Of a stretch of DNA of 64,000 nt, positions 1-64,000 are shown one piece after another (position 1 is the stretch's first letter; every line of letters begins with the position of its first letter). The notes below the pieces were generated by a model. The model was not told the DNA's origin and made no database searches. It was given only the letters and a program-made list of their open reading frames with translations. Position numbers and translations under genes: made by a program. The stretch spans positions 1,984,001-2,048,000 of the forward strand of contig NC_088316.1 in the NCBI RefSeq assembly GCF_910592395.1. The letters are read 5' to 3'. The DNA is from Lineus longissimus (taxonomy: Eukaryota > Nemertea > Pilidiophora > Heteronemertea > Lineidae).

Positions 1-960
1 CACCAAGTTGATATGTCATTTGTTATTTCCAATTTTAGCAAAGATAAATAAGGCTATTGTTGATATAAATTCAAAATGGACAAAAATGCATGTGTGCTTG
101 AAGTTGAAAGGTAAACTAAAGTTCATTGTTGTTCGCATCCCATTTCTGTACGATGTTACCTTGTATAGCCAAAGTAACAGAGAGGGCATGGAGGAGTGTA
201 AATTTTTCATCGGCAGACACATTGATATTCTTATAAAGTACATCACAGAACGATCTGCTATCTTTCCGAGAAACGATAATCTATAATTAACAGTTACTAG
301 ATGCCGCCATATTTTGAACCTTAGCAATACTACGAATGCCTTAAGTCCAAATCCCACATCCCCTGCATCCAAATTGAAACAAATCCTATAAAAAAATTTT
401 ACCAGTAAATCTATAAATATGTCAATTCTGTTTATTTTATAGTTCAGCCCTGCACATTCTGTAAATCTGTAAATAATTTTAATTTTTTCTTTTTGGATCT
501 GCCTCCATATTTCAACCTTGATTGCTAGCCTCTTCTCCGATTCTCACTCCCAAACCAAAAATGAACTCCCTAACATCCAAATTTACACAAACTTGACAAA
601 AATATCCAGCGAATCTATAATTATCAGATATGTTAGTTGTGTTATTCTTCAGACGTGGCGCGTTAAAATGCCGCAGGACGTGCGGAGGTGAAACGCGTAG
701 AAATCAATAGGTGATATATGAAACCTGTATGATGCGGAATTCTTAATCAATTGCCAAGGACGTATGCGCACTTGATTCGAAACATTGTTTACAAAAAAGC
801 CACTATGCAACTTCACCACCTGAATAAAATAACTTCTTGGGAGGATCCTGTGATAATTCTTTCGATCATTTTGAAGAATACTTTTATTTTTCACTCAAAG
901 TTTGCTTTTGATAAAAAACCAGACGCAGCGCAAATAAAATCTGTTAATTTGGCCTAAAGT
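1..960. other. Gene-free AT-rich stretch
   Basis: No coding exon, RNA gene or clear repeat is visible here. The short open frames on both strands have low-complexity composition and no recognisable motif. Confidence 0.6.
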
Positions 961-1347
961 CGACTGGGAAACTGGCTTCCTGTTAAATACAGGATTGTTT
1001 TCAAAGTGCTTTTACATGTATTTACATATAAGGCAATACATGAAGTCGCACCTGCGTACCTGTGTGATATGGTCAGACTGAGGCACCATTCCACCTACCA
1101 TCTCTGTTATTGCTCCAACTTTGTGCAAGTGCAAAACCTTTGGTGACCGTTCTTTTCACAAGTCATCACCGGTTCTATGGAACCAGCTACCTTCCAACAT
1201 CAGGCTTGCTGGTTCCATAGACATTTTCAAAACTCTCCTGAAACAACACCTTTTCAGGGAGTGTTTTGCTTTGTAAAGCGCCTGAGAATTTAAGTTTTTC
1301 TTTTAATTCAGGCGCTATAGAAATTCTTATATTCATTCATTCATTCA
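961..1347 (+). mobile_element. 3' end of a CR1/L2-like non-LTR retrotransposon (dead)
   Basis: From 961 the frame reads a typical C-terminal reverse-transcriptase tail (LGNWLPVKYRIVFKVLL, then KAIHEVAPAYLCDMV). It breaks at a stop and frameshift near 1140. It resumes one frame over as TFGDRSFHKSSPVLWNQLP and ends with DIFKTLLKQHLFRECFAL and a stop at 1274-1276. After a short 3' UTR the copy ends in a CATT repeat (about 1332-1347), the kind of microsatellite tail found on CR1/L2-clade LINEs. It is a 5'-truncated, frameshifted fossil. Its tail (GCGCTATAGAAATTCTTATA) resembles the 3' ends of SINEs elsewhere in the window. Confidence 0.75.
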
Positions 1348-1975
1348 AACTCTCAAAGGTATTGCACATGTGACGCTATGAAATTCTGACTGTTAACAGT
1401 ACAAAACATCATCTTGTAATATATGTTTAAAAGCATACAAGATGACGTCGTGATCGTGTCAATGTGTCATACACTTTTGGCAAACTTTGGAGATAGAATT
1501 GGTCATTTCAGAGGCTGCTATGTGGTATATTGCTTAAGCGTATATTCTGCCTTGCCCCCCAAAGCCCAAAGGGTTACAGAGAAACTTTATAATGTGCTCT
1601 GCATTGCCCTTTAGCATTCACTGCGATTCAAATCCACCGTAACTAGCAATATTGAAGTTTCAGCAAACTAGTGCCAATGGCATCGGGTTAGTATTTGAAG
1701 AGAATCCTTTATGTTTTTTGGCGTTCAGAAACTGACTCTGTGTGTTCACTTTGAGGCAACGACTGTTTGACATTCTGCAGAATATCTTCGATGTTTGTCT
1801 TTTCTTGCTAAAGAACACGGGATAAGGTGTCAAAGACTGGTAATTCTCTTAGTGGCAGTGTCTTTCCTTGCAAGTGCAGATGCAAGGAGACATCTCTATT
1901 AAATTCATCCGGGGTAGGGTACATTTTAAATACACCTTGCTTTAGAAATACAGAGAAGGATGACGACACCATCAT
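1348..1975. other. Gene-free stretch
   Basis: Unique-looking AT-rich sequence between two LINE remnants. I see no exon or RNA signal. Confidence 0.5.
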
Positions 1976-2440
1976 ATTGACTGTCTCCCTCAGGATCGTC
2001 AGCAGACTCCAGAGAAGTCGCGTAAAGAAAACTTGTTACCCTTTCTCAGGCGAATCAAAGGAAAAGTGGACGTGATCTACATCCTGGGCCATGCAGGATT
2101 CAATGAGAGGGCGGATATAGCCTACAGACTGGCAGGAAGTGCTGCAGCCTTTGGCGATCTGGACATATGACTGCAGCAGACATTGTAAACACGATCGTCA
2201 GAAACGTGCGGGAAAAGGAGGAAGAGAGCGAACAGACATGGTCCGTGGAAAGACTACATGAGAAGGGAAGGGCATCAGTAGAGGTGATGGTGACATTGTT
2301 CTTCTGCGGGGCGAGAAGCGATGGATAACGACCCAGCTACGGATGGGTGCCTTATCCAAAGCAGGACTGCACACGCGGCTTGAAATGCTGGAGGAAAGAG
2401 GGCCAGTGTTACCATTACTCTTCTGATGTTAAAACGAGAA
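1976..2440 (+). mobile_element. Degenerate retroelement remnant with RNase H-like segment
   Basis: One frame reads KGKVDVIYILGHAGFNERAD followed by IAYRLAGSAAAFGDLDI and a stop at 2168-2170. This resembles the RNase H block of non-LTR retrotransposons, where the motif is usually (P)GHAGxxGNExAD followed by LA. A shift of frame continues as DMTAADIVNTIVRNV and on to about 2325. Stops and frameshifts show it is dead. The family is inferred from the motif only. It may belong to a different element from the LINE tail at 961-1347. Confidence 0.5.
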
Positions 2441-2630
2441 CAAGATTTAGAAAATCTATCTTTGCTTAAGAAATGGTAAACCTCTTCTTATATGACCTAT
2501 TGATTTCTTGATATAAATCAGCACCATCTCTTTGCGCCAATGAAATCGATGATGGTATGAAAGGATTTCGTATTGACATTGTGCTAGCTTGCTAAATCAA
2601 GTGTCACTCAACTTCCTATATAAACTACTT

Positions 2631-3640
2631 GTCAACCACGATATCGGCTCTCTGGGACATTTGAGAGTGAAAATGGTGCTCAAGAGATGAAGGGTGTATG
2701 TGTATGTATGATCAGAAAGTCCCTGGCCATGCTGACTCAAGTGACTCCTGACTCTCTACAAGGAATTGGTCAACCAAGGTATTGACTCTCTTGGACACTT
2801 GAGAGTGAAAATGGTCTCAAGAGATGAAGGGTGTATGTGTGTGAGTGATGAGAAAGTCCCTGGCCATGCTGACTCAAGTGACTCCGGACTCTCTACAAGG
2901 AATTGGTCAACCAAGGTATTGGCTGTCTTGGACACTTGAGAGTGAAAATGGTGCTCAAGAGATGAAGGGTGCATGTGTATGAATGATCAGAAAGTCCCTG
3001 GCCATGCTGACTCAAGTGACTCCTGACTCTCTACAAGGAATTGGTCAACCAAGGTATTGGCTGTCTTGGACACTTGAGAGTGAAAATGGTGCTCAAGAGA
3101 TGAAGGGTGTATGTGTATGAATGATCAGAAAGTCCCTGGCCATGCTGACTCAAGTGACCCCGGACTCTCTACAGGGAATTGGTCAACCAAGGTATTGGCT
3201 CTCTTGGACACTTGAGAGTGAAAATGGTGCTCAAGAGATGAAGGGTGTATGTGTGTGAGTGATGAGAAAGTCCCTGGCCATGCTGACTCAAGTGACTCCT
3301 GACTCTCTACAAGGAATTGGTCAACCAAGGTTTTGGCTGTCTTGGACAATTGAGAGTGAAAATGGTCTCAAGAGATGAAGGGTGTATGTGTGTGAGTGAT
3401 CAGAAAGTGCCTGGCCATGCTGACTCAAGTGACTATTGACTTGCTGCGTAAGGAATTGGTCAACCAAGGTATTGGCTCTCTTGGACACTTGAGAGTGAAA
3501 ATGGTGCTCAAGAGATGAAGGGTGTATGTGTGTGAGTGATGAGAAAGTCCCTGGCCATGTTGACTCAAGTGACTATTGACTTGCTGCGTAAGGAATTGGT
3601 CAACCAACGTATTGGCTGTTTGGGTGACATGGTATCTGGA
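2631..3640. repeat. 138-bp minisatellite, about 7 copies
   Basis: Repeat starts (gtcaacca) occur at 2631, 2769, 2906, 3044, 3182, 3320, 3459 and 3599, giving a 137-140 bp period. Each unit contains cttgagagtgaaaatgg and gaagggtgtatgtgt. The last two units carry an altered junction (ttgctgcgta). Copies are highly similar, so the array is fairly young. Minus-strand open frames here are periodic by-products of the repeat, not genes. Confidence 0.95.
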
Positions 3641-3785
3641 CTGTGTCTGTGTCAGCATTGCCTGAGCCAAGAGACATCAGATCGGTATTTGTGAGGGACA
3701 TCATGCCATCAAGTCGAGACCATTCATTTGCATAAGGAATCAATCCAACACGATATTGGATGTGTGGAATACTGAAGAAGAGTCG

Positions 3786-4040
3786 CATCAGTGTAGTGGC
3801 ATGGGTCTTTGACCAGCAATCATAAGGTGCCTGGTTCGATCCCCACCATCGTTATGAGACTCTATACAGGTCTCTTTGTCTTACATACCTAGCTTCACCC
3901 AGGTGTTGGGTACTGGTCAGAAGTGCTCAGGTTTGTAGCACTGATTAGGCAGCTCATCTGAGTCCTACTGAAAGATTTCAGGACAGACCGAGGTTAAAGT
4001 ATCAAGTTTCATGATAATCTCTGCCATTGTTGACATCAGG
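3786..4040 (+). mobile_element. tRNA-derived SINE
   Basis: A B-box-like ggttcgatccc lies at 3833-3843, with a possible A-box near 3794. The body that follows (gagactct, caggtctctttg, ttacat, cacccagg, gtcagaagt, gctcag) recurs with the same order of blocks at about 28225-28410. Two dispersed copies with a shared pol III B box fit a tRNA-derived SINE. The ends were not resolved. Confidence 0.7.
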
Positions 4041-7000
4041 ATATAAATCTGTAACTTTCACTTTTTAACTTTATCAACTTCAACTTTAGAGGTGAAAGAA
4101 GTATTCCAGGGGTGTATGGTTTGTCCATGTCAGTGATCAGAAGGTCCCTAAGTCAAGTGTTTCTTGAGATGCTCTGGTACAGTCAGGAGCCATAGCCATG
4201 CTGAATTGGCTCTCTCGTCTTCTCGGGGAAATAATGTAAGAGATGTACTTGTACATATCGTTTCTTGGTCGAACGTGACGTTTGCAGTTGCTCAAGGGGG
4301 AAAGGATCCCAACCACCTCTCGGTCCTGAGGCCAACGCTCTAATCACACCACTTCCCTACTATTACCACAGCAATATAACCCTTGAAAGAAAGCTTGGGG
4401 CGAAGCTATTAGAGGCTTCTTCGTTCTCACAAAATCCTTATCATAAAGACTCTTGTTTTGCCGGTGGCTGGGTCAGACTGATTATCATCCCCAACAATCA
4501 GTGTATATCATTCCCAAAGTATTTTTGTCTCTAGCTTCTGGCTTGCCCATCAGGCATCATTTACAGACCCATTTGGTCCTTAATGGCAAAAGTCATGAAT
4601 GTTGTTTAGAGGTCATTGCTCAACTAGAGAGAAAGGAAGGCCAACATTTCTTTGTCATTTGTCATGGTTATCGACTTGATCTCTTTTAGAATCCTCCTGT
4701 TTACCTACCAGTTGAACGAAAGTAATTAACTGCCTAGTCATCATGCGATAAGTCAGGATGTTCCGTGACCAGGCTGCCCAGGATATTGGGGTTGTTCGGG
4801 ACCATCAAGAAGCATTTGTCTTGTATTGGCAAAGGTTTTGCTTCTTGTTTCACTGGTCATTGTAAATGGAAGGGCGGGGAAATTCAACAGGGAAAACTCG
4901 GTGCTTAATTGCTCCAGAGCCAGCAGGCTATCACTGCCAGACTTGATCCCTGCTTGGAATCGTTTCCTGATGAGCGTGTAGACCTCTGGGGCCTACTCCC
5001 CTGCCAAGCATCATTTCCAGACTCGTTTGTTTCTTGTGTGTCAAAGGTATTGCATGTTGTTTTACAGGTCATGCTGCGTTGATTATGTGAAAGGAAGGGG
5101 CGGGAAGCTGCTGAAAGGAAAACTAGGTGCTTGCTTTGGCATCCAGGATGCTCACACCATCACAATCTTGGAATGATTTTCTTGCACCCACCAGACTCAT
5201 TTGTGTCTTAATGGGAAAGGTTGTGCGTGTCATTTCACTGGTCATGCTGCGATGACAAGGAAGGAAGATGGGCACACAAGCTGTTCGAGGGACTTCTGGT
5301 GCTTCACTTTTGATGGTGACTCTGGTGTTTGAGCAGTGTCATGTTCTTGGCTAGTCTGTGTGGGTAAACTGGCAATCACTGGGTTTGATTACGCAGTCAC
5401 TTGCGATGACCGGCCGCAGATGAGCAATTTATGTTGCATACGAGAATGTTCCCAGGTCTTCAAATCTCTCGTTTGCAGCACATTTCACATTGAATTCCAC
5501 TCAGTCGTGTTTCATGGCTGAATTTATCACTCGAGAAGTTGAAACACCCATTTATCATTGAAATGAAATGATTGGAAGCAGTTCCTTCCGAAGTCGAATA
5601 CAGGAACCTTATTTCCTGTAACCTCTAGTTCATTATTCAGGTAACTTCAAAAGGTCTACCTGCTTGCATTCTTAAAGTCTCATCGAAAAAAACGTAAGAA
5701 TTTGCATGAATGTATTTTGCGATATCAAGTTTCCTCTATTTCTCAGCGGCATCCACGTTATGTGGTACATTAGCGGCAGCATGTCATCTTTTAAATTGTG
5801 CATGCAGTGATTCTACTATGGAATTCTTCATCTTGAAGTTAATGTCGCCATAGCAATTCTCTTTTCAAAGATAGGAGACCAAACAGTGCTAAACCCAATT
5901 ATCACGCAACTGTTCAGCACCATAGACGGCCAAGTTTTCACGAGTATTTTACTTTTTCAGCTTTGGCAAATAATACTGATTTGCACAAATAAATATCGGA
6001 AAAATTTAATAAGTATCGGAAAAATTTATTTTTGAACAGAGAAATCGAAAGAAATTTCAAAATCAGCCAAAATAAAATTTGTGAATATTATAGCAATCTT
6101 TTTAGCAATTTTTGGGATTCACAAAAAAAGATAGGCAAATCATTTTCATGTTGACAGTAGTTGATTTGCGGTATTCAGACCCACCCCGCGGGGAACCTGC
6201 TCAAAGGTAAAATTGGCCGTCGTATGTTCGTGTCATCATGTAAACCTGTTGTGTGATATCGGCAAGTCACAGCGTGTCGTCGTCATTAGTGCACCGTCGA
6301 AAGATCGTGCATTTATTTCGCTTATTCGTGAGAGCTCTAAGTGACGTCCGGTTTTCATTGGCGACAGATGCGTCGTGGTGCGCTTTGTAATTGAGTGTGC
6401 CAGCGATAGTTGATATCAAATCAGAGTTGGTTTGAGGCAGGAGAGTTCTCCTGGATTCCAAAGGCGGACAGGAATCGTTCTCATTATTGCAAAAAGTGAT
6501 GTCCAATTTTGTCCTTTAGAGGATTGGGTCTGTCAGGGTCACTTCTTTCCAGAGCTCTTAACCGTATGATGAATCTGGCCAACTCCAAGTTATCACCTGT
6601 CTGGTAGAAAGAGAAAAAAACTCAGCCAGGCGAAATAAATCATATTATCTGCATGGCGTTATTTGAAGTACCATTTATTAAATTCACGACACCTGATACC
6701 ATGTAATCAGTTTTTAAAACGATGAAATTTCCTGCTTTGTTACCGAAAGAATATTAGCTGTCAAGAAAATGAAGTTTATTAAATTGGAAACAAAATATCT
6801 CAATATGTTGAATTAGTTTAATCATGTCTAAGTCTCTCATGACAGAATTTGACATTAGTTTTTCAAACTCCTTTTATAGGAGATTACGGTGTTATGAGCC
6901 TCAGTTTCATTATCAGCCTCATTATGATGCCAATAACATTTGCGGCAATGTGATCTGTGTCACGTAGTGGGTTTCAGGCGCGATTTTCCCTCGCAGGAAA

Positions 7001-8244
7001 TCATGGATTTGCTGAGCTTGGCTACATTCTTTTGACCGCATTATTAAGCACTGAATGACACAAACGTCAGGTCAGAATGAAGCCAGAATCTAACAAGGTG
7101 GTCATACCAACCCATTGTCTTACCATACATAACACGATGAATGCATCAAAAAATATTGTGCATGATATATCCTGTTTGTTGAATATTCAGAAGTAGTCTT
7201 AGATTTGTGAAATTAGAGTATAACAGTTTGGATCGATAGGGTAATACTATAAGCTAATACGATCCTGTAGCATTGATTGATCCACCAACGTTATTAGCCT
7301 TCGGATGTCATCACAACAGCTGGTGATCACAGGATAATAATCTATAGCGCATTTATTGCCCTCACATGCATCAAGGCCAGAGTGACTTTTTCAAACATCG
7401 GAAGAAATATTTATAATGCTTCACATAAAAAAGGAATTATCACTTTCTGAGTTGCGAATCTCCAGATTCAGAAGTAATTAACTTTCTAACCGCTTTGATG
7501 TTGAAGGCCTTCATAATATCATCTTTGAATACAAGAATCAGTCCTGAAAATCAGTTCCTTTGAGGTAAGAAGTAGGGGGAGGCTGGGGTCAGTGAGGCAG
7601 GTGATAAATGAGGTTAGAGGAATAAGCCGTATCAGTCTTGTGTCAACTTCGATCATTGCATCAGAAAACCAATAACCCCCTTGATTGATTGATTCCACTT
7701 GGGAAATAAGATCTTGTTGGTGAGCAGACAAGCTGAAAGTAGCCATGACCCTGAACTCCATATCAAAGATTACAGCAAAGGTCAAAATTTGCGCCTGTCA
7801 AAAATTGGATCTGCTGGTAGTGAATATCGAATTTCCCCAGATGCTGGCGTCCATAACCTCCTCAACAAAATTCATCTTCTACAAAAGCTTATCTTGCCAA
7901 AATGTCAAAACACAAAAGGATCGGCAATATTTTAGAAAATATAAAATCCGACATCACAGATATCGTTAAAATTGGTATTGGTCATGGCCGTTGTGAACTT
8001 TTGTACTTTACAAACCGGGAATTATATTTGGCTAAGGTCGTAGCATTAAGTGACCTTTTCTGATTGAACTTGCCGGGGGCCCCATAAGACAATCTGTCTG
8101 CCTCTACTGGTACAGCAAATTAATTTTTGTGTCTGATAGTTACACCGTATCTCCGTACGTTGATGATACTGATACTACGTATATGGTTGCTCAATTAACC
8201 CTTCAGTTCTAACTCTAGGGGTGTGCGTATATGACAAGTCCAAC
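4041..8244. other. Gene-free region
   Basis: About 4.2 kb without a supportable exon. There are short AT-rich tracts (5940-6130) but no protein motif, splice-bounded exon chain or RNA gene that I recognise. Confidence 0.5.
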
Positions 8245-8520
8245 CCCTAGTTGGTAGGGTGGCAATTCACCTGGTTCGGAGGGTGTCGGATTCATCTAAA
8301 TGGTAGGGTGTCAGATTCATCTGATTGGTAGGGTGTCGGACTCATCTAGCTAGGTAGGTGTCAGACTCTCCTGGTTGGTAGGGTGTCGGACTCATCTAGC
8401 TAGGTAGGTGTCAGACTCTCCTGGTTGGTAGGGTGTCGGACTAACCTAAGTAGAAGTGTGGCAGAATCACCTATTTGGTAGGTTGTCAGACTCCTGTATT
8501 TAGTGGTCAATTGGACCTAG
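8245..8520. repeat. About 30-bp minisatellite
   Basis: Degenerate tandem copies of a unit close to ctggttggtagggtgtcgga plus ctcatct, about nine copies. An approximately 60-bp higher-order pair (…ctagctaggtaggtgtcaga…) is repeated twice at about 8335-8445. Confidence 0.85.
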
Positions 8521-8628
8521 TTGTTAAATTTTTGGAAACGTGTTATGTTGGGTTCACTACTCAATTTGGAAACATAGCTTTTGACCTCGCATGTTTCTTA
8601 ACCAGGATGAATTCCTAACCATCAGATA

Positions 8629-8665
8629 TCTATACGGTGAGCACAATGGCCCTCGGCCGTTTCAT
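8629..8665 (+). mobile_element. 3'-terminal fragment of the AGCTCACC-hairpin repeat
   Basis: ggtgagcacaatggccct followed by cggccgtttcattt nearly matches the 3' end of the long repeat at 56064-57206. It is a solo end or severely truncated copy, and shows that this family is interspersed. Confidence 0.6.
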
Positions 8666-10617
8666 TTGTTTGAATGAGACGAAAAACAGATTCTTTGTTC
8701 CTAATACCTTTGCCAAAACAGGGCAGGCAGAAGACCACACCAATGAGATAAAGAATCATTTGCTTCTTCTTCCCTTGTCAAAGAAAATGCAGTCTAGGCC
8801 AATCACCACAATTGGGGCCAAACTGCAGTGGCACAGGATGAACTTTTGTGAGCGTTAACATTAAAGAATTATAGTCACCTAATGAAATGGGAGAAGTTTC
8901 TTCAAAGTGCTGTTTGTCTTCAGTTGTTAGCTTGCTGTATTTACTGAGGCTCCGTTACCTAATAAAGCAATGAAGTGAGCGAAGTCACATTGTGGCGCAT
9001 CTAATTTAGCTCAAAGCCATCATCGTCTCATTAAGTAATCCTTGGGTAATCCTTATCATGATTTCGCAACGGTGAATTCGTCTGAGGCACAAACGAGATA
9101 TTCCACCTCGATTAGCTTCATTACTGTTTCTGTATTTGTCATCGGAGTCTACGCGTACAGATCTCTAGGTGACTTAATTTTGTTGTCTGATTCTTGTTAC
9201 GGGCTGTAGCAAAGACCATCTCTCATCTCTTAAAATGATGTCACCAGGTTTATTATTGAGTTACTCCAAGGAGTAACTGTTTTTCAGACTGACAACATCC
9301 ATTTGGCTCCAAAGACAGAAAAATCTATTAAATGTCCAACTCCCCAATAACAAGATCTTCCTAGAAGTTGAAATAAAAACATCTCCCTAACCTGCTGATG
9401 CTGTTTGACTTTTTGGTCACTGGACTCAATAAAAAGTTCTCCAGCGAAAAATTTCCGCTTATCATCTCAGCTTTTACAGGCACAACAGGAACTTTTTTTA
9501 CAGTGTTGTTTTCGGCATGAGTTTGAAACACGATACCATCTTCCTAAAAAACCCTGCTTTCCTTCTCTGTAGACGTACTATTCATCACTCCTGGTGACAA
9601 ATCTAATATCACTGGTTCACATATCACTATCTATGTTATTTTTTTGCAATTTTTTCTTCTGACCTTTGCAAGTAAATCCTTTAATGCTTGGAATCCTGAT
9701 GAAAAATTGCGGCTGAGATAAAAAGTTGCGGTGAGGTGTAAGCATAAGACTGGTTGCAGGAGTGCTATTGTCATCCAGCATATTGCGCTCACGGGTATCT
9801 CTGACAACTGTTGACTTCTAGTGATATTTAACTTATTGACCTCAGGGCCCAGATATTCAAAACAAGTTTTGTCACTGGGGATAACTTAACCTGGTGTTGT
9901 CTCCTTCAGTTAAGGATTTAGACTGCACCTAACATCAAGCAAAATTGATGCTGGCGTTCGTGACAAAACAGGTCACTAGCCTGAAATGAGGGTATGGTGC
10001 ATCATGTCTACTGACCCTGTCAACTGCTGCACCCTGAAGAGTGCAGTCTGTTCGATAGGGTAGAAACATTTCATTTTGGATTGGAGATCTACTAACTTGG
10101 TGAAGAGAAAATTGCTTCAGTGAAAATCGAGCAGTGATGCATATTATCCAAAAAAAAACAAGTAAAGAAGAAATGACAGCTTTGAATTTGTTATATTTTT
10201 TATTGATGTCTATCGAACTTTGAAACTCTCGGATGGATGAACCTGCAGAAGAATTTAATCAATTTTATCATGCATCAGGTCACAGCCGTATCAGACTCAA
10301 GTTTTCTTCTTTATCCGCGATGGGATTTGAATACAAAGTGACATATCGGAGACGGCATGATCAATCTTGGCAAAGAGGGGGCGCATGAATAGCAATGTAA
10401 TCCCCACTTGGAGGCCCACCAAATAATTTATAGCTTCTTAGCTTATTGATTATTTGGGGGATGAAGTAGATGTCAGTTACAGTGTAATAACTCTGGACGG
10501 GAGAGGCTTTAATCAATTTTGCCTACAATGCGACCCTCTATCATTTTGAGCAAGTTTGATCATCCGCTGAAGTTGTATTGAGGTTGGATGACTAGTATAA
10601 TAAGGCATGATCACAGA
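8666..10617. other. Gene-free region
   Basis: No exon chain, RNA gene or clear repeat recognised. Confidence 0.5.
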
Positions 10618-10912
10618 CTCATGAATGTAATGATAAAGCAAATAAATGGTAAATCAGATTGATGTAACGGCAAAGTGGAGACAGATGAATGTAATGGTAA
10701 ATGAGATTGATGTAATGGCAAAGTGGAGACAGATGAATGTAATGGTAAAGCAAATAAATGGTAAAGAAGATTGATGTAATGGCAAAGTGGAAGAATGTAA
10801 TGGCAAGGTAAATAAAGGGAAAGGGTAAAGGAGATTGATGTAATAATGAAGTGGATACAGATGAATGTAATGGCAAAGCAAATGAATGGTAAAGGAGATT
10901 GATGTAATGGCA
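10618..10912. repeat. AT-rich minisatellite (gattgatgtaatggcaaa type)
   Basis: Irregular tandem copies built from gattgatgtaatggcaaag, tggagacagatgaatgtaat and ggtaaagcaaataaatgg. Minus-strand open frames over this block are repeat artefacts. Confidence 0.85.
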
Positions 10913-10977
10913 TGTTGTTCTTTGTTTGATTTGCATGTGACCGCAGCAACACATTACAATACCTTGTTGCTTTATAG

Positions 10978-11132
10978 GCCATTAGCGCTCTCGTCTTGAT
11001 GGCTCGATTCATCACGTATAGATGCTAGTTTTCACCACTTAGCAGCACTGATTAGCACAATCAGTGCTACTAAGTGGTGAAGAGTAGCATCTGTATGCGA
11101 TAAATCGAGCCAAGACATGGGCTCTAAATGGC
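10978..11132. mobile_element. 155-bp hairpin (foldback/MITE-like) element
   Basis: Left arm (gccattagcgctctcg … cagcactgatt, 10978-11053) is an imperfect inverted copy of the right arm (aatcagtgct … ctctaaatggc, 11059-11132), with a 5-base loop agcac. Arms are about 75 bp with roughly 80-85% match by eye. No protein is encoded. The structure suggests a small foldback transposon, or an inverted duplication. No target-site duplication was identified. Confidence 0.7.
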
Positions 11133-14100
11133 GCCACTAGGGAATCTGTGTCTGAGTTTAAATGACATATGTAAGGTGATGTAACTATGATGTGGACATG
11201 CTGGGAAGTGCTCACTTGGGTGAGAACATTATTGTCACTTAGCAAAAGATTGCTTTTGCCATGATAGGCCGTTAGGGAAAGTAGGATTTAGCTTTGAAGA
11301 AGCTGAGAGAGTATAGCAAGGGACAGCAGGGGTCTGTGTCTGGGTAATGAAAGAGATGTGAGATGATGCACTGGTGCAGTACACATGCTGGCATGCTATC
11401 TTGAGCGAGAGCTAAGTCATCCTGCAGCGAAAGATTGAAGATTGCTCAATAATAAATTTTAGCAAATTTATTTAATATACATTTTTCAGACATTGTTCAG
11501 GTGGTTCCATCTGATGGGGCAGTGGTGAACTATGCTGGTATGTATGACATGTAACTCCATCAGTCAATCTCAAGGTGGAATGGTTTTGGTGCACATTCTT
11601 TACGACTCTGCTACCTCTTGCATCTGGTGGTGTTGTTAATAAAGGTTTCATTTTCATTCAAATACTTTTGTATAAACGTTTTCTGCATGAACTTGGCAGT
11701 TAAATTGCACGATCTGCAACAGCATGAAAACTGGCCATTTCTGTCTTTGAAGGCTTCAAGGGTATATCTACTGATAGAAAAGGGTTAAAATCATTTTATC
11801 GAACCCGAACAGGGTGATGGGAACGAGGTTATTTCCCAGTTTTTTTACCTCTAATAGTTACAGCGAAGGCTTTGGGATGTGCACACGCTATTATAACAAT
11901 GTATTCAGCGTCCAATCAGAATCACATATAATGGAAACAGTCCTCCATATAAGAACAAGTGTGTTGACATCCATTTCAGCTTCAACATTGGTTGGTTAGA
12001 ATCGCATGTAGAATATTCGTCAAACAGTGTAGATCAATGTACATAGCGCATATAAAGCAAACTTAGCATGATACCATAAGATCAAGGCCCAGTGGTATTC
12101 ATGTGCTGCAATTAGTGGAGTTGGGGGCCTTTGATTTTTGCAGAGCTCGTGCCAGCAGTTGACAATATACCCTGTAGATTATTATAACATCAAAGGCCAT
12201 TCTGTTACAAAAACTGCTATGACCTTTCTAGGCTGTATCATACTATCATAACATGGAAATTATCAAGGAAAGAATCATAGCGAGTGTTATTTCCTGCGAT
12301 TAACCCTTTGATTAATTACTGTTGATTGCAAAATGGGTGCGATTTCTTTGGAAATTTCCCAGAAATTCTTTTCACCCCTTTATTAAGACTGTTTAATTAA
12401 GTGGCTGTCAGACAGTGGCAGAGCCCCCATGTCGCAGATATATGTGTTTTTCATGCAGTTTTGATGCAAATATTGACAAAAGCTGATGTTTAACCCCTCA
12501 CAGCCTCCATCCCCTCATGACCAAAATCCTTCAAAAGGCCTCTCTAATCAGACATCATAAACAGTGTCCACTAGTGTCAAATCAGGATCCAGTAAGGTTT
12601 AAAGTCGATCAACGAAATAAGTCGGCTCTATGCAATATATTGCCTGAAGATTTCTTGACATTTGGGTGGAAGTTAAGGGGGTTCTGGTCAAAAGTCACAA
12701 GCGTCTAAAAACTTAGGAATCCCATTCCCAGTCATTTCCTTTAAGTCCATGTTGGCCGCTGGTTGACACTTGTAATTTTGACAACAACTTTCTTTTTTTA
12801 CACCCAAATGTCAAAATTTCATGAAATGTGTCAAATGGCCTGCTTATGTTGTTTTTCATCTTTTACCCTTTACTTGATACTTGTGGGTGCTGTTTAAGGT
12901 GACCTCTACATCACCATCAGAATCATAGTCTGACTAATACACCCAGCGAATAACAAGTTTTCTTTTCACAGCAAGGTCTAGGTCAATAAAAGAGGTTTAT
13001 TTGACGGATAGGATAACGTCTGAGCTTGTCACAGAGTCGAATGATAAATTGGCTTCATAAGACCTCAGTCTTTTATATTCCGACCCACTCAAATCAGGGT
13101 TGCATCATTAAACTTCTAGACGTCAGATTCGGTTGCTATTGCAATTGCCTTATTATCTCCAATTTCGGACCATTTGGTTTGTTTTCTATCAATTGTCTGT
13201 GCTAGCACCCATAAAAACAAATTCGCAACTTTATAAATCAATCTGTCAGCATTGAACAATCCTAGTCTGCCTTATAATGCAATAAATCAATTAATCATTA
13301 ATGTGGCGAAAAATTCAAAAAATTACACTGTGACATGGTTGATCAATTGAAACCACTAGCACTAATTGTAATGCGGTGATTTCATCGATCGCACAGTCGT
13401 TTACGCATTAATCAGATTGTTTTATCCTGTTTCTAGCAGGGGGGCTTGTGACTGGTAATGCGATTATTAGCTAATGGGTCAGGCAATCCGTAAAGCTAAT
13501 TTTTTATTGCGGTGATTGTGGATTGCGCAGTTGTTTGGGTATTTTTCATCGAGGCTAGACATTCCTTGATGGTTAGGGTAAAAATATTAGTACTAATTTT
13601 ATTTCTAACAATAAACTCTTTGTTCTTAGAGCCCTCCCAAGAGAGCATCAGTTTACCCTATTGCTACCCTTGATCCACAGAGCAGTAAATGAAATAATGC
13701 TTCTCAATATCACTGAACTGCAGACCGGTACATGCACTTTTTTGCTTTTTACTCGATATACACAATCTCAGATCGAAGAGTGAATTCAATTTCTTCATAG
13801 CATTCTAACGTTTCCTTCTCCCATTTCTAGAGGCGTCCCCTAGTGGCCATCATGCAAAGCGGAATGGCAGCATTGCCCATCACACGTGTAAGTTGACCCT
13901 ATCTCACCCTGTCTTGGTAGCCCTTCGTCAGACTGTCCCTCGTTGAAATGTAGCATGTTACGTTGATTAAAAACCGTCTAGTGTTCAATCCAGCCTCTCC
14001 ATCGAGTTGAAGACGGCAGACAAATTGACATTGATTTTATATCTATCGCCAGTCAACAATGACAGAATGTTTGATGAAATAGTCAAGATATAGAGTCGAC

Positions 14101-14255
14101 CAGACAGAAATATTAGATTCTAATGTAAGAAATTTGCGGAAACTGATTTCAAGGAGATTTCGATCAGGACAGTTATGTCAATAAAGTCAAATTTGTTTAA
14201 AGCTGCTTGTATCTACACAGGCAAAAGTTTCCATCAAGAATTTATGATGAGGGAT
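11133..14255. other. Gene-free region with one weak exon-like segment
   Basis: No supportable gene. At 13831-13885 a short segment is flanked by an acceptor (tttctag) and donor-like gtgtaagt and contains an ATG at 13852. With the gt at 13886 as donor it would join in frame to the PPEF IQ exon at 24049. That makes it a candidate PPEF start exon, but it encodes only about 11 residues with no recognisable signature. Confidence 0.4.
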
Positions 14256-14530
14256 AACCACCACAGATTCTAGGATTGCCCATCATAGATTCTAGGGTGA
14301 TCCATCATAGAGTCTAGGGTGATCCATCATAGATTCTAGGGTGATCCATCATAGATTCTAGGGTGGTCCATCATAGATTCTAGGATGGTCCGTAATATAA
14401 TCTAGGATGGCCCGTCATATAGTCTAGGATTGTCTGTCATAGATTCTAGGATGGCCCGTCATATAGTCTAGGATGGTCCATCATATAGTCTAGGATTGTC
14501 GTCATTGATTTTAGAATGGCCCATCATAGA
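14256..14530. repeat. 22-bp minisatellite
   Basis: About twelve tandem copies of a unit like tctagggtgatccatcataga. Three successive copies begin at 14291, 14313 and 14335, giving the 22-bp period. Copies diverge toward the right end (ggatggcccgtcatatag). Confidence 0.9.
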
Positions 14531-14679
14531 CGGGAACTTCCTTGTACATTTTACTCCAAATGCATTACAAAATACACACTTGGTGAAATGCTACTGCCAC
14601 CTATCATTGGGGGATGAACCATTTCTAACCACTTTGATTCCCTGACATGAGAGTCACTTGACTTTATGATGACCTTATG

Positions 14680-15326
14680 TATGGCAAGCCAAAGCGGAAT
14701 TTATTCAAGACTTTAGAATTACCATTCAAGAAGTTAAATATAAGTTCAAGAAGGAAATATATGTTCAAGACTAAAATATGTTCAACCTTGAATCAAATGT
14801 TTTCAACCTTGAATAAAATATGTTCAACCTTGAATAAAATATGTTCAACCTTGAATAAAATATGTTCAACCTTGAATAAAATATGTCCAACCTTGAACAA
14901 AATATATTCAATTACAAAATATATTCAATTAGAGCTCCAAAACGCAACACAAGTACCATGGGTTCGGGAAAGTCCGGACGCGGGTTCGGGAAAGTCCGTA
15001 AAGCATCAAAACATGAGCAACTACGTCATCAATTTTGTGGTCACGTGCGTCTTGAATATGGTCACGTGAGTCTTGAATATATTTTGTTCAAGGTTGAATA
15101 TATTTTGTTCAAGGTTGGACATATTTTATTCAAGGTTGAACATATTTTATTCAAGGTTGAACATATTTTATTCAAGGTTGAACATATTTTATTCAAGGTT
15201 GAAAACATTTGATTCAAGGTTGAACATATTTTAGTCTTGAACATATACATTCCTTCTTGAACTTATATTTAACTTCTTGAATGGTAATTCTAAAGTCTTG
15301 AATAAATTCCGCTTTGGCTTGCCATA
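14680..15326. mobile_element. Foldback transposon with long inverted arms and internal tandem repeats
   Basis: Left arm starting tatggcaagccaaagcgg and right arm ending ccgctttggcttgccata are near-perfect inverted copies over about 250 bp. Each arm contains about six tandem 21-bp units (ttcaaccttgaataaaatatg). The approximately 130-bp centre is unrelated and includes gggttcgggaaagtccg twice, imperfectly spaced. The same 6 bp, cttatg, flanks both ends (14674-14679 and 15327-15332), fitting a target-site duplication. No transposase is present, so the element is non-autonomous. High arm identity suggests recent activity or gene conversion. Confidence 0.9.
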
Positions 15327-15790
15327 CTTATGAGTGCTGTTATCTCTTTCACTGCTGGTCAACGACATGGAGAGGGTGTGGTTGAAAGGTTTGCCTGGCG
15401 GTCCCTGCTAGAGCATGAGTTGTATGATATATTGAAGTAATGGCCGCGTGTCTTTGTCTATTAATTTGTCTCCTTGATCTTGCAGATGTGACCCAGTCTA
15501 GAACCCATGTAGTTCTTTTGTTTACTAATGATTATCTCTTATAGATACCACTCTCTTGTTTGGAAACAACATCATCTATCCACAGTTCTCTTGCACCCTG
15601 TGAAAACTAACCGAATAAATTGTTAAACTGAATGATTTTTTGTCAGGGATTAACAAAACTAGAACTACACCTGCACCAGGCACACAAGTCCTACTACAGA
15701 TTTCTGTCCAAGGCCAGCTTTGGAAGCTGGACTGCATGCATGGAGGAGGAAAAGGTGAATCAGATTTAGGCAGTAGTGGAGTGGGGGTCG

Positions 15791-15910
15791 TCAGGGGCAG
15801 ACCTAGGAGTCTGAGAGGGGAGGGGGTTCATCAGGGGCAGACCTAGGAGTCTGAGAGGGGAGGGGGTTCGCCAGGGGCAGACCTAGGTGTCTGAGAGGGG
15901 AGGGGGCACG
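15791..15910. repeat. 40-bp G-rich minisatellite, 3 copies
   Basis: Units starting at 15791, 15831 and 15871 (tcaggggcagacctaggagt then ctgagaggggaggggg). Near-identical copies. The + strand is strongly G-rich. Confidence 0.9.
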
Positions 15911-17567
15911 TCAGTAGAAGAGGGTGCCCCGAGGTGTCTTATGGCCACAATTTCCTAAAACTCTTGGAAACTACTTGTAGACTTCAGATAATGGGGCTGG
16001 GTGCCACATACCCCCTCGACAGTTGCATCATCCTTGACATACTCACTTCTGGCCTAAAGTGATGCACCTTTTGCCCACCCTTTTGGCATACAAGCATGTA
16101 ATGTCTTCCTGGATTGCCTGTCTAATACCTTCACTAAAGCACACGGCAGACAGGTGATTTTTATCTCGATGGTGTGTGATAATATTGCATGTAACAAAAT
16201 TGCCTATCTGCAGGGTCAGAGGCTGTGCATGCGACTAAAATCAGTCATTGATGCGTGGTATAATATCGCATGTTGCCACAATCGGCAGTCTTTTTATCAC
16301 TTTTCGTGGCAATAATTGTCATTCCGCGCTGCGATAAACCTCACTTATCTGCGGTGTGCTTAAAATTCATTCAACCATGCATGGGTTCAATAGGAGGTAC
16401 TTTGGCAAGAGAGAGGTACACCTTCACATTGATCGTCATAAGAAATTGGATGACAGAACCAATCTGAAACAGCATAATTTATGGCCTCGTGAGAACCAGT
16501 TACTCCGACTTCAGCCCACCTATTAACCATGCTCTGTGAGTTATAGCACTTTTGGTTCGGATCGTGAAACTTTAGATTGCGACGATTTCGCATTTTAAAG
16601 GGGGACTATAGGCAGGAGTAGGAGGCCATCTCCAGGTGACTAATATGTACCAGTTAGGGCACCATGGGTCATGTTTGATTCAGCAATAAATATATTCCTT
16701 GTAGAAGTATGAATAGTTTTGACGTACTGTGAGATGGGAGAGACACCTATTGACGACTTTGTGTAACTTTGTCTTGCCTATCTAGCTGCTGCCTATAGAG
16801 TCCCTTTAAGTGTTCACCATCTGATCAAAAGTATTCAAATTTATATCTCAGCATTTTAGAACATGGGAAGTTTTGGTCCTAAAGGTCTACTTTGAACTTT
16901 GATGGTTTCTGCCAAGTTCAAAGAATTTGCCATCTTCAAGTAGGTTTTGTAATTATCCTTCACATCCTTCAAGATGTTTCCGATAAGGGTTTAATGGAAT
17001 TTTAATCTGAAATCATCTTGAATCACCTCAGGTCTATAAAGCTTTGAAGTTAAGCAATTCAAACAAAAAAAACATTGCTTTACTTTAAACACTGTTAAGG
17101 TTGGTATGTGACTCTCAGCTAAAAAAGTTGTAAATGTAGGTTTTTATCTTGTGGAAAACTTTCTTTGCTTATGAAGGGCATTACTTGGATCTTCATCGCT
17201 AATTCGGGGCTTTACTTGGATATTCGAGTGATCAGTCCATGCATAATTACTTTGGCATTCTGTCCAAATATTGGCAGAGCTAGTCTCAACTAATGTGATG
17301 ATATTACCGAAGTAATTTGAAATAATGATGCGAGTAAATAATTAGTTTTAGCAGCTATCTTTGCTTTGAAGTATAGTGTTCATTGTCATAGATCCTACAT
17401 GAACTTTTAGTGAAAATTAAAAAGGCTTTTTTTTTCAGGTTGACCTCTGACCCTTGTTCATTTGAATTTACTCGATTATGTGAAATTTTGGCAATAATTT
17501 ACCTGTCGATATTGCCAATAATTTTGTTGACAAGAGTTGGATTCAATAATATCAAAAATATTCAGCT
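15911..17567. other. Gene-free region
   Basis: No supportable exon or RNA gene. Confidence 0.5.
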
Positions 17568-17773
17568 TATAATAGTAGTTTAAAAGGGGCCCATAAAGGG
17601 GCCCAGCATCACGTCAACCACTGCGTCTTGACGTCAGTTCCAACACCTCACACGGTTTAAGAGATCAAGCGAAGAATTTTGAGCCTTCACAACGGTCACA
17701 CAAGCCAATTAAGCTAGTCGCATCTCATCGCATTGCCACGTCAAAAATAATAATAATATAATAGTAGTTTAAA
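17568..17773 (+). mobile_element. 172-bp retroposed insertion with 17-bp target-site duplication
   Basis: The 17-mer tataatagtagtttaaa occurs at 17568-17584 and again at 17757-17773. Between them lies a 172-bp insert that begins aggggcccataaagg and ends in an (AAT)n-like tail (aaaaataataataata). A long exact target duplication plus a simple tail is the signature of LINE-mediated insertion, so this is a SINE or truncated LINE copy. I see no clear pol III box, so the source is unknown. Confidence 0.75.
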
Positions 17774-20700
17774 GGTTAGAAAAGGACATTGGGTGATACC
17801 AAGAAATGATATAGGCTAGTCTTTATGAATTCTTGGTGATATAAATATTCTCCTTGAAGCATTAAGTTTGTTGGAAGAAGAAATCACATCAAGAAAAGAA
17901 AGGATACCTTTGTCTATTTTTTGGCAAATAGAATGGTATACTGTCAACCCCTTTACATTTGCGACTCAAATTCTTGTGCAAATATACCATTGAGATTTCA
18001 CTTTATTTTATCACAAAGTCTCTATTTCTGCATACATAGTATCGAACAGATGGATCAAGCACTTTTTCTGGAAATAGGTGGATTTTCTGTGACATGAATT
18101 CATCCAATTTGCATCAAATCCATCGGCGAAATGTGACGTCATCTCGTCCATGTTTCGTATAAACCTTCATATCACGTGATTTCTTCCATTTATCATGCCT
18201 TCGTGCCATTCCATTTCAGCCGACGATGAATTTTCACCAGGAATGTGTATGTACCAACTTCATGCTGTATTTCTTCATTTGGAAATAAATGATGATGAAA
18301 TAGGGGACAAGAATGCAACCCTGGGGTACCCCTGTATGATTCAATTCACTTCAAAATCCTGTTTTATGAGAGATTCTTCAAAGTGATCCATCATATTCCC
18401 AATGTGACATTCAGGGTTGTCCGCTAGGCATATTTTGACGCAATTCAGATCTCATTCTTGTCCAGGTTGGAATGCATTGGGAACTGGTTGATCACCTGCT
18501 CATGCAGAATCACTCAACTCCTACAAACAGGTGCATGTGGGTAGTATCAAGAATACTGTAGATCTTAAAATATTTGGGCCAGTTATTTTTACAATTTGGG
18601 AAAATTTCTAAAAAATGATAAAATTTGCACAATTTCTATTTTGACTGGCTACGAAATTTCTTCTGGTTTTTCCAATTGAAACATAAACGCCTGCAAAAAT
18701 TAGGCACTTTACAGTCAATAAAAGCTTTATCCATTCTTGATACTCTCCACGGTCCACTTCAAGCCTTTCTGATTTCAAGGAGGATAAGATTTTTCTATCT
18801 CGATCTTTTCAAGTTTGCCAACATGGACTTTTCTCCTGGTGTCCATCACATAACGCTCTGTTTTCTAATAACAAAGCCTCGGCCGTCGTTGGTGAGTAAA
18901 ATCTTCGTCTGTCACAGCATCTTCACCTTGTCGACGAGCCCCGTAAATCTCCTTGTCACTGTGTCTTTTTTCGTAATTATTAATACATTTATTGTAAACT
19001 CACAAAATCTTTTACAGATGCTTTTCATTCAAAACCTCTTGATTTACATATTTTTTCAATGAAGTGCATTGCGCAAGTGCAGTGGTGCACTGGTGCATAA
19101 AACACTTCGTCCCCCCAGATTTTATTCAAAATATTTACCCCTTCGCATTTTTCTGCAAATCTTGATATTCTCATTTAACATTTTTGGATTTCAATTTTAG
19201 GTTTCATTGTTTGCTTGAGATAGCCTACCGTCAATGCTTATTTTGACATTTTTTTCATGTTTTTAGAATGTCCAATGTTCGAGCATCTCTTTATAACATG
19301 TAGTTTACCCATTTTGCCACTTACTCTGATCAAACGAATCTAAGAACCTGCTTCCCTTTGGCATATTACAGAGACAGACTAGGCTACATGCAGTACAAGA
19401 CTAGCAACTCAAGTCCTGCAGTGCGGAAAAATTTCATTTTGAACAAAAGTGCAATTTCCCCTACCGCTTGGCCAAGAAAGTGCTGCTGCATACATGTAAC
19501 ATCGACACTAGTCTGTCACCTTTTTACCAAAAAAACCCAGTTGTGATGTTTAACAACAGGGTGGCTCCTCCAGGTTGGCCTACTTCAGTCTTCAAAATCT
19601 TTTTTCCCATTTTCAATCTTCAAAATTTCTTTTTTTCTCCAAATTTTTCAATGGATACCCCTCTTATCCATTCGTGTTCTTCATTAAGTTTAAACATTAA
19701 ACACATTTTTTCTTGGCTTTCTTCATGGTATCATTCAAAATTGTGATTGAAATGTGTTTTTGCTGATCTTCGAAAAAATGTTTTTTAAATTGTTGTCTTC
19801 AAATTTTCTCATAAATTTTACTTCTGCATGACTTTAAATCCTTCGTAGTTCTTGAGCCCCTCCCAAAATCTTACTCATACTAACATTTTTGATATGCAAT
19901 AATTATGATTCAAAATTTCAGCGTCTCAAATGTTTATCATGGCAAGAACTCCATGGTAAAAAATATGGAAAGGACTTCATACGATTTCTTTCCAATCAGG
20001 AATACCTCAGGGGGACCTGTTTGGACCCCATTTGTTCAACCTATTCATCATCACTTAATTTCAACTTTTCACTGGCAACGCTTTACGCCTTGGTTCATCT
20101 ATAGTCTGTCACTGATCACTGTAGACTGGTTTCCTGTCCTATGCTATCACGATAGAATTGCCAAGGAACTAGTCTACCTCACGGTTCAAGCTGCTCGAAG
20201 TTTCTGTTGTGCAGTGCAGTACTAACCCTCACTTTTAAATTGTGTGTGAAAAAAGTTAAATCTGCAGACATCACTTATAGCTTTTGGAACTTTATTCATG
20301 CACAAGCTCATATATTAATTTTCTGTAAAATCATTGTGTTGGTATCTATTTATTTTAGATATAACAATTGGAAAAAAGGTTTAATTGTTGTATAACAATG
20401 AGCAACTTTATTACCGGTAGGCAGCAGTTGTTAGCAGTCCAACACAAATAGATTTCAAGCCCATGTCAATTTCATCTACAAAAGTTTCTGCATTGTATTG
20501 GACAAAAAATGGTTACTGACACCTTTTGGTAATAAAGTCTCTCATTTAATTCCTTGAAAAGAATTCGGGACCACTTTTTTATACCAGTGGCTTATTTCCT
20601 CTTGTTTTCTCAAAAATTGCCCATCGCTAGACAACTTAAAGTCAATAAATTGGGGAGATATCTGATAGTTCCTGGTCTGACGTAAATCAACAATTTTGGG

Positions 20701-21654
20701 AGTCATCATATCGCGTCTTAAGACGTAGATATACGTCCTTTGCAGTCAAAGAGTTAATTTGGAAGGATATCAGTCAGTCATGACTTACAAAATTGAATAT
20801 TAAAAAAATCCGGCCAAATTGTTGCTCCATAATTTGGTTTATGGGTTTGTAAACAAATTTGTCTGGTGGTGATATTGGGTATGTCTCACCAAAGGACATT
20901 GTCTTCTTCTGTTGTAGATGATTTCGATACTACTGACCAGCAGGTAGAGCAAGGAAAGTGAAGTCTGACAAATAAAAATCCAAACTTTCACTACACTATG
21001 TTGGCGACTAACGTCTTGCACAACCCTTCCCCTGAAAAATAATGTGTCTATGATAAAATTTTTAAGAGGTATTGGGAGTTATATGGTTTTTACACCAACT
21101 CTCAAAAATTAACCGTTTCTGCGGTACATATTGTAAATTAGACTGCACCGAGTGCTAATTGTCGATTGCACCCAGACCCCGCCCTCCAATATCTTGTCCT
21201 GTATATCAAAAGTACTGATCACTTGTGACTTTATGCTGCACTTTTTGAGGTGATAACTTGAGCATACCACTGCACATATAATACCACCCCTTTTCGGTAA
21301 GTTGATTTTTCATAAAAGTAAGGTTATTTATTGTTATTTTGCACTTCCATGTTGGAGATTAACTTGATGGCTAATCTATAGACGTGGGAAGGTACTAGTG
21401 AAAAGCACTTCTACATTGAAAAAGATACAGCAAAAACACTAAAGGAGACTTGTCCGTCCCGAGGGTGTCTGTAATGGAGAAGTTCAGCTGTACCTCCATA
21501 CACATGGAATTGTTTGCTTAGTAAATGTCATCCCAAAAAACTACTTTCCCACTAGTATATTCTGGCGAGTTCACTGAAGTACGATACAATTGTATTGTGT
21601 CTCATGTCTCTCCAGGTTCAAAATTTGTTTTGCTGGCGTTATCCTGGAATAATG
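17774..21654. other. Gene-free AT-rich region
   Basis: About 3.9 kb, T-rich on the + strand between 18600 and 20400. Moderately long open frames occur (18625-19062), but they are hydrophobic low-complexity translations without motif or splice support. Confidence 0.5.
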
Positions 21655-21840
21655 TCTGCCATAACCTCTCTATCAAGGACACCCCTAGAACTGAAAAATG
21701 CTATCCTTATAGGGAGGTGTCCTGATAAGAGAGGTCGAATTGAAGGGAAACGACCAATTTGGGACCATAACTAGTGTCTTCGATATTGAGGTTGTCCTTA
21801 ATAGAGAGGTGTCCGCTAATGAAGGTTCCACTGTAATTGT
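21655..21840. mobile_element. pogo/mariner-like MITE copy
   Basis: Contains cataacctctctatcaagga, aatagagaggtgtcc and a terminal ggttccactgta, matching on one or the other strand the family also found at 26162-26251, 28643-28757 and 32886-32972. The ends read as TACAGTRGAACCTCTCTA, which resembles Tc1/mariner-pogo terminal repeats. This copy is longer and diverged. Confidence 0.65.
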
Positions 21841-22242
21841 CTCTCCATGTTCAACGTTTGTTTTTTTGTCCCGCCAGAATCCTCGATAAATGTCTGAATT
21901 ACATGTTTACTCAGTCAACCTGGTTATATCGAGTAAAAGAATGTAGAGCATCGCGAGGGCGGATCTGGGAAATTTTTAAAAGATGCAAAAAAAATCCAAT
22001 TGAAATTAATGGTTTTCTAATAATAGGCAGTCAGGGCAGGCTCCCCAATTTGCGAGTTGTAGCTAAATCAGGTTATCGCTTGTCAATTTACCTATTTAAG
22101 TCTCTATGTGTCATTTATTGGGTAGCTAAGGTATGATGGGGATATGTGATTTTATCCCTGATTTAAGGGTCGACCACAGACACTGTAGAGTACCTCCAGG
22201 TATATGGCACGGCTTAACCCGCCGGCCATGAGGGAATTCCTT

Positions 22243-22475
22243 TATGGCCCAGTGGTTGGCGCGTTGGCCCCAGAGTGGAAGTTAAGCAACGTTGAGCGCG
22301 GTCAACCTTTGGATCGGTGACCGGCGCGTACAATACAGACACCACCATTTTTGGCTAGAAGTTGAAATCCTAAAGCAATTAGACCTCTTTCAAAGTGAAG
22401 TGAATGGCAATTTCAAGGGTGTGAGTCTTTTCTTTGTTTTCCATAGAATGACCTCCCAGGCTTAAAGGGTAACTC
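22243..22475 (+). mobile_element. 5S-rRNA-derived SINE
   Basis: gtggaagttaagcaacgttg followed by agcgcggtcaacctttggat and cggtgaccg follows the order of the 5S rRNA internal promoter (A-box AGCTAAGCA, intermediate element, C-box ACTTGGATGGGTGACCG). An upstream tatggcccagtggttggcg looks like a tRNA A-box. The body (ttggctagaagttgaaatcc … agtgaagtgaatggcaattt … tttctttgtttt) recurs at 50552-50700. Two related dispersed copies with a 5S-like head fit the SINE3/Deu class. It is not an intact 5S gene. Confidence 0.7.
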
Positions 22476-23424
22476 CTGTCAAATTTCACCATATAATGTT
22501 TTAGCTGTTTTTGACAAATGACTACGTCACTTTCTCATAAATCGGTAAGGTTTTCGAATCGAAATGCACATTTTCTAGAAATTGATGGTTTAATCCCGCC
22601 CCCGGATGGCTCGCTTCGATGTCGTTTTCGTTGATGACGTCACAACATGAACATTTTCACGGTCGCGGTGGTTTACATTCAGCGATTTTATAATAAATCT
22701 AATCAAAAATGGAAAATTGAGCTTTACATTTGTGATCAACAATTAAAAACGGACGTATTTCCGCAAAGTTGTAAATCACATCATAGTATCACTTTAAATT
22801 GGCATTCACTTCATTTTGAACGGGTTCTGATCACTTTATGCTTTCAAATTCTAGCAATGATGGTGGTGCCTATGGTCAACCCTATCAAAACTAGTTTTAT
22901 ACTTACCGCATGGTAACAATATTACCGTCCCTCCAGTCACCGAAGGGAAACGCATTACTCAATCTTACAAGCAAATCTCATTAAACGTAATCGAATTCTT
23001 TTACTTTGTATCAATAGAAACCCAGGTAAAATCGAATTGTGTCGAAGAATTTATCAGCTAATCGGATTTTCTTTAATCCACTTGTGCATTCTGGGAATGA
23101 CAGCGACATTACGCCGACTTTTTATGATGTATCGGGAAATTTCTGATCACGTTCATTTGAGTGTCACAATTACTCCTTGTCTATTAGCAGCTAAGCAGGA
23201 CTTCCATTTTAATTGATGTAAAAACGATTTGAATTTGAATTTTACTTCTGCGCTTATCGACAAATGTCACGAATTGATAAGAATGAATCGTTACCGAAAG
23301 CCTATTATTACTTTTAGGTTTGAATTAATGGGTTTTTGGCATTGCCTTAATGGGTATTGACAGGCGCTGTCTTCAGAATGAGACTAGCTACTTTAGCAAT
23401 TAGGCATGGCGCCGGTGCAAACAG
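22476..23424. other. Gene-free stretch
   Basis: No supportable exon. A single cAMP-response-like tgacgtca occurs near 22637-22644. Confidence 0.5.
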
Positions 23425-23600
23425 TGACGACAGATCGTGTTTTGGGAACCAACGAACGTCGGGCAAAGGACAAATCAGGTGTTGTGTGGTGACGCAGGTG
23501 ACGTCACCCGTGACGTCACCTGTCATGTCGCACAACACGTGATTGGTCGTGCCAGAAATTTCTTGGTCCCGAAAATGAGATTTTTCGACACTGCCTGGCA
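23425..23600. repeat. Large imperfect palindrome with duplicated CRE motifs at its centre
   Basis: The core caggtgacgtcac / cc / gtgacgtcacctg (23495-23522) is a perfect dyad. Symmetry continues outward: caggtgttgtg near 23476 mirrors cacaacacgtg near 23531, and ttttgggaacc mirrors ggtcccgaaaa, so the dyad spans about 85 bp on each side. Both strands therefore give similar open frames. The centre holds two tgacgtca sites, an E-box cacgtg and attgg. It could be a foldback MITE, a cryptic promoter, or both. Confidence 0.65.
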
Positions 23601-24048
23601 CTGTTGTGGGGCCTTGAAGGAACGCGGCAGTGCTGTCTGCAAGGCTGAGCTACCAAATATTTAACCAGCAAATCATAAATTCATCTTGTGATTTCCAACT
23701 GGAATTCACTAGAGAAGATTTGGCAAGCTGATCCTCCATATTTTACTAGGAGGGATATTATGTGTCTTGATGATTCAAGATTGGGAACTTGGAATTATGC
23801 TCCTTAGCCCCCAAATGGTAGACTCCCAGGGCAGTCCATGGTGTCATCCTGATTTGATCTCTGGGTGACAGGACGAGCCGGTCCAATGCGCGGGATTGTA
23901 CAAAACGGTTGTCTTCCGTCCTTCCAGGAGTATAGGTAAGCTGTGTTAGAACAGTACCCCCTCTGAGGAGTGGTGCTCCTAGTCACTCAACCCTAGGCAA
24001 ACTTCAATAGTGTCTTTTGCTCATCTTTGAGGTTGATGTCTCTTGCAG

Positions 24049-27000
24049 CTATCAAAGCGGCCGTGCTCATTCAGAATTGGTACCGGCGCTACGTGGCCAA
24101 ATTGGAAGCGAAGAGACGCTACACATGGAGTATCTTCCAGACCATTGAGTATGCTGGTGAACAGGATCAGCTCAAGGTACTTATAGTGGGCGTGCAGTGA
24201 CGTCATTTGGGCGTCCATTTTGGATGTCAGTCCATGCCCTTGACCCTGCTGGCGTCGCCAATAAACTGTGCCACGTGGATATGCGTGCTTGCCATGACTC
24301 TCTCAATTTCTCCAATTTTTGCCCCCAGCCCCCTAATTTTGGTGTACACACCATTAAACAGTGTGTATTCAGTGTTTTTGAAAGGCCTGACCATCTAAGT
24401 GCAAACACTCAGAAGTAACGAGTTTCTGAGTCAAAAATTGCTATTTGGTGACTATAATCACTGAAATTTTGAACTTTGCGCCGCAAAAGCCCAGTGTCTT
24501 CCTCTGCACCTGATGGCGTCATTGCCAATAACATGCTTTGTTTGAATCCCTTTTCAGTTGTACAACTTCTTCAATGACATGCTGTTACACCTGAACACGG
24601 ATGACGGCGGGAAGAATCTGGCGTCAGTGATTACAGCGGGACACCGACCTTTGGCAAAAAGTAAGTACGCAGATAAAATGTGTCTCAGGACTTTTTTCAG
24701 GCAGCTGGTTGGTCAGATAAAACAGTACAAACATGCCAAGTTTCATAGACTCATCAGGTTTTATCGACCTTATGAAAGCAGTGAATGATAAAGTTTTTGA
24801 ACCGATTCACTCTGCCACCTGCACAACCTCGTCACAATCACCATCTGGGGGCGACATGGACTGATTTTTCAATATATGGCGCCGTCAAATGATTTTAGAT
24901 GGACCTTGTTCCCAGGTACCCCAGATCTTGTCCCCAGTAGCCCCTCTCATATAAGAATCTGTCTGTTTGTTATCAGTCATCGTCTTTTAACACGATTTTG
25001 TTTCTCTACTTCAAAAATTGATAAAGATTCCGGTAAGATTTTCGTCATTTTTTTTCGTCATTTTCTTAAATAGTTTTATAACCTGCTTAAATTGCTGCTA
25101 CAGATTTATTGAGTGAATCCAGTGATTTTATGGAAATGTGTCATAATTGAGGTGATGCTAATAGCTACTGTGTTTGTCAGTTGCTACGCAGGACCGTGTT
25201 CTAGCGGTATTTGTCGCATATTTAATTCAATTTGCATGCACTCGCCAATTACGTTGCACGATTTTAATGCATTTTTAACAGACTTTTTATCATTTTGATA
25301 TCATTCAGTGTTACTAATTTCATTAATGAATGCAAGCGCATGAAGTGATTTATAGAGGGTGTTGGACGCAACTGCTGTAGTGCTTAAACGTCTTGCTTTA
25401 TAGAAGTTCTTCACCTGAACTTAAGAAAAATATTGAGTTGCAGGTTGGACCCCGTCAGTAGGTCTTTCCAGCTCGGCTGGTTGGTAAGCCACCAGCTAGT
25501 AGAATATAGGGTAATATTGGGTGCAAACTGCCTTCTCACCAGGCACCTGGCATTAGAGATATGAGTTTGGAGGTAAAGAGTGTCCTATGAACCAAATGTG
25601 GCTGGCTCTTTCATTCTTTTTTGAGACATTAATTGTACCTCTTTACCGTATCATATGTGATTACATCTATCTTTGCCAAAAACAAGACGTTAATTCCGAT
25701 TAAACTGAGCGAGTACATTTTGCCGTAATTTGCGATTTTCTTTGTGATTCAGAATTTGAAAGTATCGATGAAGAGGATGAGGAGTTATTGAAGAAGACCG
25801 ACCCTGCTAGTATTAAAATTGAACACTCATACAAGGGACCCCACCTCCAGTTCCCATTGACGACGGCGCACCTGGATGCTCTCGTTGAGGGATTCAGAAG
25901 CAAACATGTAAGGTTTGGGACATAACGTCTCCAGGGCTTTGCCAATGCCATATAGCTCCCCCTTTTTCGTGCCAAAAATTCATTTGAATCTGATGGTTGA
26001 TTGTGTTGACAGGTATTCTCTCCACATCAGATTGGGGTAGAGCCCTGCGGAGAAATTCGTAACATGATGTGGAACCTCCCTGAGCCAACACCTCTGTCAG
26101 CAGGACATCCTGTCTGTTGAAGAAATTGCTTTTGGTCCTGAATGGGGCATTTACATTGAATTCAACCTCTGTAGTCAGGACACCTCTCTATCAAGGACAG
26201 CACATGTCAGGCCCAAGGGTATCCTGAATAGAGAGTTTCTACTGTATCACAGCCTCAACCATTGCAATTCACACCAATTTTTAAATCTTTTTCGTTTCAG
26301 AAACTCCATGCCAAATACGTATTGGAACTTCTCCATGAAACTCGCAAGGTTCTCCGTGAGCGGGGAAACATCTATCATGCCTCGACTGCCATTGCCAAAC
26401 AGATGACGGTGTGTGGGGACCTCCACGGCAAGATGGATGATCTCTTCATGATCTTTTATAAGGTAATTTTGATGTTTTCAGTTTTAGCCCCCTGGTGGTA
26501 AAATCAGGAATCGAACTGGACTGAAGTTAATATTGTTTGCGAATGTGAAGCGCTTTGAGTCAGTAGGCAGTACAGTGAAAAGCGCTGTATAAGTACTCAT
26601 TGTTATTGATTTGTAAATATCGTCTTTCAGAATGGTCTTCCAAGCTCCAGCAATCCGTATGTCTTCAACGGAGACTTTGTAGATCGAGGTCCTCACTCCA
26701 TCGAAACAGCTATGCTGCTCTTTGCCTGCCTTCTAGTCCACCCTCAGGATGTGTACATAAACCGAGGGAACCACGAAGACCATATCATGAACCTCAGGTA
26801 GGAAACATTGTCACCTTGGACAAGTCACTTTACGTCCATCAAGCGCACATATTGATTTAAATTGCAGGGAGTGTCGTTTGCTGAGCACTTTTGTCACTTG
26901 AGAGACGATGTTGCTGATGATGCAATTTGCCGGGTACCCTAAGTGGGTGTAACGCTAAAGGGCCTGATGTCGCTTTCAGAAAAGATCTGAACTTTGAAAT

Positions 27001-30000
27001 AGCAGTACATGTTGGTGCCTATTTTTTGCCGCAAGAGACGAGTCACAGTTGAAAAGAGGGGATATGTCATGGTGACTATGATGATGAGATAACAGTTTCT
27101 TATCTATGGAAGTTTCATCTTTGAAGTTTTTACAAAATTGAAGTTGGAGCGAAATATTAGCACACTTTTCTGAAAGTTATTGGCAATGTTTTCTTTTTGC
27201 AGATATGGTTTTATCAAAGAGATTATGTCGAAATATAAGGTGAGTCTGACATTTACAGACAAGATAACTTTGAAACTAGGGCTCAAAGTGTAATTTTTAA
27301 TCAGAGTATACAGCCTATAATCAACCTTAGGAAAAATTGCACACTGTTCCTTTCCCTTGAGGATTGATTTCTATTCAAATAGCTGACATTTCTTTAATCT
27401 TTTCATGAGCAGCCTATTCCTTTTTACTCAGGATGAAAAATGTTTATTTTCCATTTGCAGGAACATGCAACAAAAATAGCCCGCCTTTTTGAAGATGTGT
27501 TCAGTTGGTTACCATTGGCGACGGTGATTGACAGCAAGATTCTCGTCTGTCATGGCGGCATCTCGGATCGAACGGACCTGGATATGATACGACTGATCGA
27601 CCGCCACAAATATGCCTCGATCTTGCGGCCGCCATTGACTGACGATGACAGTGAAGATGGATCGCGTGGAGCCACGAGGCAAAAAGTATTGGAGGAGTGG
27701 AGACAGGTTGGAATATTACTCAAAACTACAGAAAGCCTGCAGCACACAATTGACGGCACTATGAAACTATTTCTTTCACTCTTTCAGTGTGGTTATTCTT
27801 TCCAGTTAGTTTGCAGCAATTCCCAGCAGATATACTGGTGTCATTGTGTCTATTTGTTCTAAAACACATGTGTTAAATCTATTGAAAAGCTATTTTGTGT
27901 GTTTTTCTAGGTCCTGGATATCCTATGGAGTGACCCCAAGTCCCAGCCAGGTTGTAAACCCAACACGTTCCGAGGAGGAGGTAGCTACTTTGGCCCGGAT
28001 ATCACGAAGATGGTCTTGCGGAAACACGACTTATCGTTACTCATCAGGTCTCATGAGTGTAAACTTGAGGGCTATGAATTTGATCATGATAACTTGGTAA
28101 GAGTGTGCTCCTGAAGACTGATTTTAGGATAAAAAGTATTCGCATATGACAAACTGAGTTAACGTATACACTAAATTAACATGCGATGATCGGGAAAATT
28201 GATACATGCACTAATTGTCAAGAGGTCTCTAGTTTGATCCCCACTGCCGGCGTGAGACTCTGGGCAGGTCTCTTTGCGTTACATGCCTCACTCCACCCAG
28301 GGCTTAAAATGGTTACCAGTCAGAAGTACTCAGGTTGTAACACTGATTTCAGAGCAGCTCATGTGAGTTCTACTGATAGGTTTCAGCTTAGACTTGGGAA
28401 TAAATGAAAAGTGCTTTAAGAATGTAGTACATTACAAAGCACTTTATAAGAACTTATATTTGTTTATTTGTTTATGTCTGTCTTCTCTTGCTCCAGGTGC
28501 TAACAGTCTTCTCTGCCTCCAATTATTACGAGGAGGGCAGTAACAAGGGGGCCTACGTGAAGTTCGGCACGGACCTCCAGCCCCACCTCATTCAGTATAT
28601 GTCTTCGAAACAAACGGGGAGAAAACTAACCATCACACAAAGGTACAGTAGAATCTCTCTATCAGGGACACCCTCGGGACTGACAAGTGCAGTCCTTCAT
28701 AGAGAAGTGTCCGTATTATATAGCAGTCAAATTTCAAGAATGAGTGTGTCTGAATAAAAATACTTGATAGCCAAAAGGTGGCAGTATCGGCATTCCATAA
28801 CAAAAAACAGAACTGTATTCTACTCTGTAGCGGCTTTAGCTGTACCAGGTCTGTAAGTGTACCACTTTACCTTACCTACATTATACTTGTTTGAATATGG
28901 TACTTGGATAATTTGGTCAGTGCTTTAATAGTTAAACTTGTCGATGTGGTGCTCATTTGAGACAACCTTGCCGAGCGTGAAGCACTGCTGGCGGAGCAAA
29001 CTAGTTCAAACACCTCATGTGGGATCCTTATCTTTGCATTTAGTTCATACTCATTATGATTTCTAACTTTATCATTTTCTGTCTCTGATGATAGGAATGG
29101 GTAATGCCAGCTGATCATCGTTCTCCTAGAAATGAATAGGGTGTCTCGGAGATATTCATTTCATCAAAGTCTCCAATAAATCTAAGTTCTTCGCCCGTCT
29201 CGGAAAGTTCGTATCAAGAAGCTTTTCTGAAGTTGGAACAGGCACATGTCCTGCCTGTGTAAAAGGCCTAAATTTGCAATGAACAGCGTGGTGTCTTTAT
29301 TGAAAATTTGAAATCTGTAATCAAATTTGAAAATTTCCTTCAGGGTTTTTTCTGAAAATTTGTATCGTAGAATTTGATGAAATGAATATTGGGGTACCTT
29401 CTATGTTGTCTGTCTTAAAAACAAACCTATTTAGATGAAGAGAGTTTAGACAAACAAGTAATTAGTATGAGCAGCCCTTAGGCTACTATTGTAACACAAA
29501 ACCTTTCCCTCCGCTACCCCTCACTGCTTTTAACCCCATATACCACATACCACATACCACCTACAGAATTGCAAAACACCTCCACAATCCACATACATAG
29601 TCGATGGGCAGATGATGCCATCCAATAGGACTATCTTAAGTGTAATAATGTTATTGCAAGCAGAAGATACTATCTTGACAACAAAGTTTTTGGGTCGTTA
29701 AGTCACTCATCTGTGGAGCACAATAGCGGTGTTGCTTCATTGCTATTGCTATCACTATCACTTCAAATAATATGAGACTGACTTAAGAAATAGCTTGACG
29801 GAACTTTAACCTGGTCTTCCTGCATAAAAAGGTGAAGAAATGCATTGTACGACAGGGTACTTGTCATCCTAAACTACCTTGGTACGCATGTTACTTGTCA
29901 TCATAAACTACCATAGTACATTTACTTGCCATCATAAACTACCATAGCACCAGTCATCCTAAACTACCTTGGTATGCATATCACGTCATCATAATCTACC

Positions 30001-32795
30001 TTGGTATGCATATCACTTGTCAATCTACCTTGGTGTGCATATCACTTGTCATCATAATCTACCATAGTAGGCCTACTTGTTTGTCATCATAAACTACCAA
30101 GTACTTGTCATCATAAACTACCATAGCACCAGTCATCCTAAACTACCTTGGTATGCATATCACTTGTCATCATAATCTACCATAGTAGACCTACTTGTTT
30201 GTCATCATAAACTACCAAGTACTTGTCATCATAAACTACCATAGCACCAGTCATCCTAAATTACCTTGGTATGCATATCACTTGTCATCATAATCTACCA
30301 TAGTAGGCCTACTTGTTTGTCATCATAAACTACCAAGTACTTGTCATCATAAACTACCAAGTACTTGTCATCATAAACTACCATAGCACCAGTCATCCTA
30401 AATTACCTTGGTATGCATATCACTTGTCATCATAATCTACCATAGTAGGCCTACTTGTTTGTCATCATAAACTACCAAGTACTTGTCATCATAAACTACC
30501 ATAGCACCAGTCATCCTAAATTACCTTGGTATGCATATCACTTGTCATCATAATCTACCATAGTAGGCCTACTTGTTTGACATCATAAACTACCAAGTAC
30601 TTGTCATCATAAACTACCATAGCACCAGTCATCCTAAACTACCTTGGTATGCATTTCACTTGTCATCATAATCTACCATAGTAGACCTACTTGTTTGTCA
30701 TCATAAACTACCAAGTACTTGTCATCATAAACTACCATAGCACCAGTCATCCTAAACTACTTTGGTATGCATATCACTTGTCATCATAATCTACCATAGT
30801 AGGCCTACTTGTTTGACATCATAAACTACCAAGTAATGTCATCATAAACAACGTAACTTCATGGTTTATGAGAAACAGCTTAGTGTGGAACTTTGAGTCA
30901 ATTAGCCCAAAAAATGCTTGATGTGTATTCAGAGTAGGACAAGGGGGATTACCAGGGGAATAATTATCAGGGACACTGCTCCAAGAAATCATTATGTCAT
31001 TTTACCCTGCTGTTATTGTCCCTGACATCTGACAGGTTCAATATTCCCGTCTGATTTCAGACTGTCTAACGTTGAGGAATCTGCAATCCGAGACCTCAGG
31101 GAGAAAATCTGCGCTTACCAGTCACAGCTTGAGGAGGAGTTCAAGAAGTATGACAACAATCACAAAGGTTCGTATGACCCAACCATAGTTACAGTGCAGT
31201 GGTTCACATGCCTTACTGTATAACATTGAGGAGTCTGCAATTCGAGAAGTGTCTTGTTTTTCAATTCCAAACTCATTAGAAATCGGACCCTTTGCAAATG
31301 TTTATAAAGTAAACCTGGTTTTGCTTCATTAAGTATCGTTTTCGCAGCATAAAATTAGGGTTTGCGGTCGTTGTCTGACAGGTTCTGTGCAGTAACACTT
31401 TATTTGATTACATGTATTTCTAGGTCTGATCAAGATTGCAGATTGGTGTACTGCCATGGAAGAGGTGCTATGTTTTAACCTACCGTGGCGCACCCTCCGC
31501 CCGCAACTTGCCAAGGCAAACAAAGCCGGACTCATTCAGTATGCATCCACATTCGAACAGTTCAAGATTAAGAACAAATTCAGCGACGTAAGTATTGATG
31601 GAGGGGCTTCAGCTGGAGCTGTCAATTGGACGAAAACCTTGGCAAGGCAGCTTGGTTTTGGCCTATAAACTCTCCCCTAGTTGTGTTGGGTTAGACAACC
31701 AATACCTCCTGTTCTACATCAGATGGCGCTGAAAGTGTAACACTTGCAGCCCCATCTTTTGGCCAAAAATACCTTCCCCACCAGCCGCTTATTTTCTCTA
31801 AAGGCTTCAACATTAAAACAACAGAAACACCATCTTCAAGATGATGAAGGAACTTGCTCATGCGTTAGAACCAGCTCTAAAGTGATTCTGAATCGGGAGT
31901 TCTATGAGGGGGTCAGGAGTGCTGAAAAGGAGGTCAGTTTGGTTACTTTTGGTCACTTTTCAATTCAATTCATGTTGCAGGGAGGACAGACAGTGACAGA
32001 GGCGTTGTATAGGAACAGAGACAACCTGGAGATGATCTTCAGAGCGATAGACAAAGATAACTCAGGTCAGCTCTCACACTCTCTGGCAAAAACCTCCAAG
32101 GAAAACAGTAATAATCTATGTCTTCTGACATTTGCTAGATATCTTCTTCACATTCTCTCCCAATATGGTCAGTCCTGTTTTTAGTAGTTTTGACTGGATT
32201 GAGTGTTGAGATACGTAATGCCGTGGTTAGGCCCCATGTTTCCACGGCCCAGCACAGCAATTTTGTTGTCATATGAGAGTTTTCGTTCTCCCAGACTGGT
32301 TGCCGGCCAAGACTAAGGAGATCAGTCTCCCCCAGTTTGCAAGATTAACATGATGAGCATGAAAAAACAGTTTAAACAATGTTAGTACTGGTTGCACCTC
32401 AGTCCAATTTCAAAGAGTGAATATCGCAGGTGAAACAATTTATCATACTTCGTTAATTTCTTCCAGGTGTCATCTCGATGGACGAATTTGAAAACGCTTG
32501 TAATGTGCTAAGCCAACACACGGGGGCGCCTCTTCAACAGGAAAGTGTCCACGATCTTGCCAGAAGCATCGACATAAACAAAGACGGATTCATAGACTTT
32601 AATGAATTTCTCGAGGCGTTCCGATTGGTCAATATCGACCATAGGAACAGCCTTACGTTAAGTAAACCAAGTGTGCAATCGGACGGTACGATCGGTGATG
32701 GAACGCCGAGTAAGCAAGGACTGTCACCGACACCGACGAAATCGACACCGTCAATTAGTACGACGGAAGTAGTGATCAACGCCGGCGAGAGATAA
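24049..32795 (+). CDS. PPEF: Ser/Thr protein phosphatase with EF-hands (PPEF/rdgC), 5' exon unresolved
   Basis: Calcium/calmodulin-linked phosphatase; the Drosophila homologue rdgC dephosphorylates rhodopsin. Thirteen exons join in phase: 24049-24176, 24558-24660, 25753-25907, 26301-26462, 26631-26797, 27203-27239, 27461-27706, 27911-28096, 28497-28642, 31061-31167, 31424-31587, 31981-32065, 32467-32795, all GT-AG, about 671 residues. An IQ motif ([20 protein letters not shown]) comes first. Then the PPP catalytic core follows: CGDLHGK, GDFVDRG, RGNHED, HGGIS, IRSHEC and [12 protein letters not shown], so all metal and phosphate-binding motifs are intact. Two C-terminal EF-hand loops follow: DKDNSGVISMDE (split by the last intron) and [12 protein letters not shown]. 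The C-tail is Ser/Thr-rich. Length fits the family (about 650-750). The first exon is missing: it must end one base into a codon. Candidates are 13852-13885, or one nearer 23.5 kb. Read-through upstream of 31981 is open back to 31744, so a longer alternative exon is possible. Confidence 0.95.
25440..25550 (+). mobile_element. Partial tRNA-derived SINE in a PPEF intron
   Basis: ctttccagctcggctggttg, gtaagccaccagct and gcaaactgccttctcaccag closely match the body of the SINE at 63858-64000. The tRNA-like head is mostly missing, so this is 5' truncated. Confidence 0.7.
26162..26251. mobile_element. pogo/mariner-like MITE in a PPEF intron
   Basis: ggacacctctctatcaagga … caagggtatcctgaatagag … tctactgta follows the same family order as the copy at 32886-32972, about 90 bp. 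It shares the ctctctat/gagaggt inverted ends. Confidence 0.7.
26520..26620 (+). mobile_element. SINE 3' tail in a PPEF intron
   Basis: gtgaagcgctttgagtcagt … gtgaaaagcgctgtataagt actcattgttatt matches the tail seen at 28400-28480 and is akin to the LINE tail near 1270-1347. It occupies most of the 168-bp intron 26463-26630 and ends about 10 bases before the splice acceptor. Confidence 0.6.
28225..28480 (+). mobile_element. tRNA-derived SINE with LINE-like tail, in a PPEF intron
   Basis: B-box-like agtttgatcccc at about 28231, then the same body blocks as 3786-4040 (gagactct, caggtctctttg, gttacatgcct, cacccagg, gtcagaagt). The 3' end, aagtgctttaag … aaagcactttataagaactt, resembles the CR1/L2-like LINE tail at 1262-1347. 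Confidence 0.7.
28643..28757 (+). mobile_element. MITE abutting a PPEF 5' splice site
   Basis: Begins gtacagtagaatctctctat directly after the exon end at 28642 and continues cagggacaccctcgggactg acaagtgcagtccttcatag. This is the TACAGTRGAACCTCTCTA terminal repeat of the family at 32886-32972 (opposite orientation). The intron's gt-acag donor is formed by the first bases of the element. Confidence 0.7.
29870..30850. repeat. 118-bp minisatellite in a PPEF intron, about 7-8 copies
   Basis: The marker caccagtcatcct recurs at 118-bp spacing (near 30130, 30248, 30390, 30508, 30626 and 30744). One interval has an extra 24-bp sub-unit (aagtacttgtcatcataaac). Units are built from shorter gtcatcataaactaccat blocks, so a short repeat was amplified into a higher-order repeat. 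It lies in the intron 28643-31060. Confidence 0.93.
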
Positions 32796-32885
32796 CAGGT
32801 CATCATAACTGCTCAAAGTATTCGATGACGAAATATGAATGGATTCCGTTCCGATGGATGTCTGAATTCTTTGTTTCCACTCGAT

Positions 32886-32972
32886 TTGACCTCTCTAATC
32901 AGGACACCTCTCTGTTAAGGACATCATGTCAGTCTCAAGGGTGTCCTTATTAGAGAGGTTCTACTGTATATG
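32886..32972. mobile_element. pogo/mariner-like MITE in the PPEF 3' UTR
   Basis: atttgacctctctaatcagg acacctctctgttaagg … caagggtgtccttattagag aggttctactgta. The right end reads on the minus strand as TACAGTAGAACCTCTCTAAT. It lies 90 bases after the stop codon, within the likely transcript. Confidence 0.75.
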
Positions 32973-33205
32973 AATTAGCACCACGGGTTGGAACTGGTTT
33001 AATGAACATCGCGGCTGCCCTTGGGTACTTTGCTGTTCGAAGTTCTAGTTGCATTTTGAATTTGAACTGACCATCCTTATATTGCCTTATTGTGTGCCAT
33101 GTAAATGAAGAGGCAATCTTAAAGGCCTAGGCTGTCTGTATACATGTTTTTACCTGTCCCACAGGTAAATATAGAATGTAGAAATATTCGCTTCATGAAA
33201 ATATA

Positions 33206-33211
33206 AATAAA
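33206..33211 (+). terminator. Poly(A) signal of PPEF
   Basis: AATAAA about 410 bases after the stop codon at 32793-32795. It is the first canonical signal downstream and gives a 3' UTR of about 0.4 kb. Confidence 0.7.
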
Positions 33212-35559
33212 CATTGCCGCTGTACAGTAAAAAGACCTGTCAACGTTATAAAAATTGACCTTTATTGTACATTATCTACATCAGTGCACACAACAGCAAT
33301 GTTACAATTGTATTAATTACATATTTACATCATCAAGATTTCAAATTTAGATAAACCTTTAAGCCCTACTTGCGATTAATCTCTTCAAAACCTAGTTAAT
33401 TGATGTGGTTATAGTTTACATCCAAAGCCGTATGTAAATATTTTGAAATCTATTTTTCTATATATATGCATGTTCAATGTTTTCGTCATCAATACCGAGT
33501 TGTAGTACCTGGTATTAATTAAAGATAAACAGAGCGAATTTCCATATTGACTGGTAATCTAAAAACCACAAGTGGCAAAACGAGTGGCAGTTGAATGAGG
33601 TAAAGTGTATACTTTGGTCTTGAAGTTGACTGTTCTTCCCTTGAACCAGATTTATAATATAAAGGTAAACCGACTTTGTTTATCATGGTGTCACCCCTGA
33701 TGAAAGGGCAGCCAGAATGGGCTTAAGAGACAGTCTATGCTTCCAAACTCTTATTTCTAGTGACAGGCACCTGGTGAGAAGCCTGTGGATGGAATAGGGC
33801 CTCTGGAGGGAGTGATACTCTTCATCTTGTGATGCTGTAAAAAATAAACTCTGGCTCACATGGCCGTTTGGTGGCTCAGGCATAAGCCCACAGCTGGTCG
33901 TAATCAAATTAACAGCGCAAGTTTAGGCCTAATGTGTTTGTCCCGGCACAAAAATATCAAGTATTGCAGATACAGGGAATAGTTGATATTGTAAATAACT
34001 AGTACTTAGTACTTGAGGATGGACTTGAAAACTTCTTGAAACAGTGAATATAATTGATATTGTAAGTAAATAATAATTTTGGAGAACAAAGCAGCCCATC
34101 ATTTAAAATGGGCTGTAGAACTTCTTCCAGGGTCGGTCGGGCTGCAGTTGGCAAATGGGATTTGACAAAGAATTCTCCTTAAAATCAAAAGGTAAAAATG
34201 CTACGTTTTAAAATGTTATGCGTTCTTGTTCGTGAGGTTGTTATCTATTTATGCATGCAGTTTTAATCTGTGTTGTTTTCATAATATTTGTTTTTAATTT
34301 TTGTTTATTTTTATTCACAGGTTCAGTTAGGTTTTAAAAATGCTCAGCACACAATCGTGCCATGTAAATACTTGTATACAAATTAGATAAGTTATGGACG
34401 CAATCAGTGAGCTCCCTTACAAAAAGTGTCCTCATCTCACTTCGTCAACCATTTCACACATGAAGCTTATTTTGAATTCACATGGGTGACATTTTCATAA
34501 GGGCTGGGCAAAATGAAGGGCAATTGGTGGACGATGTATAGCTCAAGTATGTACCAATGAATAGCTTGTAGTCCCTTGGGGGACCCTGAATACCCCCCTG
34601 GAATCCTTCAGTGTGGACCATATTGATGTCGCGGGGAAGAAAAGTCCATTGTGGTCAAGGTGTGGTCACTTTCATGATACCTTGTTAGCTGAGGAAAGGA
34701 CCGCAAGTTTTCAATATCATACGTGTACATCTTGCCTTTTCACTTCTGTAATAACCAAATGTTTAAGAGAGGCATGATAACTGTAGTGTTCATCGCATGT
34801 TGGAACACTCTTGGTCTTCATACTGGAGGTTACTCCACTCACTTTTAGTGTATTATATTAGCGGAGGGTACCTCATGAGGCTGTATATCCAAAGACTGTC
34901 AGCTTGTCTAACTTTTCCTTCTGTGTTCCTGTGTGACCTTGTGACGCAACACACACAAAATTACCTCTTGTAATTAGCTCATAACCTTTAAATTGAACCT
35001 TTGGTTGGTTTAGCAGACGTTCACGATGATTGTACCATGGAATCTTTGGATATTTCATTGTCTCAATAGCATGTTCCCTGGTACAAGCATGGGAACATCC
35101 AATAAGCCAAACAAATGTTTATTTTGTTCATAAAGCATATCAAGGGAACATGGAACATTACAAGGAAAAACGCCACTAGTGAATAGTCTTTGGATACAGC
35201 CCAATTGGCAGTGCCTAGCCAGGTGATGACGGAAAGACACACAAGTTTCCAGGACAGCCTGTCTGCTCGAAATCACAACACAGAAATCTCAGCATTGACG
35301 TCTTTGCAACACTGGCTGCACACATTGCAATACCAGGCCCATATTGAATCACCTGTTAGCATCACCACCACTGTTAATTAGTTGACTCACAAATGATGAT
35401 TTGAGAATGACTGTGCTGTACATAATACACATTTATGTTATTTATCCTGTTTATTACTTATGAATTTTATCCAACAGTTCTCAATAAAGCAGTATTCATT
35501 CAAATTATATCAGATCTTTGTTTGTATATGCTAAAGAGTGTGACAATCTCACCGCCTTG
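33212..35559. other. Intergenic region without gene
   Basis: About 2.3 kb. AT-rich at 33240-34350. No supportable exon, RNA gene or clear repeat array. Confidence 0.5.
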
Positions 35560-36712
35560 GCAGATGTCTTCCCATGTCTCAACCAAGCATACTGGTTGTG
35601 ACTTTGTCCTCAAAAGACAAATGATGCAGCAATCAATTTGGTGTATTGAACCTGGATAGGAGAGAGTTAAAGTCTTTCAGTGACTCTACACTAAAGCAGA
35701 CATCTCCCAACATGTCACTCCAGCATATCGGTTGTGATTTCGCCCTTAAAAAAGTGATCAATTTGGCGGGTCAATCTTACAGGGGAGGACACAAGTCTTT
35801 TGATGGAGCTGCCATTGGTGGACATATCCCTACTTCACACCCCAGTGTCCCGGTTGCATCAGAGTAGTGCTTCACATCCAGAGACAACTGTTGCCACAAT
35901 ATCAAAGGAACATCCAAACCCTACCCAGACTTTGGTAAGGGTCCCAACCCAAGCTGGTAAAGATGGAGCAAAACATTATACTGTATATTTGAATGACATG
36001 ACTGGGACTGGACTGACTGAGTGACCTGGATCCTAACTCCTTTCCTTAGGACCCTTCATGCCCTAGGTGGCACATGGGGCGTTCCCCAGGGTCCTCCACT
36101 CAAGTCTGTTGGCTGCTCGCTGTCTGGCTGCCTCCCACGTTAGGCCCTTCTCTTGAAGTTCCTTTGCCATGGAACGCCGCCAGGTCTCTATTTGAATGAC
36201 ATAGGAACATATTTGTGTGTCTTGGTCTCTTGTATGTTCCTTTGACATTGTGACAACAGTTGTCTCTGGATGTGAAGCACTACTCTGAAGCAACCGGGAC
36301 ACTAGGGTGTGAAGTAGGGATATGTCCACTAATGGCAGAGAAGAAGGACAATACATAGTTGTACCCAGGTAGCTCCCAATAAGCTTTCAAGTAGCTTCAC
36401 AACCAGAGCATCTGAGACAGTTGTTACCCTTTCTATTCCACAAGTGTCAGATCTTCTGGAGAGAACAAGGACCCGATATGAAGTATCTCCAAGGTCCTGA
36501 GAAGTGTCACAATCAGAGATGGATATTCCCTCGTCTGACCTTCCCACAAGTGTCACAGCTCATAAATAGAACCCGGACAATAGACAGAAGCAGCCAGGTA
36601 CCTCCCAAGTGGTGTATCACAACCAGAGACCCAGAGACAGCTAATGACCCCTCTTACCATTCCACAAGCGTCAGGTCTGATAAAGACAGGAAGGACGATA
36701 TGCAGTAGCTCC
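35560..36712. repeat. Degenerate tandem-repeat field, left of the LTR element
   Basis: Recurrent blocks (ggttgtgactttgtcct, gacatctcccaacat, ccattccacaagcgtcagg, ataaagacaggaaggac) form irregular 100-130 bp units that resume at 44615 on the other side of the LTR element. An inverted duplication of about 100 bp lies inside: 35812-35912 (tggtggacatatccctactt …) versus 36228-36335 on the opposite strand. Confidence 0.7.
36063..36192 (-). mobile_element. C-terminal fragment of a non-LTR retrotransposon ORF
   Basis: The minus strand reads ETWRRSMAKELQEKGLTWEA followed by ARQRAANRLEWRTLGNAPCA. This matches the C-terminal signature of many RTE-type or related LINE ORF2 proteins (TWRR…E…LTWxxAxxxAxxRxxWR…ALC). 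The piece is short and isolated, between the arms of the 35812/36335 inverted repeat. Confidence 0.6.
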
Positions 36713-36917
36713 TGTGACGGCGACATAATATGGGCGGGCGGGCGCCCCATAGATTGGAGCAAGGTTCGCGGAGTGATACACTGCTTCTTGATGCTGGCGC
36801 GAAACTGTCTACAGTACCTGTTAGGTTTGTGTGTAAATAAAGCCCGTTGTCCGATTCGAGACTTCCCCTTATGAATACCCACAGCAGGAGAGCGTGGCGG
36901 AATATGCAAATTTCACA
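36713..36917 (+). repeat. 5' LTR (205 bp)
   Basis: Starts TGTGACGG and ends TTTCACA, so the ends are the inverted TGTGA/TCACA. Contains gtaaataaagcccg, a likely poly(A) signal (aataaa near 36836). I see no difference from the 3' LTR when comparing base by base. Confidence 0.97.
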
Positions 36918-36918
36918 C

Positions 36919-36932
36919 TGGCGCCCAACGTG
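36919..36932 (+). other. Primer-binding site, tRNA-Lys type
   Basis: TGGCGCCCAACGTG starts two bases after the 5' LTR. It is complementary to the 3' end (CACGTTGGGCGCCA) of metazoan tRNA-Lys(CUU). The match ends after 14 bases. Confidence 0.85.
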
Positions 36933-37330
36933 AAGCAAAAAAACTGAATGCTAGTTCAGAAAAAGGGGATTTTATGATCGAATTTTCGGGAGGCGTTTTG
37001 ATACACATGTAAAAACACACTGTAGTGCAAGCACTGCCGGACGCAATTGTGTATTTGTTTCGGCCCAAACTAAATAATGATTGCATGCATATTACCAAGG
37101 CACTGTAATTTATAACTTAGGGGTTACCAAGTTATTTGATTAGCTGCTTGGCTATGTTTTGGTCTTTAAAACACTGTTTTGGTAGGGTTTTTCCACGGAC
37201 AGTGACGTTCACGTGATCTCGCACACTCCACGGTGTATGGGGTGCCATTCAGGTATTTATTAGTAAAGGGCTGCACATCAAATAAAAATGGGTTTTTCGG
37301 ATTGTATTTCTAGTATATTTTTGTGCAACA

Positions 37331-38086
37331 ATGCCAAGGCAGACATACAGACAGCCGGAGGTCGTTGGAGAGTCCGATAGTGAGGAGGAGGATAGACGAG
37401 TGGTGTTGCTTAAGGAGCCGGAGAGTCCAGCAGACGACGAGCGCTTCGTTGAAGCCCGACAGACTAGGGGCATCCTAGTGTTTGGTGATTCCCTTCTGCG
37501 GAAGTGTGAGACAACGTTACAACACCACGAGGCGGTGGTAAAGTTTAGTGTCCACCCAGGGGGTAAGATCAGGGACATATCCAGCAACATACAGCGCTAC
37601 CTCGAGCATCGACCTGGCCCATTTATTATAGTCGTATGTGTGGGATCGAACGACATCTTTCCGCGAAGAGATTACAGACAGCCACCACCCTGTCCTTACC
37701 TTAGCCAAACCCAGATCAACCACCACTCGCAGCGAGTTCTCACCCCATATGAACGACAAAAAGAACATCTTTTGACCTGCATTAAGGCGCATGACTGCTC
37801 AAATGTGCTAATCTGTTGCACTGTTCCGCCAAGGCTAAATTTAAATGCTGCTGATGTCGATGTTTTCCTGAAAATAAATCAGCACATCAGGCGTGATAAT
37901 TTCAATCAAGGCACACCAACAATTGACATCGAGAGCAGGGTGTCGCGGTATCGAGTCATCAGGGGCCAGGAAGTCTTTCAGTGGGCACGCGTCCAACGCT
38001 TGGACCCGGACGGGATCCATCCCACCCAAGAGACCGCCGAACACTGGGCAACGGAGATACTTCGAATCACGGTCCCTCTGTGTTAA
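37331..38086 (+). CDS. SGNH/GDSL-hydrolase-like ORF ahead of gag
   Basis: 251 residues, ATG in context caacaATGc. After an acidic N-terminus (SDSEEEDRR), residues 46-60 read RGILVFGDSLLRKCE, the block I GDS with Ser54 as nucleophile. HPGGKIRDI around Gly78 fits block II. VVCVGSNDI with Asn107 fits block III. LDPDGIHPTQETAEHW carries Asp227 and His230 of block V. Thus all four SGNH positions and the DxxH pair are present, which suggests a folded and perhaps active esterase-like domain. It lies between the primer site and gag, 136 bp before the gag ATG. An SGNH esterase domain is known in ORF1 of CR1-type non-LTR elements (established). A separate SGNH ORF in a Ty3/Gypsy element is unusual to my knowledge. 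Substrate and role are unknown. Confidence 0.85.
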   Translation: MPRQTYRQPEVVGESDSEEEDRRVVLLKEPESPADDERFVEARQTRGILVFGDSLLRKCETTLQHHEAVVKFSVHPGGKIRDISSNIQRYLEHRPGPFIIVVCVGSNDIFPRRDYRQPPPCPYLSQTQINHHSQRVLTPYERQKEHLLTCIKAHDCSNVLICCTVPPRLNLNAADVDVFLKINQHIRRDNFNQGTPTIDIESRVSRYRVIRGQEVFQWARVQRLDPDGIHPTQETAEHWATEILRITVPLC

Positions 38087-38136
38087 GATGTTGTTGTACG
38101 TGATCCTTTAGTTACACAAGGGGTTTCCTGTGTACT

Positions 38137-38172
38137 AAAAGTAAAAAAAAAAAAACAAAAATTAAAAAGAAA
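38137..38172 (+). other. A-rich tract between SGNH ORF and gag
   Basis: About 50 bases after the SGNH stop codon lies aaaagtaaaaaaaaaaaaac followed by aaaaattaaaaagaaa. It could be a fossil poly(A) tail from retroposed capture of the upstream ORF, or an A-rich leader that helps gag translation. Confidence 0.6.
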
Positions 38173-38222
38173 CCTGTCCATTTATATTCATTAGTTGTTG
38201 CATCTATTTCTAAAAAACAGAC

Positions 38223-39203
38223 ATGGCAGCGGCACGCCCGAAACTCAATGTTTTTTCAGGGGAGTCCTCCGAGGATTTTGTGATGTGGTTTAAGAGGTAT
38301 GAACTCTTTCACCCCCCTGTACCTAACGATGCGGCCGTTGCGGTTCAGAGGCGTCATCAAACGTTGCCTCTATTTCTAACCGGTCGAGCCTTCATGACGT
38401 ATGATACCCTGCCCGCTGCGACCAAGGCTGACTATAACCTGACAAAGCAAGCCCTGAGGGACAGACTCGACCCTCAGGAACATGCCCTCCTGCGCCGCCA
38501 GGAGTTTATGACCCTGGTTCGTAAGTCTGATGAGGCAATCTCAGCATTCGAACTAAGGGTAATACGTAAGGCGGCCACAGCTTTTGCGGATTTTCCCCAA
38601 GCCCAGAGGGATCTCCTGTGTAAGGAGCAATTTATGAGAGGGGTCGGCGAGGCAGAACTCCAACTGCACCTCCTTACACACAACCCGGCCACACTCAGAG
38701 GCGCTGTCCAGCTGGCGGAGCAGTACCTCCAGGTCCGTAAGGTCGGCCTTCCCCAACCGGCGCCTGAGGCCGCCGTCTGCCGAGTACGAGACCAAGAGGA
38801 TGAAGGGGTTCCCTCTCCTCAAGGACAAATTGGCGAGATGGATGCCCTACGCCAGGATGTAAAGAAGTTAACGGAACAGGTTCAGAGTATGATGCTGCAG
38901 CAGCAAGGACGTGGACGTGGCCGTGCACGAGGCAGCCGAGGTAGTCGTCGGGGCAGAGGTGGTCGAGGACAGGATCGGCAGACACAGGGACGGCAGCCGA
39001 ACCACCATGACTACGGTTCACATGATCGTAGATACCATGATGAGGGCAACTCGAGAAATACAGGAGCTCAGGCAAGGGGTTCCCTGCCTGATGCTCAACT
39101 CAATGGGCAGTATAATGACCGCTTCAACGGACACTGCTATAACTGTGGCCAGTACGGCCATAGGAGTGCTGACTGCTGGCAACCCCGGCAGTCGGAAAAC
39201 TAA
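38223..39203 (+). CDS. gag: Gag polyprotein of the Ty3/Gypsy element
   Basis: 326 residues, ATG with a strong context (acATGg). The N-terminal two thirds is a retrotransposon Gag-type helical region: KLNVFSGESSEDFVMWFKRY near residues 7-26, then FLTGRAFMTYDTLP, then LRRQEFMTLVRKSDEAISAF. A Gly/Arg-rich RNA-binding stretch follows (GRGRGRARGSRGSRRGRGG, about residues 229-247). Near the C-terminus is one CCHC zinc knuckle, CYNCGQYGHRSADC. Gag packages the element RNA into cytoplasmic particles. It stops at 39201-39203, and pol continues in the -1 frame. A cag splice-acceptor-like site stands two bases before the ATG. Confidence 0.95.
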   Translation: MAAARPKLNVFSGESSEDFVMWFKRYELFHPPVPNDAAVAVQRRHQTLPLFLTGRAFMTYDTLPAATKADYNLTKQALRDRLDPQEHALLRRQEFMTLVRKSDEAISAFELRVIRKAATAFADFPQAQRDLLCKEQFMRGVGEAELQLHLLTHNPATLRGAVQLAEQYLQVRKVGLPQPAPEAAVCRVRDQEDEGVPSPQGQIGEMDALRQDVKKLTEQVQSMMLQQQGRGRGRARGSRGSRRGRGGRGQDRQTQGRQPNHHDYGSHDRRYHDEGNSRNTGAQARGSLPDAQLNGQYNDRFNGHCYNCGQYGHRSADCWQPRQSEN

Positions 39204-42200
39204 TCTGTGCTGCTGATGAGGGTCGGTCGGCAGCCCGGCATACCAAAAAGACTCAACAAATTATCCCCAGGGTTTTAGTGAGTGTTGGAGATCGGCAAGT
39301 CCCTGTGTTGTTCGACACAGGTGCTGACATCTCACTTATGCGTGACGACGTATGGAGCTTGTATCCCCCAGATGAGAGAGGGCCGTTGGTCCCACGGTCA
39401 ACAGCGATCTGTTCCGTGTCTGGAGACATGTTACCCGTTCAAGGACTGTCTAAAGTCCCAGTCACCCTAGGAGCCCTACGGTTACAACACTCTTTTCGAG
39501 TGGTGAGAGGCATCGATAGCCCTATCATTTTGGGATGGGACTTCATGCTTGAGTATGCCGTGACTGTGAACCCTCAGAAAAAGGAGGTCACCATCCAGGG
39601 TGTCCCTTTCCCACTGCTTGAAGCGGCAAGATTGCCAAATGTCATCACGGCTAGAGCCCTAAAGTCAACAACGATCCCGGGAAGGACTGAGGTGATCATC
39701 CCAGCCTATTTGCCGTATGGCCCCGGATTTCCAAATTTGAGCTATGAGGGTATTCTAGAACCGAACAACCCGCCAGGATTGGTCGTCTCGCGGATAGCAG
39801 CGACAGTGGAGAACTCCCTGATACCTGTTCGAATTATGAATCCGGAGTTCGAGCCTTTAGAAATCGCCAAAGGGATTTGCCTTGGAGATTTCCATTGCCT
39901 GGCTGGAGACCAAGCCAATATGGTGCGACGAACATATGAGCTGATGGAGGAATTCCAGCTCGAAGAGCGAGAAGAAAGAGCTGAGGCAGTCGACAGTGAA
40001 GGGGTTCCCTCCGTCGATCTGTCTGGATGCAAGCTCAAGAAGGGGCAAATGCCACGTTTGAAAACCCTGCTGAAGAAATATAACAACGTATTCAGCAAGA
40101 CTCCAAATGACAGAGGCCTCACGGACCTGGTGGAGCACCGTATCGATACGGGAGATGCACGGCCAATCAAACAGGCAGCTCGTCGACAACCCTTCAACGT
40201 GAGAGACGAGATGGAGGAGCAAGTTGGCGACATGCTTAAGGATGGGGTCGTGGAGCCCTGCTCCGGCCCATGGTCGTCCCCAGTGGTCCTGGTGAGGAAG
40301 AAGACGGGAGCATTCCGGTTCTGTGTTGATTACAGAAAGTTAAATGCCGTTACCAGAAAAGATGCGCATCCGCTCCCTAGGATTGATGATTCGTTGGCGT
40401 CAATGTCTGGGGCGGCTTATTTCAGCAACCTAGATCTGACCAGCGGCTACTGGCAGGTTCCTGTAAACAAGGATCATAGGGACAAGACAGCGTTTTCAGT
40501 GGGTAACAATCTGTACCGATTTACTCGGTTACCATTTGGTCTCTGTAACGCCCCGCCACTTTTCCAACGGATGATGGAACTGGCATTTGCTGGGATGAGC
40601 TGGAGAGTGATGCTGACTTACCTCGATGATCTGGCGATTTTCACCAAGACCTTCGATGAACATCTTGAAGTGCTTGAGGAGGTTTTCAAGAGACTGCAAA
40701 AGGCAGGGTTGAAGCTTCAGCCAAGTAAATGTCACTTGTGTAGGGATCAGATCATCTTTCTTGGACACCACGTGAGTCAGAAAGGCATCAAACCGGACCC
40801 GAATAATATTCAGAAGGTCAAAGACTGGCCTGTGCCGGAAACGGTCAAGCAGGTCCAAAGTTTCGTAGGTCTGGCCTCATACTACCGTAGATTTGTAGAG
40901 GGATTTGCAAAGATTGCTAAACCCCTGATCCAGCTAACGGAGAAAAACACACCCTTCGTGTGGGAGGCAGCCTGCCGGGAGAGTTTTGAGACGCTGAAAC
41001 AGAGATTGATATCACCGCCAATACTAGGGTTTCCCAGATGGGGTGTACCATTCATTCTCCACACAGACGCATCCGATTTTGCAGTGGGATGTGTTCTGAG
41101 CCAGATCCAAGATGGCGAGGAGCGCGCTATCTCCTACCATAGCAAAGCCCTCGGTGCCACAGAAAGAAACTGGTGCACGTATGACAAGGAGTTGTGGGCA
41201 ATTGTCTGGGGTCTCCGGCAAACCCACATCTACTTGTACGGCTCGCAGTTCACCATAGAGACAGATCACAAGCCGTTACTGCAGCGAACCAAACTGCGCT
41301 GGGATGCGGACGTCACCCAAAAGAGGACCAGGTGGATGAACGAGCTCAGTACGTGGGGAGACGTAGAGATTAAATACCGTCCAGGGTTGAAAAATGGGAA
41401 TGCCGATGGCATGAGTCGACGCCATCCTGTGCAGACCAATGAGAAACTGGGGGATGTTATAAAGGCATTATTTGCCTCCCCTCCAAAGGATGATTCACTG
41501 GGGGATTTATTCCCAAAGGAGCCCAGATCTCCGGTGACTGACATTGACAAGGTAGCAAAGGTGACAAAGTCAGGGGTTCCCGCTTGTCCACCTCTTACCA
41601 CAGGCGAGGGTGTTAGAGTAACTTCGCTTACACAATCTGCGGATCCGACCCGACCCGTTGAATCAATCCAGACTCAGCAGGAGTTAGACCCCACCATATC
41701 TCAAGTGTACCGATGGGTCTCAACCACTGATAAGCCCGATTGGGATGCCGTCAAGGACGAAGGACGAGACCTACGGACCTATTGGCGAACATTTGAGGAT
41801 TTGGTAATTAAGGACGCCGTTTTGTTAAAAAAGTGGACCCCTCCCAAGAAGAAACGAGTAATTCTCCAGCAAATCGTGCCACCTGGACTGAGAGCTCAGA
41901 TACTCGAAGAAGTCCACGCAGGTGTAACCTCAGCACACTTCGGGAGGCGCAAGACACTGGCTAAAATGAAGGATCGGTTCTTTTGGCCAGGGCTAGTAAC
42001 TGATGTGGAGGAGTTCTGTCGCACATGCCCTCAGTGCGTTGCTCGGGCTAAACCCAATCCCAAGTTGAAAGCACCTTTACAGAGCATCTCGGCGACCACT
42101 CCTATGCAGTTAGTTGCGACGGATATCACCGAACTACCAGTCACACCCAGGGGTTCCCGGTACTGTCTGGTAATAGGTGATCATTTCACGAAATATGTGA

Positions 42201-43696
42201 ACTTGTACGCGATGAAGGACCAAACGGCTAAAACTGTTGCCGACATTATCTTTCGTCAGTATGTGTGCCAGCATGGGATGCCAGAATCCATCCATTCTGA
42301 TCAAGGGCGACAGTACGAGGCGGACGTTGTTCAGGAGTTGTGCACCATGCTCGGAATTGAGAAGACCAGGACGACTCCATACCATCCGGAAGGGAACGGT
42401 ATGATTGAGAGGTTTAACGAGACTCTGAAGAACCAGATAGCCAAAGTAACAACGGAGCATGGCAAAGATTGGGATCTCCACTTGGGTCCCGTTCAGTTAG
42501 CGTACAACTCCAGTGTACATGAAACCACAGGGCTGACCCCGTTCTTTTTGAACCATGGAAGAGAACCACGCCTTCCAGCGGACGTGGTATACGGCTGTCC
42601 CTCACATGACTACTGGAAGTCCGCTGGGGCGTATTCGAGGAGTGTCCTCCAGGAGCTCCAAGAAGCGTTCAATGAGGCTAGACAAACGGCGGTTGTCAGC
42701 CAGGACCGTCAGAAAAAGGTCTACGACAAATGGGCACGGCACCACCCATACCAGGTGGGTGATAAGGTGTGGCTCCACACCCCAGTCTCCAAGGATCGAC
42801 ACAAGAAGTTGGCCTTGCCCTGGATTGGGCCATACATAGTAGTAAAGCGGATGCAGGCGTCGAACGGGTTACCTGGAGTAACATACCGGATCCAGAGTGA
42901 GGATCCGACGAAAAGACTGCGCATCGTCGTGCATCACAATCGCTTGAAACCGTGCGTACCACCAAGGATTCCAAGACCGTTGGTGAACAAGGACCTCGCC
43001 GATCCACCGGAGGAACCTTTGCCCAAGACCGTTGCACCCCTGCCTCGCCGACACTATCTACCTTTGGGGCCTCTGGTCCCGAGAGGGGGAGGTGGCATTG
43101 TGATACCTGCTGCGCCTGTACCGCACCCACCAGCACTCCCACAGGCCCAGGTAGACCACGGTCATGTAGGAGCGGAACCTGTGGACGTCGAGGGTTTACC
43201 CGACGCTGCCCAGGCTCCCGACGAGCAAGAACTTGCTGGTGCCCAAGAACCTGACGCTGACATGGGGTTACCTGCAGCTCAGCCTCTTGAGGCACCCATA
43301 GAAGAAACTGAAACAAACGAAATGGAACTAGGAGTTCCCGATAATGCTCTGCTTCCCCGGGAGATACCAGCTGATGCTGCCGGAGAAGATGACATTGTCG
43401 AGGACGAACTGAGCGATGATGAGATATTAGCATTGCTTGACGCTGACCAACAAGAGGAGGACAATGATCCTGAACCGGCAGCGGAGTTTTTTGATGCCCA
43501 TGATCGACTCCCTCGTGATTTGGAGGATGATGCCGATTTGCAGCGTGACCAGCCGGAGGCTGATCTAATTCTGCCTGGTGAAAGGGAGGATGCAGCGCCG
43601 GAACCGACAGTCACTAGAGGCGGACGTTCAACGAAGACGCCGACTTACCTCCAGGATTACGTGAGGAATGTGAATTTACGTTGGACTTATTCATAG
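39173..43696 (+). CDS. pol: Pol polyprotein of the Ty3/Gypsy element
   Basis: Open without a stop from 39173 and overlapping the gag end by about 30 bases in the -1 frame. The first in-frame GTG is at 39278, but expression by gag-pol frameshift is more likely. Numbered from 39278, domains in order are: aspartic protease (LFDTGAD, Asp13), reverse transcriptase (FCVDYRKLNAVT; catalytic YLDDLAIF near 448), RNase H (HTDASDFAVGCVLS), integrase zinc finger (HHCC: HAGVTSAHF … CRTCPQC), integrase core DD35E (ATDIT near 949, SDQGRQ near 1008, MIERF), and a GPY/F module (WIGPYIVVKRM). The final approximately 230 residues are Pro/acid-rich, ending in a TKTPTYLQDYVRNV motif common at Gypsy Pol ends. All catalytic residues I checked are present. 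Confidence 0.97.
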   Translation: MLATPAVGKLICAADEGRSAARHTKKTQQIIPRVLVSVGDRQVPVLFDTGADISLMRDDVWSLYPPDERGPLVPRSTAICSVSGDMLPVQGLSKVPVTLGALRLQHSFRVVRGIDSPIILGWDFMLEYAVTVNPQKKEVTIQGVPFPLLEAARLPNVITARALKSTTIPGRTEVIIPAYLPYGPGFPNLSYEGILEPNNPPGLVVSRIAATVENSLIPVRIMNPEFEPLEIAKGICLGDFHCLAGDQANMVRRTYELMEEFQLEEREERAEAVDSEGVPSVDLSGCKLKKGQMPRLKTLLKKYNNVFSKTPNDRGLTDLVEHRIDTGDARPIKQAARRQPFNVRDEMEEQVGDMLKDGVVEPCSGPWSSPVVLVRKKTGAFRFCVDYRKLNAVTRKDAHPLPRIDDSLASMSGAAYFSNLDLTSGYWQVPVNKDHRDKTAFSVGNNLYRFTRLPFGLCNAPPLFQRMMELAFAGMSWRVMLTYLDDLAIFTKTFDEHLEVLEEVFKRLQKAGLKLQPSKCHLCRDQIIFLGHHVSQKGIKPDPNNIQKVKDWPVPETVKQVQSFVGLASYYRRFVEGFAKIAKPLIQLTEKNTPFVWEAACRESFETLKQRLISPPILGFPRWGVPFILHTDASDFAVGCVLSQIQDGEERAISYHSKALGATERNWCTYDKELWAIVWGLRQTHIYLYGSQFTIETDHKPLLQRTKLRWDADVTQKRTRWMNELSTWGDVEIKYRPGLKNGNADGMSRRHPVQTNEKLGDVIKALFASPPKDDSLGDLFPKEPRSPVTDIDKVAKVTKSGVPACPPLTTGEGVRVTSLTQSADPTRPVESIQTQQELDPTISQVYRWVSTTDKPDWDAVKDEGRDLRTYWRTFEDLVIKDAVLLKKWTPPKKKRVILQQIVPPGLRAQILEEVHAGVTSAHFGRRKTLAKMKDRFFWPGLVTDVEEFCRTCPQCVARAKPNPKLKAPLQSISATTPMQLVATDITELPVTPRGSRYCLVIGDHFTKYVNLYAMKDQTAKTVADIIFRQYVCQHGMPESIHSDQGRQYEADVVQELCTMLGIEKTRTTPYHPEGNGMIERFNETLKNQIAKVTTEHGKDWDLHLGPVQLAYNSSVHETTGLTPFFLNHGREPRLPADVVYGCPSHDYWKSAGAYSRSVLQELQEAFNEARQTAVVSQDRQKKVYDKWARHHPYQVGDKVWLHTPVSKDRHKKLALPWIGPYIVVKRMQASNGLPGVTYRIQSEDPTKRLRIVVHHNRLKPCVPPRIPRPLVNKDLADPPEEPLPKTVAPLPRRHYLPLGPLVPRGGGGIVIPAAPVPHPPALPQAQVDHGHVGAEPVDVEGLPDAAQAPDEQELAGAQEPDADMGLPAAQPLEAPIEETETNEMELGVPDNALLPREIPADAAGEDDIVEDELSDDEILALLDADQQEEDNDPEPAAEFFDAHDRLPRDLEDDADLQRDQPEADLILPGEREDAAPEPTVTRGGRSTKTPTYLQDYVRNVNLRWTYS

Positions 43697-44395
43697 GAAG
43701 TGCCAGCTGGATGTATACGAACATCTTTTACTTTTTAGTGATTCTGCCTGGAATTAAGTGATTTCTACTTAGCGTTTTAAGAGACTACTTTTGCGCCGCA
43801 TGTTATGACCTATACTTTGGACGTACTAGTATACGGTCTAATGTCTCTCGTGTTCAGAAAATGACCCATAATGTTACCCATAATGTATCCGAATTCAATG
43901 GAAGCGAATTACCCTTCAGAGACTTATAGGACTGATGTGTTTTGCATATCCAAACGTATTTGACTCCAGTAAAATGTGTGGCTATGACTCCCCAGAGACG
44001 AATGGACTGAATGGTCGAGCACACGAATTTCCGTAGTTTAGTTACATAGTTAAAGTTTTTTGATTTTATAAAATTCTGGATTAACAGGCGCTACGGGCTT
44101 ACTTAGCTCGAGCTAGTACTTCGTTATCTCAGGTAACATAGGTTAAATTGTCCACTCCTCCACCTGCTCTGAATTTTGGGAGCTGCCTGCGCCTATTTTT
44201 TAGTGTTAGCTATGGTACGGTACCTTAGGTTTCACTGGTATAACCCACCGCCTAGTCTCATAAGCAGGAGGCTTGACTTAGCGGATGATTGGCTCTCCGT
44301 GCTTGGCCAGCACGTGGATTTGAGCCTAAGCCCTCCTGCAGATCTGCGGAGAGTAATATGTATTGTAATATTGTCGATGTGGGGCACATCTCCTC
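43697..44395 (+). other. 3' untranslated interior of the LTR element
   Basis: About 0.7 kb after the pol stop with no env or other ORF of note. The longest open frame runs into the LTR and lacks any motif. Confidence 0.7.
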
Positions 44396-44405
44396 AAAGG
44401 AGGGA
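44396..44405 (+). other. Polypurine tract
   Basis: aaaggaggga ends four bases (cgta) before the 3' LTR. It is the likely plus-strand primer. Confidence 0.75.
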
Positions 44406-44409
44406 CGTA

Positions 44410-44614
44410 TGTGACGGCGACATAATATGGGCGGGCGGGCGCCCCATAGATTGGAGCAAGGTTCGCGGAGTGATACACTGCTTCTTGATGCTGGCGCGAA
44501 ACTGTCTACAGTACCTGTTAGGTTTGTGTGTAAATAAAGCCCGTTGTCCGATTCGAGACTTCCCCTTATGAATACCCACAGCAGGAGAGCGTGGCGGAAT
44601 ATGCAAATTTCACA
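44410..44614 (+). repeat. 3' LTR (205 bp)
   Basis: TGTGACGG … TTTCACA, the same length as and apparently identical in sequence to the 5' LTR. Followed by ctcc, matching the four bases before the 5' LTR. Confidence 0.97.
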
Positions 44615-46500
44615 CTCCCAATTAATTTCCAAGTAGCTTCACAACCAGGACATCTGAGACTGACCCCTCTTACCATTCCACAAGCGTCAGGTCTGATAAA
44701 GACAGGAAGGACAATGCGCAGTAGCTCCCAATCAACTTCCAAGAAGCTTCATAACCAGGACATCTGAGACTGGCCCCTCTTACCATTCCACAGGGGTTAG
44801 TTCTGATAAGGACGATACACAGTACTTCCCAGGTTGTGCCCAGGTACCTCCCACAAGTACTTACACAACTAAAACAACAGAGGCAGCCGTTATCCTATCT
44901 GCCTATTTCAAAGTGTCAGATCTTATGAAGAGAACAAGGACTCAATATGAAGTAGTACCAAGATAAAGCTTAATCTAACCAGATAAGGTTGGCTGTGACT
45001 TTGTCCTGAACCAGGGCATTCAGGCTGTGACTTGTCCTGAAGACAACTTTGAGGAAATCAATGCCCGGTGTAACAGCTAGTGTTGTCCCCCATCTCCTGA
45101 CATCTTACACCAGCATTCAGGTCGAGTCTTTGTCCCGACAAGAACTTGGGCAGATATGGAGGTTAGCGTCCATCACCCATCATCTTTACCCTGCCATTGT
45201 GGTTGTGACATTTGCCAGGAATTTAGCGTAGCCAGCCTGGACGGGACAGCCTTGTTAGTGGAGCTGTCCCCAGAAGACACTTCCCCACATATTTCGTCTG
45301 CATTCTGGTTGTTACTTTGTCCTGAAGACAAACTGGCTAGTGATCAATATCAAATAGCCAGACACGGTAGGAGAGTGTGCAAGTCTCTCATTGGTCCCAC
45401 CCTCAGCGGAAATCTCTCTGGGTTTTTACGTTGTCCTGAAGACATACTGGCTTGTAATCAAAATGGCATTGCTAGCCTGGGAAGGATAGCCTGCAAGCTT
45501 CTCATTGGATCCGTCCTGAGCGGAATCTCCCATCAGTTTACCACAGCAATGTGGTTGAGACTACGTCCTGAAGACAACTTTGCCTGGATCAGTCAGTTTG
45601 ACAAGTTGCCTGGGCAGGAGAGACCATAGCCTTTCTCAACAACAGCCCTTGGTGGACATCTCCCCCACAACATTTCGGTTGTGACATGCTGGCCTGTGCA
45701 GGAAAGCCATTTCTGTGGACCTGGTCCCAGCAGACATCTCCCCACATCCAACCCAAACATTTTGCTTGTGACTTGTCCTCAAAGGCCATTTCGTGAACCC
45801 ACCCTCAGCAGACATCACCCAACACCTCACATGTACACAAATGTTGTTGTGACATTGAAGACAAATTTGAAAGGAAGTAATTTGGCAAAGACAGCCTGTT
45901 TAGGACTGCTGTTTTTGTGGATCGTGCCTCAGCAGACATCTCCACTTTCAACCCAAGCATTCTGCTTGTGACTCTGCCCTCAAAAGAGGAATTTGCCAGT
46001 TATCAATTTGGCATACTTTGCCTGGGCAGGAGAGTGTATATGCCCCTTAGTTGACCCATATCTTATCCCAGCATTCTGGATGTGACTTAATTCGTCCTAA
46101 AGACAAATTTGCCTGGGCAGGAGAGACCATGGCCTTTCACAGAGACAACTCCCCACATCCTACACCAGTATTCTGGTTGTGACTTTGTCCTGAAGACAAA
46201 TTTGCAGAATATCAATATGGCAGTCAGCCTGGCAGGAGAGCTCTCAGCCTCATCAGTGCACACACCCTGAACCATCCTGAGATTCAGGTTTTTGATACTC
46301 TTATCTCATAAACAACATGTTTGAAATATCAAGAGGCCGAGTATATTGAAAACTATCGATACCAGGATGACCCTGAAAATGGACATTTTTGTAATTCCTA
46401 CACTAGCCTTCTGGTTGTGACTTTGTCCTGAAGACAAAATTTGCAAGAAATCAATTTAGCAGAGAAGCCTGGTCAGGTCAGCCCTATCAGTGTAACCACC
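44615..46500. repeat. Degenerate tandem-repeat field, right of the LTR element
   Basis: The first part repeats an approximately 118-bp unit (cccctcttaccattccacaa … cagtagctcccaatcaactt …). From about 44990 a second, very degenerate unit of roughly 100-130 bp recurs: ggttgtgactttgtcctgaa, gacaaatttgc, cctgggcaggagag, agacatctccccacatc. Units differ by indels and no frame is conserved, so this is an old minisatellite-like field rather than a gene. Confidence 0.75.
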
Positions 46501-46589
46501 TTTAGCAGATGCCATCCCAGTATTCTGGTTGGGGAGTATGCAAGAGGCAAGGGAGAGTGTCACTCCTACAATGCAGACACCTGGGCCAC

Positions 46590-46870
46590 AACATAGATGG
46601 AGAAAAAGCTTGACGATATTGATATGCCAGTCTCCATTGTGTTGGAAACTGAGATCAGGACAGGTCAACATCCCATCTCGCAGTTGGTGGAGAGGCGCAA
46701 ACAACATTGGTTTGGACATGCGTGACAACTCAACCACCAGGACCTTTCAAGATACTGTTGGACAGGCAAATGCAAGGATGGAAATTACCAAGGGGACGAT
46801 GCCAGACACATTGGATGGACGTTTGTCATAAGAGTTGTAGCTCGACCAGAATAATATCGGAACTGCAGGA
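46590..46870 (+). mobile_element. Degenerate LINE ORF2 C-terminal remnant
   Basis: The frame reads QLVERRKQHWFGHA, then a stop, matching the common ORF2 tail motif (RRxxWLGHVxRM). The surroundings are frameshifted. Low information, but the Arg-Arg/Trp/Gly-His spacing fits non-LTR retrotransposons. Confidence 0.4.
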
Positions 46871-47164
46871 GACGAGTCACAATCAGCAAGCAAAAAGACC
46901 GTCTCGAGACGTCATCACTGCACACAAACATGCAGAAATGGAGTTGTGCCCATCACAAGGCCAACTGGCTGGACTGATCGTAGCCGCAGGACGTCACTAG
47001 GACTACTGCAGCCACAGCAAAGTTATATATATTCATGTCACCCTGGCATATGGGACGATTAGTCAAGGCTATTAGAACCAGGGTGAACAGCCAATGCAAA
47101 TAACTTCTCCTCCAAATCAGTCATAACCATGAGACATGCAAACACTCAAATCTTTCTTAGATTA
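46871..47164. other. Intergenic stretch downstream of RPS3
   Basis: No recognisable coding or RNA feature. Confidence 0.5.
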
Positions 47165-47170
47165 TTTATT
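47165..47170 (-). terminator. Poly(A) signal of RPS3
   Basis: tttatt on the + strand, AATAAA on the minus strand, 24 bases after the RPS3 stop codon. The very short 3' UTR is typical of ribosomal protein genes. Confidence 0.85.
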
Positions 47171-47193
47171 TTTTACAGTTTCATTTTTTACAC

Positions 47194-49336
<2,143 letters not shown>

Positions 49337-49339
49337 GAT

Positions 49340-49367
49340 TGTGGCTTTTGGAAAGAGGAGGAAGTGG
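49340..49367 (-). promoter_or_regulatory. Likely 5' TOP tract/start region of RPS3
   Basis: On the minus strand cccacttcctcctctttcc lies 14-32 bases before the ATG. A C-started pyrimidine run at the cap site is the TOP motif of ribosomal protein mRNAs. Position of the cap is inferred. Confidence 0.55.
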
Positions 49368-49905
49368 GAAAATACGCAGAGAATTGTGGGATTTTCAAGA
49401 TGTCAGCCCCCATGAGCGAGAAAACCAAAGAGACAAGACCACAATTGATTTTCCAAGCCATTTCCAGTTATTTAAAATGCCTGCCATTAAAGAACGCGTG
49501 GAGCTGTGAAACTGAAATTCGGATATGATATACGGGTTAGTCTTGCGAGTAACTGGTGCGATGGAAATTGGTGATTGACCACGGAAATTTTTTTTAAAAT
49601 TGACAAGTTTGACACAAGTGGACATTTTTACCCATTTCGGCCATTTTCACTCCAAATTTGAACCACCCCCCCTATGGCCAGGTTGTCAAAATTCAAAATT
49701 ATTTTTTTTACCAAACAATTTATTTATATCTGTAGACTTGCCACAGCAAATATTTTTTCAATACCTCTCCAAATATGTACTTGAGAGTAAAAAACATGCA
49801 CTCGTCTAATAGATAGGCCTGGACCCTCCAACCTATGAATATTCATTAGTGGTCTTGTCTCCAAAATAAAAACGTTGTTTATTTTGACAATTTTTACCCT
49901 CTCAG
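49368..49905. promoter_or_regulatory. Putative bidirectional promoter region between RPS3 and CTSO
   Basis: About 0.54 kb between the RPS3 leader and the first recognised CTSO exon. It must contain the CTSO start and signal-peptide exon unless that lies inside RPS3. I could not identify it: the only sizeable ATG frame (49400-49528, MSAPMSEKTKETRPQL) has no signal-peptide character. The end of the stretch is the pyrimidine-rich acceptor of the 49906 exon. Confidence 0.5.
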
Positions 49906-52900
49906 TTGGCTTGAAATATGTGGAAGGTCAAAGCAGATATTCTCTTCATATCGAAGTTCAATTCAATCATTTCATAAAGCGGTTTCAAAAGCCGTATGTC
50001 AATGGAACAGCTATATATCGGGAACGACTTCTTGTGTTTGAGGTTTGTATACATTCATGTACATACATGTACATGTACATGATGTATGTACAGGAGGTTT
50101 GTAGACATTCAAGTACATGATGTACAGTGTACTTGTTCATGCACATCACCTCTTTCTCGACTTTGTCAGATGCACTTATCACAGGATCTTGGTGCAACTT
50201 CGGAGTCAGTTATATGACAATGGTACAGTCTGAGAAGCATCGCGTGAAAACGAGGTCCATGCTTAATCAAATGTCTTTATCTTGCTCTTAGAAGTTGCAG
50301 CGAGAGAAACTTAAGATGCATGGTCATTACCAACCTGTTGGCCACTAAAATCATGCTAGGACAAAGTTTAAGTGGTAGGAAGGTCTTTTGCATTCTGAAA
50401 ACTTATCTCTGCTATTTCTCATACATTTCAGGAAAATGTGAAGAGACAAGAAAAGCTGAATTCTCTCAGAACCCACAATGCAAGTGCCTTCTATGGTGTG
50501 ACAAAGTTTTCTGACCTCACACCAGAAGAATTCAGAGGTAATAGCATAAGGATTGACCACAGGCATCATCATTTTGGCAAGAACTTGAATTCCTTAAGCA
50601 ATTAAAACTCTTTCAGAAGGAAGTGAATGCGAATTCAAAGGGTGGGGTCTGTTTCTTTGTTTTTCAGAGAACAGCCTCCCTTGTTTTAAAGGTACAACTT
50701 CCGGACTTCTGGTGTTCTAACTCGGTTCAAACATACCCATTGCAGTAATCAATTGGTGTAGTGGTGGAGTGTAACCTTTTGCGGAAAATATTAATTTTGA
50801 TTTTAAGTAATATCTTTGCATTGTATATTTACAGCAAAGTTCCTCAAGTACCGGCCAACTAGCTATGCTCCGCCCTTTTCCAAGAGTGGCACACGACTTG
50901 AATTCATGAGTTTGAAGGAGGGAGCAGTTCCCAGAAAAGATATCCCACAGAAGTTTGATTGGTGAGTCAGATTCCTTATCCCTGTTTCTTGTCCCTTGAG
51001 GTCTCCAGATTAGGGCCAAAGACCTTTGATATCTGTTATTCACTCTATGACTTTATTACACAATATTTATGAGACTTGTTATATAAATTTATATTTACCA
51101 GTTTCGTTTCAGGAGAGACTATAAGAATGTGACACCTGTCAAGAACCAAAAGGACTGTGGGGGATGCTGGTGGGTACTGAAGATTTTGGTAATACTGTAT
51201 GCAGGTACTGTCAGGGTTCTCCACAGGGTTTTCTCAAGGTACGGCGGTACCCTTGATATTCAAGAAGTTTTGCCAGTGGCCAGCGATTCTAGGCAGGGTG
51301 GCTGCTTCCAAGGGAGGATGGTAAGCTGCCAAGGTAGGGTGGCCCGTCTTCATAAATGGCATTGTGGAGAACAGTGACTGTAGATTTTGACAATACTGTA
51401 TGCAAGTTATCCAAGTTATCATTAAAAACAAGAATTGTAAAATACGTCAAATTCAGGCAGAGATGAAGTCCTTCAAAAATGTTCATATAATAATTGCCTT
51501 GCAAGTCCTTGAGTTCATTTCAAACTGTTTATTTTTTCAGGGCATTCAGTACAGTTGAGACCATTGAGACAATGCATTCCATCAAATACGGCAAATTGAA
51601 AGAATTGTCCGTCCAGCAGATGATCGATTGTGCTGGGAACGGGAACTACGGTTGCAGGGGTGGAGACATCTGCAGCGCTCTTGCCTGGTTGATCCAGGTA
51701 AGTAAAGTAAACCACTCTGGCAAAATAAGGTTCATTGGGCCAACAACAGTTACAGAGTTATTGGCCGGGGCAAGTTACACAAAGAATTATCTTTAGAATG
51801 ATCACTGACTCATGTGCTTCAGGATTAGAAAAGGGCAGTGAGGGTATTTTCTCCTTCTGATTGAAAAGGGCTTGGAGCAGTTCAAGCCAAATCTATATGG
51901 GCAGGTCACTTGGTGAATTACGAAAATGAAAGGTTTAGAAATGGGGCAACAAGTTGAAAGTTCTCCGATGCTATTTAGTTTAGAAATACTTTCAGTATTC
52001 TTCAATTATTTTCATTTAGAGTAAGACGTCACTGGTCACCGAGGAGAAGTACCCTTTAACAGATGAATCGAATTCTTGCAAGATTTTCCCCAATGGTACT
52101 AAGGGAGTGGAGATAAAAAGCTACACTTGTAAAAGGTGAGGAATTTGTATGTATTTCTGTTTAAACAAAGGCGTATAATTCGGCCAGGTACCTGGAGCAC
52201 TGCTTGGGATAGTCTGTCATGCTGCGACAGGCATCTTACCGCCATGGTAGTCCTGTGGCGAGCTCAGGATCGGAGAAGCTAGGAGACCTCCACGGGCCGG
52301 AGCGTCAGTAGATGAGAGCATGGGAAGTGCAAAGAAACCGGAATGCTTAAGTATTATGACTGCTTTTGAGAATACTAAATTCTTACACCAACTCTGATAA
52401 CCAATCTTGGTTGTTGCTTTGTTGACCTGGCAGAAGTCTTTGCCACCGAGATCTTACAAGAAAGCCGTTTGTGAGAGAGCACTAACTGAAAACTATTTTA
52501 ATCTGCATCAATTTTTCAATCTGCAGCTATGTGGACCAGGAAACAGAGATGCTGAGCCTAATTGTCAACCACGGCCCGCTTGATGTCAGCGTGGATGCCA
52601 CCACTTGGAGCGACTACCAGGGAGGAGTCATAATGTACCACTGCCCTGATCATAACAATCATGCTGCCGTAATTGTGGGATATGATTTGACGGGTAAGGA
52701 CAGATCCCGATGGCTGTTTTAACAGGATTTTTAACAATCGCTAAACTTTGATGCTGTATTGCCATCAGTTTAAAGTGCAGGGAAAGACAAAGGGTTCGAC
52801 AAAAATTTCTAAACAGCAAACTTTTTGTGGAAAGATAGGATTGATAACCAGCTGGAAGAGTCAGTTGAATAGTCAATAACCAGCTGGAAGAGTCTGTTAA

Positions 52901-53364
52901 CAATCTGGTCGATGATCAGTTTTCACAACTTTTCATTTCGTTGATGGAAGACAAATTGGGGATTGTTGATTTCCTCAAAATGCTTTATCATCCAGGCAGT
53001 GACCATCCCCCAATTTCTTTCTGATCTTGCCCAGACTTGTCTCTGTTTCGTGTGATTGTGACGTTCGTCTCCTTTCAGGTGATGTGCCGTACTACATCGT
53101 CCGTAATTCTTGGGGTGAAGATTTCGGCGATAAAGGATACATAAAGATAAAGTACACTGGAAATCTCTGCGGTAAGCTGGAAGATTGACAAACTACATGT
53201 ATCTGTTGATGGTCAGATACTTTTAAGCTTCTGATCATCTTCTTAGCGTTCAGTTTACTTAAAGGGGTATACCACCAAACTGGGCAGTCGTCACCATGTT
53301 TTACTCAAAGATTTATTTTTCTTTCGCAGGTATTGCAGAACATGTGGCAACTGTGACCTTGTAG
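49906..53364 (+). CDS. CTSO: Cathepsin O-like papain-family cysteine protease, first exon not found
   Basis: Exons 49906-50042, 50432-50537, 50835-50961, 51113-51169, 51541-51697, 52020-52135, 52527-52693, 53079-53171 and 53330-53364 join in phase, giving about 331 residues without the signal peptide. Human CTSO is about 321. The I29 propeptide covers the first two exons (NHFIKRFQKPYVNGT … ASAFYGVTKFSDLTPEEF). The mature protease keeps the oxyanion Gln and active Cys (NQKDCGGCWAF, Cys codon 51165-51167), LSVQQMIDC, the active His (NNHAAVIVGYD, codon 52660-52662) and Asn (VRNSWGEDFGDKGY, codon 53105-53107). It ends CGIAEHVATVTL. CGGCW in place of CGSCW, the I29 form and the end match cathepsin O, a lysosomal endopeptidase. 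No ATG precedes 49906 in frame. The hydrophobic reading of the upstream pyrimidine tract is a coincidence, since a signal-peptide exon is expected elsewhere. Confidence 0.93.
50049..50145. repeat. TACATG-rich microsatellite in a CTSO intron
   Basis: Repeated tacatg/catgta words (gtacatacatgtacatgtac) shortly after the weak donor gtttgt at 50043, partly duplicated around 50095-50130. Confidence 0.7.
50552..50700 (+). mobile_element. SINE body related to the 5S-derived SINE, in a CTSO intron
   Basis: gattgaccacaggcatcatc, then ttggcaagaacttgaattcc, aagcaatta, gaagtgaatgcgaattcaaa and tttctttgtttttcagag align block by block with 22315-22475. The 5S-like head is almost completely lost. Confidence 0.65.
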
Positions 53365-54021
53365 TCGAGTAACATACGACCTTCACCTCCGACTGTGACT
53401 TCTCCAAATGACCTTGTCCTTTCCAAATAGTATTGACCTTCCAAAAGGCCTTGACCAGAAAGTTTGTGATATGTCTATTCAAGAAAAGATGAGAACTTAT
53501 GGAATAATCTTGGTAAAACTGAATTGTCTTGACATTATTTTTACATTTAAAATCAAAATGTGCTAGAATCCAGTTTGTTGGGGTTTTTGGAATTTCCCTA
53601 TTTGTGGGAAGGCAGAAATACCAATAATTTGGCAATACTACTGACTTTTGTAATTGCCATTTTGTGTTCACCGCCCATATACTTAACAGTGGTAAATAAG
53701 CAACAAGATTTTCTGGAACCTTGATGATAGTTATTTTTGTGAATTGCAAAATGTTTGGTGCTACCTTTTGTAATAATTCAATCATGTTAATATTTTTGTA
53801 GGGTTAATCTATATACCCAGAGGATTTAGTTATTTAGTTGTTGATAGAGTAATGATTGGCTATGAGCTAAAAGTACTTATGATAGAGCAGTTTAGAATCA
53901 AGATTGACTCGATTACTATTTTTTAGCTCCTCAGTCATGTGAAAAAACAGTATAAAATACTAAGATGTTACGATGCACAACTGCTTTTGATAAAACTAAT
54001 ATTTATGTGGTTAAAAATAAA
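53365..54021 (+). other. CTSO 3' UTR with poly(A) signal at 54016-54021
   Basis: AATAAA at 54016-54021, about 650 bases after the stop codon at 53362-53364. The stretch is AT-rich and non-coding. Confidence 0.6.
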
Positions 54022-54718
54022 CCAGTTTCCTTAAGTGTTCAGGTGTGATTATTTTTGTAAGATTTTTGGATCGAATTATTTATAGATAGATTTCTGTGTC
54101 AATTTTGAGATGTAAATTATTTTTGTGAATTTATTGTTTAAAGCTTGTTCATATTTTCATTTCCGTCTATCATTTATTGATCGAACGTTTCTGAATCCAG
54201 CAGTATTTGACAGGAAACCCGATAAAGATTAAAATGTTGAATGATAACCTTTATCGTAGTTGATATCAGACTATAAACCCTAAAATTTCAACTTTAAAAC
54301 CTTAAACTTTAATGTGAATATTGCATTAGTCAATATGGATGGATACTTACAAGCAATGGACTTTAAAAGTTGTGTATGGTTGGCTTTAGTCAAATTTACT
54401 TTGACTTAGGTGTAATATGCCGATTTCGATGCTCTTAAGATGACTGTAACTGCATTTCGCTGATATTCTTTCAGTTGAAAAGTATTGACTTTTGACCTTC
54501 CGAGCAAAGCCTATCACAACTTTGGAACTTGATTGTGGACACAATATACTTGCTTTGCCAGTAGTTTAATATGTCATCCTTTGTAAAATAATATTTTTCA
54601 GAGAATTTCAGGGTATTTTGTTTTCTTTGGAGATGTATTTTTGAAATGTGATTGTGTACATCAGTGTGACTGTGATTGTGATGTAGAAATCAAATTGTAT
54701 ATCATACAGACAACAGAA
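54022..54718. other. Gene-free AT-rich stretch
   Basis: Nothing recognised. Confidence 0.5.
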
Positions 54719-54950
54719 AAAAACATACCAATTTGCATAGAAAAACTTGTATTTTGTTATGATTTGCTGGGTCATTCGATTCGAGGGACACCAATACAGG
54801 TGCATAAGCTCTGAGGAATCTTACAGGCTTCCCAGTAGGAGGTACAGGTGGTCCGAACTCGGGGCTCGTCAGAGGAATACACTTCTGGAGGAATGCTACC
54901 ACAATAGGATTGTACGACATTGGTAGGCCAAATGCTTTAGGAGGTGGCAT
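54719..54950 (-). CDS. Unrecognised small open frame or exon
   Basis: From the ATG at 54950 the minus strand reads MPPPKAFGLPMSYNPIVVAF and continues with a Pro-rich, non-repetitive sequence (TSPEFGPPVPPTGKPVRFL, LVSLESNDPANHNKI). A gtatgt donor-like site follows at about 54718; without splicing it stops 16 bases later, for 82 residues. Composition is protein-like and unlike the surrounding shadow frames. I do not recognise the family and found no partner exon. It could be a lone exon, a short gene or a repeat fragment. Confidence 0.3.
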
Positions 54951-56060
54951 GGATCTTAAAATTAGTTCACAGGGTTCCTGTATAGAGGGCCGTTTTTAAA
55001 TGCCTCGGAGAATGCTGCTCTTTAGATGTATGTTGGTAGCACCCTCTACACAGAAAATGTGAAACTCATGGTCAACAGTCTTGCAGTGCTTCTATGCAGT
55101 GCCAACCCAGCATTGTCTCTGAACACGCATCCTGACATAACCAGTGATTTTCAATATACCGGTACTCCACCTTTAAATAGTATACGATGTCGGAGTATCA
55201 AAAACCATAAACCTGTATCTCGGGATGGTTAGCAGGCCGGCTGGCTATGCGACCAGACTCCCTTGACAGCCAACAGCCAGTTCATCCCATCTTGGACATT
55301 TTGTGTAAAAGCTGACACCATACAACTTTTATAGGAGAGAACTGTGCTGGTGTGAATATATAAATGTTCTCTTGCCACTCAAGCGAAGACAGCCGCGAAT
55401 TAACGGTAGTAATGGAACTGACCAAAATCGGATTTTTGGATTTGTAAAACACAACCACAACATAAAAAGGTACGTCTGTCGCATGCAAACTCATGATTAT
55501 TTTTCATGTAAATCGAAACTGGAGTTGCGTCTTATTTTTCATGCTCTAAAGTTCAAACCAAGGTAAATGTTTATTTCAGACTTACGTGATGTGTCCTTAT
55601 CGAGTATCTGCTGCTGATTCAAATTATTTGAAGTTTCTTGCCAAGAATTCGGTATTTAGGAAGCTTTTAGGAAAGAATTTATCATTGCAGCAAGTCAAGG
55701 TCGCAGCGCCATCTAGCGTCGTGATGTTTTTTCGGGTTAAATGTGTCCCCGTGTTGCTATTTGGTCATCAATTAAATGCTGGCTAGCCTCTGTAATTCAG
55801 ATGACATGTCAAATGACACTGCTATTGTCTTATTCATATTGGGCTTTCCCGTCGCCATCGGTCTATACCACTACCAGAGGTATCGGTGGTACAGTACTCA
55901 GTAGTATTAGTAAGTCTGAGTCGAGAGACTGGAGTGGAGAGCCTCCGTCTAGCGCCTCCGCCCCGGTGCCGGTGCCAGGTTGTGGAGCACATGACATTCA
56001 CTGATCCGGACTGATTTGCTTTTTACTTGGTCACTGGTTTGTTGTGGCCATCTCCTACTT
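54951..56060. other. Region upstream of PRMT9
   Basis: Possible location of PRMT9 5' UTR exon(s). gcgccatctagcgtc near 55707 and gtacgt/ttatttcag splice-like pairs (55471, 55580) are seen, but no exon can be assigned with confidence. Confidence 0.4.
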
Positions 56061-56114
56061 TTTAGCTCACCTCTTAGCAGAGGTGAGCTTATCCCATACC
56101 GTGGCGTCCGTCGT

Positions 56115-56164
<50 letters not shown>

Positions 56165-57206
56165 CGTCGTCCGTTAGCAGGGCACGTTTCGTAACTGTTA
56201 GAGCTATTGAGTTGAAACTTGGTACACATGTACCCTTATGTAATGACACTTTGGAGACTAAGTTTCGGTCCGATTCGTTTCATGGTTTGGCCACCAGGGG
56301 GCCAAACGTTAAAAGTGAAAATATGCAATATCTCCCTTAATAGTAGTCGGGAAATTTTGAAAAAAATATGGTAGGTACTTCTAGCAAAGGTGCATCATAT
56401 ATCTTCCGGGTTTTTGATTTGACCTCCTTTTCAAGGTCACAGAGGTCAAATGGTGTAAATTGGCCGTTAGGATGTAACGATGGCACGTTTCTAAACTGCA
56501 ATGACTATTGATACCAAATTTGGTACACATTTACCCCTTAGTCAGGTGATCTCAGGGACCGAAGTTTGGTCCAATATGATTCACCACTTGACCACCAGGG
56601 GGCAAAATCCAAAAACCTTAAAAATGCGATTATTCCTTAACTTCTTGCCCGATTGCCACCAATTTGATATCATGGGTACATCAAACCACCATACAGTATA
56701 TGACACACAGGTTTGTAATTTGACCTTCTTGTCAAGGTCACAGAGGTCAAATGGCGTAAATTCGCCGTCGGGCCGTAACTATGGCACGTTTCTTAACAGC
56801 AATGACTATTGATCACAAATTAAGTACACATGTACCCCTTGGTCAGGTGATCTTAGGTACCGAAGTTTGGTGCAATCTGATTTGCCGTTTGGCCTCCAGG
56901 GAGGGGGCCAAATCCTAAATTCTTCAAAATGCCATTATTCCTAGCAATGACTTGCCCGATTGGCACCAATTTTATATCATAGGTACATCTAATTCTAACA
57001 ACCATTCAATGTGTCATCCGGGGTCTTCTTTGATTTGACCTACTTTTCAAGGTCACAGAGGTCGAATGTACTGTAAATTGGCCATTTTGGGGAAATTGTA
57101 ATTGCTTGGACCTACATCAAACCTAACACTACATGACACAATACCATGCTCTTTATCCATCTTTCCTCCACATGAGGTGAGCACAATGGCCCTGGCCATT
57201 TCATTT
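56061..57206 (+). mobile_element. AGCTCACC-hairpin interspersed repeat with three 301-bp internal modules
   Basis: Starts with a perfect 11-bp hairpin (agctcacctct tagc agaggtgagct, 56064-56089), then a (GTC)n tract at 56105-56170. Three tandem modules start with ggcacgtttc at 56181, 56482 and 56783. The 3' end is gaggtgagcacaatggccct followed by ggccatttcattt, with a small atggcc/ggccat dyad. A solo 3' end lies at 8629-8665. Similar AGCTCACC-hairpin, GTC-rich repeats are, to my recollection, common in mollusc and other marine invertebrate genomes. No ORF, so non-autonomous; class uncertain (possibly Helitron-like). Confidence 0.8.
56105..56172 (+). repeat. (GTC)n microsatellite
   Basis: gtccgtcgtccgtcgtcgtc continuing as pure GTC/CGT triplets to about 56172. 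It is an integral part of the surrounding repeat. Poly-Arg open frames over it are artefacts. Confidence 0.95.
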
Positions 57207-57216
57207 AATTGTAGAA

Positions 57217-60200
57217 ATGACTGAGGGTGCCACCAAGGAAGAAAGAGAGGCTAAGATAGCAACGCAATCCTTGAAATCTGCTGAAGAATGTTGGACTAGC
57301 CAGAACTACGGACGAGCATTTGCGCACTTTCTATTGGTTTTAAAACTGGATCCAGATAAGAAGTCGGAAATCAAGTCCAAGTTCTGCATAGCATTTCAAG
57401 AATGGTGCAGGGATCTTGAGTCACAGTCTCGGACAGAGGACCTGTTCCTGTGTTATGAGCAGGCATGTGAGTTGTTCCCTGAGTGTGAGTCTGTCATGAA
57501 CTCAATGGGAACACAGTTATTCAGGTAAATTGGTTGATGATTGGTTTGAAGCATTCTAAAAATGTATGATAACAGAGTGGATTGTCTCTCCAAGAGGAAC
57601 ATTTAGCTGACTATTGAAAATGAACCCATAAGCTAATATTAGGGAATAATTTGCACTAAATCGCAATTTATCTCGTTGACAGACGCAGAAGCAGGATTCA
57701 TTTGAACTCTGTATTTTCACTATGCCATGCCAGATCTTTGCAAGTCACACCTTTTTGGCATACTTCTTGAATTTTCAAGATCCCAGCCTCACATTACTGC
57801 TACACGGCAACTTGTCATGCTTTATCTTTCTCAAGCAATCTTGTATTTGATATCTTGCCTTGCAGGCTTGGTTATGTAGATGAAGCCGCCTCTTGTTTCC
57901 GACGAGCTTTAAGAATCGACCCAGATTTCCTCGGCGCTCGCGAGAACCTTGAAAACGTTTGCAGTCATCTCGTGGAACGCTGGCACTTCCGGATGCTAAA
58001 TGATATCACGAGGAATGAGAGCTTTAAGAATTCAATCCAGAGAGCTGTTGATCATGGCTGGAGTAGGGTCCTGGACATCGGGGCTGGGACTGGGTTATTG
58101 AGGTAAATAGGTTTGGAACTTTTGACTAAGACTGTTTGGCTCTTGGGCTCTTTGGGACTGGGTTATTGAGGTAAATAAGTTTGGAACTTTTGACTAAGAG
58201 CGTTGGGTTCTTGGGCAAACCATAGTAGTAAAAGGGACATTGTATACAATTGAAAACATTTCTAAGCTACGTCGTCCTTGTTATGCTCCAAGCCAAACAG
58301 TGTTGAGCTTATCAGTCATAATTAAAACACTGTATACCTGCCACTGCCATATGTCTTGCGGTTTCAAGCAAGGCACTTTACTGCAATTTACTCATCCTTA
58401 TGAGATGTAAATTAAAGTTTCCTTGTACCTATTTCCTATACAAGGGCAACCAAAAGCTATTTTCTTGGCTTCTCTTCCATGCAGTGCCATTTTCTTGTGA
58501 AATGGACTGAAACGCCAGATATAATGGCACCAGACAGAACATTCGCAAGAGCGGAAGAAAAATTCATCATCCAACGCCATTTTAGTATTACTCATGATGT
58601 GCATCTCTATTTCAGTATGTTCTCTGTCCAGTCTGGTGCCGATGTCACCTATGCCTGTGAGATGTCTAAACCCATGTATGAACTAGCTAAGGATGTGTTA
58701 GCAGCCAACGGTATGGGAGAGTCTGTCAACTTGTTCCACAAGAAGTCTACAGACCTGAAAGTTGGACAGGATCTTGACTCGAGGTAAATTTATCAAGAAA
58801 TTAGAACATAAAGAAGATGACATTTAAAAAAAAACTTCACTCTGTCTGTAAGTAAAAGTTATTTTTGACTTACTTTCTTGGAGTGAAAACCTTTTCACTT
58901 CACTCTTTCTGGGAGTGAAAACAGTTTTAATTCACTCTTTCTTGGAGTGAAAATAGTTTCACCTCACTATTTCTGGAGTTAAAACATTTTCACTTCACTC
59001 TTACGAGGAGTGAAAGTAGTTTTGCTTCACTCTTTCTCTAAGAGAGAAAATAGTTTAACTTCACTCTTTCTTGGTGTTAAAATATATCTAGCACATTTCT
59101 TTTTTCCACCTGACGTTGATAATTCCTCTTTTCCATTCAGAGTTGATCTTGTCGTGACGGAGACAGTGGACGCAGGATTACTTGGTGAGCACATCGTCCC
59201 CACAATCCTGCACGCCTGGTCAGAGCTCCTGCAGCCTGCGGGACAAGTGATACCAGCTGGCGCTACCGTTTATGCGTGTGGGATTGAGAGCAAAGCTATC
59301 AGGAACCAGAATAGGTACGGTACACTTCCATTTATTGTCTTTTGTTGTTGAAATACCCTCTGTTCGTTCTGTTCGTCAGTCAGTCAGTTTGTCCGTCAGT
59401 CTGGCCACTTGTGAACCCAATATCTGTAGAAGTCAGCGACGCATCAAAGCCATCTTTGCTGTGTGGATAAATATAGGCATTAGTAAGCCCCTCCCCAACA
59501 GACACACCTCACTACCTAATCATTCTCTAAACTCCCCCATCTTTAGCGGATACATTCTTTACTCAAACACCCTTCAGAGATAAGGGACAGGTCCTGTGCG
59601 TAACGCTTGTTATGACAACCTGCTAAAAAGGGCCAGACAGACAAATTTTCAAAGAAGATTGTCTCTAACTGGGTTAGGAGGGGCCGTGGCTCACATGAAG
59701 AGCATCCAACTTGGTGATCAGGAGGCCATGGGTTCAAGGCTAATTATTTATGAACCCAGAATTATACACAAGCCTGTCGAAGTCTATAACTGTCAATATA
59801 TTTTCTTCAGGTTATTATACTCGGGTATCCGCCATCTTGATCTCAGTTCCTTGGCGATCGTCTGTGCGACGGGTCATGATGAAGTGGTGCAGGACCCGTA
59901 CACGACAGAGAAACTCGCCATGGTCCGATCAGGGTACAAACAGCTTACTGCCGCCCATAAAATCCTCGAGCTTGATTTCAACTCGCCTGAAGTAAGTTGT
60001 TCATAGTAGGTGACCATGGTCAATGGTCCTTTCCACGAGAATTTTGCGGCGATGTGAGGTCATTGCAGGTCATTTGCGTCACCCTGCCATGTTCTTGAAG
60101 ACCAACATGGTGAAAGGTTGACCAGTCAAATGCAAAGAAGAGGAAGAGGTGTGACTGCCGGCACTGGGCTATGCGGCTCCTCTTGGCCAATACAAGCCCT

Positions 60201-62648
60201 TCTCATGAATATCGTCTTTCATTTGATTTTTCTCCATCCTTCAGGATCTCAAAAATTCTACGTGTGGTGCCTTAAAAGAGTTTAAGTTTCCCGTCATCAG
60301 GTCTGGCCGTCTGGACGCCATCGCCATGTGGTTCGACCTCAAGTTGGACACAGATGTTACATTCTCTACAGCGCCAGACTCCCCGACCTGCTGGGAGCAG
60401 GCGGTCTTCCCGATATTACATCATCATTTGGCTGCAGCAGGTAAGGTTGTGACGGAAATGACTTGTGCATTTTTAAAGGGATAACTGGGGACCAGGAGGA
60501 TAATACTTCTGCTTTCCACTATGTGCCACCACGTGTCATGTTCTGCTGATGCTGATCTCCAATTATGACTTCTGCCAGTGTTGGGAGGCAAATATTTGAC
60601 ATGGCTTGTGAATTTCAGGTTGGCCTAACTCTAAAGAATGTGCAGTGCAACTTCCTTCGTAACATCACAGAGTCCTTTCTAAGTCTCCGTCACGTCGATT
60701 TCTGTTGAACTTTTCAGGAGTAGGACACCGCGAAAACATGACTGTCAAGCCTGACGACGTCGCAATCATCGTGTCCCAGTGCCTTGAAGACCACATCGAA
60801 CTACGCTGCTGTCACATTCACCACCACGACCCATCGAACGAGACCAGCATCGACACGGACAGCATCGAGCAGATCACCGAAGCCTTCCTCGCAATGAGTC
60901 CGACAAATTACGACAATGAAACGCACAAATCTATGCATTTCTTGGAGCGTTCGGTCATGGGGTGTCTGAATAATTTACGAATGAACACGGCATACTGCAT
61001 GGCCATGGAGACTTTGAAAGCAAAAAATCACGCCCGTTTACAACTTTTTGATCTGAATTCTGGTTTCTCACCTTTGGGATTACAAGCCTTGAAGTTGGGG
61101 TTCTTGCACGTGTTTCTGATGAGTGACGAACACCGAATGCTCCTCAGTGCGATTGCGGAGGGGAATAAGATCTCCATGGATCAAGTGACGTTCACCGGAC
61201 GGAACTTTGACGAATTGGGGATAAACTGTGATATTATCTTGAGTGAGATCGTAGAGCCGTGTGGTGCGTTAAGGCAGCAGGTTCTGGAGGATGTGGCCTT
61301 GGCAAGGTTGGTGTAGTTTGGTAGTGGGTGTCTGAGAATCGGGAGGACAGGGGTTCTAGTCACCTTCTTCTCCTGGTTGAGGCCAACTTAGCACTTGTAC
61401 CTAACTACTGTACTACTGAATGTGCTTTTTATGACAATCTCAATTGTTGTGAGTTTCTTAAACTTCCGGTAAGATCTTTTTAGTTGATGCCAAAAGCTTT
61501 TTAAAAATTTTTACAGAAAATGAAATTTGTTTTTCAACAATGGATAACTGTGTTTTTGACCCAAAAGTTTTAAAGGATTTTTTTGGATTTAACAAAAAAT
61601 TGCTCCCTAATTCCTCGGAAATTGTGCAAAAATGGCATTTTTTACAGTGTACTACTCTGTTTATTTTCAGGCTCCAGTGTATGGATCGTGAAGGCCACGT
61701 GGTCCCGAACCAAGTGACAGCCTATGGTATGGTCATTGAGTCCCAGAGCCTTCTTCAGGATAGTCAAGTCAAGGACGGAGATGCCACAACCCTAGGGCTC
61801 GAAGTTGCAAAATTCATGAACGATTTTCAGGTAAATACCTATCAGATTCTTGTGCCATTATAGTTTACATGTTGCTATGGTGTAGCACAGTATTATCAGT
61901 TAAAACTGTCCACTCACAGTTATTCTGTTATAGTCTGAGATCCCCAAAATCAGGCTGAACACAGAAGAAGTCATTGGACTCCACTGAAGAATTGTTTTAC
62001 TTGATTAGCAAACCCCTTCCTGGGAAATTGTATTGGGTCCCAAAATTAGATTTAAGGAAGACGAAACTTTGAAGAAATCTGACTAGTATAGTAGTTTATG
62101 CACAGTGGCTCAAAAGAACCTTGATATTTTACCCTTTGACTCTAGGAAAAACGTCTCAAGAGTCATCAGAAAATCTAGAATCACGCTTTCTGTTTCTGGT
62201 TTACACTTTTTCACTGAGGGTTTACACATTGCTAGACTTGAGGGTAGACAATGAGAAGACAGTCTTGTATTTATTTGTCGGTTTTTCATTCCAGATGACC
62301 ACGCACGTCGACATCGACCTTCTTACGTTACCTCACACAAGACTCACCGCGCCTTTCAAGTTACTCACGCTCAACCTGAACGAGAAGTCCACCAGGAACG
62401 TACCGTCATTTCTGGAACAGGAGAACTTGCACAAAGTGGAAGTCATCAAAGATGGCCGTGCCACTGCTGTCCTCTACTGGTTTGATTTCACGCTGATTGA
62501 TAACATCAAGCTTTGCACGCTCGATACGGATTCACATTGGAAACAGGCCGCCGTTATGGTGAAGACGACGAAAGTCTTGAAAACTGGCGATAAGTTGTCT
62601 GTGCGGGTGATTCTTAAAAACAGTTGTATCGATATTAAGTTAGAGTGA
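57217..62648 (+). CDS. PRMT9: Protein arginine N-methyltransferase 9
   Basis: Nine exons: 57217-57524, 57866-58102, 58616-58783, 59141-59314, 59811-59991, 60245-60440, 60718-61306, 61671-61830, 62295-62648. All join in phase with GT-AG ends, giving 788 residues (human 845). The N-terminal TPR region (about residues 15-145: AEECWTSQNYGRAFAHFLLV, ALRIDPDFLGA) precedes methyltransferase domain 1: motif I VLDIGAGTGLL (about 170-181), the acidic SAM-binding motif ACEMSKPMYE, and the double-E loop VVTETVDAGLLGEHIV (about 242-257). Domain 2 is degenerate (LFDLNSGFSPLGLQALKLG, SEIVEPCG) and lacks GxGxG. Human PRMT9 makes symmetric dimethylarginine on SF3B2, a splicing factor. The ATG is directly preceded by an acceptor-like attgtag, so a 5' UTR exon may lie upstream. 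Exon 7 uses a weak donor (gttggt). Confidence 0.95.
58083..58216 (+). repeat. 67-bp tandem duplication over the PRMT9 exon 2 donor
   Basis: gggactgggttattgaggta aata(g)gtttggaacttttgacta … cttggg occurs twice, at about 58086-58147 and 58153-58215. The first copy contains the functional exon end at 58102. The second lies in the intron with an intact ag/gtaaat donor. Confidence 0.9.
58850..59085 (+). repeat. About 33-bp minisatellite in PRMT9 intron 3
   Basis: Repeated cttcactctttcttggagtg aaaatagttt units, about seven diverged copies. Confidence 0.85.
59685..59760 (+). mobile_element. tRNA-like SINE head in a PRMT9 intron
   Basis: aggggccgtggctcacatga resembles an A-box context, and catgggttcaaggcta at about 59728 is a B-box-like match. 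Pairing does not make a functional tRNA. Likely a SINE fragment. Confidence 0.4.
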
Positions 62649-63386
62649 TGGGGTCAGATATGGATGAAATAAAAGTGATGGACTTGGGGGTCAGATATGG
62701 TTGAAATGGTTTCCAATGTATACTGCCAAGAAAAGTTATAAACTTTGTTACGAATGATAAGATATTCTTGCAGGCGATACTCAAAGTGAATTTCGCACAA
62801 TCAATATAGTGGCTATCACTGGCTTTAGTCGGTATCAAAGTAATAATGCATCTTCAAGTCTTACGTGAGTTATTGAATGAGAGCCTATTGTAAGCCCTAT
62901 TGTCCACATGTTCATCAGGGAGAATCTGGACATTTGATCTGCGCCGCACTTATAAACAGGAATTGAGAATGTGTATTTCCACCGCCCGAGAATATGTAGA
63001 TAGCAGGCAAAAGTGCTGGTCCTTCGAAATTCCCTTTCAAGAATATATGTACCTGTATTGAGGGAAATGTGGGATTGTGATGGTCATGTCAGCGGGTGAA
63101 GTGTCAAATTTCAGTGTGAATGTGACTGAGGAACGTGTGCTGTTGACGTCCCAGATCGTTGTGATTATCTCTGGGAATCATTTGTTAAATTGTTCTAATT
63201 ATTATTAGTAGTGTGACAGTTTAATTTATATCAAACATCTTATCATCCATTTCGTATTTGGAATTCTCTGTAACTCTGAAAACCACTGTTAGTGTTCACT
63301 GCCAAGACCTCACTGGTACAACTGGCAGGGGCGGTTCCCTTTAACATTAAAGTATGAATTTATACTTTTGAATGTAAGTAAATAAA
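62649..63386 (+). other. PRMT9 3' UTR with poly(A) signal at 63381-63386
   Basis: After the stop at 62646-62648 the first clear AATAAA lies at 63381, within gtaaataaaaataaaaa. No ORF of note. Confidence 0.65.
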
Positions 63387-63601
63387 AATAAAAATATTTC
63401 AGATATTTCTCTGTTTCATTTTTTATCTCCCCTCAATATCAATTCCTCCCCGAGTGTGTTGACTCTTCCTGCTGGTTATCATAAGCTTCACGTACTACCT
63501 AAAGTACTACTTGGGTGAAACCAAGTATAGATCAATCCATACTTGGTGGTACCTGATAGAGGACAACTGCATGGTTTGGTTGTACCTGGTACAGGACAAC
63601 T

Positions 63602-63855
63602 GGTCTTTCAAACTGAACTGACCACAATCTCATGAACTGGTGAAATCCCAATATCTACCAGAAAACTTCTCCAGTACTACTCATTGGGTGACCAGTACCT
63701 GACACAAGACAACTTGTTGGGTAGGACAGAATACAGAAGAAATGGTCTTGCAAACTGAACTGACCGCAACCATCTCATGAGACTGGTGAAATCCCAATAT
63801 CTACCGGACAACTTCTCAAGACTCCTTGGGTGACCAGTACCTGATACATCGATCT
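63602..63855. repeat. About 142-bp tandem repeat, two copies
   Basis: ggtctttcaaactgaactga … gggtgaccagtacctgacac starts at 63602 and again at 63744 with few changes. Confidence 0.8.
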
Positions 63856-63857
63856 CG

Positions 63858-64000
63858 ATCTCGATGGCCTAGTGGTTAAGGCGCCCGCCTCGTGAACGGA
63901 AGGTCGAAGGTTCGAGGCCCGCTGGTAACCTCTTTCCGATGCGGCCGGTTGGTTAGCCGCCAGCTGGTTAAACATAGGGTACAAACTGCCTTCTCGCCAG
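63858..64000 (+). mobile_element. tRNA-derived SINE, cut by the window end
   Basis: gatggcctagtggttaaggc gives an A-box and gaaggttcgaggccc a B-box. The T-stem does not pair well, so it is not a working tRNA. The body (gccggttggttagccgccag, acaaactgccttctcgccag) matches the intronic copy at 25440-25550. The element runs off the end of the window. Confidence 0.8.

What the first reader, a model, noticed from the sequence alone, without database searches (positions are those of the whole stretch)
37331..38086. SGNH/GDSL-hydrolase ORF encoded inside a young Ty3/Gypsy retrotransposon, upstream of gag
The 251-aa ORF keeps Ser54 (FGDSLL), Gly78 (HPGGK), Asn107 (VGSND) and Asp227/His230 (DGIHPT), the SGNH catalytic set. 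It lies between the primer site and gag of an element with apparently identical LTRs, so it travelled with the element. SGNH esterase domains are established in ORF1 of CR1-like non-LTR elements. As a separate leader ORF in Ty3/Gypsy I know of no standard clade. It may aid membrane or lipid interaction, entry to the nucleus, or defence evasion; the function is unknown.
Basis: partly seen in the sequence, partly recalled or inferred. Interest (0 to 1): 0.88.

Follow-up and report, generated by a model that had tools for sequence, protein, structure and literature searches.

The report
Esterase gene preceding gag in Gypsy
A complete Ty3/Gypsy-type jumping gene with two identical ends carries, ahead of its capsid gene, an extra gene predicted to make an SGNH-type esterase that would likely act on cell membranes; such enzymes are known in other jumping genes, but this placement in a Ty3/Gypsy element may be new.

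Summary
Window 36713-44614 is a complete Ty3/Gypsy LTR retrotransposon: identical 205-bp LTRs, a 4-bp target duplication, an empty site matched by a neighbouring repeat. Order: LTR, primer site, 251-aa ORF (37331-38086), gag, pol, LTR.

The ORF is an SGNH hydrolase by motif, by profile (weak: this copy is under Pfam's cut-off, 2 of 4 kin are over it) and by predicted fold. The only solved protein matched by sequence at E<=0.001 is the ORF1 esterase of the zebrafish non-LTR element ZfL2-1. Catalytic residues are kept in kin only 32-47% identical. The best SGNH kin and the best gag kin are both listed on a contig of 3441 bases, so the pair likely travels together; four other gag kin on long contigs show no such partner.

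I found no paper describing the combination (eight searches, long listings only partly shown).

Best mechanism (inferred): a soluble, likely active esterase that helps Gag particles at membranes in an element without recognisable env. dN/dS and genomic copies could not be tested. New variant of a known kind.

The parts
36709..36712 (.). target-site duplication, left copy (CTCC)
   Evidence: same four bases at 44615-44618; empty-site match 112 of 120
36713..36917 (+). 5' LTR, 205 bp, TG...CA, AATAAA at 36836
   Evidence: identical to 44410-44614; poly(A) signal
36919..36936 (+). primer-binding-site-like stretch, one base after the LTR; looks like tRNA-Lys(CUU) complement (recalled, from no call)
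   Evidence: sequence shown
36937..37330 (+). leader with 8 ATGs of short ORFs
   Evidence: (list)
37331..38086 (+). SGNH esterase ORF, 251 aa, stand-alone, before gag
38087..38222 (+). A-rich spacer between SGNH ORF and gag; ATTAAA at 38161
   Evidence: function not tested
38223..39203 (+). gag, 326 aa, with CCHC zinc knuckle
   Evidence: PF00098 24.2 bits, cut-off 20.8; 10 kin
39173..43696 (+). pol reading frame (-1 relative to gag, overlap 39173-39203): protease motif DTGA, RT, RNase H, integrase with GPY/F-like GPY
   Evidence: domains; open frame; DTGA and GPY read by eye
44212..44571 (+). only plus-strand ATG ORF of 100 aa or more starting between pol and 3' LTR (119 aa, 162 bp of it inside the LTR); no Pfam match, no clear transmembrane stretch
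44410..44614 (+). 3' LTR, preceded by purine-rich AAAGGAGGGA
44615..44618 (.). target-site duplication, right copy (CTCC)

Best explanation
The ORF at 37331-38086 lies inside a Ty3/Gypsy element, between primer site and gag, and is predicted to encode a soluble SGNH esterase that likely serves the element by helping its Gag particles assemble on, or pass, cell membranes. Shown: the position in a complete element with identical LTRs, and catalytic residues kept in distant kin. Predicted: the SGNH fold and catalytic activity. Inferred: it is a kept accessory gene of the element; the protein is made from element RNA in the producing cell, binds or cuts acyl chains of membrane lipids (as proposed for the related ORF1 esterase of ZfL2-1) and so supports particle assembly, release or passage in an element without a recognisable env. 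How gag is reached behind a 251-codon ORF is open; no good splice donor was found, so reinitiation, internal entry or a second promoter looks likelier than splicing.
Against: No activity, localisation or expression data. This copy misses Pfam's cut-off (21.8 of 23.6 bits), as do 2 of 4 kin. The model is weak outside the core (residues 1-43, 206-209, 213-223 under pLDDT 50). Only 1 of 50 SGNH-gag kin pairs agrees in contig length, and four gag kin on contigs of 5989-8107 bases have no SGNH partner of that length, so the ORF may not be general in the clade. The ORF diverges faster than gag in the linked pair (46.6% against 65.6% identity), so constraint may be modest. In rotifer Vesta elements variation of GDSL ORFs within a genome looked mostly neutral (PMC5408684 section 3.6). 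The membrane role rests on analogy.
Confidence: 0.42

Rival explanations
1. An active SGNH esterase whose target is not bulk lipid but a small acyl or acetyl mark, for example palmitoyl groups on Gag or host proteins, or acetyl groups on glycans or defence factors; it tunes localisation or evades silencing.
For: The best structural matches are acyl and acetyl esterases, including sialate O-acetylesterases and platelet-activating-factor acetylhydrolase. Reversal of palmitoylation and deacetylation were also considered for ZfL2-1 (PMC3905857).
Against: No target is known, and the nearest solved relative was reported to bind acidic lipids and liposomes.
Confidence: 0.3
2. A non-catalytic SGNH fold used for binding, as in the OSK domain of Oskar: an RNA or protein adaptor of the particle.
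Against: Catalytic Ser, Gly, Asn, Asp and His are kept in the rows that cover them; that OSK is non-catalytic is stated in PMC3905857.
Confidence: 0.1
3. A recent passenger: a host or CR1-derived SGNH sequence picked up by this copy alone, without a role.
For: The nearest solved relative is a non-LTR ORF1 esterase, P0005 looks like a CR1-type ORF1, and an A-rich stretch follows the ORF. Other copies in this genome could not be examined.
Against: A stand-alone family of the same length, start and end exists at 32-47% identity, one member likely beside a matching gag.
Confidence: 0.1
4. An upstream ORF whose main job is regulatory: it limits or times gag translation, the enzyme being secondary.
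For: It stands before gag, and eight further out-of-frame ATGs lie between its ATG and that of gag.
Against: A regulatory uORF would not need an SGNH catalytic set kept across kin.
Confidence: 0.08

Closest known systems
GDSL esterase ORF3 of Vesta LTR retrotransposons in bdelloid rotifers (Rodriguez et al. 2017, PMC5408684; abstract, passages and section 3.6 seen)
   Same: A stand-alone SGNH/GDSL ORF inside an LTR retrotransposon with gag and pol; invariant residues intact; function unproven.
   Different: There it is ORF3 behind pol; these rotifer lineages encode a dUTPase, and none was found here by Pfam.
ORF1 esterase of CR1/L2/RTEX non-LTR elements, e.g. ZfL2-1, PDB 4c1b (PMC3905857; abstract and passages seen)
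   Same: Nearest solved relative by sequence; same catalytic set; first ORF of a retroelement.
   Different: There it is a domain of a multidomain ORF1 protein with a coiled coil, in an element without LTRs and gag; here it is a separate ORF in front of a true gag.
sORF1 and sORF2 of MDG1-group Ty3/Gypsy elements (PMC11952523, preprint; passages seen)
   Same: Accessory ORFs upstream of gag in env-less Ty3/Gypsy elements, carried on unspliced RNA and translated; sORF2 proposed as a membrane factor.
   Different: Those are short (about 110 and 70 aa), with a helix-turn-helix and a transmembrane fusogen-like protein; this is a 251-aa predicted enzyme without a transmembrane stretch.
SGNH ORF of Ngaro tyrosine-recombinase elements (PMC9210276; passages seen)
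   Same: An extra SGNH ORF in a retroelement, function unproven.
   Different: It follows the tyrosine recombinase, in a different order of elements.
Athena Penelope-like elements (PMC5408684) and fish Helitrons (texim; PMC4021074); passages seen
   Same: SGNH genes carried or mobilised by transposable elements.
   Different: Other element classes; texim genes have introns.

Membership tests
SGNH hydrolase superfamily | Catalytic Ser, Gly, Asn, (Asp) His in ordered blocks | tested here: met
   S54, G77, N107, D227, H230; conserved in the kin that cover them
SGNH hydrolase superfamily | SGNH fold | tested here: met
SGNH hydrolase superfamily | Pfam cut-off of PF00657 / PF13472 | tested here: inconclusive
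   Window ORF 21.8 of 23.6 and 17.2 of 32.9 bits; PF00657 passed by P0001 and P0003, not by P0002 and P0004
SGNH hydrolase superfamily | Ester hydrolysis | not testable with these tools
   needs an assay
Ty3/Gypsy (Metaviridae) | RT, RNase H, integrase in this order in pol | tested here: met
   Pfam positions 339-499, 562-691, 867-1037
Ty3/Gypsy (Metaviridae) | LTRs, primer site, polypurine tract, target duplication | tested here: met
Ty3/Gypsy (Metaviridae) | Aspartic protease at the start of pol | tested here: inconclusive
   Best Pfam match E 0.056, below cut-off; DTGA motif seen by eye
Non-LTR ORF1 esterase (CR1/L2) | Followed by an endonuclease-RT ORF2, no LTR | tested here: not met
   Element has LTRs, gag and integrase
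Non-LTR ORF1 esterase (CR1/L2) | Coiled coil or PHD part in front of the esterase | tested here: inconclusive
   Residues 1-43 are acidic and of low model confidence; no coiled-coil predictor was run
Bdelloid Vesta GDSL elements | GDSL ORF behind pol | tested here: not met
   ORF lies before gag
Bdelloid Vesta GDSL elements | dUTPase domain in pol | tested here: not met
   No dUTPase among Pfam matches of pol at E<=1
MDG1-group sORF2 / FAST-like | ORF upstream of gag in a Ty3/Gypsy element | tested here: met
MDG1-group sORF2 / FAST-like | Short transmembrane protein | tested here: not met
   251 aa, max 19-residue hydropathy 1.28

The most novel reading that the evidence does not exclude
A lineage of env-less Ty3/Gypsy elements carries a dedicated pre-gag lipid esterase as its membrane-passage factor: an enzymatic, envelope-independent counterpart of the MDG1 fusogen, evolved separately from the rotifer ORF3 esterases and the LINE ORF1 esterases.
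Probability: 0.15. Interest if true: 0.85.

Novelty: new variant of a known kind. Interest (0 to 1): 0.52.

Why it matters
If the ORF is a working accessory enzyme, SGNH esterases have been taken up by one more class of retroelement, at a new place in its genome plan. Known cases are non-LTR ORF1, rotifer LTR ORF3, Ngaro and Penelope-like elements. Repeated recruitment would point to a common need, most likely membrane handling, that standard gag-pol biology does not explain. Because this copy looks young and its ORFs are open, its SGNH protein is a usable starting point for biochemical tests.

Tried and rejected
Recent passenger or nested CR1 fragment: not favoured, since a stand-alone family of the same length and ends exists and one member likely lies beside a matching gag.

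Splicing as the way to gag: no donor matched 6 or more of 7 consensus positions between 36713 and 39300; five acceptor-like sites were listed, one of them in the spacer before gag (38194). This is a simple consensus count, not a trained predictor. A poly(A) site between the ORF and gag (ATTAAA, 38161), like that between the MDG1 sORFs, is possible but rests on six letters in A-rich sequence; AATAAA also occurs at 37281 and 37873.

Relatives with DNA context: A1 in viral contigs (131 stretches matched a pattern, none confirmed) and genome contigs (51 stretches, none confirmed); RT region in viral contigs (2 stretches, none) and genome contigs (16 stretches, one weak locus L001, 31% identity, not followed); part of pol against plasmids (none). 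No tRNA and no Rfam family at gathering score in the window. No second copy of any of five pieces of the element in the window at E<=1e-3, beyond the two LTRs.

Own genome: the genome search did not answer in nine tries, so copy number, intactness of other copies and dN/dS are open.

The gag and SGNH trees are poorly resolved (5 of 8 and 2 of 3 inner branches open) and carry no claim beyond nearest kin. In the gag tree P0006 groups with P0007 and P0008 rather than with the window (88/89, open). The viral structure library gave mostly bacteriophage esterases (50 best rows of 615), which says only that the fold is common.

Full report
What is there. The window holds a complete LTR retrotransposon at 36713-44614. 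Its LTRs are 205 bp, TG...CA and identical; both flanks carry CTCC. Removing the element and one CTCC gives a sequence that matches the neighbouring repeat unit at 44669-44788 over 120 bases, 112 identical and no gap, so the ends are exact. Internal order: a primer-site-like stretch one base after the LTR, an ORF of 251 aa (37331-38086), gag (38223-39203, CCHC zinc knuckle), pol (open from 39173 to 43696, frame -1 relative to gag) with RT, RNase H and integrase in Ty3/Gypsy order, a purine-rich stretch and the 3' LTR. The protease is below Pfam's cut-off (E 0.056), though a DTGA motif is visible. Between pol and the 3' LTR, one plus-strand ATG ORF of 100 aa or more starts (44212, 119 aa); it runs 162 bp into the LTR, has no Pfam match and no clear transmembrane stretch. 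So no env is recognisable. Identical LTRs suggest a recent insertion (inference).

The ORF is coding sequence. None of 2000 dinucleotide-preserving shuffles of the leader region gave an ORF as long. The single sequence found 2 proteins at E<=0.001; the three-row profile found 5 at E<=0.01. Of these, P0001-P0004 are stand-alone proteins of the same family; P0005 (E 2.3e-4) looks like a CR1-type ORF1, which is my reading of its N-terminal cysteines and coiled-coil-like stretch, and was left out of alignment A2. Identity of P0001-P0004 to the window ORF is 45, 47, 32 and 32%. P0003 shares the start MPRQxYR, which supports the start codon.

It likely belongs to the element. A search with gag found 10 proteins. 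The best, P0006, is listed with one contig of 3441 bases from the same source code as P0001, the best SGNH kin, also one contig of 3441 bases. Of 50 pairs of SGNH and gag kin this is the only one that agrees in contig length. I infer that they lie in one contig; I could not read it. In this pair SGNH has diverged more (46.6% identity over 232 aligned residues) than gag (65.6% over 323 in a global alignment; 56% in the search listing). Against a general role: the gag kin P0007, P0008, P0011 and P0013, on contigs of 5989-8107 bases, have no SGNH kin of matching contig length, so the ORF may be patchy in the clade.

How it may work. The protein has no transmembrane-like stretch and an acidic N-terminus (7 basic against 13 acidic residues in the first 45) that the model leaves disordered. 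Commitment: a soluble esterase, active on acyl chains of membrane lipids, that assists Gag particles at membranes. The basis is analogy. [quoted passage not shown] The rotifer authors suggested membrane penetration for their LTR-element GDSL ORFs, stated that activity is yet to be shown, and found their variation within a genome mostly neutral (PMC5408684). I put about 0.9 on identity as an SGNH gene carried by the element and about 0.42 on the whole statement with the membrane role. Expression is a puzzle: 12 ATGs lie between the LTR start and this ORF, and 8 out-of-frame ATGs between its start and that of gag; no good splice donor was found. In MDG1-group elements two pre-gag ORFs are carried on RNA without evidence of splicing, and peptides of both were detected (PMC11952523, passages), so such a plan can work.

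What is known. SGNH/GDSL ORFs are described in non-LTR elements, in Vesta LTR elements as ORF3 and in Athena Penelope-like elements (PMC5408684), in Ngaro elements (PMC9210276, passages), and an SGNH gene was mobilised by fish Helitrons (PMC4021074, passages). Pre-gag accessory ORFs are described in MDG1-group Ty3/Gypsy elements. I found no paper with an SGNH/GDSL ORF before gag in a Ty3/Gypsy element. The searches were made; five of them showed only part of their matches (20 of 55, 25 of 625, 25 of 50, 30 of 42, 25 of 1650), and the library lacks most subscription journals and Repbase entries.

Noticed in passing
window 27437-27862 and 31741-32184 (+): Exon-like ORFs with a calcineurin-like phosphoesterase match (24.2 bits, cut-off 21.5) and weak EF-hand matches below cut-off; together they look like a PPEF-type phosphatase gene (recalled), so the host is probably an animal.
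   Followed up: partly
window 60663-61316 (+): Exon-like ORF similar to protein arginine N-methyltransferase 9 by sequence to PDB chains (E 8.7e-5 to 4.4e-4), with no Pfam match.
   Followed up: partly
window 36369-36712 and 44615-44813: The element sits inside a roughly 110-bp repeat that occurs several times on both sides.
   Followed up: partly
window 29858-30849 and 2631-3617: Tandem arrays with 118-bp and 138-bp units.
   Followed up: no
window 35809-35917 and 36230-36338: Inverted repeat with 109-nt arms, 94% complementary, 312 nt apart: possibly a small DNA transposon next to the element.
   Followed up: no
window 38139-38172: A-rich stretch between the SGNH stop and gag: a trace of RNA capture, a translation signal or simple sequence.
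   Followed up: no
L001 8001-8222: A contig filed under an Oscillospiraceae MAG encodes a short RT-like stretch, 31% identical to this pol.
   Followed up: no
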